A stretch of DNA of 64,000 bases from Daphnia pulex. Lineage: Eukaryota; Arthropoda; Branchiopoda; Diplostraca; Daphniidae. How positions within the stretch are numbered: position 1 is the first letter of the stretch; every line of letters starts with the position of its first letter. The notes under the pieces were generated by a model. The model had not been told where the DNA came from and ran no database searches. It worked only from the letters and a program-made list of their open reading frames with translations. The stretch covers positions 6,696,001 through 6,760,000 of the forward strand of contig NC_060025.1 of NCBI RefSeq assembly GCF_021134715.1, written 5' to 3'. A program made the position numbers and the translations under genes. Below, one piece after another: positions 1 to 64,000 of the stretch.

Positions 1-135
1 TTTTTTACACAGGTAAATATACATACTATCACTTGGTTCTTGAACTTGAAGATTTCAGTCAACAGGCAGCTGTCGTTGGAAACTGTTTGGTCCAAAAGTA
101 TTCTTGTGCGTTGCGTGTCACGCTCGACGTTGATC

Positions 136-2161
136 ATGCATATATTTAAGACGTTGTTTTCCCAGTTGGACCGCCATCGTGTCTTTTACCTTTTGTGGCT
201 ACTCTTCTTACTCAACGTTTTCACCTTCAAACAACTGACATTAACCGAGGATGACGTTGATAGTAAAGAGTTGGTAGTTATCAAGCGCATTGACCGATCC
301 GCTTTTCGGCAACTTGATATGAAGAAAATTCTTATGTGGAATCCGTGGTATGGCGACTTTGGGTTCGCATTGGATGATGATTTTGCCTTCAGGTATGCTA
401 GAATTTAGAAGGGTTTTAATGTGGTTATAAATATTTTAATTCAAACATTTACTGCTGTGTGAAAGGTCTAAACTAGTAAACTGTATCAATATTTTAAGAC
501 GTAGAAAGCACTACATTTATTTACTTTAGTGGCTAGTACAAAGGAACTGAAAAATTAAAAAATAATTACAATTCATTTATAGTTTAATGATATCAGATCA
601 CGAGTGATGTATTTCTATTCTGTTTCACGCCAATGAATTTACTTTGCATCTAATATTGCCCCTCTCTTTCTATTTCGTTTATTAGTCGTGTCGGATGTAA
701 ATTTACAAATTGTATCCTGTCTAAAAATAAGAACATAGTTACCCCAGAACGTGCAGATGCCATCGTCTTCCTTTATACCAACTTGTGTGAATTACCAAAA
801 GTCCACGGGCGCCAAGAATACCAGCGATTTGTGTTGTTAACTGATGACCCCCCGATGTGCTATCCACGTAATTACTTCGAACGAAATAATCTTTTTGGAA
901 GTTTCTTCAACTGGACAATCTCGTATCGAGAAAATGCCGACGTAACATGGAAAAGAGGCTGGATCGAGAAGCTGGACAAACCTACCAAGAAAAATTCTTT
1001 CTCACAGTAATCATTCTAAGTCAATTCATTTTAAAATATTTATTTTTATATATGAAATATGATTTGAAACATATCCGGAAGAGTTGTTTTGGTATCAACA
1101 CTATCTTTCCGCAGATGTTCACGCATATTATCGTTTGGTGAATTTAATAAATTCTTTTCTAAACAGAATGCGATTGCGAACAAACAAAAAGAAAAAGAAA
1201 CTAGTCGGTTGGTATGTCGCTCGCTGTGGGTCCATGAGCAAGCGAGAAGGATACATCAACGAGTTGAAAGTATATACGTGGAGCATATGTACATAAAAAG
1301 GATGAGGATATGAATCAAATGTTGTTTTGTTTGTTTTGTGTATATGACAGGAATATATACAGGTGGATAGTTTCGGTCCGTGCGGAAATTTGAGCTGCCC
1401 AGAAACAAACGGATCGCCCGGGGAAGCTCTACAACCTTGCCTTGATATGCTAGCAGATAACTACAAATTCGTACTGGCATTCGAACGTTTCATCTGCGAT
1501 GATTTCGTCACCAAAAGATTTTTTGATCTCCTCAGTCGCGACACAGTTCCTATTGTCTTTGGGTAAGGAAAAGAATCGATTCATTTTTTACTTGTAATTA
1601 AATTCACAGGTTATATTTATTCCTGGGTGTAATACTGTAATACCTATTGATTCACATTATTATACAGAGGTGCAGACTATACTCGAATAGCACCACCACA
1701 TTCCTTCGTTGATGCTCTTTCATTCAATCCAAGACAGTTAGCTGATCGTTTATTAGAACTTGACAAAAGTGACCGCCAATACTATCGACACTTTTGGTGG
1801 AAAGATTTTTACCAGGTAACTCCTCCGTTAATAAAAATGTTAACATATAATTCAATATAAATGTTAAAAAAAAAAAACAGGTACATTCTGGATATCAAGA
1901 GTTATCTACTCGTCCGTTTTGCGACTTGTGCGAAAAGCTAAATAGCAATCTACCACGCAAAGTTTATCGGTACGAAATTCGATAGTTATAATTAGTCATA
2001 TTGCGTCATTAATATTTTTTCGTCGTTTAAATAGTGATATCGATGCATGGTGGTACAACAGCACCAAATGTTCTGGTCCAGAAGATCGTGGTATCGTGAT
2101 ACGTAATAAAGGTAACGAGGATCTGCACAGCATTCAAATCCCTTGGTCTTTGGATGATTAG
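136..2161 (+). CDS. Alpha-1,3-fucosyltransferase-like protein, GT10 family, degenerate motif
   Basis: Spliced model: 136-392, 686-1006, 1167-1269, 1351-1562, 1668-1815, 1881-1969, 2035-2161. All introns are GT-AG and all phases agree, giving about 418 residues. It has a type II Golgi glycosyltransferase layout: a short cytosolic tail, a hydrophobic anchor near residues 15-34 (YLLWLLFLLNVFTF), a stem, and then the GT10 domain. Family landmarks are ILMWNPWYGDFGF, VLLTDDPP, LVGWYVARCGS, FGPCG, VPIVFGGADY, APPHSFVDAL and FWWKDFY. Where active members have F-E-N-S-x-C-x-D-Y-[IV]-T-E-K, this protein reads FERFICDDFVTKRFF. The Asn and Ser of ENS and the Glu of TEK, which help bind GDP-fucose, are therefore absent. 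The acceptor-loop motif YRRDSDI..PYG is also altered (YRENADVTWKRG). The ATG at 136 was chosen because the reading frame upstream has no ATG. Assignment to the family is firm; enzymatic activity is doubtful. Confidence 0.85.
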
Positions 2162-3477
2162 TTAAATCAAAGTATTGAAATCGCTCAAGTCAACAACTAA
2201 AATTCATTAACAGCGAAGCTTACGCTTTCTGTATTCCGCAAATGTAAATGTCGTGATGCGTGAATTTTCCGTCCAAGAATATACAACAAATATTGTTTCG
2301 TGTGTCTTCCCTTTTTGTCATCAATCATCGTCATTACTCAGCACCCCTTGTGTCTGTTTTTGTAATTAGATTTCGTATTTATTTGTTACACTACTGTATG
2401 CAACTGAAGAGTAAAATCACTTAAATACACTGGTAACGCTAATTGATGCTGCGTGTGTTAACCCGGATGGCACATAGTGACGTAGACACCACACGATTTT
2501 TAAAAAATTTCTATCGTGCATCAATTGTAAATTAATCTGTAATTATCTCTTATTCTCTCTTCTTTAGCGTATTTTTTAATGATAATAATTTGAAACCATT
2601 TTTTTTTAATAATTAGATTACGCTGCATTAATTTTATTAATAATTTAAATTGACAGCCAAAAAGCCCATTTTTTGTTACTGGTTTTTCCAGTTCTCAGAT
2701 TAGGAGAATTTAAGGTGTTTAGAATATGCAGTAAGTCTGACGACGGGCGACTTATCTTAATTTCGTTTGTTAGCAAACTTAGAGACATATGTGGACTATG
2801 AAATTATTACATTTCTTAATGTTCAGCAGCTGTCAAACATTTGCTTGATAAACGCCCTGGGCTTGGTGAAACAAAGAACCACAGGTGTGTAGCGTAAAAG
2901 CGTCTATGCATTTTTAGGTTTATTTTTCAGTCTTGTGCGTCTTGGCGCGCCATCAGCTTTTAGAAGAATCCCGGTAGGTCGACGACTCTCGCTTTTGATG
3001 GCCGCTTTCTCTCCACGGCGAGTTCAGCGCAAGTTCGTTTTCAAGGTCAGCAGACATTTGGGGATGTGTCGGACTCTCCCAGGTGTACAAATACGGTATG
3101 TCGTCGGTCGGTCTACGCATATCTTTTGTCAAATTTTTTACGAAATATTACTGCCGGGTCCGGCAACTTGCATGGTCTTGCTGGCTGCTTCTAGTTCTTC
3201 TCAACGACCCCCAACCAAAAGAAAGGAGTAAAAACGTGGTGGATGGAGGCGTTGGGGATGTCTTGTGCTGTGTTTGTCCTTCCTTATGTTACGAAATGCT
3301 GGTTCGCCCCGAAGCGAAGACCAGCTTTAAACATGCAAGCATTTGACGACGCCCATCGTACTTTTATTTTCTTTTTGTCTTTTTCATTTTTACCTTGATT
3401 CCCTTGATGGCCGTTGTCGTTGTAGTATGAATACTTCTCTTCTTCAGGTGAGAGCACTTGTTGGGATTCGGTGAAGA
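2162..3477. other. Intergenic region and probable 5' region of the second fucosyltransferase
   Basis: No protein-coding exon could be supported here. The stretch 2925-3350 is more GC-rich than its surroundings and opens with TCAGTC at 2927-2932, a match to the arthropod initiator, so it may contain the transcription start and 5' UTR of the gene whose ATG is at 3478. No TATA box was seen at the expected distance. Open frames in this interval show no family motif. Confidence 0.4.
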
Positions 3478-6376
3478 ATGGCCGCTAGGAGAGAGATTAG
3501 ACATGTAAGTACAAATTGTTTACCGTACTATCTTTTTTTATGTACAGTATTTGCTGAATGATTTTGGACTTTTTGTGTAATCGAGTAGTTGATTACCTTT
3601 TTTTATACCTGTTTATACTTCTCAATCGATTACGTAATGCAAAAACGCTAAGTTTTTCTATTTAATTTACTTAATAATTGGCAGTTGCTTTAGTGCTTCT
3701 ATTTAGCAGATGAACGATTCTTTGCAGTTTTTAAAATTTTGTGATTATCGTCGTGAATCGTGAGCATTTTGAAAGTTCCGGATAATATTTTCGCCATCTA
3801 GCGAGTAGTCGTTAAAAATTTTAAAATCCTGGCGGGAAAATGCACGAATAGAAAGTTATATCGTGCACGTATATTGACGCAGGCCCGGATTATAATGTAG
3901 AAATTAGGTGAGAAAATTTTAGACAGACCAATTCAGAAAATTAGATACCGCGGTAATGACAATATTGGTAAAACCGTGGGATAGGAAGAGAAAAGGCTAT
4001 TTGTTAAGTCACGGTTCGCTGTCTAATTTATTTCCCAAGTTTATGAAAGATATCAGATTTTCATGTATAAAATGTAGAATGTTTGGTTCAACCACATTAC
4101 GGTAACGGTTCCCCCTCTTATTACCGCACCAATCGCAGTCAAAAATACAACAGGTAAACAACTGTATTAGATTTCCGGTAATGTTCAAGAACCAATTTAC
4201 TGACGCCAGCTTTTATGCATCATTTCCTCAATTATCCCGACTTCCGTGGTAGTAGTAATTCAAATAATATAATGTGCTGTAACTTAAGAATGTATTTCAA
4301 TGTTAGAAATTATTATTTTTATTTCACATCCATTTTTTGGTTTCTTAATTTCACGTTTCTTATTTTTTGTCATTTCATCAGATACTACCTTTGAAAGGTT
4401 ATCTCCAGAGCAAAGCGTCATCTGCCTTTGGCCGATGGAGTCGCCAATCGTCAACCACAGTGATACTCTACGCCCTGCCGCTAGTCTTGTTGATAGTCTT
4501 AACGCGTGATAATGAAGGGCAGCGATCTACCGACCTGGTAGCCCAGAAAGTGGCAGAAATCTACGAAAACGACCACGTCATCATCGCGTTCGTTAGTTGT
4601 TGATATTATCCGTTCAATCAGCCATGTCAACGTGTTTCTTTATTTGTCGTATATAAAACAGTGGAGTTGGCAATCGATCTCAATATGAGTACTGGGATCG
4701 GCCGGATCGTCACGTCGATCTAGCCTTGATCCGCGGCGACGAAGAGAAGGGCATTCCGGCTCTCAAGACGATTCTCTTCTGGAACGGCCTGTTTTACTAT
4801 CCAGACTACGCCTTTGGCAGAGGACGGCAACCTTTCATCGATGCCAAATGCCCCGTCACCACATGCCTGGCCACCGACGATCCTTACTTACTGGACTCGG
4901 TGGACCAGTACGACGCCGGTTTGTCAAAATGGTTTTTGAGTTTTGTTTTCGTTATGTGCTTCTTTCTTGACTGAGCTATTGTTGGTTTTGGCATTCTAGT
5001 CATGTTTCACTGGCCATCACTTTGTGACTATCCATATGTTGCATCCCGTTCCGAACATCAGCTTTTCGTCATGGTCTCGGACGAGTCACCTCAGGTATAA
5101 TTTTCCGTTTTATTTATGTGGTTTTTTTTGTATGAGAAAATTGGGAATGGCCATGTTTTTTTTTTTTTTAAGAATTTCTGAGGAATTTTATAATGCGAAA
5201 AAAAAGAAAGAAAGAATTTGTTTCATCAATCATGTTGTCAAATAAGGACTTTTTTTTAAATCAATGTTTTATCATTATTATTTGGTTCTTTCTAGTGGCG
5301 TTTTTCGGGGTACAAGCTGCCATTCTACAAAGATTTTTTCAATCTGACCATGACGTATCGGAGAGACTCGGACATTGAATGGCCGTACGGACAGGTGGAG
5401 GTTTTGCCTTCAGCGCCCATCGGTGAAGAGGAACTGTTGATTGCCCGTCGCAACGTTACCCGTAACTACGCGGCCGGAAAGAGCAAATTGGCCGTTTGGT
5501 TTGTCTCCCACTGCAAAACTGACTCTCGGTAATGAAACTTGACTTTTTGAGAGATTAGAGCTTTAAAATAATTCAGTTTTAGTATAGAAACGATTTAATT
5601 AATTCGAGAAAATAACTTTTGTTTGGAAATATTAGGCGAGAATTCTACGTTCACGTTCTAAAGCAGCACAGTCGCATCGACATTTTCGGCAAGTGCGGTA
5701 AACCGTTTTGTTCATTCGATCAACTGAACGATTGCTACCAGCGGATCGAGATCGATTACAAGTTCTACCTCTCTTTCGAAAATTCTCTCTGCCGCGATTA
5801 CATAACCGAAAAATTCTTCAATCTTCTCGATCGAAATATCGTCCCCATCGTCTACGGAGCGGGCAACTATGAAGCCATTGCGCCGCCACACTCTTACATC
5901 GACGCCCTTAAATACACGCCAGTTCAATTGGCGAAATACCTCGACATTCTCGACAAAAACGATACCCTCTACAACGAGTACTTTTGGTGGAAACCTTTCT
6001 ACAAGTTAGTAGGACTAAATAATATTTTAAAATTATATCCCTTAGAATCTTTTCATTCTTGTAATAGATCGCATTACGACTACAAAGAGATGGCCAACAT
6101 TGCGTTTTGTCAGCTTTGTCAGCAGCTCAATCAACCCCGGACACATGTTCAATGGTATCACGACATTGACGCGTGGTATGACGGTGGAAATCATTGCCAC
6201 AAACCTAATCGCTTCAAAGTACCGTATACATTTTCTTACCTTAAATTATGATTGGTAGAATGTAGCTCATTAATTAATTTCGATGATTTATTTGATGTTT
6301 TTAGGTCCCCATCAAACAATTCGACTTTGATAATTACACCATACCCGCTGATGCAGTTGTTAAAATTCCGTTGTAG
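3478..6376 (+). CDS. Alpha-1,3-fucosyltransferase (GT10), intact
   Basis: Spliced model: 3478-3504, 4382-4587, 4662-4918, 5000-5094, 5296-5528, 5636-6004, 6068-6218, 6305-6376, about 469 residues in continuous phase. The first exon encodes only nine residues (MAARREIRH) and splices in frame to the exon carrying the membrane anchor (TTVILYALPLVLLIVL). The donor of the second exon (GTTCGT) is non-consensus and is the weakest junction. The luminal domain has the full GT10 signature: ILFWNGLFYYPD, FVMVSDESP, NLTMTYRRDSDIEWPYG, LAVWFVSHC, IDIFGKCG, FYLSFENSLCRDYITEKFF, VPIVYGAGNY and APPHSYIDAL. Enzymes of this family transfer fucose from GDP-fucose in alpha-1,3 linkage to GlcNAc of N-glycans or glycolipids in the Golgi; the exact acceptor cannot be read from sequence. 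It lies in tandem, in the same orientation, downstream of a paralogue whose motif is broken, so it is probably the functional copy. Confidence 0.92.
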
Positions 6377-7117
6377 GAATTAATAATTTCACGATGGATT
6401 TCTTTTTATCTCCCTTCGGGCCGCTCATTTCGTGAGTCAGTTGTACTCAAAGGTTTTCTTCGAGGAACAAAAGACAATATGTTCCAGATCAGAAGAGAAA
6501 CCGCAATGAAAACCGCATGTTCCGTGCGCGACTTATTTTTTTTTTTTTCTCCTGGCTTTTTCTTGTTTTTTTATGATTTTGCCTGTGTGAAAAATGTCGT
6601 TGTAAAATATTTACAATTATAAAATGATTTTTCTATACACGTGATCGCTGTTGTGTATTTTGACCAAGGGCCGATTCACAAAATTATCAGGTCGTGGCGC
6701 ATGTGAAATAACGGTGTAAGAGTTTCAATTCCATTTTCGAATTTGTTCAGAACGGCAGCTGTCTCAATAATATTTTTAGCACTTTTAGATTTTCCTATTA
6801 CGCTTAAAGATTAGACAGTAAATATTAGAAATAACAATTCAATATTATTATGGAGAACAACAACATTTTTATTGATTTAGAAGTTGAGATAATCTTACAC
6901 AATTATTTTTTCCAAATTTTGGGGTGTTGCCCACATCATAATGCCACGCCGTTTAAAAAGAAATCAGTGTATGATGAATAATTTATATCATGTGAAATGA
7001 TGAATGAATGATAAATATTTCAAGTCGTTAAAAAGGCGACCGTGCATGAGTTATGATAAATATCTGCTGGTTTAATTGATTCAGATGCGTGAAATCAGTA
7101 ACATAATAATTAATAAG
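6377..7117. other. 3' UTR and intergenic sequence, no gene seen
   Basis: AT-rich sequence between the convergent ends of the second fucosyltransferase (plus) and the small membrane protein gene (minus). It must hold both 3' UTRs. No open frame with family character and no RNA gene were recognised. Confidence 0.5.
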
Positions 7118-7836
7118 CTACTCTCTTGGAGAAGAGTTCGTTGCGGAATTCGTTGTCGTGGAAATGACGTCGACCGAGGACTTGCTGGTTTCATTTGACG
7201 TCGCTGGTGAATCTGTGGAGCCATCTTCACTGTCAACAGTATTTTCCGTTTGTGTCTCGACCGCATCAGACACTGTCTCGACTGGTAATTCAGGTTCAGG
7301 TGATTGCGTTTCGTCGACTGTTTCGTTTGAACTTGTTTTCGACGGATCCACAACTTCATCTTCGACTTCTTTGGAAGCGCTTGGGCTGTTCATTGGCATT
7401 TCTTCAGTGTCGACAAGATCGGCAGCTTCTTTGGGACGTAATACCACGTCATTTGAATTTTCGTCTGGATTGTAAACAATCTGCTCTTCATCTTCGACAT
7501 TTGCAGGTAGATCGTCTTCTAGTCTATTTTCCATAGATTCGATTAAGCGTCGCTCGTTTCCATTTCGAGCAACCTAAGTTTAAAATTGTAATTAAAATGG
7601 CCGAATTATTAAAATGAATAAGTTTAACTTGCAAAATGAAATGCTATTTCAAGTTGACCAAAGCTGTTGATTATTACCTGACGCAAGTTGCCTGCTGAAC
7701 TGCTCGGGAATGTGTTTGTCAAATTTAATTTTCTAGTCCACAAAAAGACGCACGTTCCGAACAGTATTCCTATAGAAATATACTGCAGGTTACTAAAACG
7801 GCGAGACATTCCACAAGAGTCCAATTGCGGATGCAC
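7118..7836 (-). CDS. Small single-pass membrane protein with acidic Ser/Thr-rich tail, unknown function
   Basis: Two exons, 7678-7836 and 7118-7573, joined by a 104-bp GT-AG intron in continuous phase. There are two possible starts: ATG at 7836 (204 residues) or ATG at 7809 (MSRRFSNLQY, 195 residues). The second start puts the hydrophobic segment (ISIGILFGTCVFLW) right at the N terminus after two arginines, a layout seen in tail-exposed mitochondrial or ER anchor proteins. The rest is strongly acidic and rich in Glu, Asp, Ser and Thr, with no Cys and no folded-domain motif, so it is predicted to be disordered. I do not recognise the family. That it is a real gene rests on the clean splice, the length of the open frame and the biased composition. 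The opposite-strand frames across exon 2 are mirror artefacts of the same composition. Confidence 0.6.
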
Positions 7837-9343
7837 CTTCTCCGTTCAAACAACGGATTGAAACTAACCGACTAATTCTCATTTTATTTTGGTCGGGAAT
7901 CTGGCTTGCGCTTGCTGCAAGAGACTTGGCGTGTTCTCTGCCAAGGGGACACTGACCGTGAATGCCGTAAAAATGCCTTCGGGCAGTTGATTGTCCTTTG
8001 TTAAAAGCAACAGAGCCACATTCTCACGACGTATTATATACATACCGTGTCAGTTTTGCGCTTGCCTTTTACTTCTACCAACAGAGAATAATTTCGAGTT
8101 CCGTTGCACGTTGTTATACAGACCTGAAATATGCCATATGGGGAACAGATTTTAGCCAAGTCCTTTGGTGGTTTTCCAGAACATCACCATCCGTTGAAAT
8201 AAAATGGACCTAAAATCATTCGTTCTTTTAAGCATTTAAATGTCAAATTTCTTCTGGAAAAGTATAATACTTAATAACTTTGCGTCACTCCATCTCAACA
8301 CTTTAGGTGAAAATAGGAAAACGTCTTGCATTTTCAAAAAGTAAAAAACTTTTTTTTTCCGCAGATGGTTTTCAGGTTTTGTGACTTTTGTCGCTACATA
8401 CCGTCCATACTGTTTTTAGGTGGTGTTTTGGTTATTCGTGATTCGGAGTTTCGTGGGCGGAGTAGTTTAGCGTCACGTGGCGGCCAACTATAACCAGTAA
8501 ACGGCTGCATCAGGGTCTCCAAAAAACGAGTTATTTTTTATCCTCTTTACCAAAATCTAAATGTCTAAAATCCAATGTTTTCTTGAAGTAAATTTATTTC
8601 GTCATTATGCACTTACTTTTAACACGCAGTCGGCGAGCGAATGTAAACTAAACCTCCTTTTCCGGAAGCGCAATTTGGGTTTCAATAAGGAAGGGCTGAA
8701 AAAAAAAATTAATGGAATTCAAGATAGTTCTAACTAAAAATTAACAAATAATTTAAAAAAAAATTCCAACGTAATTTTTTCTGGATTTTTAACTCATCCG
8801 GAGATATTTCAGTTTCAACAGAGATAGACCGACAAGCTTTGAGTGCTTTGAGGTCTTTTTATCAACCATTTCACGGTAATTAGACTACGTATATATTAAA
8901 TAAAGGTTGCCCTTCCCGCTTCATGAATCCGAAGAGATCTTATTTATTCTTTATCAGATTAAAAACAAGTTTCGTTGATGGATGACGGCACATTCATGAA
9001 GTTGTATTCAAGACGTTTTCAACACTCGGTTGATGACCTTGTCCGCTAGGACACACCGTGATTGCCCGCCGGATAGGAAGAAGGATAAGAGCAATAGGGC
9101 ATAGGGAAATTGTCGCCAGCATGGTTTTTAAACTCATAAAAAAAGAAAAATTGCGCAATTATTTAGAGAGAGAAAAAGGAATTACTACTAGATGATGAAA
9201 AAAGAATTGTATTTATTTATATCCTAACTAGCATGATTCACAGATTTTTAATCAAAATCCAGCTTCTTGGAAATAGTTTTTTTAAACTATGAAATTACTA
9301 AGAAGTGAACTAGAAGCAAATTTTGACTGAAATTGGTTTCATC
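7837..9343. other. Intergenic, no gene seen
   Basis: About 1.5 kb with only short, unconvincing open frames. It holds the promoter region of the minus-strand gene ending at 7118 and the 3' flank of EF-Ts. Runs of A and T are frequent. No RNA gene or transposon terminus was recognised. Confidence 0.5.
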
Positions 9344-10679
9344 TTATTCAAGGCTTTCACCACATTCGAAACGCAAAAAACCTTTGATATCCCATCCCAC
9401 ATGAGACATAACTTCCCGTACTGTGAATTCAGGATAAGCAAGAAATTCTTGATGATATAGAGCTGATTCTTCGTCACTTGATGATTTTTCTTTTTTTTCT
9501 TCGCTTGGTAATTTTTCCGTTTTTTCTTCGCTTGACGACTGTTCCGCTTTTTCATCACTGGGTGGTTTTTCTGCTAGCTCTTCTTCTGGCAATTTATTTA
9601 CCTTTTCAATGGTTCGGGGATTCATTCCTTTGATCAGGGGAAGACAACGTTAAAGTTATTAAATTACAAATTCAAACTAACATATTATACCAATGATATG
9701 CTGACACAGTTGCTTAGGAAGCTTTTCTAAATCAATAATTTCAGACAATTCTGGTGTTTCAACCGAAGGAGGGCATTCTTCATAGGCAAAGACGGCTGCA
9801 TATTTGCCTAGGAATGATTCACCCAACACCTGCTGTGGATGGGTACAAGATGAAAACCTATATTAAAGAAAAATGAACAATGAGGAGAGCTTCCACAGGA
9901 AAAGTAACACCGCCGATTACTTGATATTTGAACTGGTTGCGCAAAGAGCTGCAGCTCGACGCACAGCCATATTCTCACCAATGAGTCCAATATTAAGTGC
10001 CAACAAGTCAGAAAGTTTAGAATTTTTACTGTCATTCAATTGCAATGATCCCAACTGCTCAGAATCAAATCCTAATTTAACTAAACTTGATTCCTATAGG
10101 AAAATAGTTTTATTTTAACTGAATGTTTAAAGTTTTTGCTAAGAACAAATCTTACTTGAGTAGTGTCTAGTGCAGAAACTGTGGCTAATGACTTTTTGAA
10201 ACAAGTTTCTGTAATTTGTGCTACAAGGGTTTGAAATTTCTCATTTTTTGAAACAAAATCTGTTTCACAGTTTACTTCCACCTAGAAAGAAAATCATGTT
10301 AATTGAATGATGAGTAAGAAATTTGTTATTTCTTACCATAACGGCACACTTTGTATCTAGTCTTATTCCTACAAGTCCGTTTGGAGTAGATCTACTCTGT
10401 AGTTTTGCTGCTTTTGCCCATCCTTGAGCTTGAGCTTGCGAATTAAGCCATGTTTCTGCCTTCATTAAATCATTTTAATAATTTGTCACTCTAATGAAAA
10501 TTCCACTCACATACCTTTTCAATATCGTTGTTGTTCATTTCTAATGCTTTTTTACAATTTGTTATAGCATAACCGGTTTTTTTTCGCAATGTTGAGAGTA
10601 AAGATTGATTAGCTGTCATTACTTTGCTGGAGTGGAAAGAAACAATAGAAGTGTGGTGAAATAATCGGCGGAATAACAT
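9344..10679 (-). CDS. Tsfm: Mitochondrial elongation factor Ts (EF-Ts)
   Basis: Six exons (10515-10679, 10337-10459, 10156-10281, 9921-10093, 9691-9857, 9344-9627) give about 345 residues in one phase. The start ([17 protein letters not shown]) is basic and hydroxylated, as expected for a mitochondrial targeting peptide. Next come the UBA-like N-terminal domain ([17 protein letters not shown]) and the diagnostic core motif [16 protein letters not shown]. Later motifs are [21 protein letters not shown] and the C-terminal RFECGE. EF-Ts exchanges GDP for GTP on mitochondrial EF-Tu. Unusual feature: before ALYHQEFL there is an inserted stretch of about 40 residues made of degenerate EK.x.SxEEK units, strongly charged and probably disordered. 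The gene is the minus-strand partner of GatB, another mitochondrial translation gene, with transposon DNA between them. Confidence 0.93.
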
Positions 10680-10840
10680 TTTATTTATGAGTTTAAAGTT
10701 CAAACTTAATATTGGTTTACACCGATTACACAATTAAACGGATGTCAGGACTGATTCTATTTGATTTGTCAAGCAAATTCGCCAAAACTTCGTCTGCTTC
10801 CCTGCTGCCTCATGGACTACTATCGACTGCATGTCGACTG

Positions 10841-10855
10841 TATCGATATCGATAG
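10841..10855. promoter_or_regulatory. DRE-like element (TATCGATA, overlapping pair)
   Basis: TATCGATATCGATAG contains a perfect TATCGATA, the target of the insect factor DREF, which often sits upstream of housekeeping and mitochondrial genes. It lies about 160 bp upstream of the EF-Ts start codon. The foldback element begins at 10853, immediately at its edge. Site function is inferred from the motif and position only. Confidence 0.35.
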
Positions 10856-11450
10856 TATAGTCAAATTGTGCCCAAAAAGTGGGTATACCCCAAACAAATT
10901 ATTACCTGAATTTTTGTTCGTGAGCACTGTGTGTACTATAAAAATGTAGTTATTTTTAAAATACTAGTTAAAACTATCGTGTAGAACATGTATAAATCGT
11001 GATTTGAAATGTTATTTCCCGTGTAAATATCCTTTCTTGTTGAAATAAACCATTTAAAAAAATATTAAATTTTAGAAAATCTTTCATTCTATAAGTACCC
11101 AACTTTTTGTGCAGTTATAACGATATTTAGTATTTAAAAAAAAATTAAACGTAAAACCCAATATTTTGGGTGCATCTCACAGTGACGGAATCGCACTAGT
11201 AAAGGTGGCCATAAATAACAGCTTTTTTTTTTTGCTCATAAATATATAGTGTTGAAAGTAAAGTGTTTCATTAGTAAAATATATCACTAATAATTTGATT
11301 GTTTAGTAACTCGAAAAAGTACCCATTAATAACTAGTTCTTTAAGTAAAATGTCTCATAAGAACGAAGTTCTTGTGGTTCTTGTATCATAAGAACTTCGT
11401 TGCATTGAAAAATTGTCTCACTAGTATTTCTGTTCACAAGTAACATCAGG

Positions 11451-11533
11451 TTAGGTTAGGTTAGGTTAGGTTAGGTTAGGTTAGGTTAGGTTAGGTTAGG
11501 TTAGGTTAGGTTTGGTTAGGTTAGGTTAGGTTA
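11451..11533 (+). repeat. Interstitial telomere-type repeat (TTAGG)n, about 16 units
   Basis: Sixteen consecutive TTAGG units with one TTTGG variant (near 11511). TTAGG is the telomere repeat of most arthropods. The array is inside a transposable element with unique chromosomal sequence on both sides, so it is interstitial and not a chromosome end. Confidence 0.97.
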
Positions 11534-11560
11534 TAAAATTGGTAATTCCCTAATCACAAT

Positions 11561-11750
11561 CACGGCGAAGCCGTGAACATCATATTATTATCATCCACGG
11601 CGAAGCCGTGAACGTCAAGTTATTATCAATCACGGCGAAGCCGTGAACATAATTTTATTATTATCCACGGCGAAGCCGTGAAATTAAATTCGGTATCATC
11701 CACGGCGAAGCCGTGAAATTTACATTCGGGATCATCACGGCGAAGCCGTG
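11561..11750. repeat. Six palindromes CACGGCGAAGCCGTG at an exact 35-bp period
   Basis: The 15-bp inverted repeat (6-bp arms, GAA loop) occurs at 11561, 11596, 11631, 11666, 11701 and 11736, a constant step of 35 bp. It is often extended to TTCACGGC...GCCGTGAA. The 20-bp spacers are AT-rich and related to each other (blocks such as ATTATTATC), so this is a short tandem satellite with a conserved hairpin core. It lies just after the TTAGG array inside the nested element. Confidence 0.95.
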
Positions 11751-13263
11751 AATATCATACTGGATCATAGGGGGTGTTACTGTTGATGCCTGTTACTAAC
11801 GAGACGTTGTCGTTATACTACAAAATACTACTGTATCACTTTCCCTTTTCACACGAAATTTTGAAAAAGAATTATGAAACAATTTACTATTGACCATTTG
11901 TTGGTATGAAATAAATAAATTATTTAGAAAATTTTGATTTTCTTCCGAACGGTATTATTTGAGATACGTTTTACTAGTGATACACTGTAGCCATTTTCAA
12001 TTTTACTTGTGATACAAATTACTATAGTACGATACTTAAGCGCCTTTTTACTACTGCGATTCCGTCATAGTGCTACGCACCGAATATTTTCCCCCGCGAA
12101 AAAGTGTTTCCGTATTTAACACAGCCGCTTATGGGAAAATGGTTTTTTTTTAAAACAGTATTTACATGACATCTTAGCACATAGAAATCCTTCCTTGGGT
12201 TCATTTTATAGCTAAAGAGTCATTCTATCTTATTCATTTATATTTATTCAAAAGGGGACATTCGTTTAGAAGTTATAACCGATATTCTAGGCCCTAATTT
12301 TGCATATTTTCCAAGTGTTTTGCATTAGTGAGTAACACACCCGCTTGGTGGTGATTAGCACAGCCGCTATCCGCTAGAAGGGGCTGCACTCCAAGCGGGT
12401 GTGTTACTCACTAATGCAAAACACTTGGAAAATATGCAAAATTAGGGCCTAGAATATCGGTTATAACTTCTAAACGAATGTCCCCTTTTGAATAAATATA
12501 AATGAATAAGATAGAATGACTCTTTAGCTATAAAATGAACCCAAGGGGGGATTTCTATGTGCTAATATGTCATGTAAATACTGTTTTTTAAAAAAACCCA
12601 TTTTCCCATAAGCGGCTGTGTTAAATACGGAAACACTTTTTCGCGGGGGAAAAAAATTGGGTTTTACGTTTAATTTTTTTTTAAATACTAAATCTCGTTA
12701 TAACTGCACAAAAAGTTGGGTACTTATAGAATGAAAGATTTTCTAAAATTTAATATTTTTTTAAATGGTTTATTTCAACAAGAAAGAATATTTACACGGG
12801 AAATAAAATTTCAAATCACGATTTATACATGTTCTACACGATAGTTTTAACTAGTATTTTAAAAATAACTACATTTTTATAGTACACACAGTGCTCACGA
12901 ACAAAAATTCAGGTAATAATTTGTTTGGGGTCAAATCGCCAATTTGACTATACTATATAGCCAATCGGGAACCGGCCCGGGCGCCCGCCCATCATTTTTT
13001 AAAACTGCGCTTTTTTACCACTGTTTATCTCTCACCTGAAGAAACCCTTGTTGTTTTCTGCTTGAAATTTTTAACAACATAAACTTTTGTGCGGAATTTC
13101 TCAAATTGAATTTAGCGGCGTGATTTCTAACAATCTGCTCAGTTCTCAATGGGCATATCTCATCAGAAAAATTAGTAATTGTAAATGTGGTTTGTAAAGG
13201 CTTAACAAGCAATTCATTTTAACTGGTTCAGTCAGAAAGCAATTGAAATTCACTAATGTCGAC

Positions 13264-15732
13264 ATGATAAATTGTGGAGTCATAATGAATTCTTTTTGTA
13301 AGCAAAGAAGGAATCTTCCCTTTTGGATGCCTATTACTGGAATTCGAGCAATTTTTACTAAAAGCTTGGATTTGGCATGTGCTCAGGAAAAACGGTAAAA
13401 CACATTTCAGTTACACACTAATTTTTGCTGTTCAACACAAAAGTTTATCAGCAATATATAACTGTGTGCTATATTTTATAGGAAAAACTGGGAAAGTGTT
13501 GTTGGTTTAGAAGTTCATGCACAAATCAAGACCAGTTCCAAGCTGTTTTCTGGTTCAGCTAATAAATTTGCATCACCTGCAAATTCTCTTGTGTCATTAT
13601 TTGACTGTGCAATTCCAGGAACCCTCCCAGTTCTTAACAAAAAGGCTGTTGAAGCAGCTCTACTTACTGCATTAGCCCTTAACTGCAATGTTAATTTGGT
13701 TTCAGAATTTGACAGAAAACATTATTTTTATGCAGATATGCCAGTATACATTTTAATAATAATGTAATCATGATGATTTCTACAAAGCACATCAATTCAA
13801 ACATTTTTCAGGCTGGGTATCAGATTACACAGCAAAGATTACCACTGGCCAGTGATGGATACTTGGATTTTGCTGTGTTTAGTTCAGCAGTGCACAAAGC
13901 AGCTTATAAGAAACAATCAAAAATTAAACAACTGCAATTAGAACAAGACAGTGGCAAAAGTTTGCACGAAGAATCTTGCTCCGGGTAAATATTTCTATAG
14001 TATTTAATACGGATTTATAATGCAGATTATTTACATCAGTAGTGTAAACTTAACCTAACACATTTATTGTTTAATGTTAATGTAAAATGAATTAGTTCAG
14101 GGTACAATAAAATACTAGTGAACTTAAGTGTGAAATTTCAAGCAAAAGTCAGAAATAACAAAAATCACACACTTTGTAATGTTGCAATTGCGCTACTTTT
14201 TCTTTACTAGATTAAACAGTAAAGAACCTTACTAGGCAACAATACTTAACAATTTAACTTTTTACAGGAGCCTTATAGATTTAAACCGAGCAGGTGTTGG
14301 TTTAATGGAACTTGTTTTTGAACCTGATCTCAAGGATGGTGAAGAAGCAGTTGCTTGCGTTTCTGAACTTATCAGGATATTAGAAGCCCTTGAGACATGC
14401 GACTGCAAGATGGAAGGTACACTTGTGATTTTATCTACTTCTTTTAATAGCAGTTTTAGAGTAACTTCATTTTTAGAGGGTTCTTTACGGGTCGATGCAA
14501 ATATTTCGGTCAATAAGCCAGGAGAAACCTTCGGAACACGGACAGAAGTAAAAAATCTTAATAGTTTACGAGCATTAGCTCGATCGATTGACTACGAAAT
14601 CGTGCGACAAATCGAAGTTTTAGAAAAAGGAGGCAAAATTACAAATGAGACTCGTGGATATGACCCCCAACAGAAAATAACCTTATCTATGAGGTTTGTC
14701 TTTTAATTTCTAAGTATGCCAAACTAAACAAAAATACTGACCTTTTTTTTCATATTATATTTTGTATTAATGCATAAACATATCTCCCCATCCATATTTA
14801 GAGATAAAGAAGAAAAACAGGATTACCGATACATGCCTGAACCAAATTTGCTACCATTAAGTCTTTTACAATTGAAATTAGACCCATCTGACTTTCGAGT
14901 ACGCATCCCAGTTTTGCCTGAGCAAGAACGTACAATGCTTATGGAGAAATACCAATTAAGCTTGGAAACAGCTATACAATTAGTGGTAATTTATTTAGCA
15001 GTTATCATTTTGCTATGATTTTCTATTTAATGTAAAAAGTTAAATCTAGAATGGGAGGAACATTGACTATTTCCTAAACGTAATGGATGCATTGCCAAAT
15101 CTTCCGGTAAAAAAAGTGTGTAGCTTGCTTCTAACGGATTTGCTTGGTCTTCTACATAAAGATGAAAAGACAATTCAAGAATGGTAATGAACAACAAAAT
15201 TAAATGGTAAAGATTTTCATATTTTTCCTATTTTCTTTTAGCCAGATAAATCCTCGGCAATTTGCGAAAATAGTTGAACTTGTGAAAAACAAAAAGATCT
15301 CCCATTCAGCTAGCCAAAATTTGCTATTACTTCTCTACCGTGGTGATTTACGTCACCCTGAACAGGTTTGTTTCCATTTTTCATTGTACTGAAACAAGGG
15401 TGTAATTATTCTCGTTGTTTTGTTTGTTTTTTTCAGGTGGTTGAAGAAGAAGGGTGGACTATGATTAATGATCCTAAACAACTTGAAGTCATTTGCAAAC
15501 AAATAATATCCGAAAATCCTAAATCCGTATAGCTTCTTCATTTTCAAATGATTGACCTCAGCCTTTAATTAGAATTTTGTACATATTTCTATAGGTCGCC
15601 GCTTTTCGAGCTGGTAAAGCAAAAATATTCAAAAGCTTGGCAGCCCAGCTTAAAAAGGAGTGTAATGACAAATATGATATGGGAGACGCAACGCAAACTT
15701 TAAAAAGACTATTGGAAGAAAAGAATTTGTAA
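13264..15732 (+). CDS. gatB: Glutamyl-tRNA(Gln) amidotransferase subunit B, mitochondrial (GatB/PET112)
   Basis: Ten exons (13264-13394, 13482-13743, 13812-13984, 14268-14416, 14477-14693, 14802-14985, 15050-15183, 15242-15365, 15437-15526, 15595-15732) sum to 1,602 nt, 533 residues, phase continuous throughout. GatB N-domain motifs are [81 protein letters not shown] and [14 protein letters not shown], then [13 protein letters not shown]. The C-terminal part ([18 protein letters not shown], then VVEEEGW, ending in [15 protein letters not shown]) is the tRNA-binding YqeY-like tail. In the GatCAB complex it carries out the transamidation that turns Glu-tRNA(Gln) into Gln-tRNA(Gln) in mitochondria. 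The N-terminal 45 residues are basic and probably a presequence. An in-frame ATG at 13285 is an alternative start. Confidence 0.95.
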
Positions 15733-15979
15733 ATCAATTTTTAAAAAGTAAAAATTATTTCCGTGTACTTGGTTGGCGTTCAAAGTTTACACCCTTGCAG
15801 TGCTGAAAAGTAAATGAGAAACAGACAAAAAACCTCAGTAAGTCAGTACTTTTATTTTTAAGAACATGTATCCATCTCAGCCTAACGGATCTGATGTCAT
15901 TATTTCCGATAATGATCCGCTATCCTAAATGGCATAACGGAAGGGTTATATATTACCATCCCTGATGATGAGGAATGTG

Positions 15980-17422
15980 TTAGCACAATGTAATTACCTT
16001 TTTATAGTAATTTGCTGTAAGTGCCTCTATAGATACAGTTTCCATGGAGGAACTCATCACTGCAGCATGGTTTTGGTTTGAGGTGTCTACTTGGTGTACT
16101 TTGGCCCTTCTGCAATCGGAATTGATACATTTGATATTAGAAAATAATTACATTAGGTAAACTGTAATATACTTAACGCACCTTGAACGATTGCGAACCG
16201 ATCCTGCATTGAATCTACCGCCTTCGCCACGAACCCGGTTCATTGCATGGCGGTGCCGTGATTCGTGAAGATATTTCTAGAATACGGTATCATTAGGTTT
16301 TTATCGGCGTGTTTAGGGTTAGTATCACACAAAACTTACCCGACGCTCTTTCGGGATTCGTCCTTCAGCTTCCAATTTTGCACGAGCCTGTCGCCGTTTA
16401 AGTATGCGGTGATATTGTTTTGCGTTAACATATAAAGGTTCTTCTTCCAAGAGTTCTGCGTTAGGTAATGGAATTCGTTGAATTTGAGGTATTCCCCCAG
16501 CTCCAGGTACCATCTGCATTCATAGAATAAAATAGAATTGAAGATTCATCCTTGTCTACACTACTTATTGAAAGTTTTTGTATATTGCCTACCATAACAA
16601 TGTTAGATCCACTAACTCCAACTGTTTGTGGAACATTTATTGGTTGTATTTGAGCTGAATTTCCTGAACCAGAAGCTGCTGCAGCTGTTGTAACAGCAGT
16701 ATTCACAGCACCAGTAGCCTGAGTTACAGCTGCTGCAGAGTTTGATGACAGTGTTGTTGCTCCACTAAACTGCACAAGGTTACCTCCAATATTGAAAACT
16801 GTTTCACAAAATAAAATAGGGAAAACTTTAGAATCTTAAATACTACTACACTTAATTTACAACTAACATGTTGGCTGTGATTGCTGGTTCAGATTTCCCT
16901 GCTGATCTAATTGTACTGGTTGGTATATGAGAGTCTGTCCGTCACTTGTTTGCAAGATTTGAGCTTGTTGAGGTTGTTGTATGACAATTTGCTGTCCTCC
17001 TGCACCCTGTAATTAAGAAAAAAAAATTCAATATGGATAATATTATAATTGAATAGTATAATCTTGTATAGTGACCTACCTGAAGTGCAGATAAAGGTAA
17101 CACCTGTAATCCCTGAATGTTTTGGATATTTTGCCCAGCTAATTGAATGGTTTGTGTACCACCTGGCATCTGAACCTACAAACGGTTGTTATTAAGTCAT
17201 CGTATTCAAAACCATTACCATAGAAGTGATCAAACGAACCATGATTTGTTGGCCTCCAGATGTCAGTAACTGCTGCGCTTGAGACACAGTCATCACCTAA
17301 TCAGAATAGAAATGTATTTACACATACATGTTAAAATTGATGGCTAGATTTTAATTTATTTTATGTGTTTTTTTTGTTTTGTTTTTAAATACCTGAGTCT
17401 GGCCAGCTTGAACTGCTTGCAT
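15980..17422 (-). CDS. NFYA: Nuclear transcription factor Y subunit alpha (CBF-B/NF-YA)
   Basis: Eight exons on the minus strand (17393-17422, 17240-17296, 17080-17175, 16868-17006, 16593-16783, 16340-16513, 16182-16276, 15980-16109), about 300 residues. The N-terminal two thirds is Gln-rich (QQIVIQQPQQAQILQ and similar) and then Ala/Ser/Thr-rich, the usual NF-YA activation region. The conserved core is split over two exons. EEPLYVNAKQYHRILKRRQ is the helix that docks onto the NF-YB/NF-YC histone-fold dimer. KYLHESRHRHAMNRVRGEGG is the segment that inserts into the minor groove at CCAAT boxes. The tail is short and ends KKVITLC. Some donors (GTTAGT, GTTCGT) are weak but the phases fit. The trimer regulates many housekeeping and cell-cycle promoters. 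Confidence 0.93.
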
Positions 17423-19224
17423 TTCTGTTTGCCCACTTCTACTTCAGATATTTCAAAACCAATCCCTCAATAACAGAAACTAAAATCAAAATGTAAAAAT
17501 GAGAATTAAAAAAATGAATGGACCTGACAATGTTAATTTTCTTAACAACAACACAAACACAGGAAACTGTATTGAGAATTTCTGATGACATAAATCCCTT
17601 TGTTAAGGCAACCTACGCCATCTTCTCTCTAAATTTAACCATCGACAATGTCAACAATCACTCTGATTAACCGAATAAATTTCCCAAGTTTCACTGAGAA
17701 GTGCAAAACGAAAGAATCTAGTCGAACTGAGCGGGCAAATCAAATCTGGAGTTTAATTTGTCCACGCTTACATTGATCGGTCCTTCGCGTCTTCGGTTGG
17801 TTCTGCTCAACTAAGATACGTAGTACTATTGGTCGACCGATGCCAGAGCGAATGGAATAGCAGCGTTCCCTTCCTCTTGCGTTTACGTCCGTCCCCCACC
17901 CTCCAACATATACATCGGCTGTAGGCTGTACCCAGAGAAATAGGGACCCACAGTCAGCCATGGGGCCCACGGCTATCACTCTCTCTCACTCTCTCAAAAT
18001 AAAAATATACCTATTTCCGTTGACATTTCTCGCATGAAAATTGTTTTAATGTTCTTGTAAATTCTTCGATTTTCATGATTTAATAAATAAATGAAAATAA
18101 ACTAGTTTGTAATTTTAAGAAATATACGCCATCACAGAGAGTCAGAGACTGGACTCAGATAGGGGGCGCCAGCGGAATTCATCGATGACAGTTAAAGGCT
18201 GCGGGCATTCCTATGGCACGATGCAGCAGAAGAGGTAGCCAAACGTGAGAGAGGAGAAGCATGGGAAGATGGAACCATTTCCAACTAACTTTGCAAGCTC
18301 CCCGCCAAGTTCGCTAGTGGTTAGTGGCCCTGGATTTGGCGCTTAATTTAAAACATTTCCTTTCCTCGGTTGCCGACAAATGAAAAGCGATGATTGAAGC
18401 AAATCAAATACAACAAATAAAAGCGTAAAGAAGGAATGTTTTGGTTTGGCCGTAAAGCAATGCTGCAAATGCTGTGCAATTTGTGTGTTTCCTCCTTTCA
18501 AGTGAGAGAAAACACGAGTAAATTGCCGCCAAATGAATAGTCCTGTGTGTTTTACGCAAAAGTTGTTTCCAGGTTGTTTGGCTTGTTTCTTATCCTTTTT
18601 TTAAATCGTGGTTATGGAATCCTACCACATAGCTGCTAGTTTGGGGGGCCCTTCTATTGGCTTTTCCAGGTCTGAAAGTATTCCCTAGCCGATAAAACTG
18701 GGGCTCAAAAGTGAATTATGGGCAGTTAGCAGCTATATTACTGATAGCAAAAAGAAACCACCACAAAGTAGAAAGAGGAACAACGCCTGAAAGCCATTAA
18801 CTTTTTTTAAAATCCTAAAAGTGTTATTTATTCGGTGTTATTGTTTTTTAGCGAAAATTTCCTACTCTAATGTGTCTAATCTAATTTGATGGGCGACTAC
18901 GAGATGGCGTTTGAATGCATTGGAACCCAAAATTGGTTTTTTCATTAAACAATAACAAACAAATATACCGTAGGCGTAAATTAATTTTTAATTATTCCTT
19001 TTGATGCAGTGTTTTTAATTTTATTATAAGAATTTATATTATAAAAACCCTTGAATTATGTGTAATCCTATAATGACTTCATAGCAAATTCTACTATTAA
19101 AAAAAATAACTTGTATTTTACATTTTATTTTATCACATCACTCATACACAAATAATTGTACAGCACACTCCAAGCTTTATTAATATCGGTAGATAAATAT
19201 GTTACAAATGAAATATATCATCAC
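17423..19224. other. Intergenic, NF-YA promoter side and flank of the inverted duplication
   Basis: No coding exon could be supported. A GC-richer block at 17740-17980 followed by a short CT repeat (near 17980-17996) probably belongs to the NF-YA 5' region. From about 18360 on the sequence is AT-rich and featureless up to the outer edge of the left duplication arm. Confidence 0.45.
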
Positions 19225-19371
19225 AAAAAATCTTGAAATCAAGGAGCGCTTAACAAACGCTAGTTTAGATTGTTGATATAGCAGAGGATAAAACTACAAT
19301 TTCGGATATTTCAAGGTGGTATTGGACAAAAGAGCCGATCTTTTAACGTCCTAATACCTTTTGCCTAATGA

Positions 19372-20075
19372 CTAGTATCGCTAAGTTGTCCTTCCACTAG
19401 TAATCGCAACAGAGTCGCAATGGAATCAGCATATTTGATGAAGGAATCGAAGGAATAGGAGTCGAATTCTTGAAACATTTCTTTCAAGCACAGGTTATTC
19501 AAGGACCTTAGGGCATTAAAGCGGCACTCAACCGTCAATGGTTAAATATCATCTTGAACAAGGAGGATCCAGACAGAAAAACATAAACAATTTTTGGGGT
19601 CATATTTATTAGCTAAGGATTTCAAGTGTTGACGGTGATGTAGTGTTGAATATAATCGCCGATAGGAATCCGCAACTTTGTACCCGGATAAGGTTTGCAT
19701 GAAGCACAGAAAGCCACCAGTTATCAGCCGCTGCACTCCTTCCATCGTCGCGCATGATTTAATTTGCCAATCCGAGGAGATGAAAGAAAATTGCTTTTTA
19801 GCGAGGGCGGAGGGACAGAAACTGGACATTTCAATCCCATTTCGAAAAGAATGGCCCAAGGGAGACATCATAAATGCCATTTACTTTTTAAGCTGAAATA
19901 GAGCCTGCGCCAACCCTATTAAATTTGTTGGCTTCCCAATCGTAAACGGTAGTCGCTTGATCCTTGGGGTAGGGTACGTTCCATCTCGTTCTCCAATCCT
20001 TCTTTTTGTAGATAGGGTCCTTATTTCTTCCGTTGACCTTTTTTTGTTGTTTTGATCCCATATAGTCCCAATCAA
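19372..20075 (-). pseudogene. Open frame with two in-frame stops, conserved in both arms (left copy)
   Basis: Read from 20075 downward, one frame is open for about 235 codons except for two TAA stops, at 19881-19883 and 19542-19544. Both stops are also present in the other arm at matching positions. Segments are 63-64 residues (ending ALFQLKK), 112 residues (MAFMMSPLGH... ending LLVQDDI) and a last part (PLTVECRFNALRSLNNLC... ending DTSH). No family is recognised. It may be a decayed gene, or coding in a way I cannot resolve, such as splicing around the stops. It lies downstream of four-jointed on the same strand, so it could also simply be its 3' UTR. Confidence 0.35.
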
Positions 20076-20441
20076 TTGCCTGTTTGCAGTGATGATTTAT
20101 GACTCTTTCTTAACTGAAAGGGATTTGCCGTTTTCACAATAAACAGGTCAGAATTCTTATTTCTTCTGTCCGATCCACGTGTTGGCTGGCAGATCTTTCA
20201 AAATCCAGTGAAAGAGGAGGTGGTAATTAGAAACGGAATTCTAAAGCAATGAAACGGGACTGTTTCCTGTACGAATGGCTCTGCTATAGTTGGTTTCGTG
20301 TCTGTTTTCAGTTTCAGCTCAGGCATGCGAATAGTTTATCCATCACCGTTTCATGTTGGATGTCGTCCTTTTTTGGCTGTAGAATACGCGGTATTGGAAA
20401 ATTCGATATGAGTTGTTATCACGTACACCAAGGGCAGAGTT

Positions 20442-22067
20442 TTAGGAGCCATAAAGAGATTGGCACTTGGCCACTTGGTCCAGCACTTGATCAATTCGAT
20501 AGTTGAGGGTCTTGATGCTCTTCTCCGGAAGGAAAGGTAAAAAGTCCACAACTGATTGATCGCGAGTTTTCAACATGTCGCGCAGTAAATGTCCGACATT
20601 TTTCTGCGATTGCAACTGCCGCAGCGACTCGACTGTCGTTCGTCTGAAAACGCAGAGCGACTCGAGGAGGCTCTTGTGGTAGATGTCGTACTTGTCCAGC
20701 AGGCGGTAGCCGTGCAACAGGCCACTTTCGTTGTCTAAAAAGACGAGTAAACCCGTTCGGGAATCGCGTGCCAGATTGTGAGCGGGCGAATCCATCATGG
20801 CCGGATTCCACTGCATGTTGTACAGATTGTTGACCATCCTATCCAGATTGGCTGTCAGGTAGTCAAAGATCAAAAGATCAGACCACTGGGCCAACGTTAT
20901 CAACTCGCTGCGGTCGACCTTCTCTTGTAGCCTGTGGTGTTGCACGTCCAACGGATTCAGATGCCGATCGCGCCCTCGAAACTGAACAGGAATGTAGGCC
21001 GGCTCCAAATCATTCAAAAACTGCGTGTGGACAACTGGTCGGTTTTCCGTCCACTGCGCTTGGCTGAGAGACGATTGGACGTTCATCCATTGGCGCTCTC
21101 GTGGTCGGACCAGACCCACAGACGACGGTGGCAAATTGCGTAAGCCGAGTAAGCGGCTCAGGTAGAAGCTGAAGATTTCGCCCTGGATCTGGTCGTAGTT
21201 TTGGCGGTAGCGGCAACACGACTGTCTGCCATTTTCAAAAGTCACGAGTCGATTTTGCATTCGGCCGCATCCCTCCTCGACACGTTGAACTGAACTCTGG
21301 TGGCTAAAGTCGCGCCACTCTTTTGCGTTTAGTTCGTCGAAACCTGTTGGGAGACTGTCCTCCACTTCTTGTGACCAGAAGATACCTTTGACAGCTTCCC
21401 CCAAAACAGTCGTCGTCAGACTGCGTCCGTCTTCATTGGCGGCAGGTAGAGAAGTCCAGGCCGTTTGCGGGTGAACGAAACTGACGACATCGACCGTTGC
21501 TGCTGCTGCTGCTGCATCTTCTTCTTCGGTTGTTGAGTTCACATCCGTCAGATTGGACTTTAAGTCAAGCGTTTTACGACGAGTCGACTGCCTTTCTTTT
21601 TCCTTTTTACTCAAATGAGCTTTCATCTTCAAGGGTGACATGCGGACGGGAATACTTGACGTGTTGTTTCCTTTGCTGGTCAAGTTGAGGTGCCCATCAG
21701 CGATGGTAGGAGATGAGTCTTGAACGAGGGTCCACGGAGTCATCACAGCTGTGCTGTTGTTGTTGATTTCGTTGACGAAAGGAGATGAGCCGTAGAGGAC
21801 AGGCAGCAGAGCGACACCAACTCCAACACCCAGTGCAAATGCCAGACATGTGGTAAGGAAACAAAGCCACTTGGAGGCCCGACGATTGCCGGCTACGTGT
21901 CGGTACGATTGGCCGCCAAATGCGTCACCATTTTCCGCCGTACCCGCAGTCATGGGGCCGTGCGACACGCAATGAACGGACAGTGAAGGACGAGGGCATT
22001 CCATTTCATAAAATGAGCACGTCCCACGCATTCGCCAGCTGGTAGTCAAACAATGATGTGAGAGCAT
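20442..22067 (-). CDS. fj: Four-jointed/FJX1-type Golgi protein kinase, left copy
   Basis: Single-exon frame of 541 residues from ATG at 22067. A type II anchor lies at about residues 66-90 (WLCFLTTCLAFALGVGVGVA). Then comes a Ser/Thr-rich, low-complexity stem with an Ala run and several N-x-S/T sites. The luminal kinase-like domain begins near EEGCGRMQNRLVTFENGRQS. Signature segments are NYDQIQGEIFSFYLSRLLGL, LIFDYLTANLDRMVNNLYNM (catalytic-loop-like, with D..N.DR) and LLVFLDNESG (metal-binding DNE), near residue 440. In flies Fj phosphorylates Ser/Thr in cadherin repeats of Fat and Dachsous in the Golgi, tuning planar polarity and growth. It differs from the right copy by a handful of substitutions and two codon indels (one Asn, one Ala), all outside the motifs. 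A TATA plus initiator promoter lies about 0.35 kb upstream. Confidence 0.92.
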   Translation of the reverse strand: MLSHHCLTTSWRMRGTCSFYEMECPRPSLSVHCVSHGPMTAGTAENGDAFGGQSYRHVAGNRRASKWLCFLTTCLAFALGVGVGVALLPVLYGSSPFVNEINNNSTAVMTPWTLVQDSSPTIADGHLNLTSKGNNTSSIPVRMSPLKMKAHLSKKEKERQSTRRKTLDLKSNLTDVNSTTEEEDAAAAAATVDVVSFVHPQTAWTSLPAANEDGRSLTTTVLGEAVKGIFWSQEVEDSLPTGFDELNAKEWRDFSHQSSVQRVEEGCGRMQNRLVTFENGRQSCCRYRQNYDQIQGEIFSFYLSRLLGLRNLPPSSVGLVRPRERQWMNVQSSLSQAQWTENRPVVHTQFLNDLEPAYIPVQFRGRDRHLNPLDVQHHRLQEKVDRSELITLAQWSDLLIFDYLTANLDRMVNNLYNMQWNPAMMDSPAHNLARDSRTGLLVFLDNESGLLHGYRLLDKYDIYHKSLLESLCVFRRTTVESLRQLQSQKNVGHLLRDMLKTRDQSVVDFLPFLPEKSIKTLNYRIDQVLDQVAKCQSLYGS

Positions 22068-22417
22068 CGCTTCAAATAACACATCAATTGTCGAATCTTT
22101 GGTAGGTGGTGCACATAATCACAAACACAAATCTATTGCAGAGTATTTTCAGTTGAATTTAAATCCAAGTTTTTTCAAAAGAACCCGTTCGATTGTTATT
22201 GTTAAAACATAATTGCTAATGTTGCTTGTCACTCATGGAAGTGCACTTTTGAACTGACTTTTTTCTTCTGTCACTTTTGCGCCAGGAAACAGCCAAACGT
22301 CAACTAATAGAAACAAATCAACAAGTACACCACGAGAATCAGTACAATCAATTGTTGAGTATTAGCGAGATATGCCCATCAGTGTAGGACATCCACTCCG
22401 ACTGACTTTGAGACTCG

Positions 22418-22453
22418 TTCTGACTTGAACAACAGACAGGCCCAAAGTATATA
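22418..22453 (-). promoter_or_regulatory. Core promoter of left four-jointed: TATA box plus initiator
   Basis: On the minus strand, TATATA (22448-22453) is followed by an initiator TCAGAA (22418-22423). Its A lies 32 bp from the first TATA base, the canonical distance. Transcription would start at about 22421 and give a 5' UTR of about 350 nt before the ATG at 22067. The same arrangement exists in the right arm. Confidence 0.65.
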
Positions 22454-25017
22454 CAGCAGGTAAGCCATCACCTGGTCAGGTTTCCTGCTCCGTTGTTGGA
22501 GCCAATAAACGACCATCTAGCACCTCCCACTCTGACTCTGTGCTTCTCAAAGTGAAATACCTCTGGCAACGAACGATGTGTCGGTGCTCTGCCTCGTCGT
22601 CCCTATAAGCCCCTCCTAAGGCACCTGGAATAGCGAGTATCAACATGTAAATGAAAGAGGCAAATCCGAGGGGCATCTCCTCTTCTCTCGCGTGTCTCCT
22701 CCCATGCACATGCGCTATTTCTTTCATTCTTTCCTTTCGTTATTTGCCGATTACGAATTCAAGAAATAAAGAAAACATCGCGCAAACATTCTTAAGATTT
22801 GCCTTTCCACACGTTTTTCTATTTCCGAAGCAATTTTTACTTTGCCCCAAAAAGGTTTTAGATATTATAGGGGTTGACGACTCGGATTGATGTAGAAAAT
22901 TCTATCAAGCGGGGACGGTGGAGAATAATTGGAACTGAAAATATGTTGAAGAAATCCAATTCAAAGGAAAAGAAAACTTTAAGATTGGAAAATGCCGCTA
23001 TCAGCTGCCTTCCTAGTCTTCTCCCCCTACATGTCTTTCATCCATTCAAAGTATAAAAAATTTATTTCTATAACTGCAGGGGTAGTCGCGGTCATTTAGG
23101 AATGCGAAACCTATAGGCTATGGGAAAAAGGAATAATAAAACAGCCTCGACCGATAATCACCATCATATATACCGCACATTGCGTGTAATTCATCGTTTG
23201 CCGATTCCATGAGGATTACAATCAAGACACCAATTGGAACAAAAAAAATTTAAACGGAGGAAATTCGAGTTGGAAAAGATATTCAAATCATTACGTACTC
23301 AAAATAATTTCAATTTGCCGCATTTTCTGAAATCAGAGCGTGACGGTCTGGAACACAATACACAGAGCATGACTTGACTACAGCATGTGGAAATAACTTT
23401 GACTTCTCATACGGTCTGCACAAGACAAAGTATTTGCTTGCGATGGGACCGGAAATCTTTCTTCTTTTGTTAGGGAGATGGGGGGGGGATGAGGATAGGA
23501 TCTCGGATGGAACGGGCAGCACGTCGAATGCTGAAAAGAGAAGAATGAAAGGTCAGATTTGACCTTTCGTGCCGTGGAGTCAAAGAAAATGTCTGGTGGT
23601 CACACAAACCAGTAAACCCAGGTCCATATGAAGATAAAGAAAAAAGAAAAAGAAAAAAAAGAGAGTTGCTTTTCCCAAACATTTTCCCAAGCATTCGTGG
23701 GATTCCATTCTCCCCTGGATATCTTGTCATCCGACTACTTATCAATTCCGCTCGAGAAATGTTTGTTCCATCTAGTTGTTTCTCGTATTGAAACTCTTGC
23801 ATATCACCGGCACCGGCAAAATCACAGTACAACTCTCCATTATTTTTCTCTGTATAAAAGATACCATCTAATGACTGGTAGTACTAATTTTCTCATTACT
23901 AAGTTACCTGGATCCACTGGTGTTGTCCTGGAGCTGTTATCACGTATATCCTATCTTCGTTTACAAAGCCAACATGTAATGATCTGTTTCGGAATTTATA
24001 TTTACCATTTTATTTTACCTTCATACAATTTTACCTTCGTTTAAACGAGACGTAAATCGTGATGTAAAATATTGTTCAACAGGTTGTTACGTCTTGGGTT
24101 ACGTTGATCAATAAATTTATTTACATATTAGAGATCACAGAATATTACGAAACTACTAATAATTATTATAACGTCTAAAAAGTTTTCCTCTTTTTACTAT
24201 AACGTGATGAGATCACCCCGTTTTTAGTTTTTATTTTTAAACAGCAGGAAATTGAATCTTGATGTCCTGCTCGGTCCGGTGCGCTTTGTCGGAGGGGGTT
24301 CAAGCGGGTGGGAGAACGCGGGAGAACGCTTATAGCGCTTGACCCCACCCCTTATTAACAAATTTAAATTGACAATGGTAGATCAACTTGCTTGAATTGA
24401 AGCTTAAAATATACCTATTTGTATTCGATATCGCAAAGTAAAGTTACCTTGGTAACATTTTTTTAAAAGACGAAAATCCCAGACAGATGAAACACCAACA
24501 AAGAAACAAACTCATCATTTGCTGTCGTTCGGTTCCAAAGCTAGCTCGGACGCTATTCTCAAAATGGGCTTCGCTCTCCCTCGCTTCCCCCCTCTATCTC
24601 TTTTTCTCTTCACCCAAAAAATGGGAATAAAAGGGAAGAAGAAGAAGAATGAAGATGGAGAAGAAGGAATCAAGAAGCAGGTCGAAACGAAAGCCAGAAT
24701 ATGCTGGATATCCTGCGGTTTTTATACGTCCTTTCTCGGATGGTGGAACCTTGACTAGCAGTCACAGTATGGGGCAGAAATGGTTGAGCGGAGCCGAGTG
24801 TGCAGCTGACCTGCAGGAGGCTCATCCCCAGCGGCAAGGGAAAAGAGGCCCATCAGTACAAAGCATATACACCTATATTTTTTCTTTAGACGTATCGTCG
24901 AGAAGAATTTATCCCCTCTCTCATTTCCTTTACCTTCTCTCCCTCAGCAGACCCCCTTACACTCTTTGACTACCGAAAACCGAAGTTTAAATTTTACGTG
25001 GAATAGAAACATTCAGT

Positions 25018-25135
25018 GCGTTTCAAATTTCTAAATGGTTGCCAAGAAATTGTAGGAAGTAAATTTCTGTGAAGGTGATTTTAAGTTAAAAGAAAGTATG
25101 CCTAAATGCCTATGTGGAACTAAGCGATACAGCAG
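25018..25135 (+). repeat. Diverged direct repeat, copy 1 (copy 2 at about 26158-26350)
   Basis: The string GTGCGTTTCAAATTT, then GGTTGCCAAGAAA, GTAG.AAGTA and AAGTTAAAAGAAAGTA, recurs in the same order and orientation at 26158-26350, where the copy contains extra AT-rich sequence. The spacing is about 1.14 kb. Together the two copies bracket the hairpin and the GC-rich block, as if the intervening DNA had been inserted or tandemly duplicated. Confidence 0.6.
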
Positions 25136-25190
25136 CAAATGAGCAAATCGGCCCATTGCACAAAAATAACGATCGATATACGAAGAATTT

Positions 25191-25311
25191 CGCGAAGAAG
25201 CCAGTGTGTGACATGCAAATTCGAGTTGTTTGCTGGCATCGGCGGGCGACGGCCGCCGTACGATGCACGAAACCAACTCGAGTTTGCCTGTCATACACTG
25301 CCTCCTTCGCG
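25191..25311 (+). ncRNA. Long hairpin, candidate microRNA precursor or small inverted repeat
   Basis: Positions 25191-25242 pair with 25260-25311 over about 52 nt, with around 7 mismatches plus two G-U wobbles. The stem opens with CGCGAAG/CTTCGCG and contains the block CTCGAGTT. The loop of about 17 nt is GC-rich (GGCGGGCGACGGCC). Length and imperfect pairing suit an arthropod pri-miRNA stem. No known mature microRNA was recognised. The hairpin lies in the segment found only in the left arm. Confidence 0.35.
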
Positions 25312-25400
25312 GATGGTGGCATGATCTGAATGAAAACGAGATGAGAATGAATAAAATTGATGGAACATCTAAAATCACCCGAATCAAATAGCACAAAATG

Positions 25401-25441
25401 ATAACGGTTCCGGTTCCGTATATCCTCTCGGAACCGTTATA
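25401..25441. repeat. Short perfect inverted repeat ATAACGGTTCC / GGAACCGTTAT
   Basis: Two 11-bp perfect inverted copies flank 19 bp. No T-run follows. No function is assigned. Confidence 0.6.
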
Positions 25442-26053
25442 TCATTTGATGCATTGATTTTGGGAGATAACAGATGAAAATGAACAAAAATCGAGGAATG
25501 AACAGGATCCAGGGAGAACCCACAAAGAACTTTTCCTTTGCTGGTAAACGTAATGCTACTTAATAATAATACCTATTAACGTGCGGGGGCGGTGGTGGCG
25601 TAGTGGACTATGGTGGCGACGGCGGCGAGCGAAAATGCAAATGTTATGCAGTTCAAACTCCGCTTAATTCACGTTCTCGTTATTCCTTTTTTTATTATTT
25701 TCTTCTTCTAATTGTTTTGGAGGCACGTTCGCGAGTCAAGTGAACTGATGTAACAAAGAACCGGTCGCTCTTTTTTTGGCACGTTCCAAATAACGACGTG
25801 TTACCTACTCAACACTTTTCACAGCTCTAATAAGGTTTCAGATATTTCGTCATCTGAGCGCCATCCGACATCAACGATCGAGCGAATCCGTCCGCTGCCA
25901 GAGCACTGCGTCTTTCACCGACGATAACGGATACCCTCGTCTTTTCTCCTCGACCGTCTCCTTCTTCTACGGCCCGCTGTCCGTCATGATCTTCACCTGC
26001 TGTACCGAATCTATACCGGTCCCTTCGACTGGGCATCAAACAGAGGTCGTCAT

Positions 26054-26155
26054 GGCATCGACAGGTGAAATCGGAAAAGGAACAGGAGGAGGGTCGGGGC
26101 CATCAGGATCCGGCGGGTCAGGATCGGCTAAAACGGTCGAAACCTATTTGAAACC
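26054..26155 (+). CDS. Possible orphan first exon, Gly/Ser-rich
   Basis: ATG at about 26054 opens a frame encoding MASTGEIGKG, then a Gly/Ser-rich stretch and KTVETYLKP, which ends at a good GTACGT donor at 26156. Local GC content is well above the flanks. No acceptor exon was found nearby, the frame has no recognised family, and the right arm lacks the sequence. It could be a first exon whose remainder is distant or lost, or chance composition. Confidence 0.2.
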
Positions 26156-26829
26156 GGTACGTTTCAAATTTAAACGGTTGCCAAGAAAATGTAGAAAGTA
26201 TTTTTTTTTAAAGAAACCGCATCATAATTTACGTTTAAGTACCTAGTAAATTTCATGCAATTTTAATTCGCATCTTACTTTTGAGTTTTGATTAAAATTA
26301 TTATAAGTTAAAAGAAAGTAGGTCGGTATGTTTATGTATCAAGCAGCAATACAAATTTAGTGAAAAATCAATCAATCAATAATAATTCAAACGAATAAAT
26401 GCAGACATTGAATTGATTTCGAATGCTGGATGCAAATCACAGTAGAACGGGTGAAATGAAACATTGCAGCTGTATAGGACTCAAAACCCGTTGTACTACC
26501 TTTTACCGAAACCGTAAAAACGAAAAAGAAGAAAAGCAATAAAAAGAAGAATGAGATGGCACTATAAGGTGAAATAGCCAGCTAGCAATGACCTGGATGT
26601 CATAAAAATCATCACGAGGTTACTATACACGGTAAAGTGTTTTACGGCGTTTTATTGATATTTGCGTAGTGATTTATTGATTATTTGAAGAAAAAAAAAT
26701 CCCTTGAACCAAGCCGTAAACGGGCCTGTAATAAGGTGGTCGTACAGGCTGCAAACGAAACATGTATGGGTTATTGAGTAAGTCTGTCGGTAACCACCGA
26801 GTCAAAAGTGGATTCCGCAGTTCGTGTCC

Positions 26830-29800
26830 GACGGTGTCCGTGTAGACGTAACGGAATACGTGATGATGATGGAGGAACGCTTGAGTTTCCCCTTATAATA
26901 ATCCCACTAATAACAGCTTCTTGTTGGAGCCAGCCCTACAATTTAACAGTAGCCCACAAGTTAAGCTGGCACGTGAATACATGATTTGAAGCCGACAAAA
27001 TGATTCCAAGTGTAGCCTATAACTAAAAAGCCCTTCCGTACGAGTTGCCACAAGTCCGACTATGTAGTACAAACAAAATTGTTTCAACTGTTCTTTTTGT
27101 TTGAGAATATGACTGGTTTTATAACAGCCACAATGAGTCGGCAAGCCTTTTTATTTACTGCTTTTCTCTTATGATTGACAACATCCAGTCATCATGATGG
27201 ATAGAAAATCTTTTTTTAACGCGCCTGTACAATAGTGCGTTTTTTTTATGATATTCAATATCGTCGGGGCGAGTCAAATTTCCATTTTATTAAAATTTAA
27301 AAAAATCTTTTTAAAGCCCATTTACCTTAATAAAAATTGAAAATAGATTAAAACAAAGAGACGACTGTTTGGTACCATACCGTTCTTTTCGGTTCTTTTG
27401 ATCTGCTTTTTTTTATTAAAATATTTACTTGACTTGACATAATGTACCCGACTGTATACCTACTGCAAGTTTAAAAATGATCGCCGTTATTTCCATTGAT
27501 CCTAAGTACTTCTCAATTCTGTAGAGCATCGGTTTAGGCCGATTTCAATCCCAGTGGCTGAGTGGCGATGGTGAAATAGAGGTGAAAAATATAGTAACTT
27601 TCCTTCACATTTTCTCCCAGTAGTGTAAACTGTATACACCAATGTCTGGTCACTTGGAAAGGTGAAGATTTGTATAGCGGCTTTCCAAAGAGCATATACT
27701 ATACAGCGATTCTACCCAAAGTTAAAAGGACAAGTCGTTATACAAGTTTAGGCTGAATAATGGGCTACCGTTTCTACGCTATGGTGGTGACCCTGTTCGT
27801 CAAGAAGCCGGCCAAGAACATTTATACACAAATACGGACAAGAATACGGATGAATAATTTGACCTTCTGAAAGTCTCATTGGAATCGTTTGAAATACTAC
27901 CGGCATAAAGCGACGATAAAAGGTGAAAAGAAGAACAGGAATCAAAGCTAGAATTTGAGTAAAGAAAGGCAAGGGAAAAAGTAACGCATAATAGGGATAG
28001 AAAGAATGAAATGCAGGTAAAAAAAAAGAAAAGAAAAGAGGTACGTATAGGAAAAAGAAGTTACAAAAAGGGAAAAGGAGGAACTCTGCGAGATGGGAAA
28101 GCGCCACGTTTCAAACGAGCAAGACACGACCATCTCTTCAAAAGCACTCCTCAAAAGCTTCTATAAATGCATACGTACTCGATATGGCAACGGATTTGTA
28201 GTGTTTCACTCGTTTAAATAACGACAACGAAAATAACGTATTAACGAGCCTCGTTATCGACTTTTTTGGAAAATGCTCGTTTTTTTCGTTAACGATAACG
28301 AAATGGCTGTTTTTTTCGTTGTTTTCGTTAATTTCTTGCTAAATTTTTCGTATCAAAACCGTAGAGATTTCAAATTTTTTGACCACCAGGGGAACTTTTT
28401 TTTCCCTCAAAATTTGGAATTTTCAATTTTGGGATGACCACCTACTAGCGACTTAGCGATCCCCTAGCGAGGAATTAGGCCATTATTTTCGCATCATTTA
28501 TTTCTACATCATTTGGCCTAACAGGCCTTAGAAAACTAGGTTCTAAAAAAAAATTGTAAGGTAAACGATAACGGTCGCAAAAACAGAAAAATGCGACACG
28601 TTTAAATTAACGAAACGAAGAACGAAACGAATGAAAAATTGAAAAAATAACGATTAACGATAACGATAACGAATCCAAAAAAGCACAACGGTGAAACACT
28701 ACGGATTTGTCAATGTCAGAGCAATCAACCCCAAAGTCAGCTGTACGAGTCATGCGAAAATTCAACTCTATACGTTACGAGGAAACAATCCAGATCCTTC
28801 TTCTCATCGACAATTTATACGACTTCGTTTTTTCTATTATGCTTTTGAATATTCGATGTCGATTGTGGTTCTCCATCAACGTTTCCTATTCTTTGCGAAT
28901 CCCTTGCCGGCTTTCTCATAATACGCTTGAAGTTGGAAATCCAGATTTCTGTTGATACCTATACATGCTGGATACTTAAGGTATTCTATTTCTATGTTCC
29001 AACGGTCGTTTACATCTCGGCCAGACGTCAGCCAACCAGCAACCATACATAGATGATAGTATGGGGGACAGGATGGAAATGGGGAACGTGAATGACAGAT
29101 ATTCACAATCGTTGAGTATCATAAGTCAATGACAGCCGAAGGATTTGAGATAAGGTTGGATTGCCAAGGTTGAACGATTCTCCTTGATCAGCTGTCTCGA
29201 ATAATCTCGCTTTGTCTTAAGGGTCGCCTATGGGTAAAATCCTGCTCCCAAAATGCCAGAGACGTCAATTGAACTTAGGCTATGCATGTCATTTGCATTT
29301 TTCTCGCCCAATAATACTGTTATAACTGATGCGTACTAGTTTGCTTCATAAGCTGAACCTATCCCAATCTCATTTTATATGCAACATACAGTATTATTGC
29401 GCCAGACCACTATGCAGTGTGTCTAGCTACTAGATAGGAGACCACGGAAGATGTATACCCCTACCTTTCTACTTGTTTCTTTTGAGGGAGAAAAAAAGGA
29501 GAGTTCAGGTACGGTCACATCGGTTTCACAACATTGTTCAAGCGAGCTAGCTAGCAGCTGCTCAATTCGAAATAGTTACATTCAACTGAATCCCATTTCA
29601 GAAAGATGTTTCAGTAGTCAAGAGAGACCTTGCTGCTCCGAGGGTGTACAATAGATGTAGCGTAATGATCTTCTCAGCGGGATATTTGGCCTCGGCCACG
29701 GCCAGGACTCTGAAGCACAGCGCACAATCATTCCACAATCAAATGCCAGAACGAACATATGGAAGAGCCAGCGGAAGGAAAGAAGAAAAGATAGAATAAG

Positions 29801-30620
29801 GGAAATAACGACAAAAAATAAAATAAAACTTGTATATCTGTGATTGTTAATATTATTAAAAGAATAAGTGCTTGGAAATTCTACCATTCAACATCTAATT
29901 TATTTTAATAGTTTCGTTTTTTTTTTTTTTTTATTTCTTCAGAGAAATAAGACAAAGGCAACCAAAAGTTCAAAGTCGGCTTATTGTATCTCTGTCACCT
30001 GCGTTTGTGTTTAATGGGGCGACAAACTTTTTCTATAAAAAGTCCGTGAGGGATTGCAATTGATTCACAACTTTGTATCATATTTCGCAACAGCCGTACC
30101 GTACAATTATATAGTATCCGACTATCCGCGTTGGTGTTATCGGCTTGTTCGAATGTGTAACGATTACCATAAACACGTCACTGCCCACCTTCTAGTTGGC
30201 CGGCCTTCCTTCCTCAACTAGAAGCCTACGGGCGCTATTTCATCTCGCATACATCTTCTCTGTCAAGGAACAACCCGGCCATCTTGATTATATTCTTCTT
30301 ATCCTCTCCCTCTTTTCCTTTTCTTATTTCTTGTTCTCTTCTGTGTCTTCTACTTTATCCCTTCCCTTACTGTGTACATGTTATCCACAACAACAAAACA
30401 CGTAGGCTATATACGACGATAGACGCAGCAGACTTGCTCATTTAGTAAAGCTTTGAATAATTTGAAAAATACACACATAGTGGATCAATAGATTCAACAA
30501 TTGATCAGACTTACTTGCCAACTCCTCCCCTCTGACTGAAATTTTGTTCCGTTCAGAAAATGGAGGAGCGCTCTTAAGTATCCTATCGTACCCTACCAAG
30601 TTTGAACAATTTAGAATATA
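26830..30620 (-). repeat. Near-identical inner tract of the left arm
   Basis: Apart from the MITE, this tract and 34690-37960 look essentially identical: every open frame in one is unchanged in the other, in stretches of up to 119 codons. No protein-coding gene is supported inside it. It contrasts with the more diverged flanks, including four-jointed itself. Confidence 0.75.
28200..28701. mobile_element. hAT-like MITE, 502 bp, with 8-bp target duplication
   Basis: Perfect 11-bp terminal inverted repeats TAGTGTTTCAC (28200-28210) and GTGAAACACTA (28691-28701) are flanked by CGGATTTG at 28192-28199 and 28702-28709. The right arm holds the uninterrupted site at 36577-36584, so the insertion is directly demonstrated. 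The TAGTG terminus and 8-bp duplication fit the hAT superfamily. The interior is AT-rich with many AACGATAACG-type motifs and no frame. Confidence 0.93.
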
Positions 30621-30950
30621 GCTTTCAACGTACCTTCAGCTTCGCCTCATATATTACCATTTTAAAGTCTTGTTTAAAGGGTGAAAATGATCGAGGTTAG
30701 CACGGGAACGTCAGAAAACTTAAATCCTTAACAGTACAAATGAAAGAAAAATTTAGACTTACAAGAAAGAATGAAATAGATCGCTGAAAGTTTAAAAAAA
30801 TTCCAATCCGCACTTTTTTATCAGTGACAGTTGTACGAGTGCAAAGGGAGCTTTAGAAAATGGCAAATAAAAAAAATTAATGAGTCAATTGTAGGAGGAA
30901 AATACAGCATAACGTGCCATATGTCGATCTGTCGTTTATAATTGTACCGT

Positions 30951-32431
30951 GCGTTTAAAAAAGAAAAGAAATCAAATTCGAAACTTGAAAACCCAAGAAA
31001 ACCTTTGATAATGTGAAAAATTTTAAATGTTTTAAAAATATAAATTAATATATAATACGTAATTTAATTGTGAGCTTACATTTTTTAGGAACAAATAAAT
31101 TTTCTATAGCTATCCTTTTCAAACTGAATTGGCCTATTAAGTTCTCCATAACTTGGAAAACTTAAAAATAGCAAAAACGAGTAAAGATAGATTTCTCAAG
31201 AATGTGGCTAAAACCGAGAATCACAAAAGAAAAAGTACGTTCAAAAAGCAAGAGAATTTCATTCTGGTGGTGAGGAGATACGCGCGTTCGATTGTGACGC
31301 GTTGAAATGCAGTGATCCATCTTCTCGTGGCGCACATGATGTATGACTATCTTTCCGACAGCCATGATTCGTTAACCCGCGATACTGAACTTCACTTGTG
31401 GGTATATCCTTTTCTACGAGGCGCATCTTGCAGCAGCAAAAGGTATAGGAAATCTGGTCAATTCCACTATGACGTCCATGACGTTGATTTATCTCTCCAG
31501 AAGTTCTCGGAATTTGAATATTCCTCGTGTGACTGGATGGTACTTAATGCAAGGGCCGTCTCGACAAGTGAAGAATTCAGCTATATTCTTTATATTACCT
31601 AGGTATGTGCGCTTTAAGGTTAGGGTGTGTCTGTATGTTGGCTATATTCGCAGATATTTGCTATAAACTACAGTCTTTTTATAAATCCACGTATAACTTT
31701 GGCAACTGCAGCAGTTACCGTCTTATGTTGAATAAAGATTCGAAAAATTGTATGTTGTTACTTTTAGATTATTACTTTGTTGATTGGTCCGTAGCCTAAA
31801 GTGTAGTATAGTAAGAATAGTCAAATTAGGCAAACAAGCGCAAAAAAGGGAGTTTACTCCAATTTACTCAAAACAAATCTTAAATAGACTTTTTTCCCTT
31901 GAACTTTGTTCACATTATAGTTTTACAATAGTAGTGTATTAAACTCCCATAAAAAAAAATCAAAAATCTTTTATTGCAATTTTCAATCTTGTAAGTGATT
32001 GTTAAAGTTTCAAATGATCCGAATTATTTTAAACACATTAGAGTAATAGATAAGTTTTTTTTACGTTGAGAATAATTAATACACAATTATTGTAAATCAA
32101 ATCCTGCAATTTTATTTTATTTTGTACCAAGTTAATTTCTTAAAACAACCGTCCGGTTCAATAATGATCTAAAAAAATCCAGTAAATCAAAACAGGGGGT
32201 GACACTACTTTGATTGACTGCGACCTGGACAAGGAATAGAGAAGAGTGCGAGGCCAGTTTTGCTAGTCATTATTAGTCATAGTTTTCCTCGGATCATGAT
32301 GCCTTCGAAGTCCCCTTCGACCAGAGCCAAAAATTAAGTGGGGACACATATTTCATCAAATAAATGAGGAATACATTGTATTTCAAGTTTCGATGGATCA
32401 GTAGTTCAACAATCAGAAAGGACTTGCAATA
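30951..32431. other. Spacer of the inverted duplication, left part
   Basis: Unique AT-rich sequence between the left arm and the 3' end of MBIP. Frames at 31312-31799 are short and show no motif. The part next to 32432 is the MBIP 3' UTR. Confidence 0.5.
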
Positions 32432-33100
32432 CTACACCAGCTTTCTACGTAATTCTTCCATCTTTTGTTCAATTTTAGACATCATATTTTCATCATCTTT
32501 ATTGTCCTGAAGTTTAAACGGTCCGTCGAAATATTCAGGACTAACGCTTTCCAAATAATGGATTTTATCTTCGAGTGTTTTTAAGCGTTCGTACACATCC
32601 ATTGGAATAGGTTGTACTTTTGTGTTCAGACCCAAGTGTTTTTCCATATTTTGTAAGCGTTCTTGGATAGCAGGACTCGGGATCAATTGGGTATTTGCTG
32701 AAGAAGGAGCAGGAACTTCAGAGTGTGTTTGCGGTCCCCACATATTGACGCATCTTGACACTAAAACGTAAACATGTTAGGATTCAACTTTAATTTCTTA
32801 ACATGAAATAATCTTACCTTTAAGATGACTTTTGCTACCTTTTCTGCTTATAAGCACAGCTTCTGTGCGAGCACACGAATTTTCCGATTCGTTCAACGGC
32901 AATCGGTGGCAGAACTCTTGAACGTTAAATACGTCCGACTCTGCTCGTTTCCGTTCCATAAATGCAGTAATTCTTTTATCTAACTAAATGAATTAAAAAA
33001 AAAATCAAACATGATTTGAAAAGGCAAAAACGGATTTTTTATTCGGTACCTCGGAATTCGATGCCTTGATCTGAACGTAATCCACAGTCGAGTCCACCAT
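32432..33100 (-). CDS. Mbip: MAP3K12-binding inhibitory protein 1 (MBIP) homologue
   Basis: Three exons (33050-33100, 32818-32983, 32432-32760), 181 residues, phase continuous. Matches to vertebrate MBIP are clear in order: YVQIKASNSELDKRITAF (VQIKAGKAEIDRRISAF in human), FMERKRAE, NVQEFCH, ENSCARTEAVL, GSKSHLKVSRCVNMWGPQT, QERLQNMEKHLGL, YERLKTLEDKIHYLESVSPE and YF. The C terminus is coiled coil (heptads of Leu, Ile and Met). MBIP is a subunit of the ATAC histone acetyltransferase complex and was first described as an inhibitor of the kinase DLK. The protein is much shorter than the human one: it begins almost at the VQIKA motif, so the N-terminal half is absent or lies in an exon I did not find. 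Confidence 0.9.
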
Positions 33101-34297
33101 TTTCCTTGAATGCTCTATTTCAATCGCAAGAAACGCCCCTGAACAAAGTGAAGAGCTTTATTTTCGTTTTCCGATATAACAGTCGACTCGTCTTCACCCA
33201 CATCCTCTGCTGCTATAGATGGATTTTAAAAATGTTTGACATTTTGAAAAACCAGTCATAAACATACTCTTAGGTCAAAATTTGCTACGTATAGTCACAC
33301 AATCTCCAATCAATGTAGGGTTCAAACCTGTAAGTTACAATATTTCTAATAAAACGAAACCTGAACTTGATCTGGCAGTGATTCATCACTCATCAGGAAT
33401 TCCTATGTCAAGGCTGACAATGATAATGTTTAACTTTCACTCTCCAAAAAGCAATGTGAAAATGATAGCCTATAGTCTCACAAGTATAACTATGTCATAG
33501 TAGTAGTCTCACATAGTATAACTCACAAATAGTTTATGCATGAAACAGAATAAAAAAAAATTGCATTGTAGCTACTTTTCCTTACCAAAACTGCTTGTGG
33601 AAGAGTTTGACGAATTGAACCGCCCACTTACTCTAGTTAGTAGGTACTAAACTGTAAACTCTATCTGGTGGGGTGGTGTAACCATCAGTTTAATAACTCT
33701 GCTTTATAAATTGGTGATGATGATTTCTAGGGCTGTACACGATGAGTTAAATTGGATGTCAAAACCCAAAACAAACAATGAAATTCTAACAACACTATCG
33801 ATTGTAAATCAATTGTTTAGCTAACTATTGGTTTCATCGATAACTTTTAACTCCTCCCACAAGAAGACGGAGACGACAGAGCACTTATTTTGAGCAATCA
33901 CACTTACAGAATTTAATTGGGAGCACTTAATTTTGCCACTTTGGTGTTCCATATTTTCGTCGTGTTTCGTGGTGTTCCCTGAACGGGGAGATCGGACGAT
34001 TTTAAGACATTTTCAAACGACACATGAAATCGAACAGCAATTTGACGAGGATCTCGAAAATCAGGTTATTTTTTACGTTAGATCAGTGCTAATTATGCTA
34101 GAAAAGAGTTCGGTTGGCGAAACGGACAGTTTTCACATTTATGGAAAATGAGCTCTATTTTTAGAGCTCTCTTTTTGAGTCATACTAAATGCACGCGTTA
34201 GTCTGCGTCTATTGTCGAAGGTATAACCTACGTGTCTTGTTCGGTTTCGTTGTTTTATTTGTTAAGAACGTAGAATAGAAGCAAAGGGATGAAGAAG
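33101..34297. other. Spacer of the inverted duplication, right part
   Basis: MBIP promoter side. An ATCGATAA match to the DRE core is at about 33837. Around 34195-34290 there is a weak, diverged copy of the sequence at 34850-34950 (CGTCTAT.GTCG then CCTACGTGT.TTGTT), a relic of local rearrangement at the arm edge. No coding exon was supported. Confidence 0.45.
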
Positions 34298-37200
34298 AAG
34301 GTACAATTATAAACGGTTATAATACATATGGCGAGTTATGCTGTATTTCTCTCCTTCAATTGACTCAAAATTTTTTTAATTGCCAATTTTCTTAAGCTCC
34401 TTTTTCACTCGTAGCCTACAACTGTCACCGAGTTATAAAACAAGTGCGGATTGGAATTTTCGAATACTTTCAACGATCTATTTCTTTCTTTCCTGTACAG
34501 TCCTAAATTCTTTCGTTTGAACTGTTAAGGATTTATATTTTCTGACGTTCCCGTATTCTTTAAAGCATGCTGCTAAACCTCGATCATTTTCACCCTTTAA
34601 AAAAGGCTTTAAAATGGTAATAATAAATGGGGCGAAGGGAAAGAAGCTGAAGGTACGTTGGAAGCTATATTCTAAATTGTTCAAACTTGGTAGGGTACGA
34701 TAGGATACTTAAGAGCGCTCCTCCATTTTCTGAACGGAACAAAATTTCAGTCAGAGGGGAGGAGTTGGCAAGTAAGTCTGATCAATTGTTGAATCTATTG
34801 ATCCACTATGTGTGTATTTTTCAAATTATTCAAAGCTTTACTAAATGAGCAAGTCTGCTGCGTCTATCGTCGTATATAGCCTACGTGTTTTGTTGTTGTG
34901 GATAACATGTACACAGTAAGGGAAGGGATAAAGTAGAAGACACAGAAGAGAACAAGAAATAAGAAAAGGAAAAGAGGGAGAGGATAAGAAGAATATAATC
35001 AAGATGGCCGGGTTGTTCCTTGACAGAGAAGATGTATGCGAGATGAAATAGCGCCCGTAGGCTTCTAGTTGAGGAAGGAAGGCCGGCCAACTAGAAGGTG
35101 GGCAGTGACGTGTTTATGGTAATCGTTACACATTCGAACAAGCCGATAACACCAACGCGGATAGTCGGATACTATATAATTGTACGGTACGGCTGTTGCG
35201 AAATATGATACAAAGTTGTGAATCAATTGCAATCCCTCACGGACTTTTTATAGAAAAAGTTTGTCGCCCCATTAAACACAAACGCAGGTGACAGAGATAC
35301 AATAAGCCGACTTTGAACTTTTGGTTGCCTTTGTCTTATTTCTCTGAAGAAATAAAAAAAAAAAAAAAACGAAACTATTAAAATAAATTAGATGTTGAAT
35401 GGTAGAATTTCCAAGCACTTATTCTTTTAATAATATTAACAATCACAGATATACAAGTTTTATTTTATTTTTTGTCGTTATTTCCCTTATTCTATCTTTT
35501 CTTCTTTCCTTCCGCTGGCTCTTCCATATGTTCGTTCTGGCATTTGATTGTGGAATGATTGTGCGCTGTGCTTCAGAGTCCTGGCCGTGGCCGAGGCCAA
35601 ATATCCCGCTGAGAAGATCATTACGCTACATCTATTGTACACCCTCGGAGCAGCAAGGTCTCTCTTGACTACTGAAACATCTTTCTGAAATGGGATTCAG
35701 TTGAATGTAACTATTTCGAATTGAGCAGCTGCTAGCTAGCTCGCTTGAACAATGTTGTGAAACCGATGTGACCGTACCTGAACTCTCCTTTTTTTCTCCC
35801 TCAAAAGAAACAAGTAGAAAGGTAGGGGTATACATCTTCCGTGGTCTCCTATCTAGTAGCTAGACACACTGCATAGTGGTCTGGCGCAATAATACTGTAT
35901 GTTGCATATAAAATGAGATTGGGATAGGTTCAGCTTATGAAGCAAACTAGTACGCATCAGTTATAACAGTATTATTGGGCGAGAAAAATGCAAATGACAT
36001 GCATAGCCTAAGTTCAATTGACGTCTCTGGCATTTTGGGAGCAGGATTTTACCCATAGGCGACCCTTAAGACAAAGCGAGATTATTCGAGACAGCTGATC
36101 AAGGAGAATCGTTCAACCTTGGCAATCCAACCTTATCTCAAATCCTTCGGCTGTCATTGACTTATGATACTCAACGATTGTGAATATCTGTCATTCACGT
36201 TCCCCATTTCCATCCTGTCCCCCATACTATCATCTATGTATGGTTGCTGGTTGGCTGACGTCTGGCCGAGATGTAAACGACCGTTGGAACATAGAAATAG
36301 AATACCTTAAGTATCCAGCATGTATAGGTATCAACAGAAATCTGGATTTCCAACTTCAAGCGTATTATGAGAAAGCCGGCAAGGGATTCGCAAAGAATAG
36401 GAAACGTTGATGGAGAACCACAATCGACATCGAATATTCAAAAGCATAATAGAAAAAACGAAGTCGTATAAATTGTCGATGAGAAGAAGGATCTGGATTG
36501 TTTCCTCGTAACGTATAGAGTTGAATTTTCGCATGACTCGTACAGCTGACTTTGGGGTTGATTGCTCTGACATTGACAAATCCGTTGCCATATCGAGTAC
36601 GTATGCATTTATAGAAGCTTTTGAGGAGTGCTTTTGAAGAGATGGTCGTGTCTTGCTCGTTTGAAACGTGGCGCTTTCCCATCTCGCAGAGTTCCTCCTT
36701 TTCCCTTTTTGTAACTTCTTTTTCCTATACGTACCTCTTTTCTTTTCTTTTTTTTTACCTGCATTTCATTCTTTCTATCCCTATTATGCGTTACTTTTTC
36801 CCTTGCCTTTCTTTACTCAAATTCTAGCTTTGATTCCTGTTCTTCTTTTCACCTTTTATCGTCGCTTTATGCCGGTAGTATTTCAAACGATTCCAATGAG
36901 ACTTTCAGAAGGTCAAATTATTCATCCGTATTCTTGTCCGTATTTGTGTATAAATGTTCTTGGCCGGCTTCTTGACGAACAGGGTCACCACCATAGCGTA
37001 GAAACGGTAGCCCATTATTCAGCCTAAACTTGTATAACGACTTGTCCTTTTAACTTTGGGTAGAATCGCTGTATAGTATATGCTCTTTGGAAAGCCGCTA
37101 TACAAATCTTCACCTTTCCAAGTGACCAGACATTGGTGTATACAGTTTACACTACTGGGAGAAAATGTGAAGGAAAGTTACTATATTTTTCACCTCTATT

Positions 37201-38789
37201 TCACCATCGCCACTCAGCCACTGGGATTGAAATCGGCCTAAACCGATGCTCTACAGAATTGAGAAGTACTTAGGATCAATGGAAATAACGGCGATCATTT
37301 TTAAACTTGCAGTAGGTATACAGTCGGGTACATTATGTCAAGTCAAGTAAATATTTTAATAAAAAAAAGCAGATCAAAAGAACCGAAAAGAACGGTATGG
37401 TACCAAACAGTCGTCTCTTTGTTTTAATCTATTTTCAATTTTTATTAAGGTAAATGGGCTTTAAAAAGATTTTTTTAAATTTTAATAAAATGGAAATTTG
37501 ACTCGCCCCGACGATATTGAATATCATAAAAAAAACGCACTATTGTACAGGCGCGTTAAAAAAAGATTTTCTATCCATCATGATGACTGGATGTTGTCAA
37601 TCATAAGAGAAAAGCAGTAAATAAAAAGGCTTGCCGACTCATTGTGGCTGTTATAAAACCAGTCATATTCTCAAACAAAAAGAACAGTTGAAACAATTTT
37701 GTTTGTACTACATAGTCGGACTTGTGGCAACTCGTACGGAAGGGCTTTTTAGTTATAGGCTACACTTGGAATCATTTTGTCGGCTTCAAATCATGTATTC
37801 ACGTGCCAGCTTAACTTGTGGGCTACTGTTAAATTGTAGGGCTGGCTCCAACAAGAAGCTGTTATTAGTGGGATTATTATAAGGGGAAACTCAAGCGTTC
37901 CTCCATCATCATCACGTATTCCGTTACGTCTACACGGACACCGTCGGACACGAACTGCGGAATCCATTTTTGACCCGTGCTCCGTTACCGATAATTCATA
38001 GGTTTCGGTTGCAGCCTTCGGCTACATTGTAATTTGTGTCTTTGGTGAAATAATAAGCCCGTTGTACATACAAACACTGCTCACATCACGCCAGAGTTTT
38101 CTTCCCGTGACAATTTAAAAATTGAAAATTTTTTGGAATTTTCAGCTATACATTCGAAGAAAATAGACAGTTACAATTAGCTATGCTCAAATTAATGTAC
38201 GTGCAAATCTCCTGATGACGTAAAAAGGAAATAGTTTTACTTTATAAGGGAAGCTAGTCGCAAAAATATACAGCAGAAAACCGTGAGATCATTCTACTTT
38301 CTAACTTTGAAATTGAACAAGATTTTGAAAAATTTTGAATTCATAATCAAACGATTCGTAGAATGAAGAGGGTGCGTTCAGTCAAAGAGGGAAAAGGAAA
38401 TGGGACAGAAGTCAATTCTTTCGAAAGAAAATAGTTGGTTGCTTTGCACTGCGCTGGGTCTCAGAGATTTTTGCCGCTGGGGATGAGCCTCCTGCAGGTC
38501 AGCTGCACACTCGGCTCCGCTCAACCATTTCTGCCCCATACTGTGACTGCTAGTCAAGGTTCCACCATCCGAGAAAGGACGTATAAAAACCGCAGGATAT
38601 CCAGCATATTCTGGCTTTCGTTTCGACCTGCTTCTTGATTCCTTCTTCTCCATCTTCATTCTTCTTCTTCTTCCCTTTTTTTCCCATTTTTTGGGTGAAG
38701 AGAAAAAGAGATAGAGGGGGGAAGCGAGGGAGAGCGAAGCCCATTTTGAGAATAGCGTCCGAGCTAGCTTTGGAACCGAACGACGGGGA

Positions 38790-39890
38790 TTCTACCGGCT
38801 TCTTTTCTTTGCATTCTGATTTTATACCTTTTACTGAAACGCTGTGAAAAAAATCCACTTTTGTCGTGTTATCTATTTTAAACATCGAATGAATCACCAA
38901 AGCTTTCCAGCATAAAAATACGATCGGCCCTTGTAATTGCAAAATGGAATATTTTAAAAAAATGCGTGTGTGTGGTACTATACGCAGCGCAATACTAACT
39001 ACTACTAAATAATACTATACTAAACTATGCAATTAAAATTGTTGAATACAAGCAATTAATAACACTAGTGTAAATGCAATACAGTGGTGGTGATTAAGAA
39101 AGAATGTCAAGTCAGGACTACTGAATTACCCAATAAATCTGGAAGACTAATGCTGATAAGTATATAGTGACTAGCGAGTGTTGATAAGCCTAAGATGGAA
39201 GCAGCAGCGAGAGGCACCGTGAATCACGGTGATATCTATTATGCAGGTCATCGAGTTCGAATTCCAACCGGCAAGTTAATTAATAACACTAGCCTAATAT
39301 ACCTAAAGATACCACCTAAAGGATTTAACTTGCAATTATGTTACGTTTAGTGGATTTTTGAAACGTTAGCTTTATCTGTTTTTAAAAATTCGTACCCTTC
39401 AAAAATGTCCTTTAATGTAGCCTACATTTTACGTTTTCCGTTAAAGTTAACGTATAAACGGCGCTACTTGGTTGTAGCCCCATAAAGTATAAATGATAGT
39501 GATACCTTGGCACCTTACGACCGCAATAAATACATAAATGTCCTTTTCCCCTTTCCACTTAAAACTGAACGTGTTAAAGGCTCCAGGCCAGCTAGAACCA
39601 CTGAAGGCAGCGAAAATACTATAGGGTACACGCCGGACCACGCAGTAGCCAGTAGCAAACCTTCTTTTATCCCGTTTTATCACTTATTTATGGAAGCTGT
39701 ATAACAAAGCTGACTAATTGCATCAGTCATATAGGCAGTAACTGTATAGTATAATTAGTAAGTAGTGATCTCATAAAAAAAAATATACATGTTATTTTGT
39801 TATATGGTAGTAGACTGAAGAACTTGAAGTATCTAACTTGAGTAAAGAGTTAAAGTACTGTCGGTCTTTGGTTGGTATTTTTTAAATACT
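38790..39890. other. Segment with no clear counterpart in the left arm
   Basis: AT-rich sequence rich in ACTA and ATAC runs. Homology with the left arm stops at about 38790 (24510 in the left arm) and resumes at about 39900 (23810). A short piece at 39215-39275 resembles a tRNA B-box (GAGTTCGAATTCC) but does not make a tRNA. No gene was seen. Confidence 0.5.
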
Positions 39891-41264
39891 ACAGCTCACA
39901 GTCTACCGGTGATACGAGAGTTTCATTATTACGAGAAGCAAAGGGAAATATTTCTCGAGCGGAATTGATAAGTAGTCGGATGACAAGATATCCAGGGGAG
40001 AATGGAATCCCACGAATGCTTGGGAAAATGTTTGGGAAAAGCAACTCTCTTTTTTTTTCTTTTTCTTTTTTCTTTATCTTCATATGGACCTGGGTTTACT
40101 GGTTTGTGTGACCACCAGACATTTTCTTTGACTCCACGGCACGAAAGGTCAAATCTGACCTTTCATTCTTCTCTTTTCAGCATTCGACGTGCCCGTTCCA
40201 TCCGAGATCCTATCCTCATCTCCCCCCATCTCCCTAACAAAAGAAGAAAGATTTCCGGTCCCAAGTAAATAGTTTGTCTTGTACAGACCGTATGAGAAGT
40301 CAAAGTTATTTCCACATGCTGTAGTCAAGTCATGTGACGTGTATTGTGTTGCAAACCGCCACGCTCTGATTTCAGAAAATGCGGCAAATTGAAATTATTT
40401 TGAATATCTAGTTTATTTCCGACTCGAATTTCCCCCGTTTAAATATTTTTTTTCTGTTCCAATTGGTGTCTTGAGTGTAATCCTCAGTAATGCTCATGGA
40501 ATCGGCAAACGATGAATTACACGCAATGTGCGGTAGGCCTGTATATGATGGTGATTATCGGTCGAGGCTGTTTCATTATTCCTTTTTCCCATAGCCTATA
40601 GGTTTCGCATTCCTAAATGACCGCGACTACCCCTGCAGTTATAGAAATAAATTTTTTCTACTTTGAATGGATGAAAGACATGTAGGGGGAGAAGACTAGG
40701 AAGGCAGCTGATAGCGGCATTTTCCAATCTTAAAGTTTTCTTTTCCTTTGAATTGGATTTCTTCAACATTTTTTCAGTTCCAATTATTCTCCACCGTCCC
40801 CGCTTGATAGAATTTTCTACATCAATCCGAGTCGTCAACCCCTATAATATTTAAAACCTTTTGGGGGCAAAGTAAAAATTGCTTCGGAATCGGAAATAGG
40901 AAAACGTGTGGAAAGGCAAATCTTAAGAATGTTTGCGCGATGTTTTCTTTATTTCTTGAATTCGTAATCGGCATATAACGAAAGGAAAGAATGAAAGAAA
41001 TAGCGCATGTGCATGGGAGGAGACACGCGAGAGAAGAGGAGATGCCCCTCGGATTTGCCTCTTTCATTTACATGTTGATACTCGCTATTCCAGGTGCCTT
41101 AGGAGGGGCTTATAGGGACGACGAGGCAGAGCACCGACACATCGTTCGTTGCCAGAGGTATTTCACTTTGAGAAGCACAGAGTCAGAGTGGGAGGTGCTA
41201 GATGGTCGTTTATTGGCTCCAACAACGGAGCAGGAAACCTGACCAGGTGATGGCTTACCTGCTG

Positions 41265-41300
41265 TATATACTTTGGGCCTGTCTGTTGTTCAAGTCAGAA
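41265..41300 (+). promoter_or_regulatory. Core promoter of right four-jointed: TATA box plus initiator
   Basis: TATATA at 41265-41270 and initiator TCAGAA at 41295-41300, with the A (41297) 32 bp after the first TATA base. This predicts a 5' UTR of about 307 nt to the ATG at 41604. It is identical in design to the left copy, so both genes should be transcribable. Confidence 0.65.
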
Positions 41301-41603
41301 CGAGTCTCAAAGTCAGTCGGAGTGGATGTCCTACACTGATGGGCATATCTCGCTAATACTCAACAATTGATTGTACTGATTCTCGTGGTGTACTTGTTGA
41401 TTTGTTTCTATTAGTTGACGTTTGGCTGTTTCCTGGCGCAAAAGTGACAGAAGAAAAAAGTCAGTTCAAAAGTGCACTTCCCTGAGTGACAAGCAACATT
41501 AGCAATTACAGTTTCAATGACAATCGATTCTGCAATAGGTTTGTGTTTGTGATTATGTGCACCACCTACCAAAGATTCGACAATTGATGTGTTATTTGAA
41601 GCG

Positions 41604-43223
41604 ATGCTCTCACATCATTGTTTGACTACCAGCTGGCGAATGCGTGGGACGTGCTCATTTTATGAAATGGAATGCCCTCGTCCTTCACTGTCCGTTCATT
41701 GCGTGTCGCACGGCCCCATGACTGCGGGTACGGCGGAAAATGGTGACGCATTTGGCGGCCAATCGTACCGACACGTAGCCGGCAATCGTCGGACCTCCAA
41801 GTGGCTTTGTTTTCTTACCACATGTCTGGCATTTGCACTGGGTGTTGGAGTTGGTGTCGCTCTGCTGCCTGTCCTCTACGGCTCATCTCCTTTCGTCAAC
41901 GAAATCAACAACAACAGCACAGCTGTGATGACTCCGTGGTCCATCGTTCAAGACTCATCTCCTACCATCGCTGATGGGCCCCTCAACTTGACCAGCAAGG
42001 GAAACACGTCAAGTATTCCCGTCCGCATGTCACCCTTGAAGATGAAAACTCATTTGAGTAAAAAGGAAAAAGAAAGGCAGTCGACTCGTCGTAAAACGCT
42101 TGACTTAAAGTCCAATCTGACGGATGTGAACTCAACAACCGAAGAAGAAGATGCAGCAGCAGCAGCAACGGTCGATGTCGTCAGTTTCGTTCAACCGCAA
42201 ACGGCCTGGACTTCTCTACCTGCCGCCAATGAAGACGGACGCAGTCTGACGACGACTGTTTTGGGGGAAGCTGTCAAAGGTATCTTCTGGTCACAAGAAG
42301 TGGAGGACAGTCTCCCAACAGGTTTCGACGAACTAAACGCAAAAGAGTGGCGCGACTTTAGCCACCAGAGTTCAGTTCAACGTGTCGAGGAGGGATGCGG
42401 CCGAATGCAAAATCGACTCGTGACATTTGAAAATGGCAGACAGTCGTGTTGCCGCTACCGCCAAAACTACGACCAGATCCAGGGCGAAATCTTCAGCTTC
42501 TACCTGAGCCGCTTACTCGGCTTACGCAATTTGCCACCGTCGTCTGTGGGTCTGGTCCGACCACGAGAGCGCCAATGGATGAACGTCCAATCGTCTCTCA
42601 GCCAAGCGCAGTGGACGGAAAACCGACCAGTTGTCCACACGCAGTTTTTGAATGATTTGGAGCCGGCCTACATTCCTGTTCAGTTTCGAGGGCGCGATCG
42701 GCATCTGAATCCGTTGGACGTGCAGCACCACAGGCTACAAGAGAAGGTCGACCGCAGCGAGTTGATAACGTTGGCCCAGTGGTCTGATCTTTTGATCTTT
42801 GACTACCTGACAGCCAATCTGGATAGGATGGTCAACAATCTGTACAACATGCAGTGGAATCCGGCCATGATGGATTCGCCCGCTCACAATCTGGCACGCG
42901 ATTCCCGAACGGGTTTACTCGTCTTTTTAGACAACGAAAGTGGCCTGTTGCACGGCTACCGCCTGCTGGACAAGTACGACATCTACCACAAGAGCCTCCT
43001 CGAGTCGCTCTGCGTTTTCAGACGAACGACAGTCGAGTCGCTGCGGCAGTTGCAATCGCAGAAAAATGTCGGACATTTACTGCGTGACATGTTGAAAACT
43101 CGCGATCAATCAGTTGTGGACTTTTTACCTTTCCTTCCGGAGAAGAGCATCAAGACCCTCAACTATCGAATTGAGCAAGTGCTGGACCAAGTGGCCAAGT
43201 GCCAATCTCTTTATGGCTCCTAA
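41604..43223 (+). CDS. fj: Four-jointed/FJX1-type Golgi protein kinase, right copy
   Basis: Single-exon frame of 539 residues from ATG at 41604. It has the same domain order as the left copy: cytosolic tail, anchor at about residues 66-90, Ser/Thr-rich stem, then a kinase-like domain with DYLTANLDRMVNN and FLDNESG. Differences from the left copy are few: Ala to Thr just before the anchor, TL to SI, His to Pro, loss of one Asn, Ala to Thr, one Ala fewer in the Ala run, His to Gln in the stem, and Asp to Glu near the C terminus. The C-terminal lobe is otherwise unchanged, which suggests that both products are kept functional or that the duplication is recent. The two genes point away from each other. 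Confidence 0.92.
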   Translation: MLSHHCLTTSWRMRGTCSFYEMECPRPSLSVHCVSHGPMTAGTAENGDAFGGQSYRHVAGNRRTSKWLCFLTTCLAFALGVGVGVALLPVLYGSSPFVNEINNNSTAVMTPWSIVQDSSPTIADGPLNLTSKGNTSSIPVRMSPLKMKTHLSKKEKERQSTRRKTLDLKSNLTDVNSTTEEEDAAAAATVDVVSFVQPQTAWTSLPAANEDGRSLTTTVLGEAVKGIFWSQEVEDSLPTGFDELNAKEWRDFSHQSSVQRVEEGCGRMQNRLVTFENGRQSCCRYRQNYDQIQGEIFSFYLSRLLGLRNLPPSSVGLVRPRERQWMNVQSSLSQAQWTENRPVVHTQFLNDLEPAYIPVQFRGRDRHLNPLDVQHHRLQEKVDRSELITLAQWSDLLIFDYLTANLDRMVNNLYNMQWNPAMMDSPAHNLARDSRTGLLVFLDNESGLLHGYRLLDKYDIYHKSLLESLCVFRRTTVESLRQLQSQKNVGHLLRDMLKTRDQSVVDFLPFLPEKSIKTLNYRIEQVLDQVAKCQSLYGS

Positions 43224-43609
43224 AACTCTGCCCTTGGTGTACGTGATAACAACTCATATCGAATTTTCCAATACCGCGTATTCTACAACCAAAAAAGGAC
43301 GACATCCAACATGAAACGGTGATGGATAAACTATTCGCATGCCTGAGCTGAAACTGAAAACAGACATGAAACCAACTATAGCAGAGCCATTCTTACAGGA
43401 AACAGTTCCGTTTCATTGCTTTAGAATTCCGTTTCTAATTACCACCTCCTCTTTCACTGGATTTTGAAAGATCTGCCAGCCAACAAGTACACGTGGATCG
43501 GACAGAAGAAATAAGAATTCTGACCTGTTTATTGTGAAAACGGCAAATCCGTTTCAGTTAAGAAAGAGTCATAAATCATCACTGGAAACAGGCAATTGAT
43601 TGGGACTAT

Positions 43610-44548
43610 ATGGGATCAAAACAACAAAATAAAAGGTCAGCGGAAGAAATAAGGATCCCATCTACAAAAAGAAGGATGGAGAACGAGATGGAACGGTACC
43701 TACCCCAAGGATCAAGCGACTACCGTTTAAGATTGGGAAGCCAAAAAATTTTAATAGGGTTCGCGCAGGCTCTATTTCAGCTTAAAAAGTAAATGGCATT
43801 TATGATGTCTCCCTTGGGCCATTCTCTACGAAATGGGATTGAAATGTCCAGTTTCTGTCCCTCCGCCCTCGCTAAAAAGCAATTTTCTTTCATCTCCTCG
43901 GATTGGCAAATTAAATCATACGCGACGATGGAAGGAGTGCAGCGGCTGATAACTGGTGGCTTTTTGTGCTTCATGCAAACCTTATCCGGGTACAAAGTTG
44001 CGGATTCCTATCGGCGATTATATTCAACACTACATCACCGTCAACACTTGAAATCCTTAGCTAATAAATTTGGCCCCAAAAATTGTTTATGTTTTTCTGT
44101 CTGGATCCTCCTTGTTCAAGATGATATTTAACCATTGACGGTTGAGTGCCGCTTTAATGCCCTAAGGTCCTTGAATAACCTGTGCTTGAAAGAAATGTTC
44201 CAAGAATTCGATTTCGAAGCTTGTATGCTGATTACGTTGCGACTAATAGTGGAAGGACAACTTTGTGATACTAGTCAGGCATTAAAAGATCTAATTGGCT
44301 CTTTTGTCCAATACTACCTTGAAAAATCTGAAAATGTACTTTTATCCTCTGCTATTTCAACAATGTCAACTAGCGTTCATCAAGCGCTTCCTGATCTAAA
44401 TTTCAGTTGTTTTCTTTCAGCTTTCAAAAATTCTTTTTGCCGATTTCTGCTGTATTATGCCAATTGTAAAATGTGTAAATCGACCAATATTCATAAAGTT
44501 TGTTGTATAATGTACAATATTTATGTACGTGAATGTGTGATACGTTAA
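43610..44548 (+). pseudogene. Open frame with two in-frame stops, conserved in both arms (right copy)
   Basis: A single frame runs from 43610 to 44548 (about 313 codons) broken only by TAA at 43790-43792 and 44129-44131. These are the same two stops as in the left arm. The last part continues further than in the left arm (to VRECVIR), past SFVQYYLEKSENVLLSS. The arms differ here by indels, and the sequence after EFD is rearranged relative to the left copy. No family is recognised. It lies just downstream of four-jointed and could be a decayed or unusually spliced gene, or 3' UTR. Confidence 0.35.
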
Positions 44549-46368
44549 ATCTAAAATAAAAATTATTCTGCAAGGTTTTTCTTGTTATATCTTTCTACAC
44601 AGTTTAAACTTGTAACTGGTTACTGTTTGTTACGAAATTGGGTTCTTATAACAAAGCCGTTCATTAGCAATCAATTAAAATAATAATTGTGATTTATTTC
44701 TTATGAAATCATTAAATAAAAAAGGATTGGATGCGACGTATGATAGGCCTATATGATAAGACGTACATCAAATCCGATTTATTTGTGTCCATAAACTTTA
44801 AGATTTAGAGCAGTCTCAGTCTGGATGAGACAAATTCCTGTAGCAGCACGAATAAATAATGCGGTTCGCTGAGGCTGACTACATCATAAAGTGGGCTAGA
44901 CGGCCAGTAAACAACATTGGTAACAGTTGACTGCGTTGGCAAATAGAGATGACACCCAAATCGAAGCTGTTGAGAAAATTCTATGCTTCGATTTTTGTTT
45001 TCGTTGAAGAACCGAAATCGAGCTGCTTTTGTAATTTTGAATATTATCGATCGGCTTTATCAAAACAAAATTTAGTATAGAAAACAAGGCAATAAAAATA
45101 ACATGGTTTTGTACTAAAATAACTTGCTAAGCAAACATCAGCTTTTTGTCAGTAACCTTTCCAGATTTGATGAATTTCATGTTTCCCATAGCAGGGGGCG
45201 AGAACAGCATCAAAAGCCACTCGGTTTTCCCACGATTTTTCTCCCTACTTCAAAATTCCTTTACTGCTGTTCCAATGCTCTTCTCAGCAGGGTGTAATTC
45301 ATAGTTCTTTTCGTTTGTTAAACCCAGTTCTAAATAACCTACCTTCGGATTACTTGCGTCCATCTCCGACATCGTATTTTTAGTGCTGGCACACGTCGAT
45401 TAAAAGCCTCCACGCGATTATACGAGAACTACAACTAGACAGATCATAATAATAATAATAGAAAAAAAAACATACGATGATCATGCTTTCAAATTTGATC
45501 ATTGGTTTGACATTATCGGAATTTTTCGATTACCCATACTTCTAAGGGGTAGGTCTGCTTGGGTAAACTTTAGAGCGGGAGTTCTTCAACGACCCATACT
45601 TGTAAACAAGAGAAACAAAAAAAAAAAAACTTTTACCTTATTTCAAATCCAAAAAGGTATAAGCGATTTTTTAAAGCTATCGCTATCCTTCCTTCGAAGT
45701 ACGTTGTTCCATCTGCATCAAGTCTGTTATATAACCACCTACAAGTCAAAAGAATTTCGTCTTCTAAATTTCTTCGATTGACAATATTTTGTGTGAAACC
45801 CGACTAACAGTGCCCCCTAGCGGATGAAATATCACATATCTTTAATTTTAGGGATATCTAGTATTTTAAAATATTGATGTTCTAAAATAACGACTCTGAT
45901 CGTGTGATCGTTCGTAACTTGTTTTAATAGAAAAGACACTTGTTCTTCTTTTTCAAGTTCAAAGGAGAGAACAAAAAGGCAGCGCAATCGATTTTTGTGT
46001 AAACTCTGGGATCAACTTCTGTCGCACATGTGACTCGGACGAGGAGCGATTACATGAAACATCAAAATTCATCAACTCGAAATCAGACCACTCATTCACA
46101 AGACATTGAAAAAAAGAAATAAGCGCTGAAGGAAAAGGATGAAGTGCAAACCACTTTAAAGCTAACATAACGAAGACAAAGGTAAATATTAAAAAATCGG
46201 GACGAGATTAGACTGTCGGTGACGTCAGCTGGGAATGATATGTCAGACCCCTTGTATCAGTAATTTCATTCGCATTCTGAATCAAAAATCAGTAAAAAAT
46301 AATAATAATAAAAAATAATTCAGTAAAAACCGCATTGATTCCAGATACGAGTTTCAAGCCAGAAATCC
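44549..46368. other. Intergenic, no gene seen
   Basis: AT-rich flank between the outer edge of the right duplication arm and the 3' end of ARID2. A short AATAAT simple repeat lies near 45448-45462 and a motif ACCCATACTT occurs twice (about 45532 and 45593). No exon was supported. Confidence 0.5.
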
Positions 46369-49300
46369 CTAGCTGCATTGGTGGGTTAGTTCATACAAAA
46401 TTTGCGCTACAGTTCGGGATGACTCCACATTGCTCAAGGCAACACTCGCTAAATGATTCTCGTAACGTTGGAGATTCCTTCAAAAGAAATATAAATACAT
46501 CAGAAAAATTGCCAACAGGTAATTAAATAAAAAAACACGAATTACCTCCTTCCCAATGCGGAGTGTGTGGCGATATTACGGAGAATAAGGGCTGATGTCA
46601 ATCGAATACTTTTGGTTACTGGCCCTTCTTTTTCTTCCTATAATCGAAATAAAGAAAAACACTGTTACCGTTTCCTACTTTTATTATTTAAAAAAACTTG
46701 TCAATCTACCTGTTCTTTTTGGTTCATCAGTTCAACTGCGTGTCGTTTAATAGCATGCAATGCTGCGTGAGGTGCATATCCAGGATGAGGAGTAGGAGCT
46801 TGTGGCGCGGGAATGTCTGTCTTGCCCTGCGTATTCATTTGATGTCGTCGTGCTGCTAACAATCTCTGCATCTAAAGGGAATAAAGCAACAATACGAGAT
46901 GAATTAACTGTACGTGGGAAAAAATGAATGGAAAACAACCTCGTCGTTACAATGACGATCCATGAGATGCGTCATCATTGAAAATCTCCGTCTTTTGAGA
47001 CCGTCACAGCGTTCCCATAAGCACCCTAATTCCTCCACGTGAACTGGACAGTGAACTTGGCAAGCGTGAACGTAAACTTCGTGGGGCGTTTTAAATGACC
47101 TTGAAATGAATCAATGGATAAAGATGAGCAAAACATTTCAGATTTAAAAAAAATAGTTGCACTATCTCTCACCTCATGCACTCTTTCCATTCGCAAAGAT
47201 ATTGTAAAGACGGATCGATAGGTTGTGGACTGGGAGATGATACTGGTTGACAGTCGGTTGATTTGCTTTTCATGTGTCTCCCGCGGGGTTTTGCTGCTTC
47301 AATGCTATTAGTTCGTTTTTTGAAACCTGGAGTTGCGCCGGCATTGGTGGGTACAACGGTGGCCGGCGACGCTGTGGGTGATGTCGTTACGATTGGCGTT
47401 GAAGTTACAGAGTTCACGATCGAAGAGGCCGGAACCGGTGTGATGGTAACATGACTTTCTGCTACACTGGAACTGCGTGATGCATTCTCTGTTGGTCGGG
47501 CTGGAAAGGCGACGGCTCCACCGGAGAAAGTGACTACGCCTTCCATTGAAGAGGTTGTAACCACACTAGGGACAGAACTAGTCACGGTGATGGGTTGAGC
47601 TGACGACGAAAGGATAGCCGTGGACACTGGAAGACAGCTACCGTTGGCAATGAGACTAACACCACTCGAAGACGGCGCTTGTCCGCTGTTAGCCGAAGAA
47701 TGTTGATGTACAGTGGTCACACTGTTGGTTCCTCCTGAGCTTGACAGGCTAACAACAGCTCCGTTAGCTTGCAACTGACTGGAAGTTATGGCCACGACGT
47801 TGGCAGGCATAGCAACGTGTTGAATCACTCCACCTGGGCGTTGAATGGCCAATAGCAGGCGCTGGCCCTGTTGGGGAAAACCAAGCCTGGCTTGCTGTGG
47901 AGTTTGCTGTTGAAGAATTAGAAAAGTCCTAGGTGTGTTCGGCCCCAAAACCACGGCTGGTTGGATTTGAGGTACTACTGCTGTACTATTAATTGTTATT
48001 GTGTTGGTCGTCTCGACAATGCCGTTAACGTTTCCATTGATTGTGATTTTTTCTTTATTCTTGTCAGCCGAATCTTTATTCTGTTCGGCTAAAGTTATTT
48101 CAGAAGGTTTTTCGGAAATTCCTCCAGAGTTTTCGTTGAGCTTTGAAGTCACATGATTCATCGTAGGTTTTTTCGGAGCAGAACTGTCATTTGTTTCCGT
48201 AGGACTGGCCGGTCGCTTGATCGCTTTCGACGTTTGACTTGCCACAATTTCGTCGGAGGACGATGAAACCTCGCAAGCTTCCAACTGGTCCAATAATGAC
48301 TGGCCATTACAAACAGCAGTGCCCGCTTCTTCCTCTAGATGAATTTGAACGTGTCCAGAGTCGTCAACCTGTGCAATGAGATGAGCAGCTTTCGGGGCAG
48401 CAACGCCATCTCCCAAGTCGACACCAAAGTCGTTCATCCCCACAACTCCCATGTCGACAGCAACACGATTTCGAGGATCATTCTGAATCAACTCTAGTCC
48501 ATTGTCACTGATACGAAGTTCTTTGCCGGCCAAAGTAGTAGCACCGTTGACTGATTCTTTTTTCACTTCTCGTTCCAACAGATCAGCTAACATTCCTTTG
48601 CCTTTACCATCAGGGGATTCAGTCACAACTGAGTTTTGTTCCATCTAAAGAAGTTGAAATGGTTGAAATTTATCTTCATTTTATTGCTACATTTTTTTTT
48701 ACTACTCGAAATACCTCCGGGCATACTCCGTTCATTTTTGGGGTGTTAATGGTAACTTGTGCGCCTTTGACATTCGTCTGACTTTCTTTGGATGGACCAT
48801 TCACTGCAGCTGGTTGTTGTTGTTGTTGCTGTTGTAGAAGTTTCTGTTGCTGCTGTCTCTGAGCAACCTGTAGCGTATAATTGTTTAGCCAAAGAATATT
48901 TTACGTTTAAAATTAGTGGAAACTAAGAAATCATAATGCAAGGCAAACATGCTCAATGTTAGTCATCTACTACATTCATGGCGAGGTTATAAGGATTATT
49001 AAATAAATACAAACCTGAAGAACGATAGCGCCTGAAAGGGGATGATTTACTATCTGATTAGAAGAAACGGGACTACCGTGCGAATTCATGCAAGGTATTC
49101 TAGTCATGCCGGGCAATGCCGTCGCAGTGGGCGAAAGGCCCAAAGTAGCCACGTGATTGGCGGACTGGCTGTTATTGTCCGGTACCTTATTGGCCAAGAG
49201 GGATTTGATCAAGGAAGACGACGGTGGTACTGAGCTACCAGTTGTCGCAACCTGACTCGTTTCAGGTAGCGACATACCACCTTGACCTAACGCTTGAGAT

Positions 49301-52300
49301 AAATGAGGATGTGCCAACGACTAGAAACAAAACAAAAACAACAAAACCACAAAATAAAATAAAACTCAAATAGTAACCAGATAATAAGAATGACTGTAAC
49401 AAAATACAAAAGGGGAAGACTGGGCTGTAACTAAGCCCACAACTATAAACGATAAACTTGCCTGCTTCGGAGCTTCTTTCCTATTATTGACTTTTGGTGG
49501 AGCACAGAGTTGGGCTTTCAGTATAGGAGAACCAGGTACTTCGATAGGAATCGGCGTGGGTGTAGGCGAACGCACCACTGCATTTGTCGGGGCACTCGTA
49601 ACAGCAGTTGAAGCGGTCTTTGACGCCATTCCTTCGAAATAGAATTCGACGGCACTGCCAACTTGTTTCCGAAATGGCCCGACGTTTTGACCAAATGTTG
49701 CTCTGATCCAACAAATATGACGTCAATTAGTCTCGCCACTCAACCGAATACTAAAGTTGTTAACGTTGAGAACATACCTAACACAGGAGAAAAACTGAAC
49801 GATCCCCAAAACCTGCTTTGGTCCATTTCTAGAGCATCCAGCCGTATATTGCCTATACAGCACGTTTTGTTCTATACTTGGTGCTCCAACGACGGGCTCA
49901 AACGTAGTCCTTAACCATTGCATAGCAATTTGTTCTTTCTCTGTGTGACTGATACTGGCAACAATGGGTTTCGATTGGGTTGGCGTGCTGGGCCTAGAAC
50001 TGGCATTTGCTTCTAAAAATATGAAATAACCCTTTAGCTTTGTTGAACTGTTAAACATCTTCGGGGCATATGAAATTCTACTTGGCAGGATTTTGGTGAG
50101 AGAGTTTGGTGATTGCGGAACAGAAGCGGCAACAGGCTGTAGTAGCATCGGCGGCGGAGTCGATGGGGCACTCGGTGCTGGGCTGTGTGAGTGGGTAGGG
50201 CGAACCACACAGTGAATTGGATTCAACTGCGCATGCGTGGCCACCGTGTCACCTTCGGCAACTGTCTCAACTACGTTCATAAGAATCCTTGCTTTAGATC
50301 CATAGCTCTGAGCCTATCAAAAGAAATCAATGCATAAATAACAAGTAAAAAGATTGAAGTTGGGACGAAACCAAACAATATCTACCTCGACAGTCAGGAG
50401 GGAAATCAAAATATCCAACGCTCCTTGACAATGCAGGAAGGCATTGCAAGTGGCTTGGCCAAGAGAAGACAACGCATAAACACACTCCAATGTGTAGATT
50501 AATAATGCAACATCAGGTATAGTTAAATAGGAGCACAGTTTTTCATAAACCTTCATTTAAAAAATAATAATTATTAATGAGTGTATAAGCGTGGTGCGGA
50601 TGAATGACCGAAGTCAACCTACGTGAGAATCAAGAGACGACATCAAAAGCAGCTCATTTTCACTGCGTTGGGCCAAACGACCTAAAGTTTCCATACAACG
50701 GAGTACAATAAAACGGTCGTTTGACTCCAATCCTCGTGTGACCGTCCCCAAAAGAATGGCCGACAGCGAACAATCTGCGGGATCCTTTAAATTGACCTGC
50801 AAAGAAATGGCCGTCAGCTATCTAACCGCAAATTCCACTTTGAGCACAAAACTCCTTTACCTCTAATGCGACATTTGATATGGCATCGAAGGCCAACTGT
50901 GGTAGACAAGACCACCTGGCATGAGCAGCCAAAAGAAGAAGTCGCATACAAGCTTCGCTTTGAGCTAATACAGCCGAATTGACATCATCAAAACTCAAAT
51001 TGCGAATGACATTAAGAACCTTGAATGAAAGACACGAGAATAACAGGTTTAATTTGCAACTTTCCAAAGGTAAATAGAAAATTCTAACCTGTAAAACTCT
51101 TTGACCGAGAGCATCGTGAACACCTTGATCCCGACCAACATGAAATAGATCCAACTCCTCTGGTTCTAATTGTAGCACAGGATCGTCCTGTTTAATTGGA
51201 GGCTGTTCGACGGGACATCGAGCAGCTCTGCGTTGATCCAGCCAATAGCGGATGGCACGTGGATTATCTGGTTTTTGAATGGCAACTGGCAATTTGTTTT
51301 TGGGAGCAACGACTTTCCTCTCCACATTGGTCTCCGCTTGTGAAGGTGTTTCCAACTCGAAAGCGGCGTTGGACTCGGTAATTGGTGGAGCGATGCCGTC
51401 ATGTGATAAATCTGGTTTGGTGTGCGATTCAGCATCTTGAGAAGATTCCTGCGCAGCAGCAGCAGAAATATCCTCACAAACGAAATCTTCGTCGGTCGGC
51501 TGAATACTCCGAGATGGTTCGACAGCAAAATCGTCTTGGGCAAAGGAGGCAACAAGATTCTCATCATTTTGTAAATATCCAGGAACTGCAACGTCGCTGG
51601 CAGGTTCTATGGGGCTATTGGCTGATTTTGCCAAACAATTTTTGAAGTTTGGCTCACAACTGGGCACTCTTTCCACGTTTGGCGGACTAGTAGCCGAAAC
51701 CACATCAGATCCTGAGGCTGACAATGGACCCGTTCCATTTTCGTATAACATGACACTACACTGAGACTCTTCCTCAATTAATGTTGATCCTTCTTCAATC
51801 AATGTTGATTCAAGTTCGTCCCCTCTGGAATTTAAGGTCACTGATCTGATGGGTCTCTCACTACCTAATGGGCGTACGACCAGATGCACTTTGTTTGTTG
51901 CAGATGTACTGCCATTTTCTTCTGGAAGAAGATCTGACGGTAGAGTCCTTGATGAATCAGCCTCTCCAATAGCACTCGACGCTGTATGAACAGATCGGTG
52001 ATCCCAATACGGGCCCACTACAGCTGTAACATCGTCTGGTGTGACCACTAAATCTTCTTCAGACAATTGTACAATGTCAGCATCCGGGACAACATCACGC
52101 CAAAATCGGCCGAGGTTCTGCCCACGAAATTTTCGGTAACTATCCGTGAATAGATCTCGGATGTCAACTGTAAGACAAAGCCCAGAAAGGTGGGATAGAA
52201 TTAGAAAAGTATACTTAAAACAGCAACTTCTGTAAGGTGTACCTTGCGAAAAGATTCCAGCGTGTGCTAGTAGAGCATCGACGATGCGGGGACACTGATG

Positions 52301-53336
52301 GAGGGGAAACGGTCTTCGGCTTTCCATTGCAAGAAGACTGCAAACATTGATGGCGAAGTCTTGCTCGTTGGGTAGAGGACATAGAAGGGAGAGGAACACT
52401 CGCTCAGTCGGTGTAACCTGTATCCCATCAGTCGACAACCCAGCTGTGTTTCGCACGTGATCTACAAAATAAAAGTTATTGAATGCACTGCAATCGATTG
52501 TGTAAAGCAGTTGTCAAACCTGGGATAACGTGCTGCGCAGCATTATAAGACGTCGGAGTGGCATGAAGAAGTCGAAGGGCTTTACGTCGGTTGCGGGCGT
52601 CATCCTCTTCGTGATGTTCAGACTCGCGTCGATCAACTTCTTCGCCCAAAAAGTGTATCCTCTCGTAAACATCCAGGTATCTGTTCGTAAACAACGGTTA
52701 TTATTTATCTGTTGATATTTGCCATGCTTAGACTGTTATCATGAAATATACCTTATATAAATTTGCTTCAAAGCAATTGGTCCATTGGCGCATAACCGGT
52801 GAATGCCAAAGTAGGGAAGCAGAGATTCCCATTCGCCGTGTACGTTCACCTAATCATTTGACATTTAAACAAACAAAATTATATTAGAATAAAAACCTAT
52901 ATCGAATTGAAACTGAAAAATTTTAATCTAGCAACCATAGAGTTGTTTATACTGGAAGGAGGTCATGCATTTAGCCTTTCAAAAGTTGACAATATAATGA
53001 AACCAATACCTTTTCCCATCCGCCGTGCGAAGTGACGAGTGAGTAGAGAAGATATAAATCAACTTCATGACCGTGGAGACGTGGAAGTTTGTTGAAACTC
53101 GTCCTTAAAAAAAAAACACAGAATTCAAAAATGTTAAAATAATCCTCAAAATAGGCATTATAATCAAATTTTTCTTTGTGTCACACTAAGCAAGAAGAGT
53201 ACACTCATCATCAAGTCCTTGTAATTGCAAAGCATGTTATTTACCCTCTGATGTCATGAAAGGATTTTAGTTCCCGGCAAAAAGACGAATATTCATCGGC
53301 ATACGTTTTGGCGTCTTTGCCGAGATGTTCAGCCAT
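46369..53336 (-). CDS. Arid2: ARID2/BAP170-type subunit of the PBAP (SWI/SNF) remodelling complex
   Basis: Multi-exon minus-strand gene, ATG at 53336, TAG at 46369, about 1,800 residues by my exon reading. Domains in order: (1) ARID over the first three or four exons ([52 protein letters not shown]), then [12 protein letters not shown]; (2) an armadillo-like region ([56 protein letters not shown]) interrupted by a long acidic low-complexity exon (about 51090-52170); (3) an RFX-type winged helix ([26 protein letters not shown]); (4) a Ser/Thr/Gln-rich exon of about 490 residues (47169-48644); (5) two C2H2 fingers at the C terminus ([27 protein letters not shown]); and (6) the conserved end [20 protein letters not shown], then [19 protein letters not shown]. 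It targets the PBAP complex to chromatin. Confidence 0.93.
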
Positions 53337-53603
53337 TATTGTTACCGGCCCACCACACCTAAACGGTTAGGGTTCAGTTGACAATCCTCTAAGCATTCGT
53401 CAAAGCATTCTTAAACGGTACCGAGAGGACAATGACCAACAAATCGATGGGCGCCAAAACAAAACAAAACAGAAAGCAAGGAGGAAAAGGCGCGAGGATC
53501 ACTGAGTTGTCATCGGCACGTGTGTGAGAGGGGCCGTGAGTGGGGAGATGCCAAGGGCGCGATTTTCTTAGCATCGGTTTGTGTTCGAAACACTAGGGCA
53601 GCT

Positions 53604-54179
53604 ATGGATCACGGCGTAATCTTCCATTATGAGCAAGGACGAATTCACAAGGAAATAGATCAATCACTTGGCAAGTGGACACAACACAGTGGCTTTTCCA
53701 ATTCCACTTGGATGGAACAAGAGTCACAGAGTATTGGGGCTTGGTTGTTGTATGTGCAGCAGAATACTATGTTCACTGGGGATGCCAGGGCAAAATGGCG
53801 GCGAAAAGTTCTCAGACTACACTTTAACTGCAAATATTTTGTCACTTGTTTCTTGACCACACAGCAGGTAAGAAGATCCCGATCAATGGGAAGCAAACTT
53901 TCTGTCACGAGCGGGCTAGTCCAGCAAGAGTGTTCCAGTTGTTGTGGGCGCACCGTACCGCGCGTCACAAGTCCCGTGCCGATTTTCTTTCCTTTCCTTT
54001 GTAAGCAGGCAGGCAAAGCATTAAATTTGTCTAAAGCTATCTTCAGACCCAACGCCACCTATCGGAACCAAGCGCACGGTTTTTTCGAAGCTTTGGCAAA
54101 CCGTGGCAAACAGAGAGAGTTGACACAACTTCTTCATCAGATCGTGCTCGATTATTTGACGTCTCTGTGGTTGGATTAA
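53604..54179 (+). CDS. Unrecognised small gene, probably two exons, 144 residues
   Basis: ATG at 53604 opens a long frame. A good donor (CAG|GTAAGA) at 53868 and an acceptor (AAGCAG) ending at 54008 remove a 141-bp segment whose content looks non-coding, and the phase is kept. The product starts MDHGVIFHYEQGRIHKEIDQ, contains GAWLLYVQQNT and KWRRKVLRLHFNCKYF, and ends ELTQLLHQIVLDYLTSLWLD, mostly helical in composition. Because the intron length is a multiple of three and free of stops, an unspliced 191-residue form is also possible. The gene is divergent from ARID2, with start codons about 270 bp apart, suggesting a shared promoter. I do not recognise the family. Confidence 0.5.
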   Translation: MDHGVIFHYEQGRIHKEIDQSLGKWTQHSGFSNSTWMEQESQSIGAWLLYVQQNTMFTGDARAKWRRKVLRLHFNCKYFVTCFLTTQQVRRSRSMGSKLSVTSGLVQQECSSCCGRTVPRVTSPVPIFFPFLCKQAGKALNLSKAIFRPNATYRNQAHGFFEALANRGKQRELTQLLHQIVLDYLTSLWLD

Positions 54180-54437
54180 TCGTTCGCTTATTTATTTTTG
54201 ATTAAAAAATACATGCCTACGTGATTAATTTAAAAAAAAAAAAAATGCAAGCCTACACGCCATCTAGTTGTCGTATCGGTGACCGTCAATATAACGCCAT
54301 CTCGTGCCTGACAGTCGAGTCCTCTAAATACAATTTGCAGCCATTTTGCTACACACGTGTAGAGCTGTAGACTGTAGAGCAAGTGAGCAAGAGAATCTGC
54401 CTGTACTACACAGTAGAAAGACGTAAAGCTTCCTGCA

Positions 54438-55091
54438 ATGACTTACAAGTAAAAAATACATTTATTGATTACGCATTGTAATGTTTTAATGAATGTTTAA
54501 TAAAAGTTAAAGGAAAATTTAAACAATTTTAGGCGTAAAAAGTATCATCGTGGAGAAACACACATCCGCAAAAAATACAAAGGAAAAAGACGTACTAAAG
54601 ATCTGGATGAGGTATATAATAGTTAATATTTAATGTATTATATTTTGACTTTTAAGTTTCATTGTGATAATGTATATTTTCAGATTGATAATGATTTGAA
54701 ACACAATTCTGAAAGCCTTCTTGCTCAGAAAATTGATGTTGAGAAAGCTGGTAACGCACAGTACTACTGCATACACTGCGCGTAAGTCATTTCATCCAAA
54801 CACTAAATTATTGTAATATAATTCTATTCAATCTACAGAAGATATTTCATTGACGAGCATTCCCTCAGTCACCACTATCGGACTAAAGTTCACAAGCGTA
54901 GACTGAAAGCATTAGAGTTAGAGCCTTACACTATTGAAGAATCGGAAAGGGCTGCAGGTCTTGGTGGAAATTACAAGGCGCCTGTGAAGAGGAAAATTGA
55001 AACTATTCTCCCTAAAGTGATGAGTGATAAAATTGATGTTGACCAAGAACCAGAATTAAAGAAACAGTGCACAGTCACACTAAGAGAATAA
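54438..55091 (+). CDS. Znf593: Zinc finger protein 593 / Bud20 homologue
   Basis: Four exons (54438-54448, 54533-54611, 54684-54781, 54839-55091), 146 residues, phase continuous. The basic N terminus ([20 protein letters not shown]) is followed by [15 protein letters not shown]. Then comes a single C2H2 finger of the U1/dsRBD type, [20 protein letters not shown] with [13 protein letters not shown], and the diagnostic [16 protein letters not shown]. This matches ZNF593 (CLACARYFID..., EPYSQEEAERAAGMG). In yeast the orthologue Bud20 helps export the pre-60S ribosomal subunit. The gene stops only 9 bp before the SLIMP start codon on the same strand. Confidence 0.94.
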
Positions 55092-55100
55092 AACTTGATC

Positions 55101-56426
55101 ATGGCTCTAAGAATCTTGTCTACTTCTCACATCAACATCACAAATAAAAACATTTATCTTTTCCTAGTTCGAGGAGTTGTATCTGCCTTGCACATACCCG
55201 GTCATTTATCAAAAGCAGCAGTGTCAATATTAACTCCTGATTTGAGCAATATTGACAGATTGATTACTGATGACTTAGTGAAATTGCAAACAAATCTTTC
55301 ATCGAGAAAATCATCATTTCATCTGGATTCTTTTATTCAACAATGGAAGCACATGGTCGAACTCCATCTTCAGCGCGAAGATCTTGAAACCAGAAGAATT
55401 GAAGTCACCCAATTGATGAAGCAAGTCGCGTCCAATACTGCAGATACCACTCGCCCCAATAAGATTGAAGAAGTTAAACAAGAAGGTATAAGATTGAGAA
55501 CCCAATTGAAAGAACTAACGAAAGTATGGTGGGATGTCGAAGAAACAGCCGTGACTCGAGCTTTGAGCCTTCCTAACAGCTTACATTCTGAAACACCCAT
55601 TGAAGATAGCAGAGAGTTGTATTCCTTCATTCCTCCGAAATCCGCACATAGCCCCAATGATTCCACCAAGCTGGACGTAAAGTTTGTCAGTCACAGTCCT
55701 ACAGCTTTCTATATGAGAGGTCTTTCTGCTCGGCTTGAACTGAATTGGATGCGAAATTTCAGCAACGATTGGATCAGCAAGGGCTACAACTTGATTTCAC
55801 CACCCGATTTCGTTAGATCATTAATAGTTGATGGTTGCGGTCTTGATTTCAATAATCCCCAAAAAGTGTTGAGTCTAGCTACAGTTCCAGATCACGGCAG
55901 TCTTGAAAAAGGGAACGGTTTCCATCTAGTTGGCGGTTCCTCATTACCCGCCATGGTGGCGTTCCTGACTAAAAATGCTATCGAAGAGCCGATTCCATTG
56001 CGACTGGCATCTGCTGGGCGTACTTACCATCCTCCGACGGAATCAAACCACGAAGACCTTACCAATACCACACAAGCTTCATCCATACACTTGTTAACCG
56101 TAATGAAGAATTGTCCAGATGCCATGTTTAAAGAAGTTGTACGCGTCCAAGAAACCATTTCAATGCAGTTGCAAAAACTTGACGTGAATTTCAGGATCAT
56201 TGCTGTACCTGCCCGTCAGTTGGAGTCATGGGAACAGTACCGCTCGTCTGTTGAACTCTTCTCGTCATCGTCTAAGAAGTTCATTCAAGTAGCCAACATT
56301 TCGATCATCGGTGACTATATTTCTAGACGGCTCTCCATTTATGGTCCAAACAAAGAGTGGCCCGGTTTTGTAACATCCCAAGCCCTGTCTGTTCCAAAAC
56401 TGCTTTATTGTTATTTAAAAAACTAG
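55101..56426 (+). CDS. Slimp: SLIMP, seryl-tRNA synthetase-like mitochondrial protein
   Basis: Intronless frame of 441 residues from ATG at 55101. The N terminus is basic and hydroxylated (MALRILSTSHINITNK), suiting mitochondrial import. Residues of about 75-160 form the antiparallel coiled-coil arm of seryl-tRNA synthetases (LHLQREDLETRRIEVTQLMK...GIRLRTQLKEL). The class II fold follows (FYMRGLSARLELNWMRNF, YNLISPPDFVRS). Motif 2 of active enzymes, with its Arg and the FR.E.G/GRDT sequence, is replaced by LRLASAGRTYHPPTES; motif 3 (GSGLAxGRxLxAxxEN) is replaced by VTSQALSVPKLLYCYL. This loss of ATP and serine binding defines SLIMP, an insect paralogue needed for mitochondrial function that interacts with mitochondrial SerRS and LON. 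Neighbourhood: directly follows ZNF593, so co-transcription is possible. Confidence 0.9.
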   Translation: MALRILSTSHINITNKNIYLFLVRGVVSALHIPGHLSKAAVSILTPDLSNIDRLITDDLVKLQTNLSSRKSSFHLDSFIQQWKHMVELHLQREDLETRRIEVTQLMKQVASNTADTTRPNKIEEVKQEGIRLRTQLKELTKVWWDVEETAVTRALSLPNSLHSETPIEDSRELYSFIPPKSAHSPNDSTKLDVKFVSHSPTAFYMRGLSARLELNWMRNFSNDWISKGYNLISPPDFVRSLIVDGCGLDFNNPQKVLSLATVPDHGSLEKGNGFHLVGGSSLPAMVAFLTKNAIEEPIPLRLASAGRTYHPPTESNHEDLTNTTQASSIHLLTVMKNCPDAMFKEVVRVQETISMQLQKLDVNFRIIAVPARQLESWEQYRSSVELFSSSSKKFIQVANISIIGDYISRRLSIYGPNKEWPGFVTSQALSVPKLLYCYLKN

Positions 56427-57291
56427 AGCCACCAGTATGGAATGTCGTAAAAGTCGTGTAAGTCATTAGCGTTGGAAATCATGTTCGTAGTCCAGCATTG
56501 TATGAATAGAAAACCAGATGATTTTTGCCTTGAAAATACACCGAAACTTACCGTTATCAAAGAGTCGCTTATACGGCCATAGCAAGAGCACACCCTCAGC
56601 GCACTGCATGTTCTATTTTTAGGTTATGTAAGCGGGCAGAATAGGAGAGGAACGCGACTCTATTCATAGTAATTAGGTTGGTTCCTGTTCGACCGACATC
56701 CGCGTTCAGCTTTACTAATATAGGTAAGGAAATAAGCAACTCTTTTCTTATTTTCTTCACCATTTCCTGTTCCCAAATAAGTTTTCATCGTTTAAAAAAA
56801 CTACTTTTTGTTTTGTTTTTTCCTAGTGAACACCGAGGGTAACGTTACAAATGAAACTTCGTATTTACTTTCCGTCTGAGCTTCGATTTGATCCCATTTC
56901 GACGACTCCTTCGTTCGACTGTTTCGTAAGTCTATTTTGCAAATTTCCAGCCAATTGTTATTCAAAATTTTAAAGTGATGCATTTGAGAGTCGGAAATTC
57001 GTTTCCCAGACTGAGGCATTCTGCAAGAATGCAGTAATTTGATTTCATACGAACGTTAGGAAGTCCGGCTAAATGTGGTTCCTTTGGATGTGTGACCCAA
57101 CAAGAGTCAGCTCTGTTATTGAAAATCTTCCCTCCGTCATAGGTTGCTATTTTGGACTTCACCCGAGCATTTAGGGATCTTTTCTTAGCTGGAGTTTTCT
57201 GTACCCCTGGTACTGGGCCGAATCCGAGCCTAGTTCTCGGGCTGCAGCGCCAGATCCGGACGCAGTGCTCGCGTATCCGTCACTCGAGCTC
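56427..57291. other. Intergenic, upstream region of troponin I
   Basis: SLIMP 3' UTR followed by sequence with no supported exon. Minus-strand frames at 56801-57162 overlap each other and show no family motif. The last 150 bp, ahead of the putative initiator, is GC-richer. Confidence 0.45.
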
Positions 57292-57329
57292 AGTGTGTGT
57301 GTGCCAGCACTCGCTTCTTTGACCACCCG
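57290..57329 (+). promoter_or_regulatory. Putative troponin I initiator and first non-coding exon
   Basis: TCAGTG at 57290-57295 resembles the arthropod initiator. The following 35-40 nt end in a clean donor (CACCCG|GTAGG) at 57330. The next exon would begin after AATTGCAG at 57958 and carries 28 nt of leader before the ATG at 57987. Intron 1 holds CTATTTTTGA (about 57696), an 8-of-10 match to a MEF2 site, which is of interest because muscle genes such as fly TnI are driven from upstream and intronic MEF2 elements. Confidence 0.35.
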
Positions 57330-57986
57330 GTAGGCCCAAACAATTCAACATTAAGTTTTTTTTAATTCACTATAGTTTGAATAGACTCTCGGTGGTTGTA
57401 CAAAATAGTCTGATCGATTCGCCTACCAGGATTTTATTTTTTCTCGTGAAATCGAAATTGTATTTTACACCCTCCACCAAGAAATTCACGCCAATTACCG
57501 TTTCCATTCAGTTGTGCTACCAGTTACAAAGAATCATTTTTTCTTTTTGAGAAATTACTTAATTGAGGTCCAGTCAAGTCTCTTCCAGCAGTTTTATCAG
57601 TATAACTTTAGGATAGGGTTTTTTCGTGTTGCTTGGTTACATTTGTGCCTATATTTGGTTCTGTACGGTAGAACGCCGAGCATTCTCCTCCCGATCTATT
57701 TTTGAATCTGGCGCAAGGATTGAGCATCGGTTATCCTGTGCGCTTTTTTTTTAACATTTGTCCAATATATAAGTTAAAGGGGAAAAAACTGCTTGAAATA
57801 GCTGATGACGCGCATCTCAACTCCGTTAAATCTTATGTTTCGTTTGACCCTAATTCCGTATTCGAGTTAAAAATCCAGTCACCGCCAATTTCGCAATTTT
57901 CAACAACCAAAAGTTGTCCAGCAGCAAAGTTTAATTAATCGATTTTACTAAATTGCAGGTTCACTCAAATCTGATAACCTCCAATC

Positions 57987-60900
57987 ATGTCGGACAGTGA
58001 AGAATACAGGTAAATTCCATCTCGCTCTATATCTATTACTTCATATCAAGTGCTTAGAAATGCGATTAAATTACGTTTATTGAATTTTTCTCACGCAGTG
58101 AGTTTGTTCATTTTTTTTAATGCGACTAGTTCTTGAGGCGTTACGATCTATAGTTGATCTTGTCTTTTCTTATTATCAATTACAGCTTGCAGGCTGCTCA
58201 GGTAGGCATTTCTGCACATGAGATTGACTGATAGTTATGTCAGTCAACAACGAAAATCGAATGCTTATCTCCTATACCTTATTTTGTTGATTCCGTTAAG
58301 TTAATTTTTTTTTAAAATAACACGCGTTCATTCAACGAATGAAATTCTCCAAGGATTGTACATATTATCCGAATTTTTGCTAGATTTTATTTTATTTTTT
58401 ACTTTCATATATTTTATTTGGTTACCTTTCAGTTATTATTTGACTACTTAAAATAATCATTTAAACTTTAAACGAACGATCTAATCAATTATGTTGAGCG
58501 ACTAATAGAAGGGCTCATGAAAGTCTTATTCATTTTACCCCTATTTTATTTTCATGATTTTTTCGTTCCCTGCTAATTTGCACGTCCAGCTCTTCCGAAG
58601 AAGAGGAGGAGGAGCCTCCCAAGCCAGTCGCCAAAGCCGCTGAGGTTAAAAAGGATGATGGTGTAAGAAGGCTAATCATTTAAAACACTCATTAACTTAC
58701 CAACTTTTACGTTCATTCCTAAAACTAAAACCTTTTGTTTTATTACGTTATAAAAAAAATTACCTTAACAGAATAATTATTCACGACATTTTTCACTGTG
58801 TTTCCTTTTGTATGTTTTTTTTTAATTGCAGAAAAAATCAGCCGCCGATGTAAGTATGCGTTGGTGCGACGTCCACATCAGCGTTATATTCAATAGAAAC
58901 TAAGATTTCATTATATAAGTTGAAATTCTATAACAAATTAAAATAGGCTGCTAAGGTCAAGCAACAAGAGCAAGACCGTAAAAAGGCTGAGGTGCGCAAG
59001 CGTCTCGAAGAGGCTGCGGCCGCCAAGAAAGCCAAGAAAGGTTTCATGACCCCCGAGAGAAAGAAGAAACTTCGAGTGAGTTACAAAACAAAAGCCAATT
59101 CAATTGCAGGAAATGAAATTAATTGATAATTTTTCTGCGAAACTATAGCTTTTGCTGCGTAAGAAAGCCGCTGAGGAATTGAAGAAAGAACAAGAGCGTA
59201 AAGCTGCCGAACGACGACGCATCATTGAAGAGCGCTGCGGCCAGCCCAAAAATCTTGACGACGCCAATGAGGGTAAGCCATCAACATCCACTTCGCTCAA
59301 TTATTAGTTTTTTTTCATTTTCATTTGATTTTAATCAGAAGCTTTATTTAAAAATTAAGATGAAACTAGTCGCCATTGACAACCCCAAACACTTAAAACA
59401 GTTTGGGGTTTCCAATGATGTCACGGTTAAATACTCTGTGTGTCTCACGAAAAACAAACGAATATCATTTTTGCGCGCTTCCGTCATGGGTTATAAAACA
59501 TGTGTTAGAAATTAAGACTTAGGAGACCATGACGACTATAACAAAGTGTCAGTGAATTTGCCGATGATGTGGCGAAAAAAAAAACACCTATATAATTTGG
59601 TTGCGCTCACAATGATGGAATTTTTATTTTTTTAAATAACGAAATCTAAATGTGTGGCGGTTGCGGGGTTTTCTCTCTTGTATATTGGCTCTTATTTCCG
59701 CGAGTAGCCCAATTGATAACACTGCTCAACGAGTTCCACGCGCGTATCTGTCGCCTCGAATTCGCCAAGTACGATATGGAGTTCGAAGTCAAAAAGAAAG
59801 ATTTCGAGGTACACGGTCCATCATCGTCCGTCTCTCTCTCTCTCTCTCACTCTCACTCTCTCTCACTCTGATCCTCTTATTCCGCTCTCTCGGCACTCTC
59901 TTCCTCACTCCTGACCTTCCTCCTCCTCCTCCACTCTCTTTGCAATTTTCCAGTGGATCTTGAACTACATTCTTTTGCCACTCATTTCGATTGAATTAAT
60001 TCACACACAAAGCTCGAAAGCCGTTTTTTTTTTTTACAATGTAAATTTTCTTTTCTTCAATTAATTTTTGTTCGAATGGCGCACCGATTGACTGACATTC
60101 ACAATCTCACGACTCTGCTCTGGCGATCTATTTTCAGCTGTTCGCTTTGAGCCTTTGACTCACGCCAGTAGCTTAACAAAAGCGTTCGTATATAAAATCA
60201 CAAATAAGGCTTCGCCAAAAACAGCTGGAATTAGACGTCACGGTAGAGATCTGTTTTTATTTTCACACATCAAGAGATTTTACCACCACGTTCATAGCCG
60301 TAACTCTACTGATGAAAACCATCAGCTTTATTTTTGTTGTTTAAATTTTTTGACAAAACAGAAAACACCAGCACATATTATAGATGTACGTTAACGAAAG
60401 CCTTAAAAAGTGCGCCCGCCCCTACAATCACACACAAAGCTGTTCATAGCCTTAGCCTTAAAATTGATACTACACAAATGTAATGCTAAATATATTACCT
60501 TCTGCGTGCCTTTTCTCAATCGCCAAAAAAAAAAAAAGCTAACGACGACTGCACTCGCTAAAAAAAATTTCACTCTGAGTAAATTTACGTCTCAAAACGA
60601 ACTTCTTCTCTTAACTGTCGGACAGCTGACCGGGACCCTCTTTTTGATTCCATCGTCGACGATCTTTTCATTCCCTCAACTCCTTTGCAACAACCCCGTG
60701 CGTTTTTTTTTAAATATTTTCCACAGTTCAGCAGTAGAACGATGGTGAGACGGAGGTGGCAGATTTCATTCACATACAAGTGATTCCTTCCCTTATAGTA
60801 GAACAAATGCGAATTCTGTAACCTATAACGGAAACAATTGAACGCTCCTTTATTTTTTATTTTTGTGGAATGTCAAATGGACGATGAATTTTGTTCGCTT

Positions 60901-62102
60901 CAATCCACACACTTTTTCATCAACGGAATGCCCGTCTTGGTGATTCCCACCCCAATTTTTAATCTCTTCCATCAGTCGTTTGTCTTGGTCGATGGTTTTG
61001 AAAAGATGCTTTCGATATATAGGCGGTTAAAAAAAAAGACGAGCAAGCGCAAACGGCCGATGGTGAAAGATTTTTTGTTCCAATCTAATCACGAAATTAG
61101 CTTGATAACAAAAAAGTACAAACTCCGAATGACCTTTTCTTGTGTGTGTCTCTCTCTGTCTCTGTCTGTCTCTCTTCCAGCCGAACTGCAGACGGTCTGC
61201 AAGATATTTCACAAGAGAATATCGGGACTCGAAGCCGATAAATACGATTTAGAATGGAAAAATAAGATGAAATATTTGGAGGTAAACACCGCCCGATTAC
61301 GAATAGAAATTCTATTTTTTTTTTACTCCCGTCTCACGCACACGCCTTCCGCCACATCTACGATCCTAATTTATCCTTTTCTTCCCTCCCATTTACCACG
61401 TTATAACTTGCAGACTAGCGACTGTATATACTTCAACTGTCTCTCTCTCTCTCTTTGTTTCTTCTCTCTTTCTTTCTTCGATTGATTTTAATAACTGAGA
61501 AAGTTTCTATTATTATTTTTTTTTTGCTAGTAGGAACGACTTTGTGACCTTGTTACTATTTTCCCATGACTTTTTCACCTTCCTTTCCTTACTTTCATTT
61601 CGACCTTAAACCAACGGTGTACTTGTGCCATTGATTACAGCAGGCCAAAACTGACTTGGATACAAAACAAACCCAAAAATAAAAAATCCGTCCTTTCCGA
61701 GCTTTATCGGTGAAATTAACGAAGGAAATGACGGATTTCAACAGATTTTTTTTAGTATGCCAATAAGAACGGAGGGGGAAACTGATTCAGCGATGTGTCA
61801 TTAAAAAAAAAGCGCAAAACTGACGAGACGGTCGGGTCCGTTGCGATGATGGTTCTGGGTGGTGATGTGATGGGCCTGTGATCCCATTATCAATGTGGTT
61901 CTTCTATTACCTTAATTCTATCTAGACAAAAAGTGATATAATCGGAAAAGTGTGTTGTTTTCTAATTGTTGCTAAAGTGCACTGTTGCCATGTTTAATCA
62001 GCCGCCCTGAAGCAGATCTGTGTCGACTACAATGATCGCGTTATCATATGCGAGTCGCAGAAATGGGACTTGGACTTTGAAGTCAGAAAAAAAGATTACG
62101 AG
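57987..62102 (+). CDS. TnI: Troponin I (wings-up A type), 5' part; 3' exons outside the window
   Basis: Exons: 57987-58009 (MSDSEEYR), optional 9-nt exon 58193-58201, 58590-58662 (acidic, then Pro/Ala/Lys), 18-nt exon 58832-58849 (KKSAAD), 58947-59075, 59149-59272, then one of three 101-nt alternatives. The core reads [60 protein letters not shown] and [10 protein letters not shown], almost identical to fly TnI. This is the N-terminal helix that binds troponin C and T. The inhibitory and C-terminal segments (LRGKFVKP region) are not in the window and must lie beyond 64000. Troponin I holds actomyosin off in the absence of calcium. All joins keep phase. Confidence 0.95.
58193..58201 (+). other. 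Candidate 9-nt microexon of troponin I
   Basis: TTGCAG|GCTGCTCAG|GTAGGC: nine bases between a good acceptor and a good donor. Inclusion keeps the frame (AG + 9 nt, adding Leu-Leu-Ser). The longer 16-nt version starting at 58186 would shift the frame and meet a stop, so only the 9-nt form is viable. Confidence 0.4.
59708..59808 (+). other. TnI: Troponin I alternative exon A (101 nt)
   Basis: Acceptor GAGTAG, donor GAG|GTACAC. Phase 1 in and phase 0 out, as in the two other alternatives. Encodes [20 protein letters not shown] followed by [15 protein letters not shown] weak GAG acceptor three bases upstream would add one codon, but the TAG acceptor gives exactly 101 nt, like its sisters. Confidence 0.85.
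59829..59873 (+). repeat. CT/CA-rich simple repeat downstream of alternative exon A
   Basis: TCTCTCTCTC with interspersed CACT units, about 20 bp after the exon A donor. Pyrimidine tracts around mutually exclusive exons are possible binding sites for PTB-like splicing regulators. Confidence 0.7.
61139..61180 (+). repeat. TG/TC pyrimidine-rich tract forming the acceptor of alternative exon B
   Basis: TTGTGTGTGTC followed by CTCTCTGTCTCTGTCTGTC and CTTCCAG runs directly into the exon. It has a CELF-type UG part and a PTB-type UCUC part. Confidence 0.75.
61181..61281 (+). other. TnI: Troponin I alternative exon B (101 nt)
   Basis: Acceptor TTCCAG, donor GAG|GTAAAC. Encodes [20 protein letters not shown] followed by [14 protein letters not shown]. 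Same phases and length as exons A and C. Confidence 0.88.
62002..62102 (+). other. TnI: Troponin I alternative exon C (101 nt)
   Basis: Acceptor AATCAG, donor GAG|GTTAGC. Encodes [20 protein letters not shown] followed by [14 protein letters not shown]. This is the closest match to the fly isoform containing ELQEIC...ICEGQKWDLEYEVRKKDWE. Confidence 0.9.
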
Positions 62103-64000
62103 GTTAGCCCCACCAAAACGTGATGCAAACGCATTTTTTTTTCTATATTGACAGTATGCAGCCCATAGACTCGCCACAATCCAGTTGTTTTCACACCTTT
62201 GCTCAATTTTTTTTTTATTGGCTTTCAACAGTTGACTGGTTGTTGCGAGGCGCCATTTTTTCATGTGGCTATTATTACCTTTATCATCCCTCTCTCTCTG
62301 AGCTGATCAATCACGCATATCCCGAGTGGTAGAGAATGGCATCTTGAGTTCGATTTAAAGCGCTCTTTATACTTTCACGCTTTCGACATCATCCTTGTAA
62401 AACGGAATGATCATCCACACATCGCATATAAGTATGCTATACAGCAGTTGAATTGATTGGATGGATGTCAAGGGCCGGAGTAAAAGAACGCAGCTTTTCG
62501 AAACCGAAACTACATACTGTACTTATTGTAGTACACCTGAAATTGTGCCAAAGACACCGTATTTCTCTTGTTCACCTCTGCTGCCGAGCAACAACAACAA
62601 CAAAACAAACAAAATTAAGGACGAAGAATAATTTCTTAGCAATATAATAATTTATAGAACTGTACAATATTATCAACATCTTTTGAAACGATGTGCCCAC
62701 TGTCGGCCGGCCCTAGTCACGCGCGATTTTTAAATATCTCTACTTTTATTCTATGATTACGTGAGGTTATATTGTTGACGTTCAAATTTTTATTACTTGA
62801 GGGATTGCTGCGATTCTTTTAAATACTTTTACCTCCAAGTTTCTTAGCGAAAAAAAATGATATAATCACAAAGGGTTGACCTTCGTGTATGGCTTTTTTC
62901 TTTCCACTAACCATCTTTTTGTTCTTACTTTTCATTAAATATTTTCTAATTCTATCTTTTCATAACTAAAAACAAATCCTATCTATTTTTTTGTTGTTGG
63001 CCCGTCTCAATCTAGACAGGGCGTAAATTTCTTACTTCCTCTTCAATTCACCCATAAGGACCGGATTGCATTCACGTAGATAATTTCCCATGACTTCCAT
63101 AGTTTTATTATCTATTTTCACCTTTTTTCCGTTTGTTTATTGCTTGACAAATTACCATGAGAAAAATCCATTGTTTGCTACACACAAAAGCCCTGCTCTT
63201 GATCGCATTCAGAGTTTATTCAGGCATCGTTATATTCATAAATTACCCATCGCCAATTCCGAGTCTAGATAATATTGCGTCATTTTCATTTCGTGTTCGG
63301 CATATCAAACGTAAAATAATAATAAAAAAATACGTCGTAATATCGGAATCCTCAAACATCGAATATTGTGATTTAAATTTTAACAAATCAAAAAAATATA
63401 TATGGGAATACTAGGGCTGGCCCGCAGCAGCACAGAGCCTCAAATACGGGGGAAGATGAAATTGTTTCAAATGATACGTAGCATCTATTAACAAATAATT
63501 TAAAGAAAAATTGCCGAGTTAAAAAAAAGCGTCCTGATTTTGTTTAGTTTTGATTGAAATTTGAAGCTTGAATCATCCCTGTAGAAAATGCTAGTTTCCT
63601 ATTAGCATCTCGTTTTTTTTTTAGTCTATTGCTTCAGAGTGTCCCGTACTGGATTGGCGCTTTCGTAGTCACTTCTTCCCAGTTGTTTCGGCATCTTTAT
63701 AGTTGTTTGAGCTATTCCGATATCAAACTATCTACAGCATGCAATTATCCAATCCAATCCAGTTTCTTAATTTTTTTTTTATTCGTTTCTGAACTCATCG
63801 TTCGCTTTCCCTCGATTACTATATACTTCACGATTTGCCGTACTCGGAGGATAACGCGAAATTTTCCAAAAAAAATTTCCCATTTTCCACTTCAATTCCC
63901 CCTTTTTTATCTGAATATCGTCTACACATATTTTTCATTTTATTGCCAACAGAAACGTCAAACTTTTTTTTACGATTTTACATGCTTCTTCCTTTTCTTA
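62103..64000 (+). other. Troponin I intron sequence, no exon seen
   Basis: AT-rich, with many runs of T. No fourth 101-nt exon and no common 3' exon could be found. A tRNA-like fragment near 62320-62360 (GGTAGAGAATGG then GAGTTCGA) is not a complete tRNA. Confidence 0.6.

Follow-up and report, generated by a model that had tools for sequence, protein, structure and literature searches.

Why does a small, non-coding mobile element of Daphnia pulex carry an array of the telomere repeat TTAGG, and does that repeat do anything for the element? The window analysed here is a 64,000-nucleotide stretch of the genome (contig C9, 6696001–6760000). At 11168–12082 it contains a non-coding element of 915 bp, whose ends (11168–11203 on the plus strand and 12047–12082 on the minus strand) form 36-bp inverted repeats, identical at 29 of 36 positions. 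An 8-bp target-site duplication, AATATTTT, flanks the element at 11160–11167 and 12083–12090. The array starts 281 bp into the element and occupies 11449–11533 on the plus strand. It has 17 units, 16 of them GGTTA and one GGTTT, the fifth from the right, and the 36-bp ends are free of any TTAGG unit. A search for four-unit TTAGG with at most two mismatches gave 15 matches, all inside this array, and none in 100 shuffles. Downstream of the array, beyond a spacer (11534–11560, plus strand), lie six 35-bp repeats (11561–11759, plus strand), each of which includes the hairpin CACGGCGAAGCCGTG. The fold of the 35-bp stretch was more stable than every one of 200 shuffles (z = –5.9). Coding capacity is nil, the longest stop-to-stop frame that overlaps the element being 52 aa. 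An earlier note on this DNA had described the element, and its coordinates, inverted ends, 8-bp duplication and count of about 16 units were all confirmed; the 35-bp repeats had gone unmentioned there.

The surrounding DNA bears directly on how the element arrived. The element interrupts a palindrome (10887–12931) with 541-bp arms, 98% alike, and a 42-bp centre. The left arm is split into an outer part (10887–11167, plus strand) and an inner part (12091–12348, plus strand), whereas the right arm (12391–12931, minus strand) is intact and contains the target sequence once. When the element and one copy of the duplication were omitted by script, the arms were identical at 530 of 541 positions. 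The intact arm is thus a natural empty site, which shows that the element was inserted. The host palindrome may itself be a mobile element of the foldback type. Elsewhere in the window, 19238–30948 and 34300–44395 form a large inverted duplication, 94–99.7% identical in five blocks. Each arm of this duplication has a near-identical open frame of 556–558 aa (20442–22118 and 41553–43223), whose product looks like a four-jointed-type protein.

A DNA search of the assembly (133.19 Mb in 13 contigs) identified four full copies of the element, termed family A, on four contigs: the window copy on C9 and one each on C4, C5 and C10. (Contig C13, of 15,333 bp, looks by eye like a crustacean-type mitochondrion over the 8000 bases read.) With the array removed, pairs of full copies differ by 7–12 mismatches over 832–833 aligned positions (0.8–1.5%). 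The 8-bp duplication is exact in three of the four and blurred in the C5 copy. Arrays of the full copies comprise 17, 17, 21 and 27 units, with one additional variant unit in the C5 copy. Counted from the right, the fifth unit is GGTTT in every one of them. This shared position shows that the array predates the dispersal of family A and has changed in length on one side. In a ragged fifth copy, L013, the leftmost bases are missing and the array is 11 units long, two of these being GGTTT. L014, a fragment on C4, is without the ends but has the array, together with eleven of the 35-bp repeats. Family A shows the hallmarks of a MITE, namely inverted ends, target duplications of constant length, and near-identical copies with no coding capacity. 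Like satellite-bearing MITEs, it also keeps its array at a constant internal position, in the four full copies and in L013. From its sequence features, family A is most probably a non-autonomous TIR DNA transposon with 8-bp target duplications. The earlier proposal of a dispersed family of such elements with TTAGG inside is therefore upheld by the four full copies and L013, all of which have the repeat.

Elements that share only the ends of family A tell us how tightly array and ends are linked. The A-end motif, with at most two mismatches allowed, matched 36 places in the genome, versus one for the reversed control. Eight of these matches belong to the full copies, two to L013, 24 to four long elements (L017–L020) and two to fragments (L052 and L082). 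The earlier note had raised the question of whether all copies found through the ends contain TTAGG, and at what length. The answer is mixed: five copies have the array, with 11–27 units, but it is absent from L017–L020, L052 and L082. The array is thus not a fixed part of every A-ended element. The long relatives measure ∼7.7–8.1 kb and have three tandem units of ∼210 bp on each side, each unit resembling one family A end, an arrangement of apparently foldback-like design. Duplications of 8 bp were read by eye in L017, L018 and L020. None of the four long elements has a run of three TTAGG or a hairpin of the 35-bp type.

What the long relatives contain is quite different. L017 has an INTS1-like gene fragment at 1893–3276, and the same stretch is present in L018 and L020. 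One L017 frame matched INTS1 chains of solved structures with an E value of 1e-23, a second matched the Pfam family INTS1_INTS2-bd, and a third had no Pfam match. L018 is 99% like L017 throughout and L020 is 97% like it in blocks, while other parts of the L017 interior have matches of 86–95% over 1 kb to other places in the genome. L019 encodes gag and aspartyl-protease domains at 4170–5755. Across six frames from L017, L019 and L020, Pfam returned INTS1 in one, gag/protease in two and nothing in three. L017, L018 and L020 would represent an animal TIR element that captures genes. The different cargoes found between A-type ends imply that the TTAGG core is one cargo among several. We also considered the long elements as autonomous partners of family A and rejected them in this role, their contents being the INTS1-like fragment, pieces of the genome, and gag/protease. 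No transposase that would link A-type ends to a superfamily such as hAT, P, MULE or Merlin was seen, either in the interiors compared or in the Pfam frames of L017, L019 and L020.

The internal part of family A is not confined to A-type ends. Searches with the element and with one locus of a second family, B, showed that at many loci the array recurs in different flanks, together with a spacer like that of A and with 35-bp repeats. Matches between the element and the B loci are limited to this core, and the spacer of the window element is partially like the one that family B has in this position. At seven of the ten B loci read, the right end is CTAG followed by T, and the flanks diverge at that point. 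Helitrons are described as ending in CTRR and inserting between A and T (PMC4067079). In the stretches read, which cover its 3′ end, family B has the CTRR end and the following host T of a Helitron or HINE, and we call it Helitron-like. Because the core is common to A and B, one family most likely acquired it from the other, or both from a common source. B is the more diverse of the two, and, if diversity reflects age, this suggests that the core originated outside A.

To what extent are the interior TTAGG arrays of this genome carried by such elements? Our census unit was a TTAGG run of at least five perfect units, with shorter or impure arrays falling outside the count. Searches over every end phase found 36, 12, 6, 5 and 23 array ends, 82 in total, and the reversed-motif control gave no match in each of the five phase searches. 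These ends correspond to 63 loci, of which 23 are close to a contig end (within 100 kb) and 40 are interior (>100 kb away); the family assignment covers the 40 interior loci. We read 16 of 22 ends of the form '...TTAT' and then the 11 interior loci that were still unassigned, so that each of the 40 was inspected directly or coincides at least in part with a DNA match to A or B. Family A accounts for five of the 40 (four copies and a fragment), B for eight, C for 12 (11 plus the C-like L079, with 78–83% likeness over 65–85 bases), D for ten, and a single element, E, for one. Four loci (L072, L074, L077 and L078) are unassigned. Hence 36 of the 40 interior arrays reside in mobile elements or fragments of them, 35 in four dispersed families and one in a single TIR element, and most long interior TTAGG arrays of the assembly are borne by mobile elements. 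Among the copies read, the position of the array is constant within each family. The prediction that the window element's family seeds interstitial telomere sites across the genome thus holds for mobile elements taken together, but family A itself contributes only five of the 40.

Families C and D and the element E differ from A and B in their ends. The six C copies in which both ends are present measure 629–741 bp, and the inverted ends of the family start GGTTAAATCTATTG. A 9-bp target duplication is exact in four of seven scored C copies (L053, L059, L061 and L063), and in L057 as well, provided that an additional GGTTT at its terminus is assigned to the element; it matches at 7 of 9 positions in L060, and L055 is without its left end. 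The extra GGTTT of L057 stands before the terminal GGTTA of the left end, inside the duplication, and the telomere-like terminus of this copy seems to have gained a unit. The family D copy on C9 is 1828 bp long, has the ends GGTTAAAGTCTATTTTA, and is flanked by the 8-bp duplication TTTGCACT; this one copy is the source of the duplication length, as the other D copies were read for ∼700 bp or less on each side of the array. The TIR element E, 317 bp long, occurs singly (L069) and has the 9-bp duplication AGTATCCTT. That E might represent a fifth family with several copies was considered and rejected: its end regions recur elsewhere at 78–86% over 46–80 bases, and a search that skipped simple repeats returned no other match to the whole element. 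By eye, C and D seemed to contain tRNA-like modules; neither Rfam at E ≤ 0.1 (7 loci) nor ARAGORN (9 loci) found any, and we do not claim them.

Array-masked C and D queries gave no match around the array to A or B loci, with one exception, a match between L055 and the flanking DNA of L017. C and D had no mutual match among the matches listed. Both begin GGTTAAA.TCTATT, however, and by this common start the two families may be related. The arrays may thus have arisen independently three times (the A/B core, C and D) or fewer.

Several explanations for the array can be weighed against these data. The case that the earlier note had named against itself, a microsatellite expansion unique to one copy, found no support. 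The array is present in four full copies and L013, and the variant unit is common to the four, leaving this explanation with practically no probability. Another account derives the array from direct capture at a chromosome end, or from addition by telomerase during break repair inside the element. The telomeric repeat of Daphnia is TTAGG (PMC4427308), the motif of the array, and TTAGG or its complement extends over kilobases in 6 of 19 contig-end stretches (L031, L037, L039, L041, L042 and L044). Donors also exist, as 23 further loci lie less than 100 kb from the end of a contig. The left terminus of contig C4 (L034, C4:1–8000) carries a tandem satellite of ∼495 bp that includes the same 15-base hairpin as the core, on the opposite strand, about once per 495 bp (5 of 6 among the matches listed). 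The 9-base centre of the hairpin has 16 matches in these first 8 kb of C4 and two in L031. Judging from this likeness, the hairpin part of the core may come from a chromosome end. Yet TTAGG units are absent from L034, and none of the 19 contig-end stretches contains the 13-base hairpin centre in the orientation found in the element. Moreover, the core that A shares with the more diverse B would have started outside A. Direct capture by family A, as the earlier note had envisaged, is thus not needed to account for the array, and we regard it, together with telomerase addition within the element, as rather unlikely. Such capture or addition may nonetheless be the source of the first arrays, including those of C, D and E. 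That family A inserts at or near telomeres had also been suggested, and the sole support for this is the telomere sequence inside the element. None of the 36 A-end matches (at most two mismatches) comes closer than 575 kb to a contig end, the one at C1:575212 being the closest, and the target duplications are AT-rich and non-telomeric. There is no sign of telomere targeting by family A, and we consider it very improbable, bearing in mind that just 6 of the 19 contig-end stretches reach a telomere array, so A copies in unassembled ends could be missed.

The reading we favor, with a probability of about 0.78, is that the TTAGG arrays are passenger microsatellites, spread by transposition and resized by slippage. 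Family A would move via its inverted ends, presumably using a transposase from elsewhere, and generate 8-bp duplications. The middle of the element, the array followed by the hairpin-forming 35-bp repeats, would be passenger DNA, probably exchanged between A and B or drawn from a common source. Every transposition would plant a new interstitial telomere-repeat site, and the array would then be resized by slippage and decay with age, as array lengths and purity in this one assembly suggest. C, D and the single E would bear TTAGG arrays likewise, each at its own fixed place. A pure passenger model leaves unexplained why the telomere motif recurs in families that are dissimilar around the array. 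This recurrence is what one would expect if the array were a working part of the element, binding telomere proteins or attracting telomerase or replication factors, and thereby aiding persistence or spread. In line with such a role, arrays sit at fixed places in families whose ends differ (A, B, C and D, and the single E), the termini of C and D likewise start GGTTA, and the composition-matched reversed motif is absent. However, the reversed motif is the one pentamer compared, long A-ended relatives exist without the array, and arrays in diverged B copies are short and interrupted (seven units in L027, six in L028), like unselected microsatellites. A working array therefore strikes us as distinctly unlikely. 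We are just as doubtful that the families independently acquired the host telomere repeat and kept it as a useful module, for example one that recruits telomere-repeat-binding proteins. Were this true, the interior telomere sequence of this lineage would record convergent adaptation among transposons, not the scars of chromosome fusion or breakage. These families offer a testable case of whether carrying a telomere motif benefits transposons. Both the passenger and the functional-module readings are compatible with a chromosome-end source of the first arrays.

Interstitial telomere repeats are usually viewed as relics of chromosome fusion or break repair. With 36 of 40 interior arrays borne by elements, interstitial sites, TTAGG probes and telomere k-mer counts would partly report transposon history in this genome. 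A study of tandem repeats in D. pulex does not use the word 'transposable' in its available text (PMC3152781). Work on D. magna ranks AACCT second in abundance among the k-mers of both species, the accessible portion giving no location (PMC6934441). As far as the accessible parts of the open-access literature go, we found no description of TTAGG-bearing transposons in Daphnia or other arthropods, and none of an internal host-telomere array in several animal transposon families.

The earlier note knew of no described element that combines telomere repeats with inverted ends and a clean target duplication. This stands for the exact combination only, as the TBE elements of Oxytricha are inverted-end DNA transposons that carry host telomere repeats (PMC4724952). 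TBEs, in the portion of the literature available, are Tc1/mariner elements with three genes, a 42-kD transposase, an ANT duplication and a short telomere repeat in each TIR. Family A, by contrast, has an internal array of 11–27 units, 8-bp duplications and no genes; its TIRs are free of TTAGG, and it shows neither a 42-kD transposase nor an ANT duplication. Other mobile elements associate with telomere repeats by targeting them, among them the retroelements SART/TRAS and, in rotifers, Athena. MoTeR and CNL1 are likewise telomere-targeting retroelements (PMC12810828). Family A resembles all of these, as far as they are described in the sources available, in being a mobile element linked to telomere repeats, and differs in its inverted ends, its lack of reverse transcriptase and its not being found in telomere repeats.

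Comparison with other non-autonomous elements separates the two families that share the core. DINE-1 and HINE elements are non-autonomous Helentrons and Helitrons (PMC4067079). Family B is like them, within the features given there, in its CTAG end followed by T and its internal tandem repeats, whereas family A is not. MITEs with micro- or minisatellites are on record, including the (GTCY)n MITEs of moths and Xstir/Xmix and miDNA4 of Xenopus (PMC6947457, PMC9659126). As characterized in the available text, these are, like family A, short and non-coding, with inverted ends and a tandem array that is spread by transposition. Family A differs from them in that its array is the host's own telomere repeat and that several families in one genome carry such an array. 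Satellite-bearing MITEs are thus known, and what appears to be new here is an internal host telomere repeat in several families.
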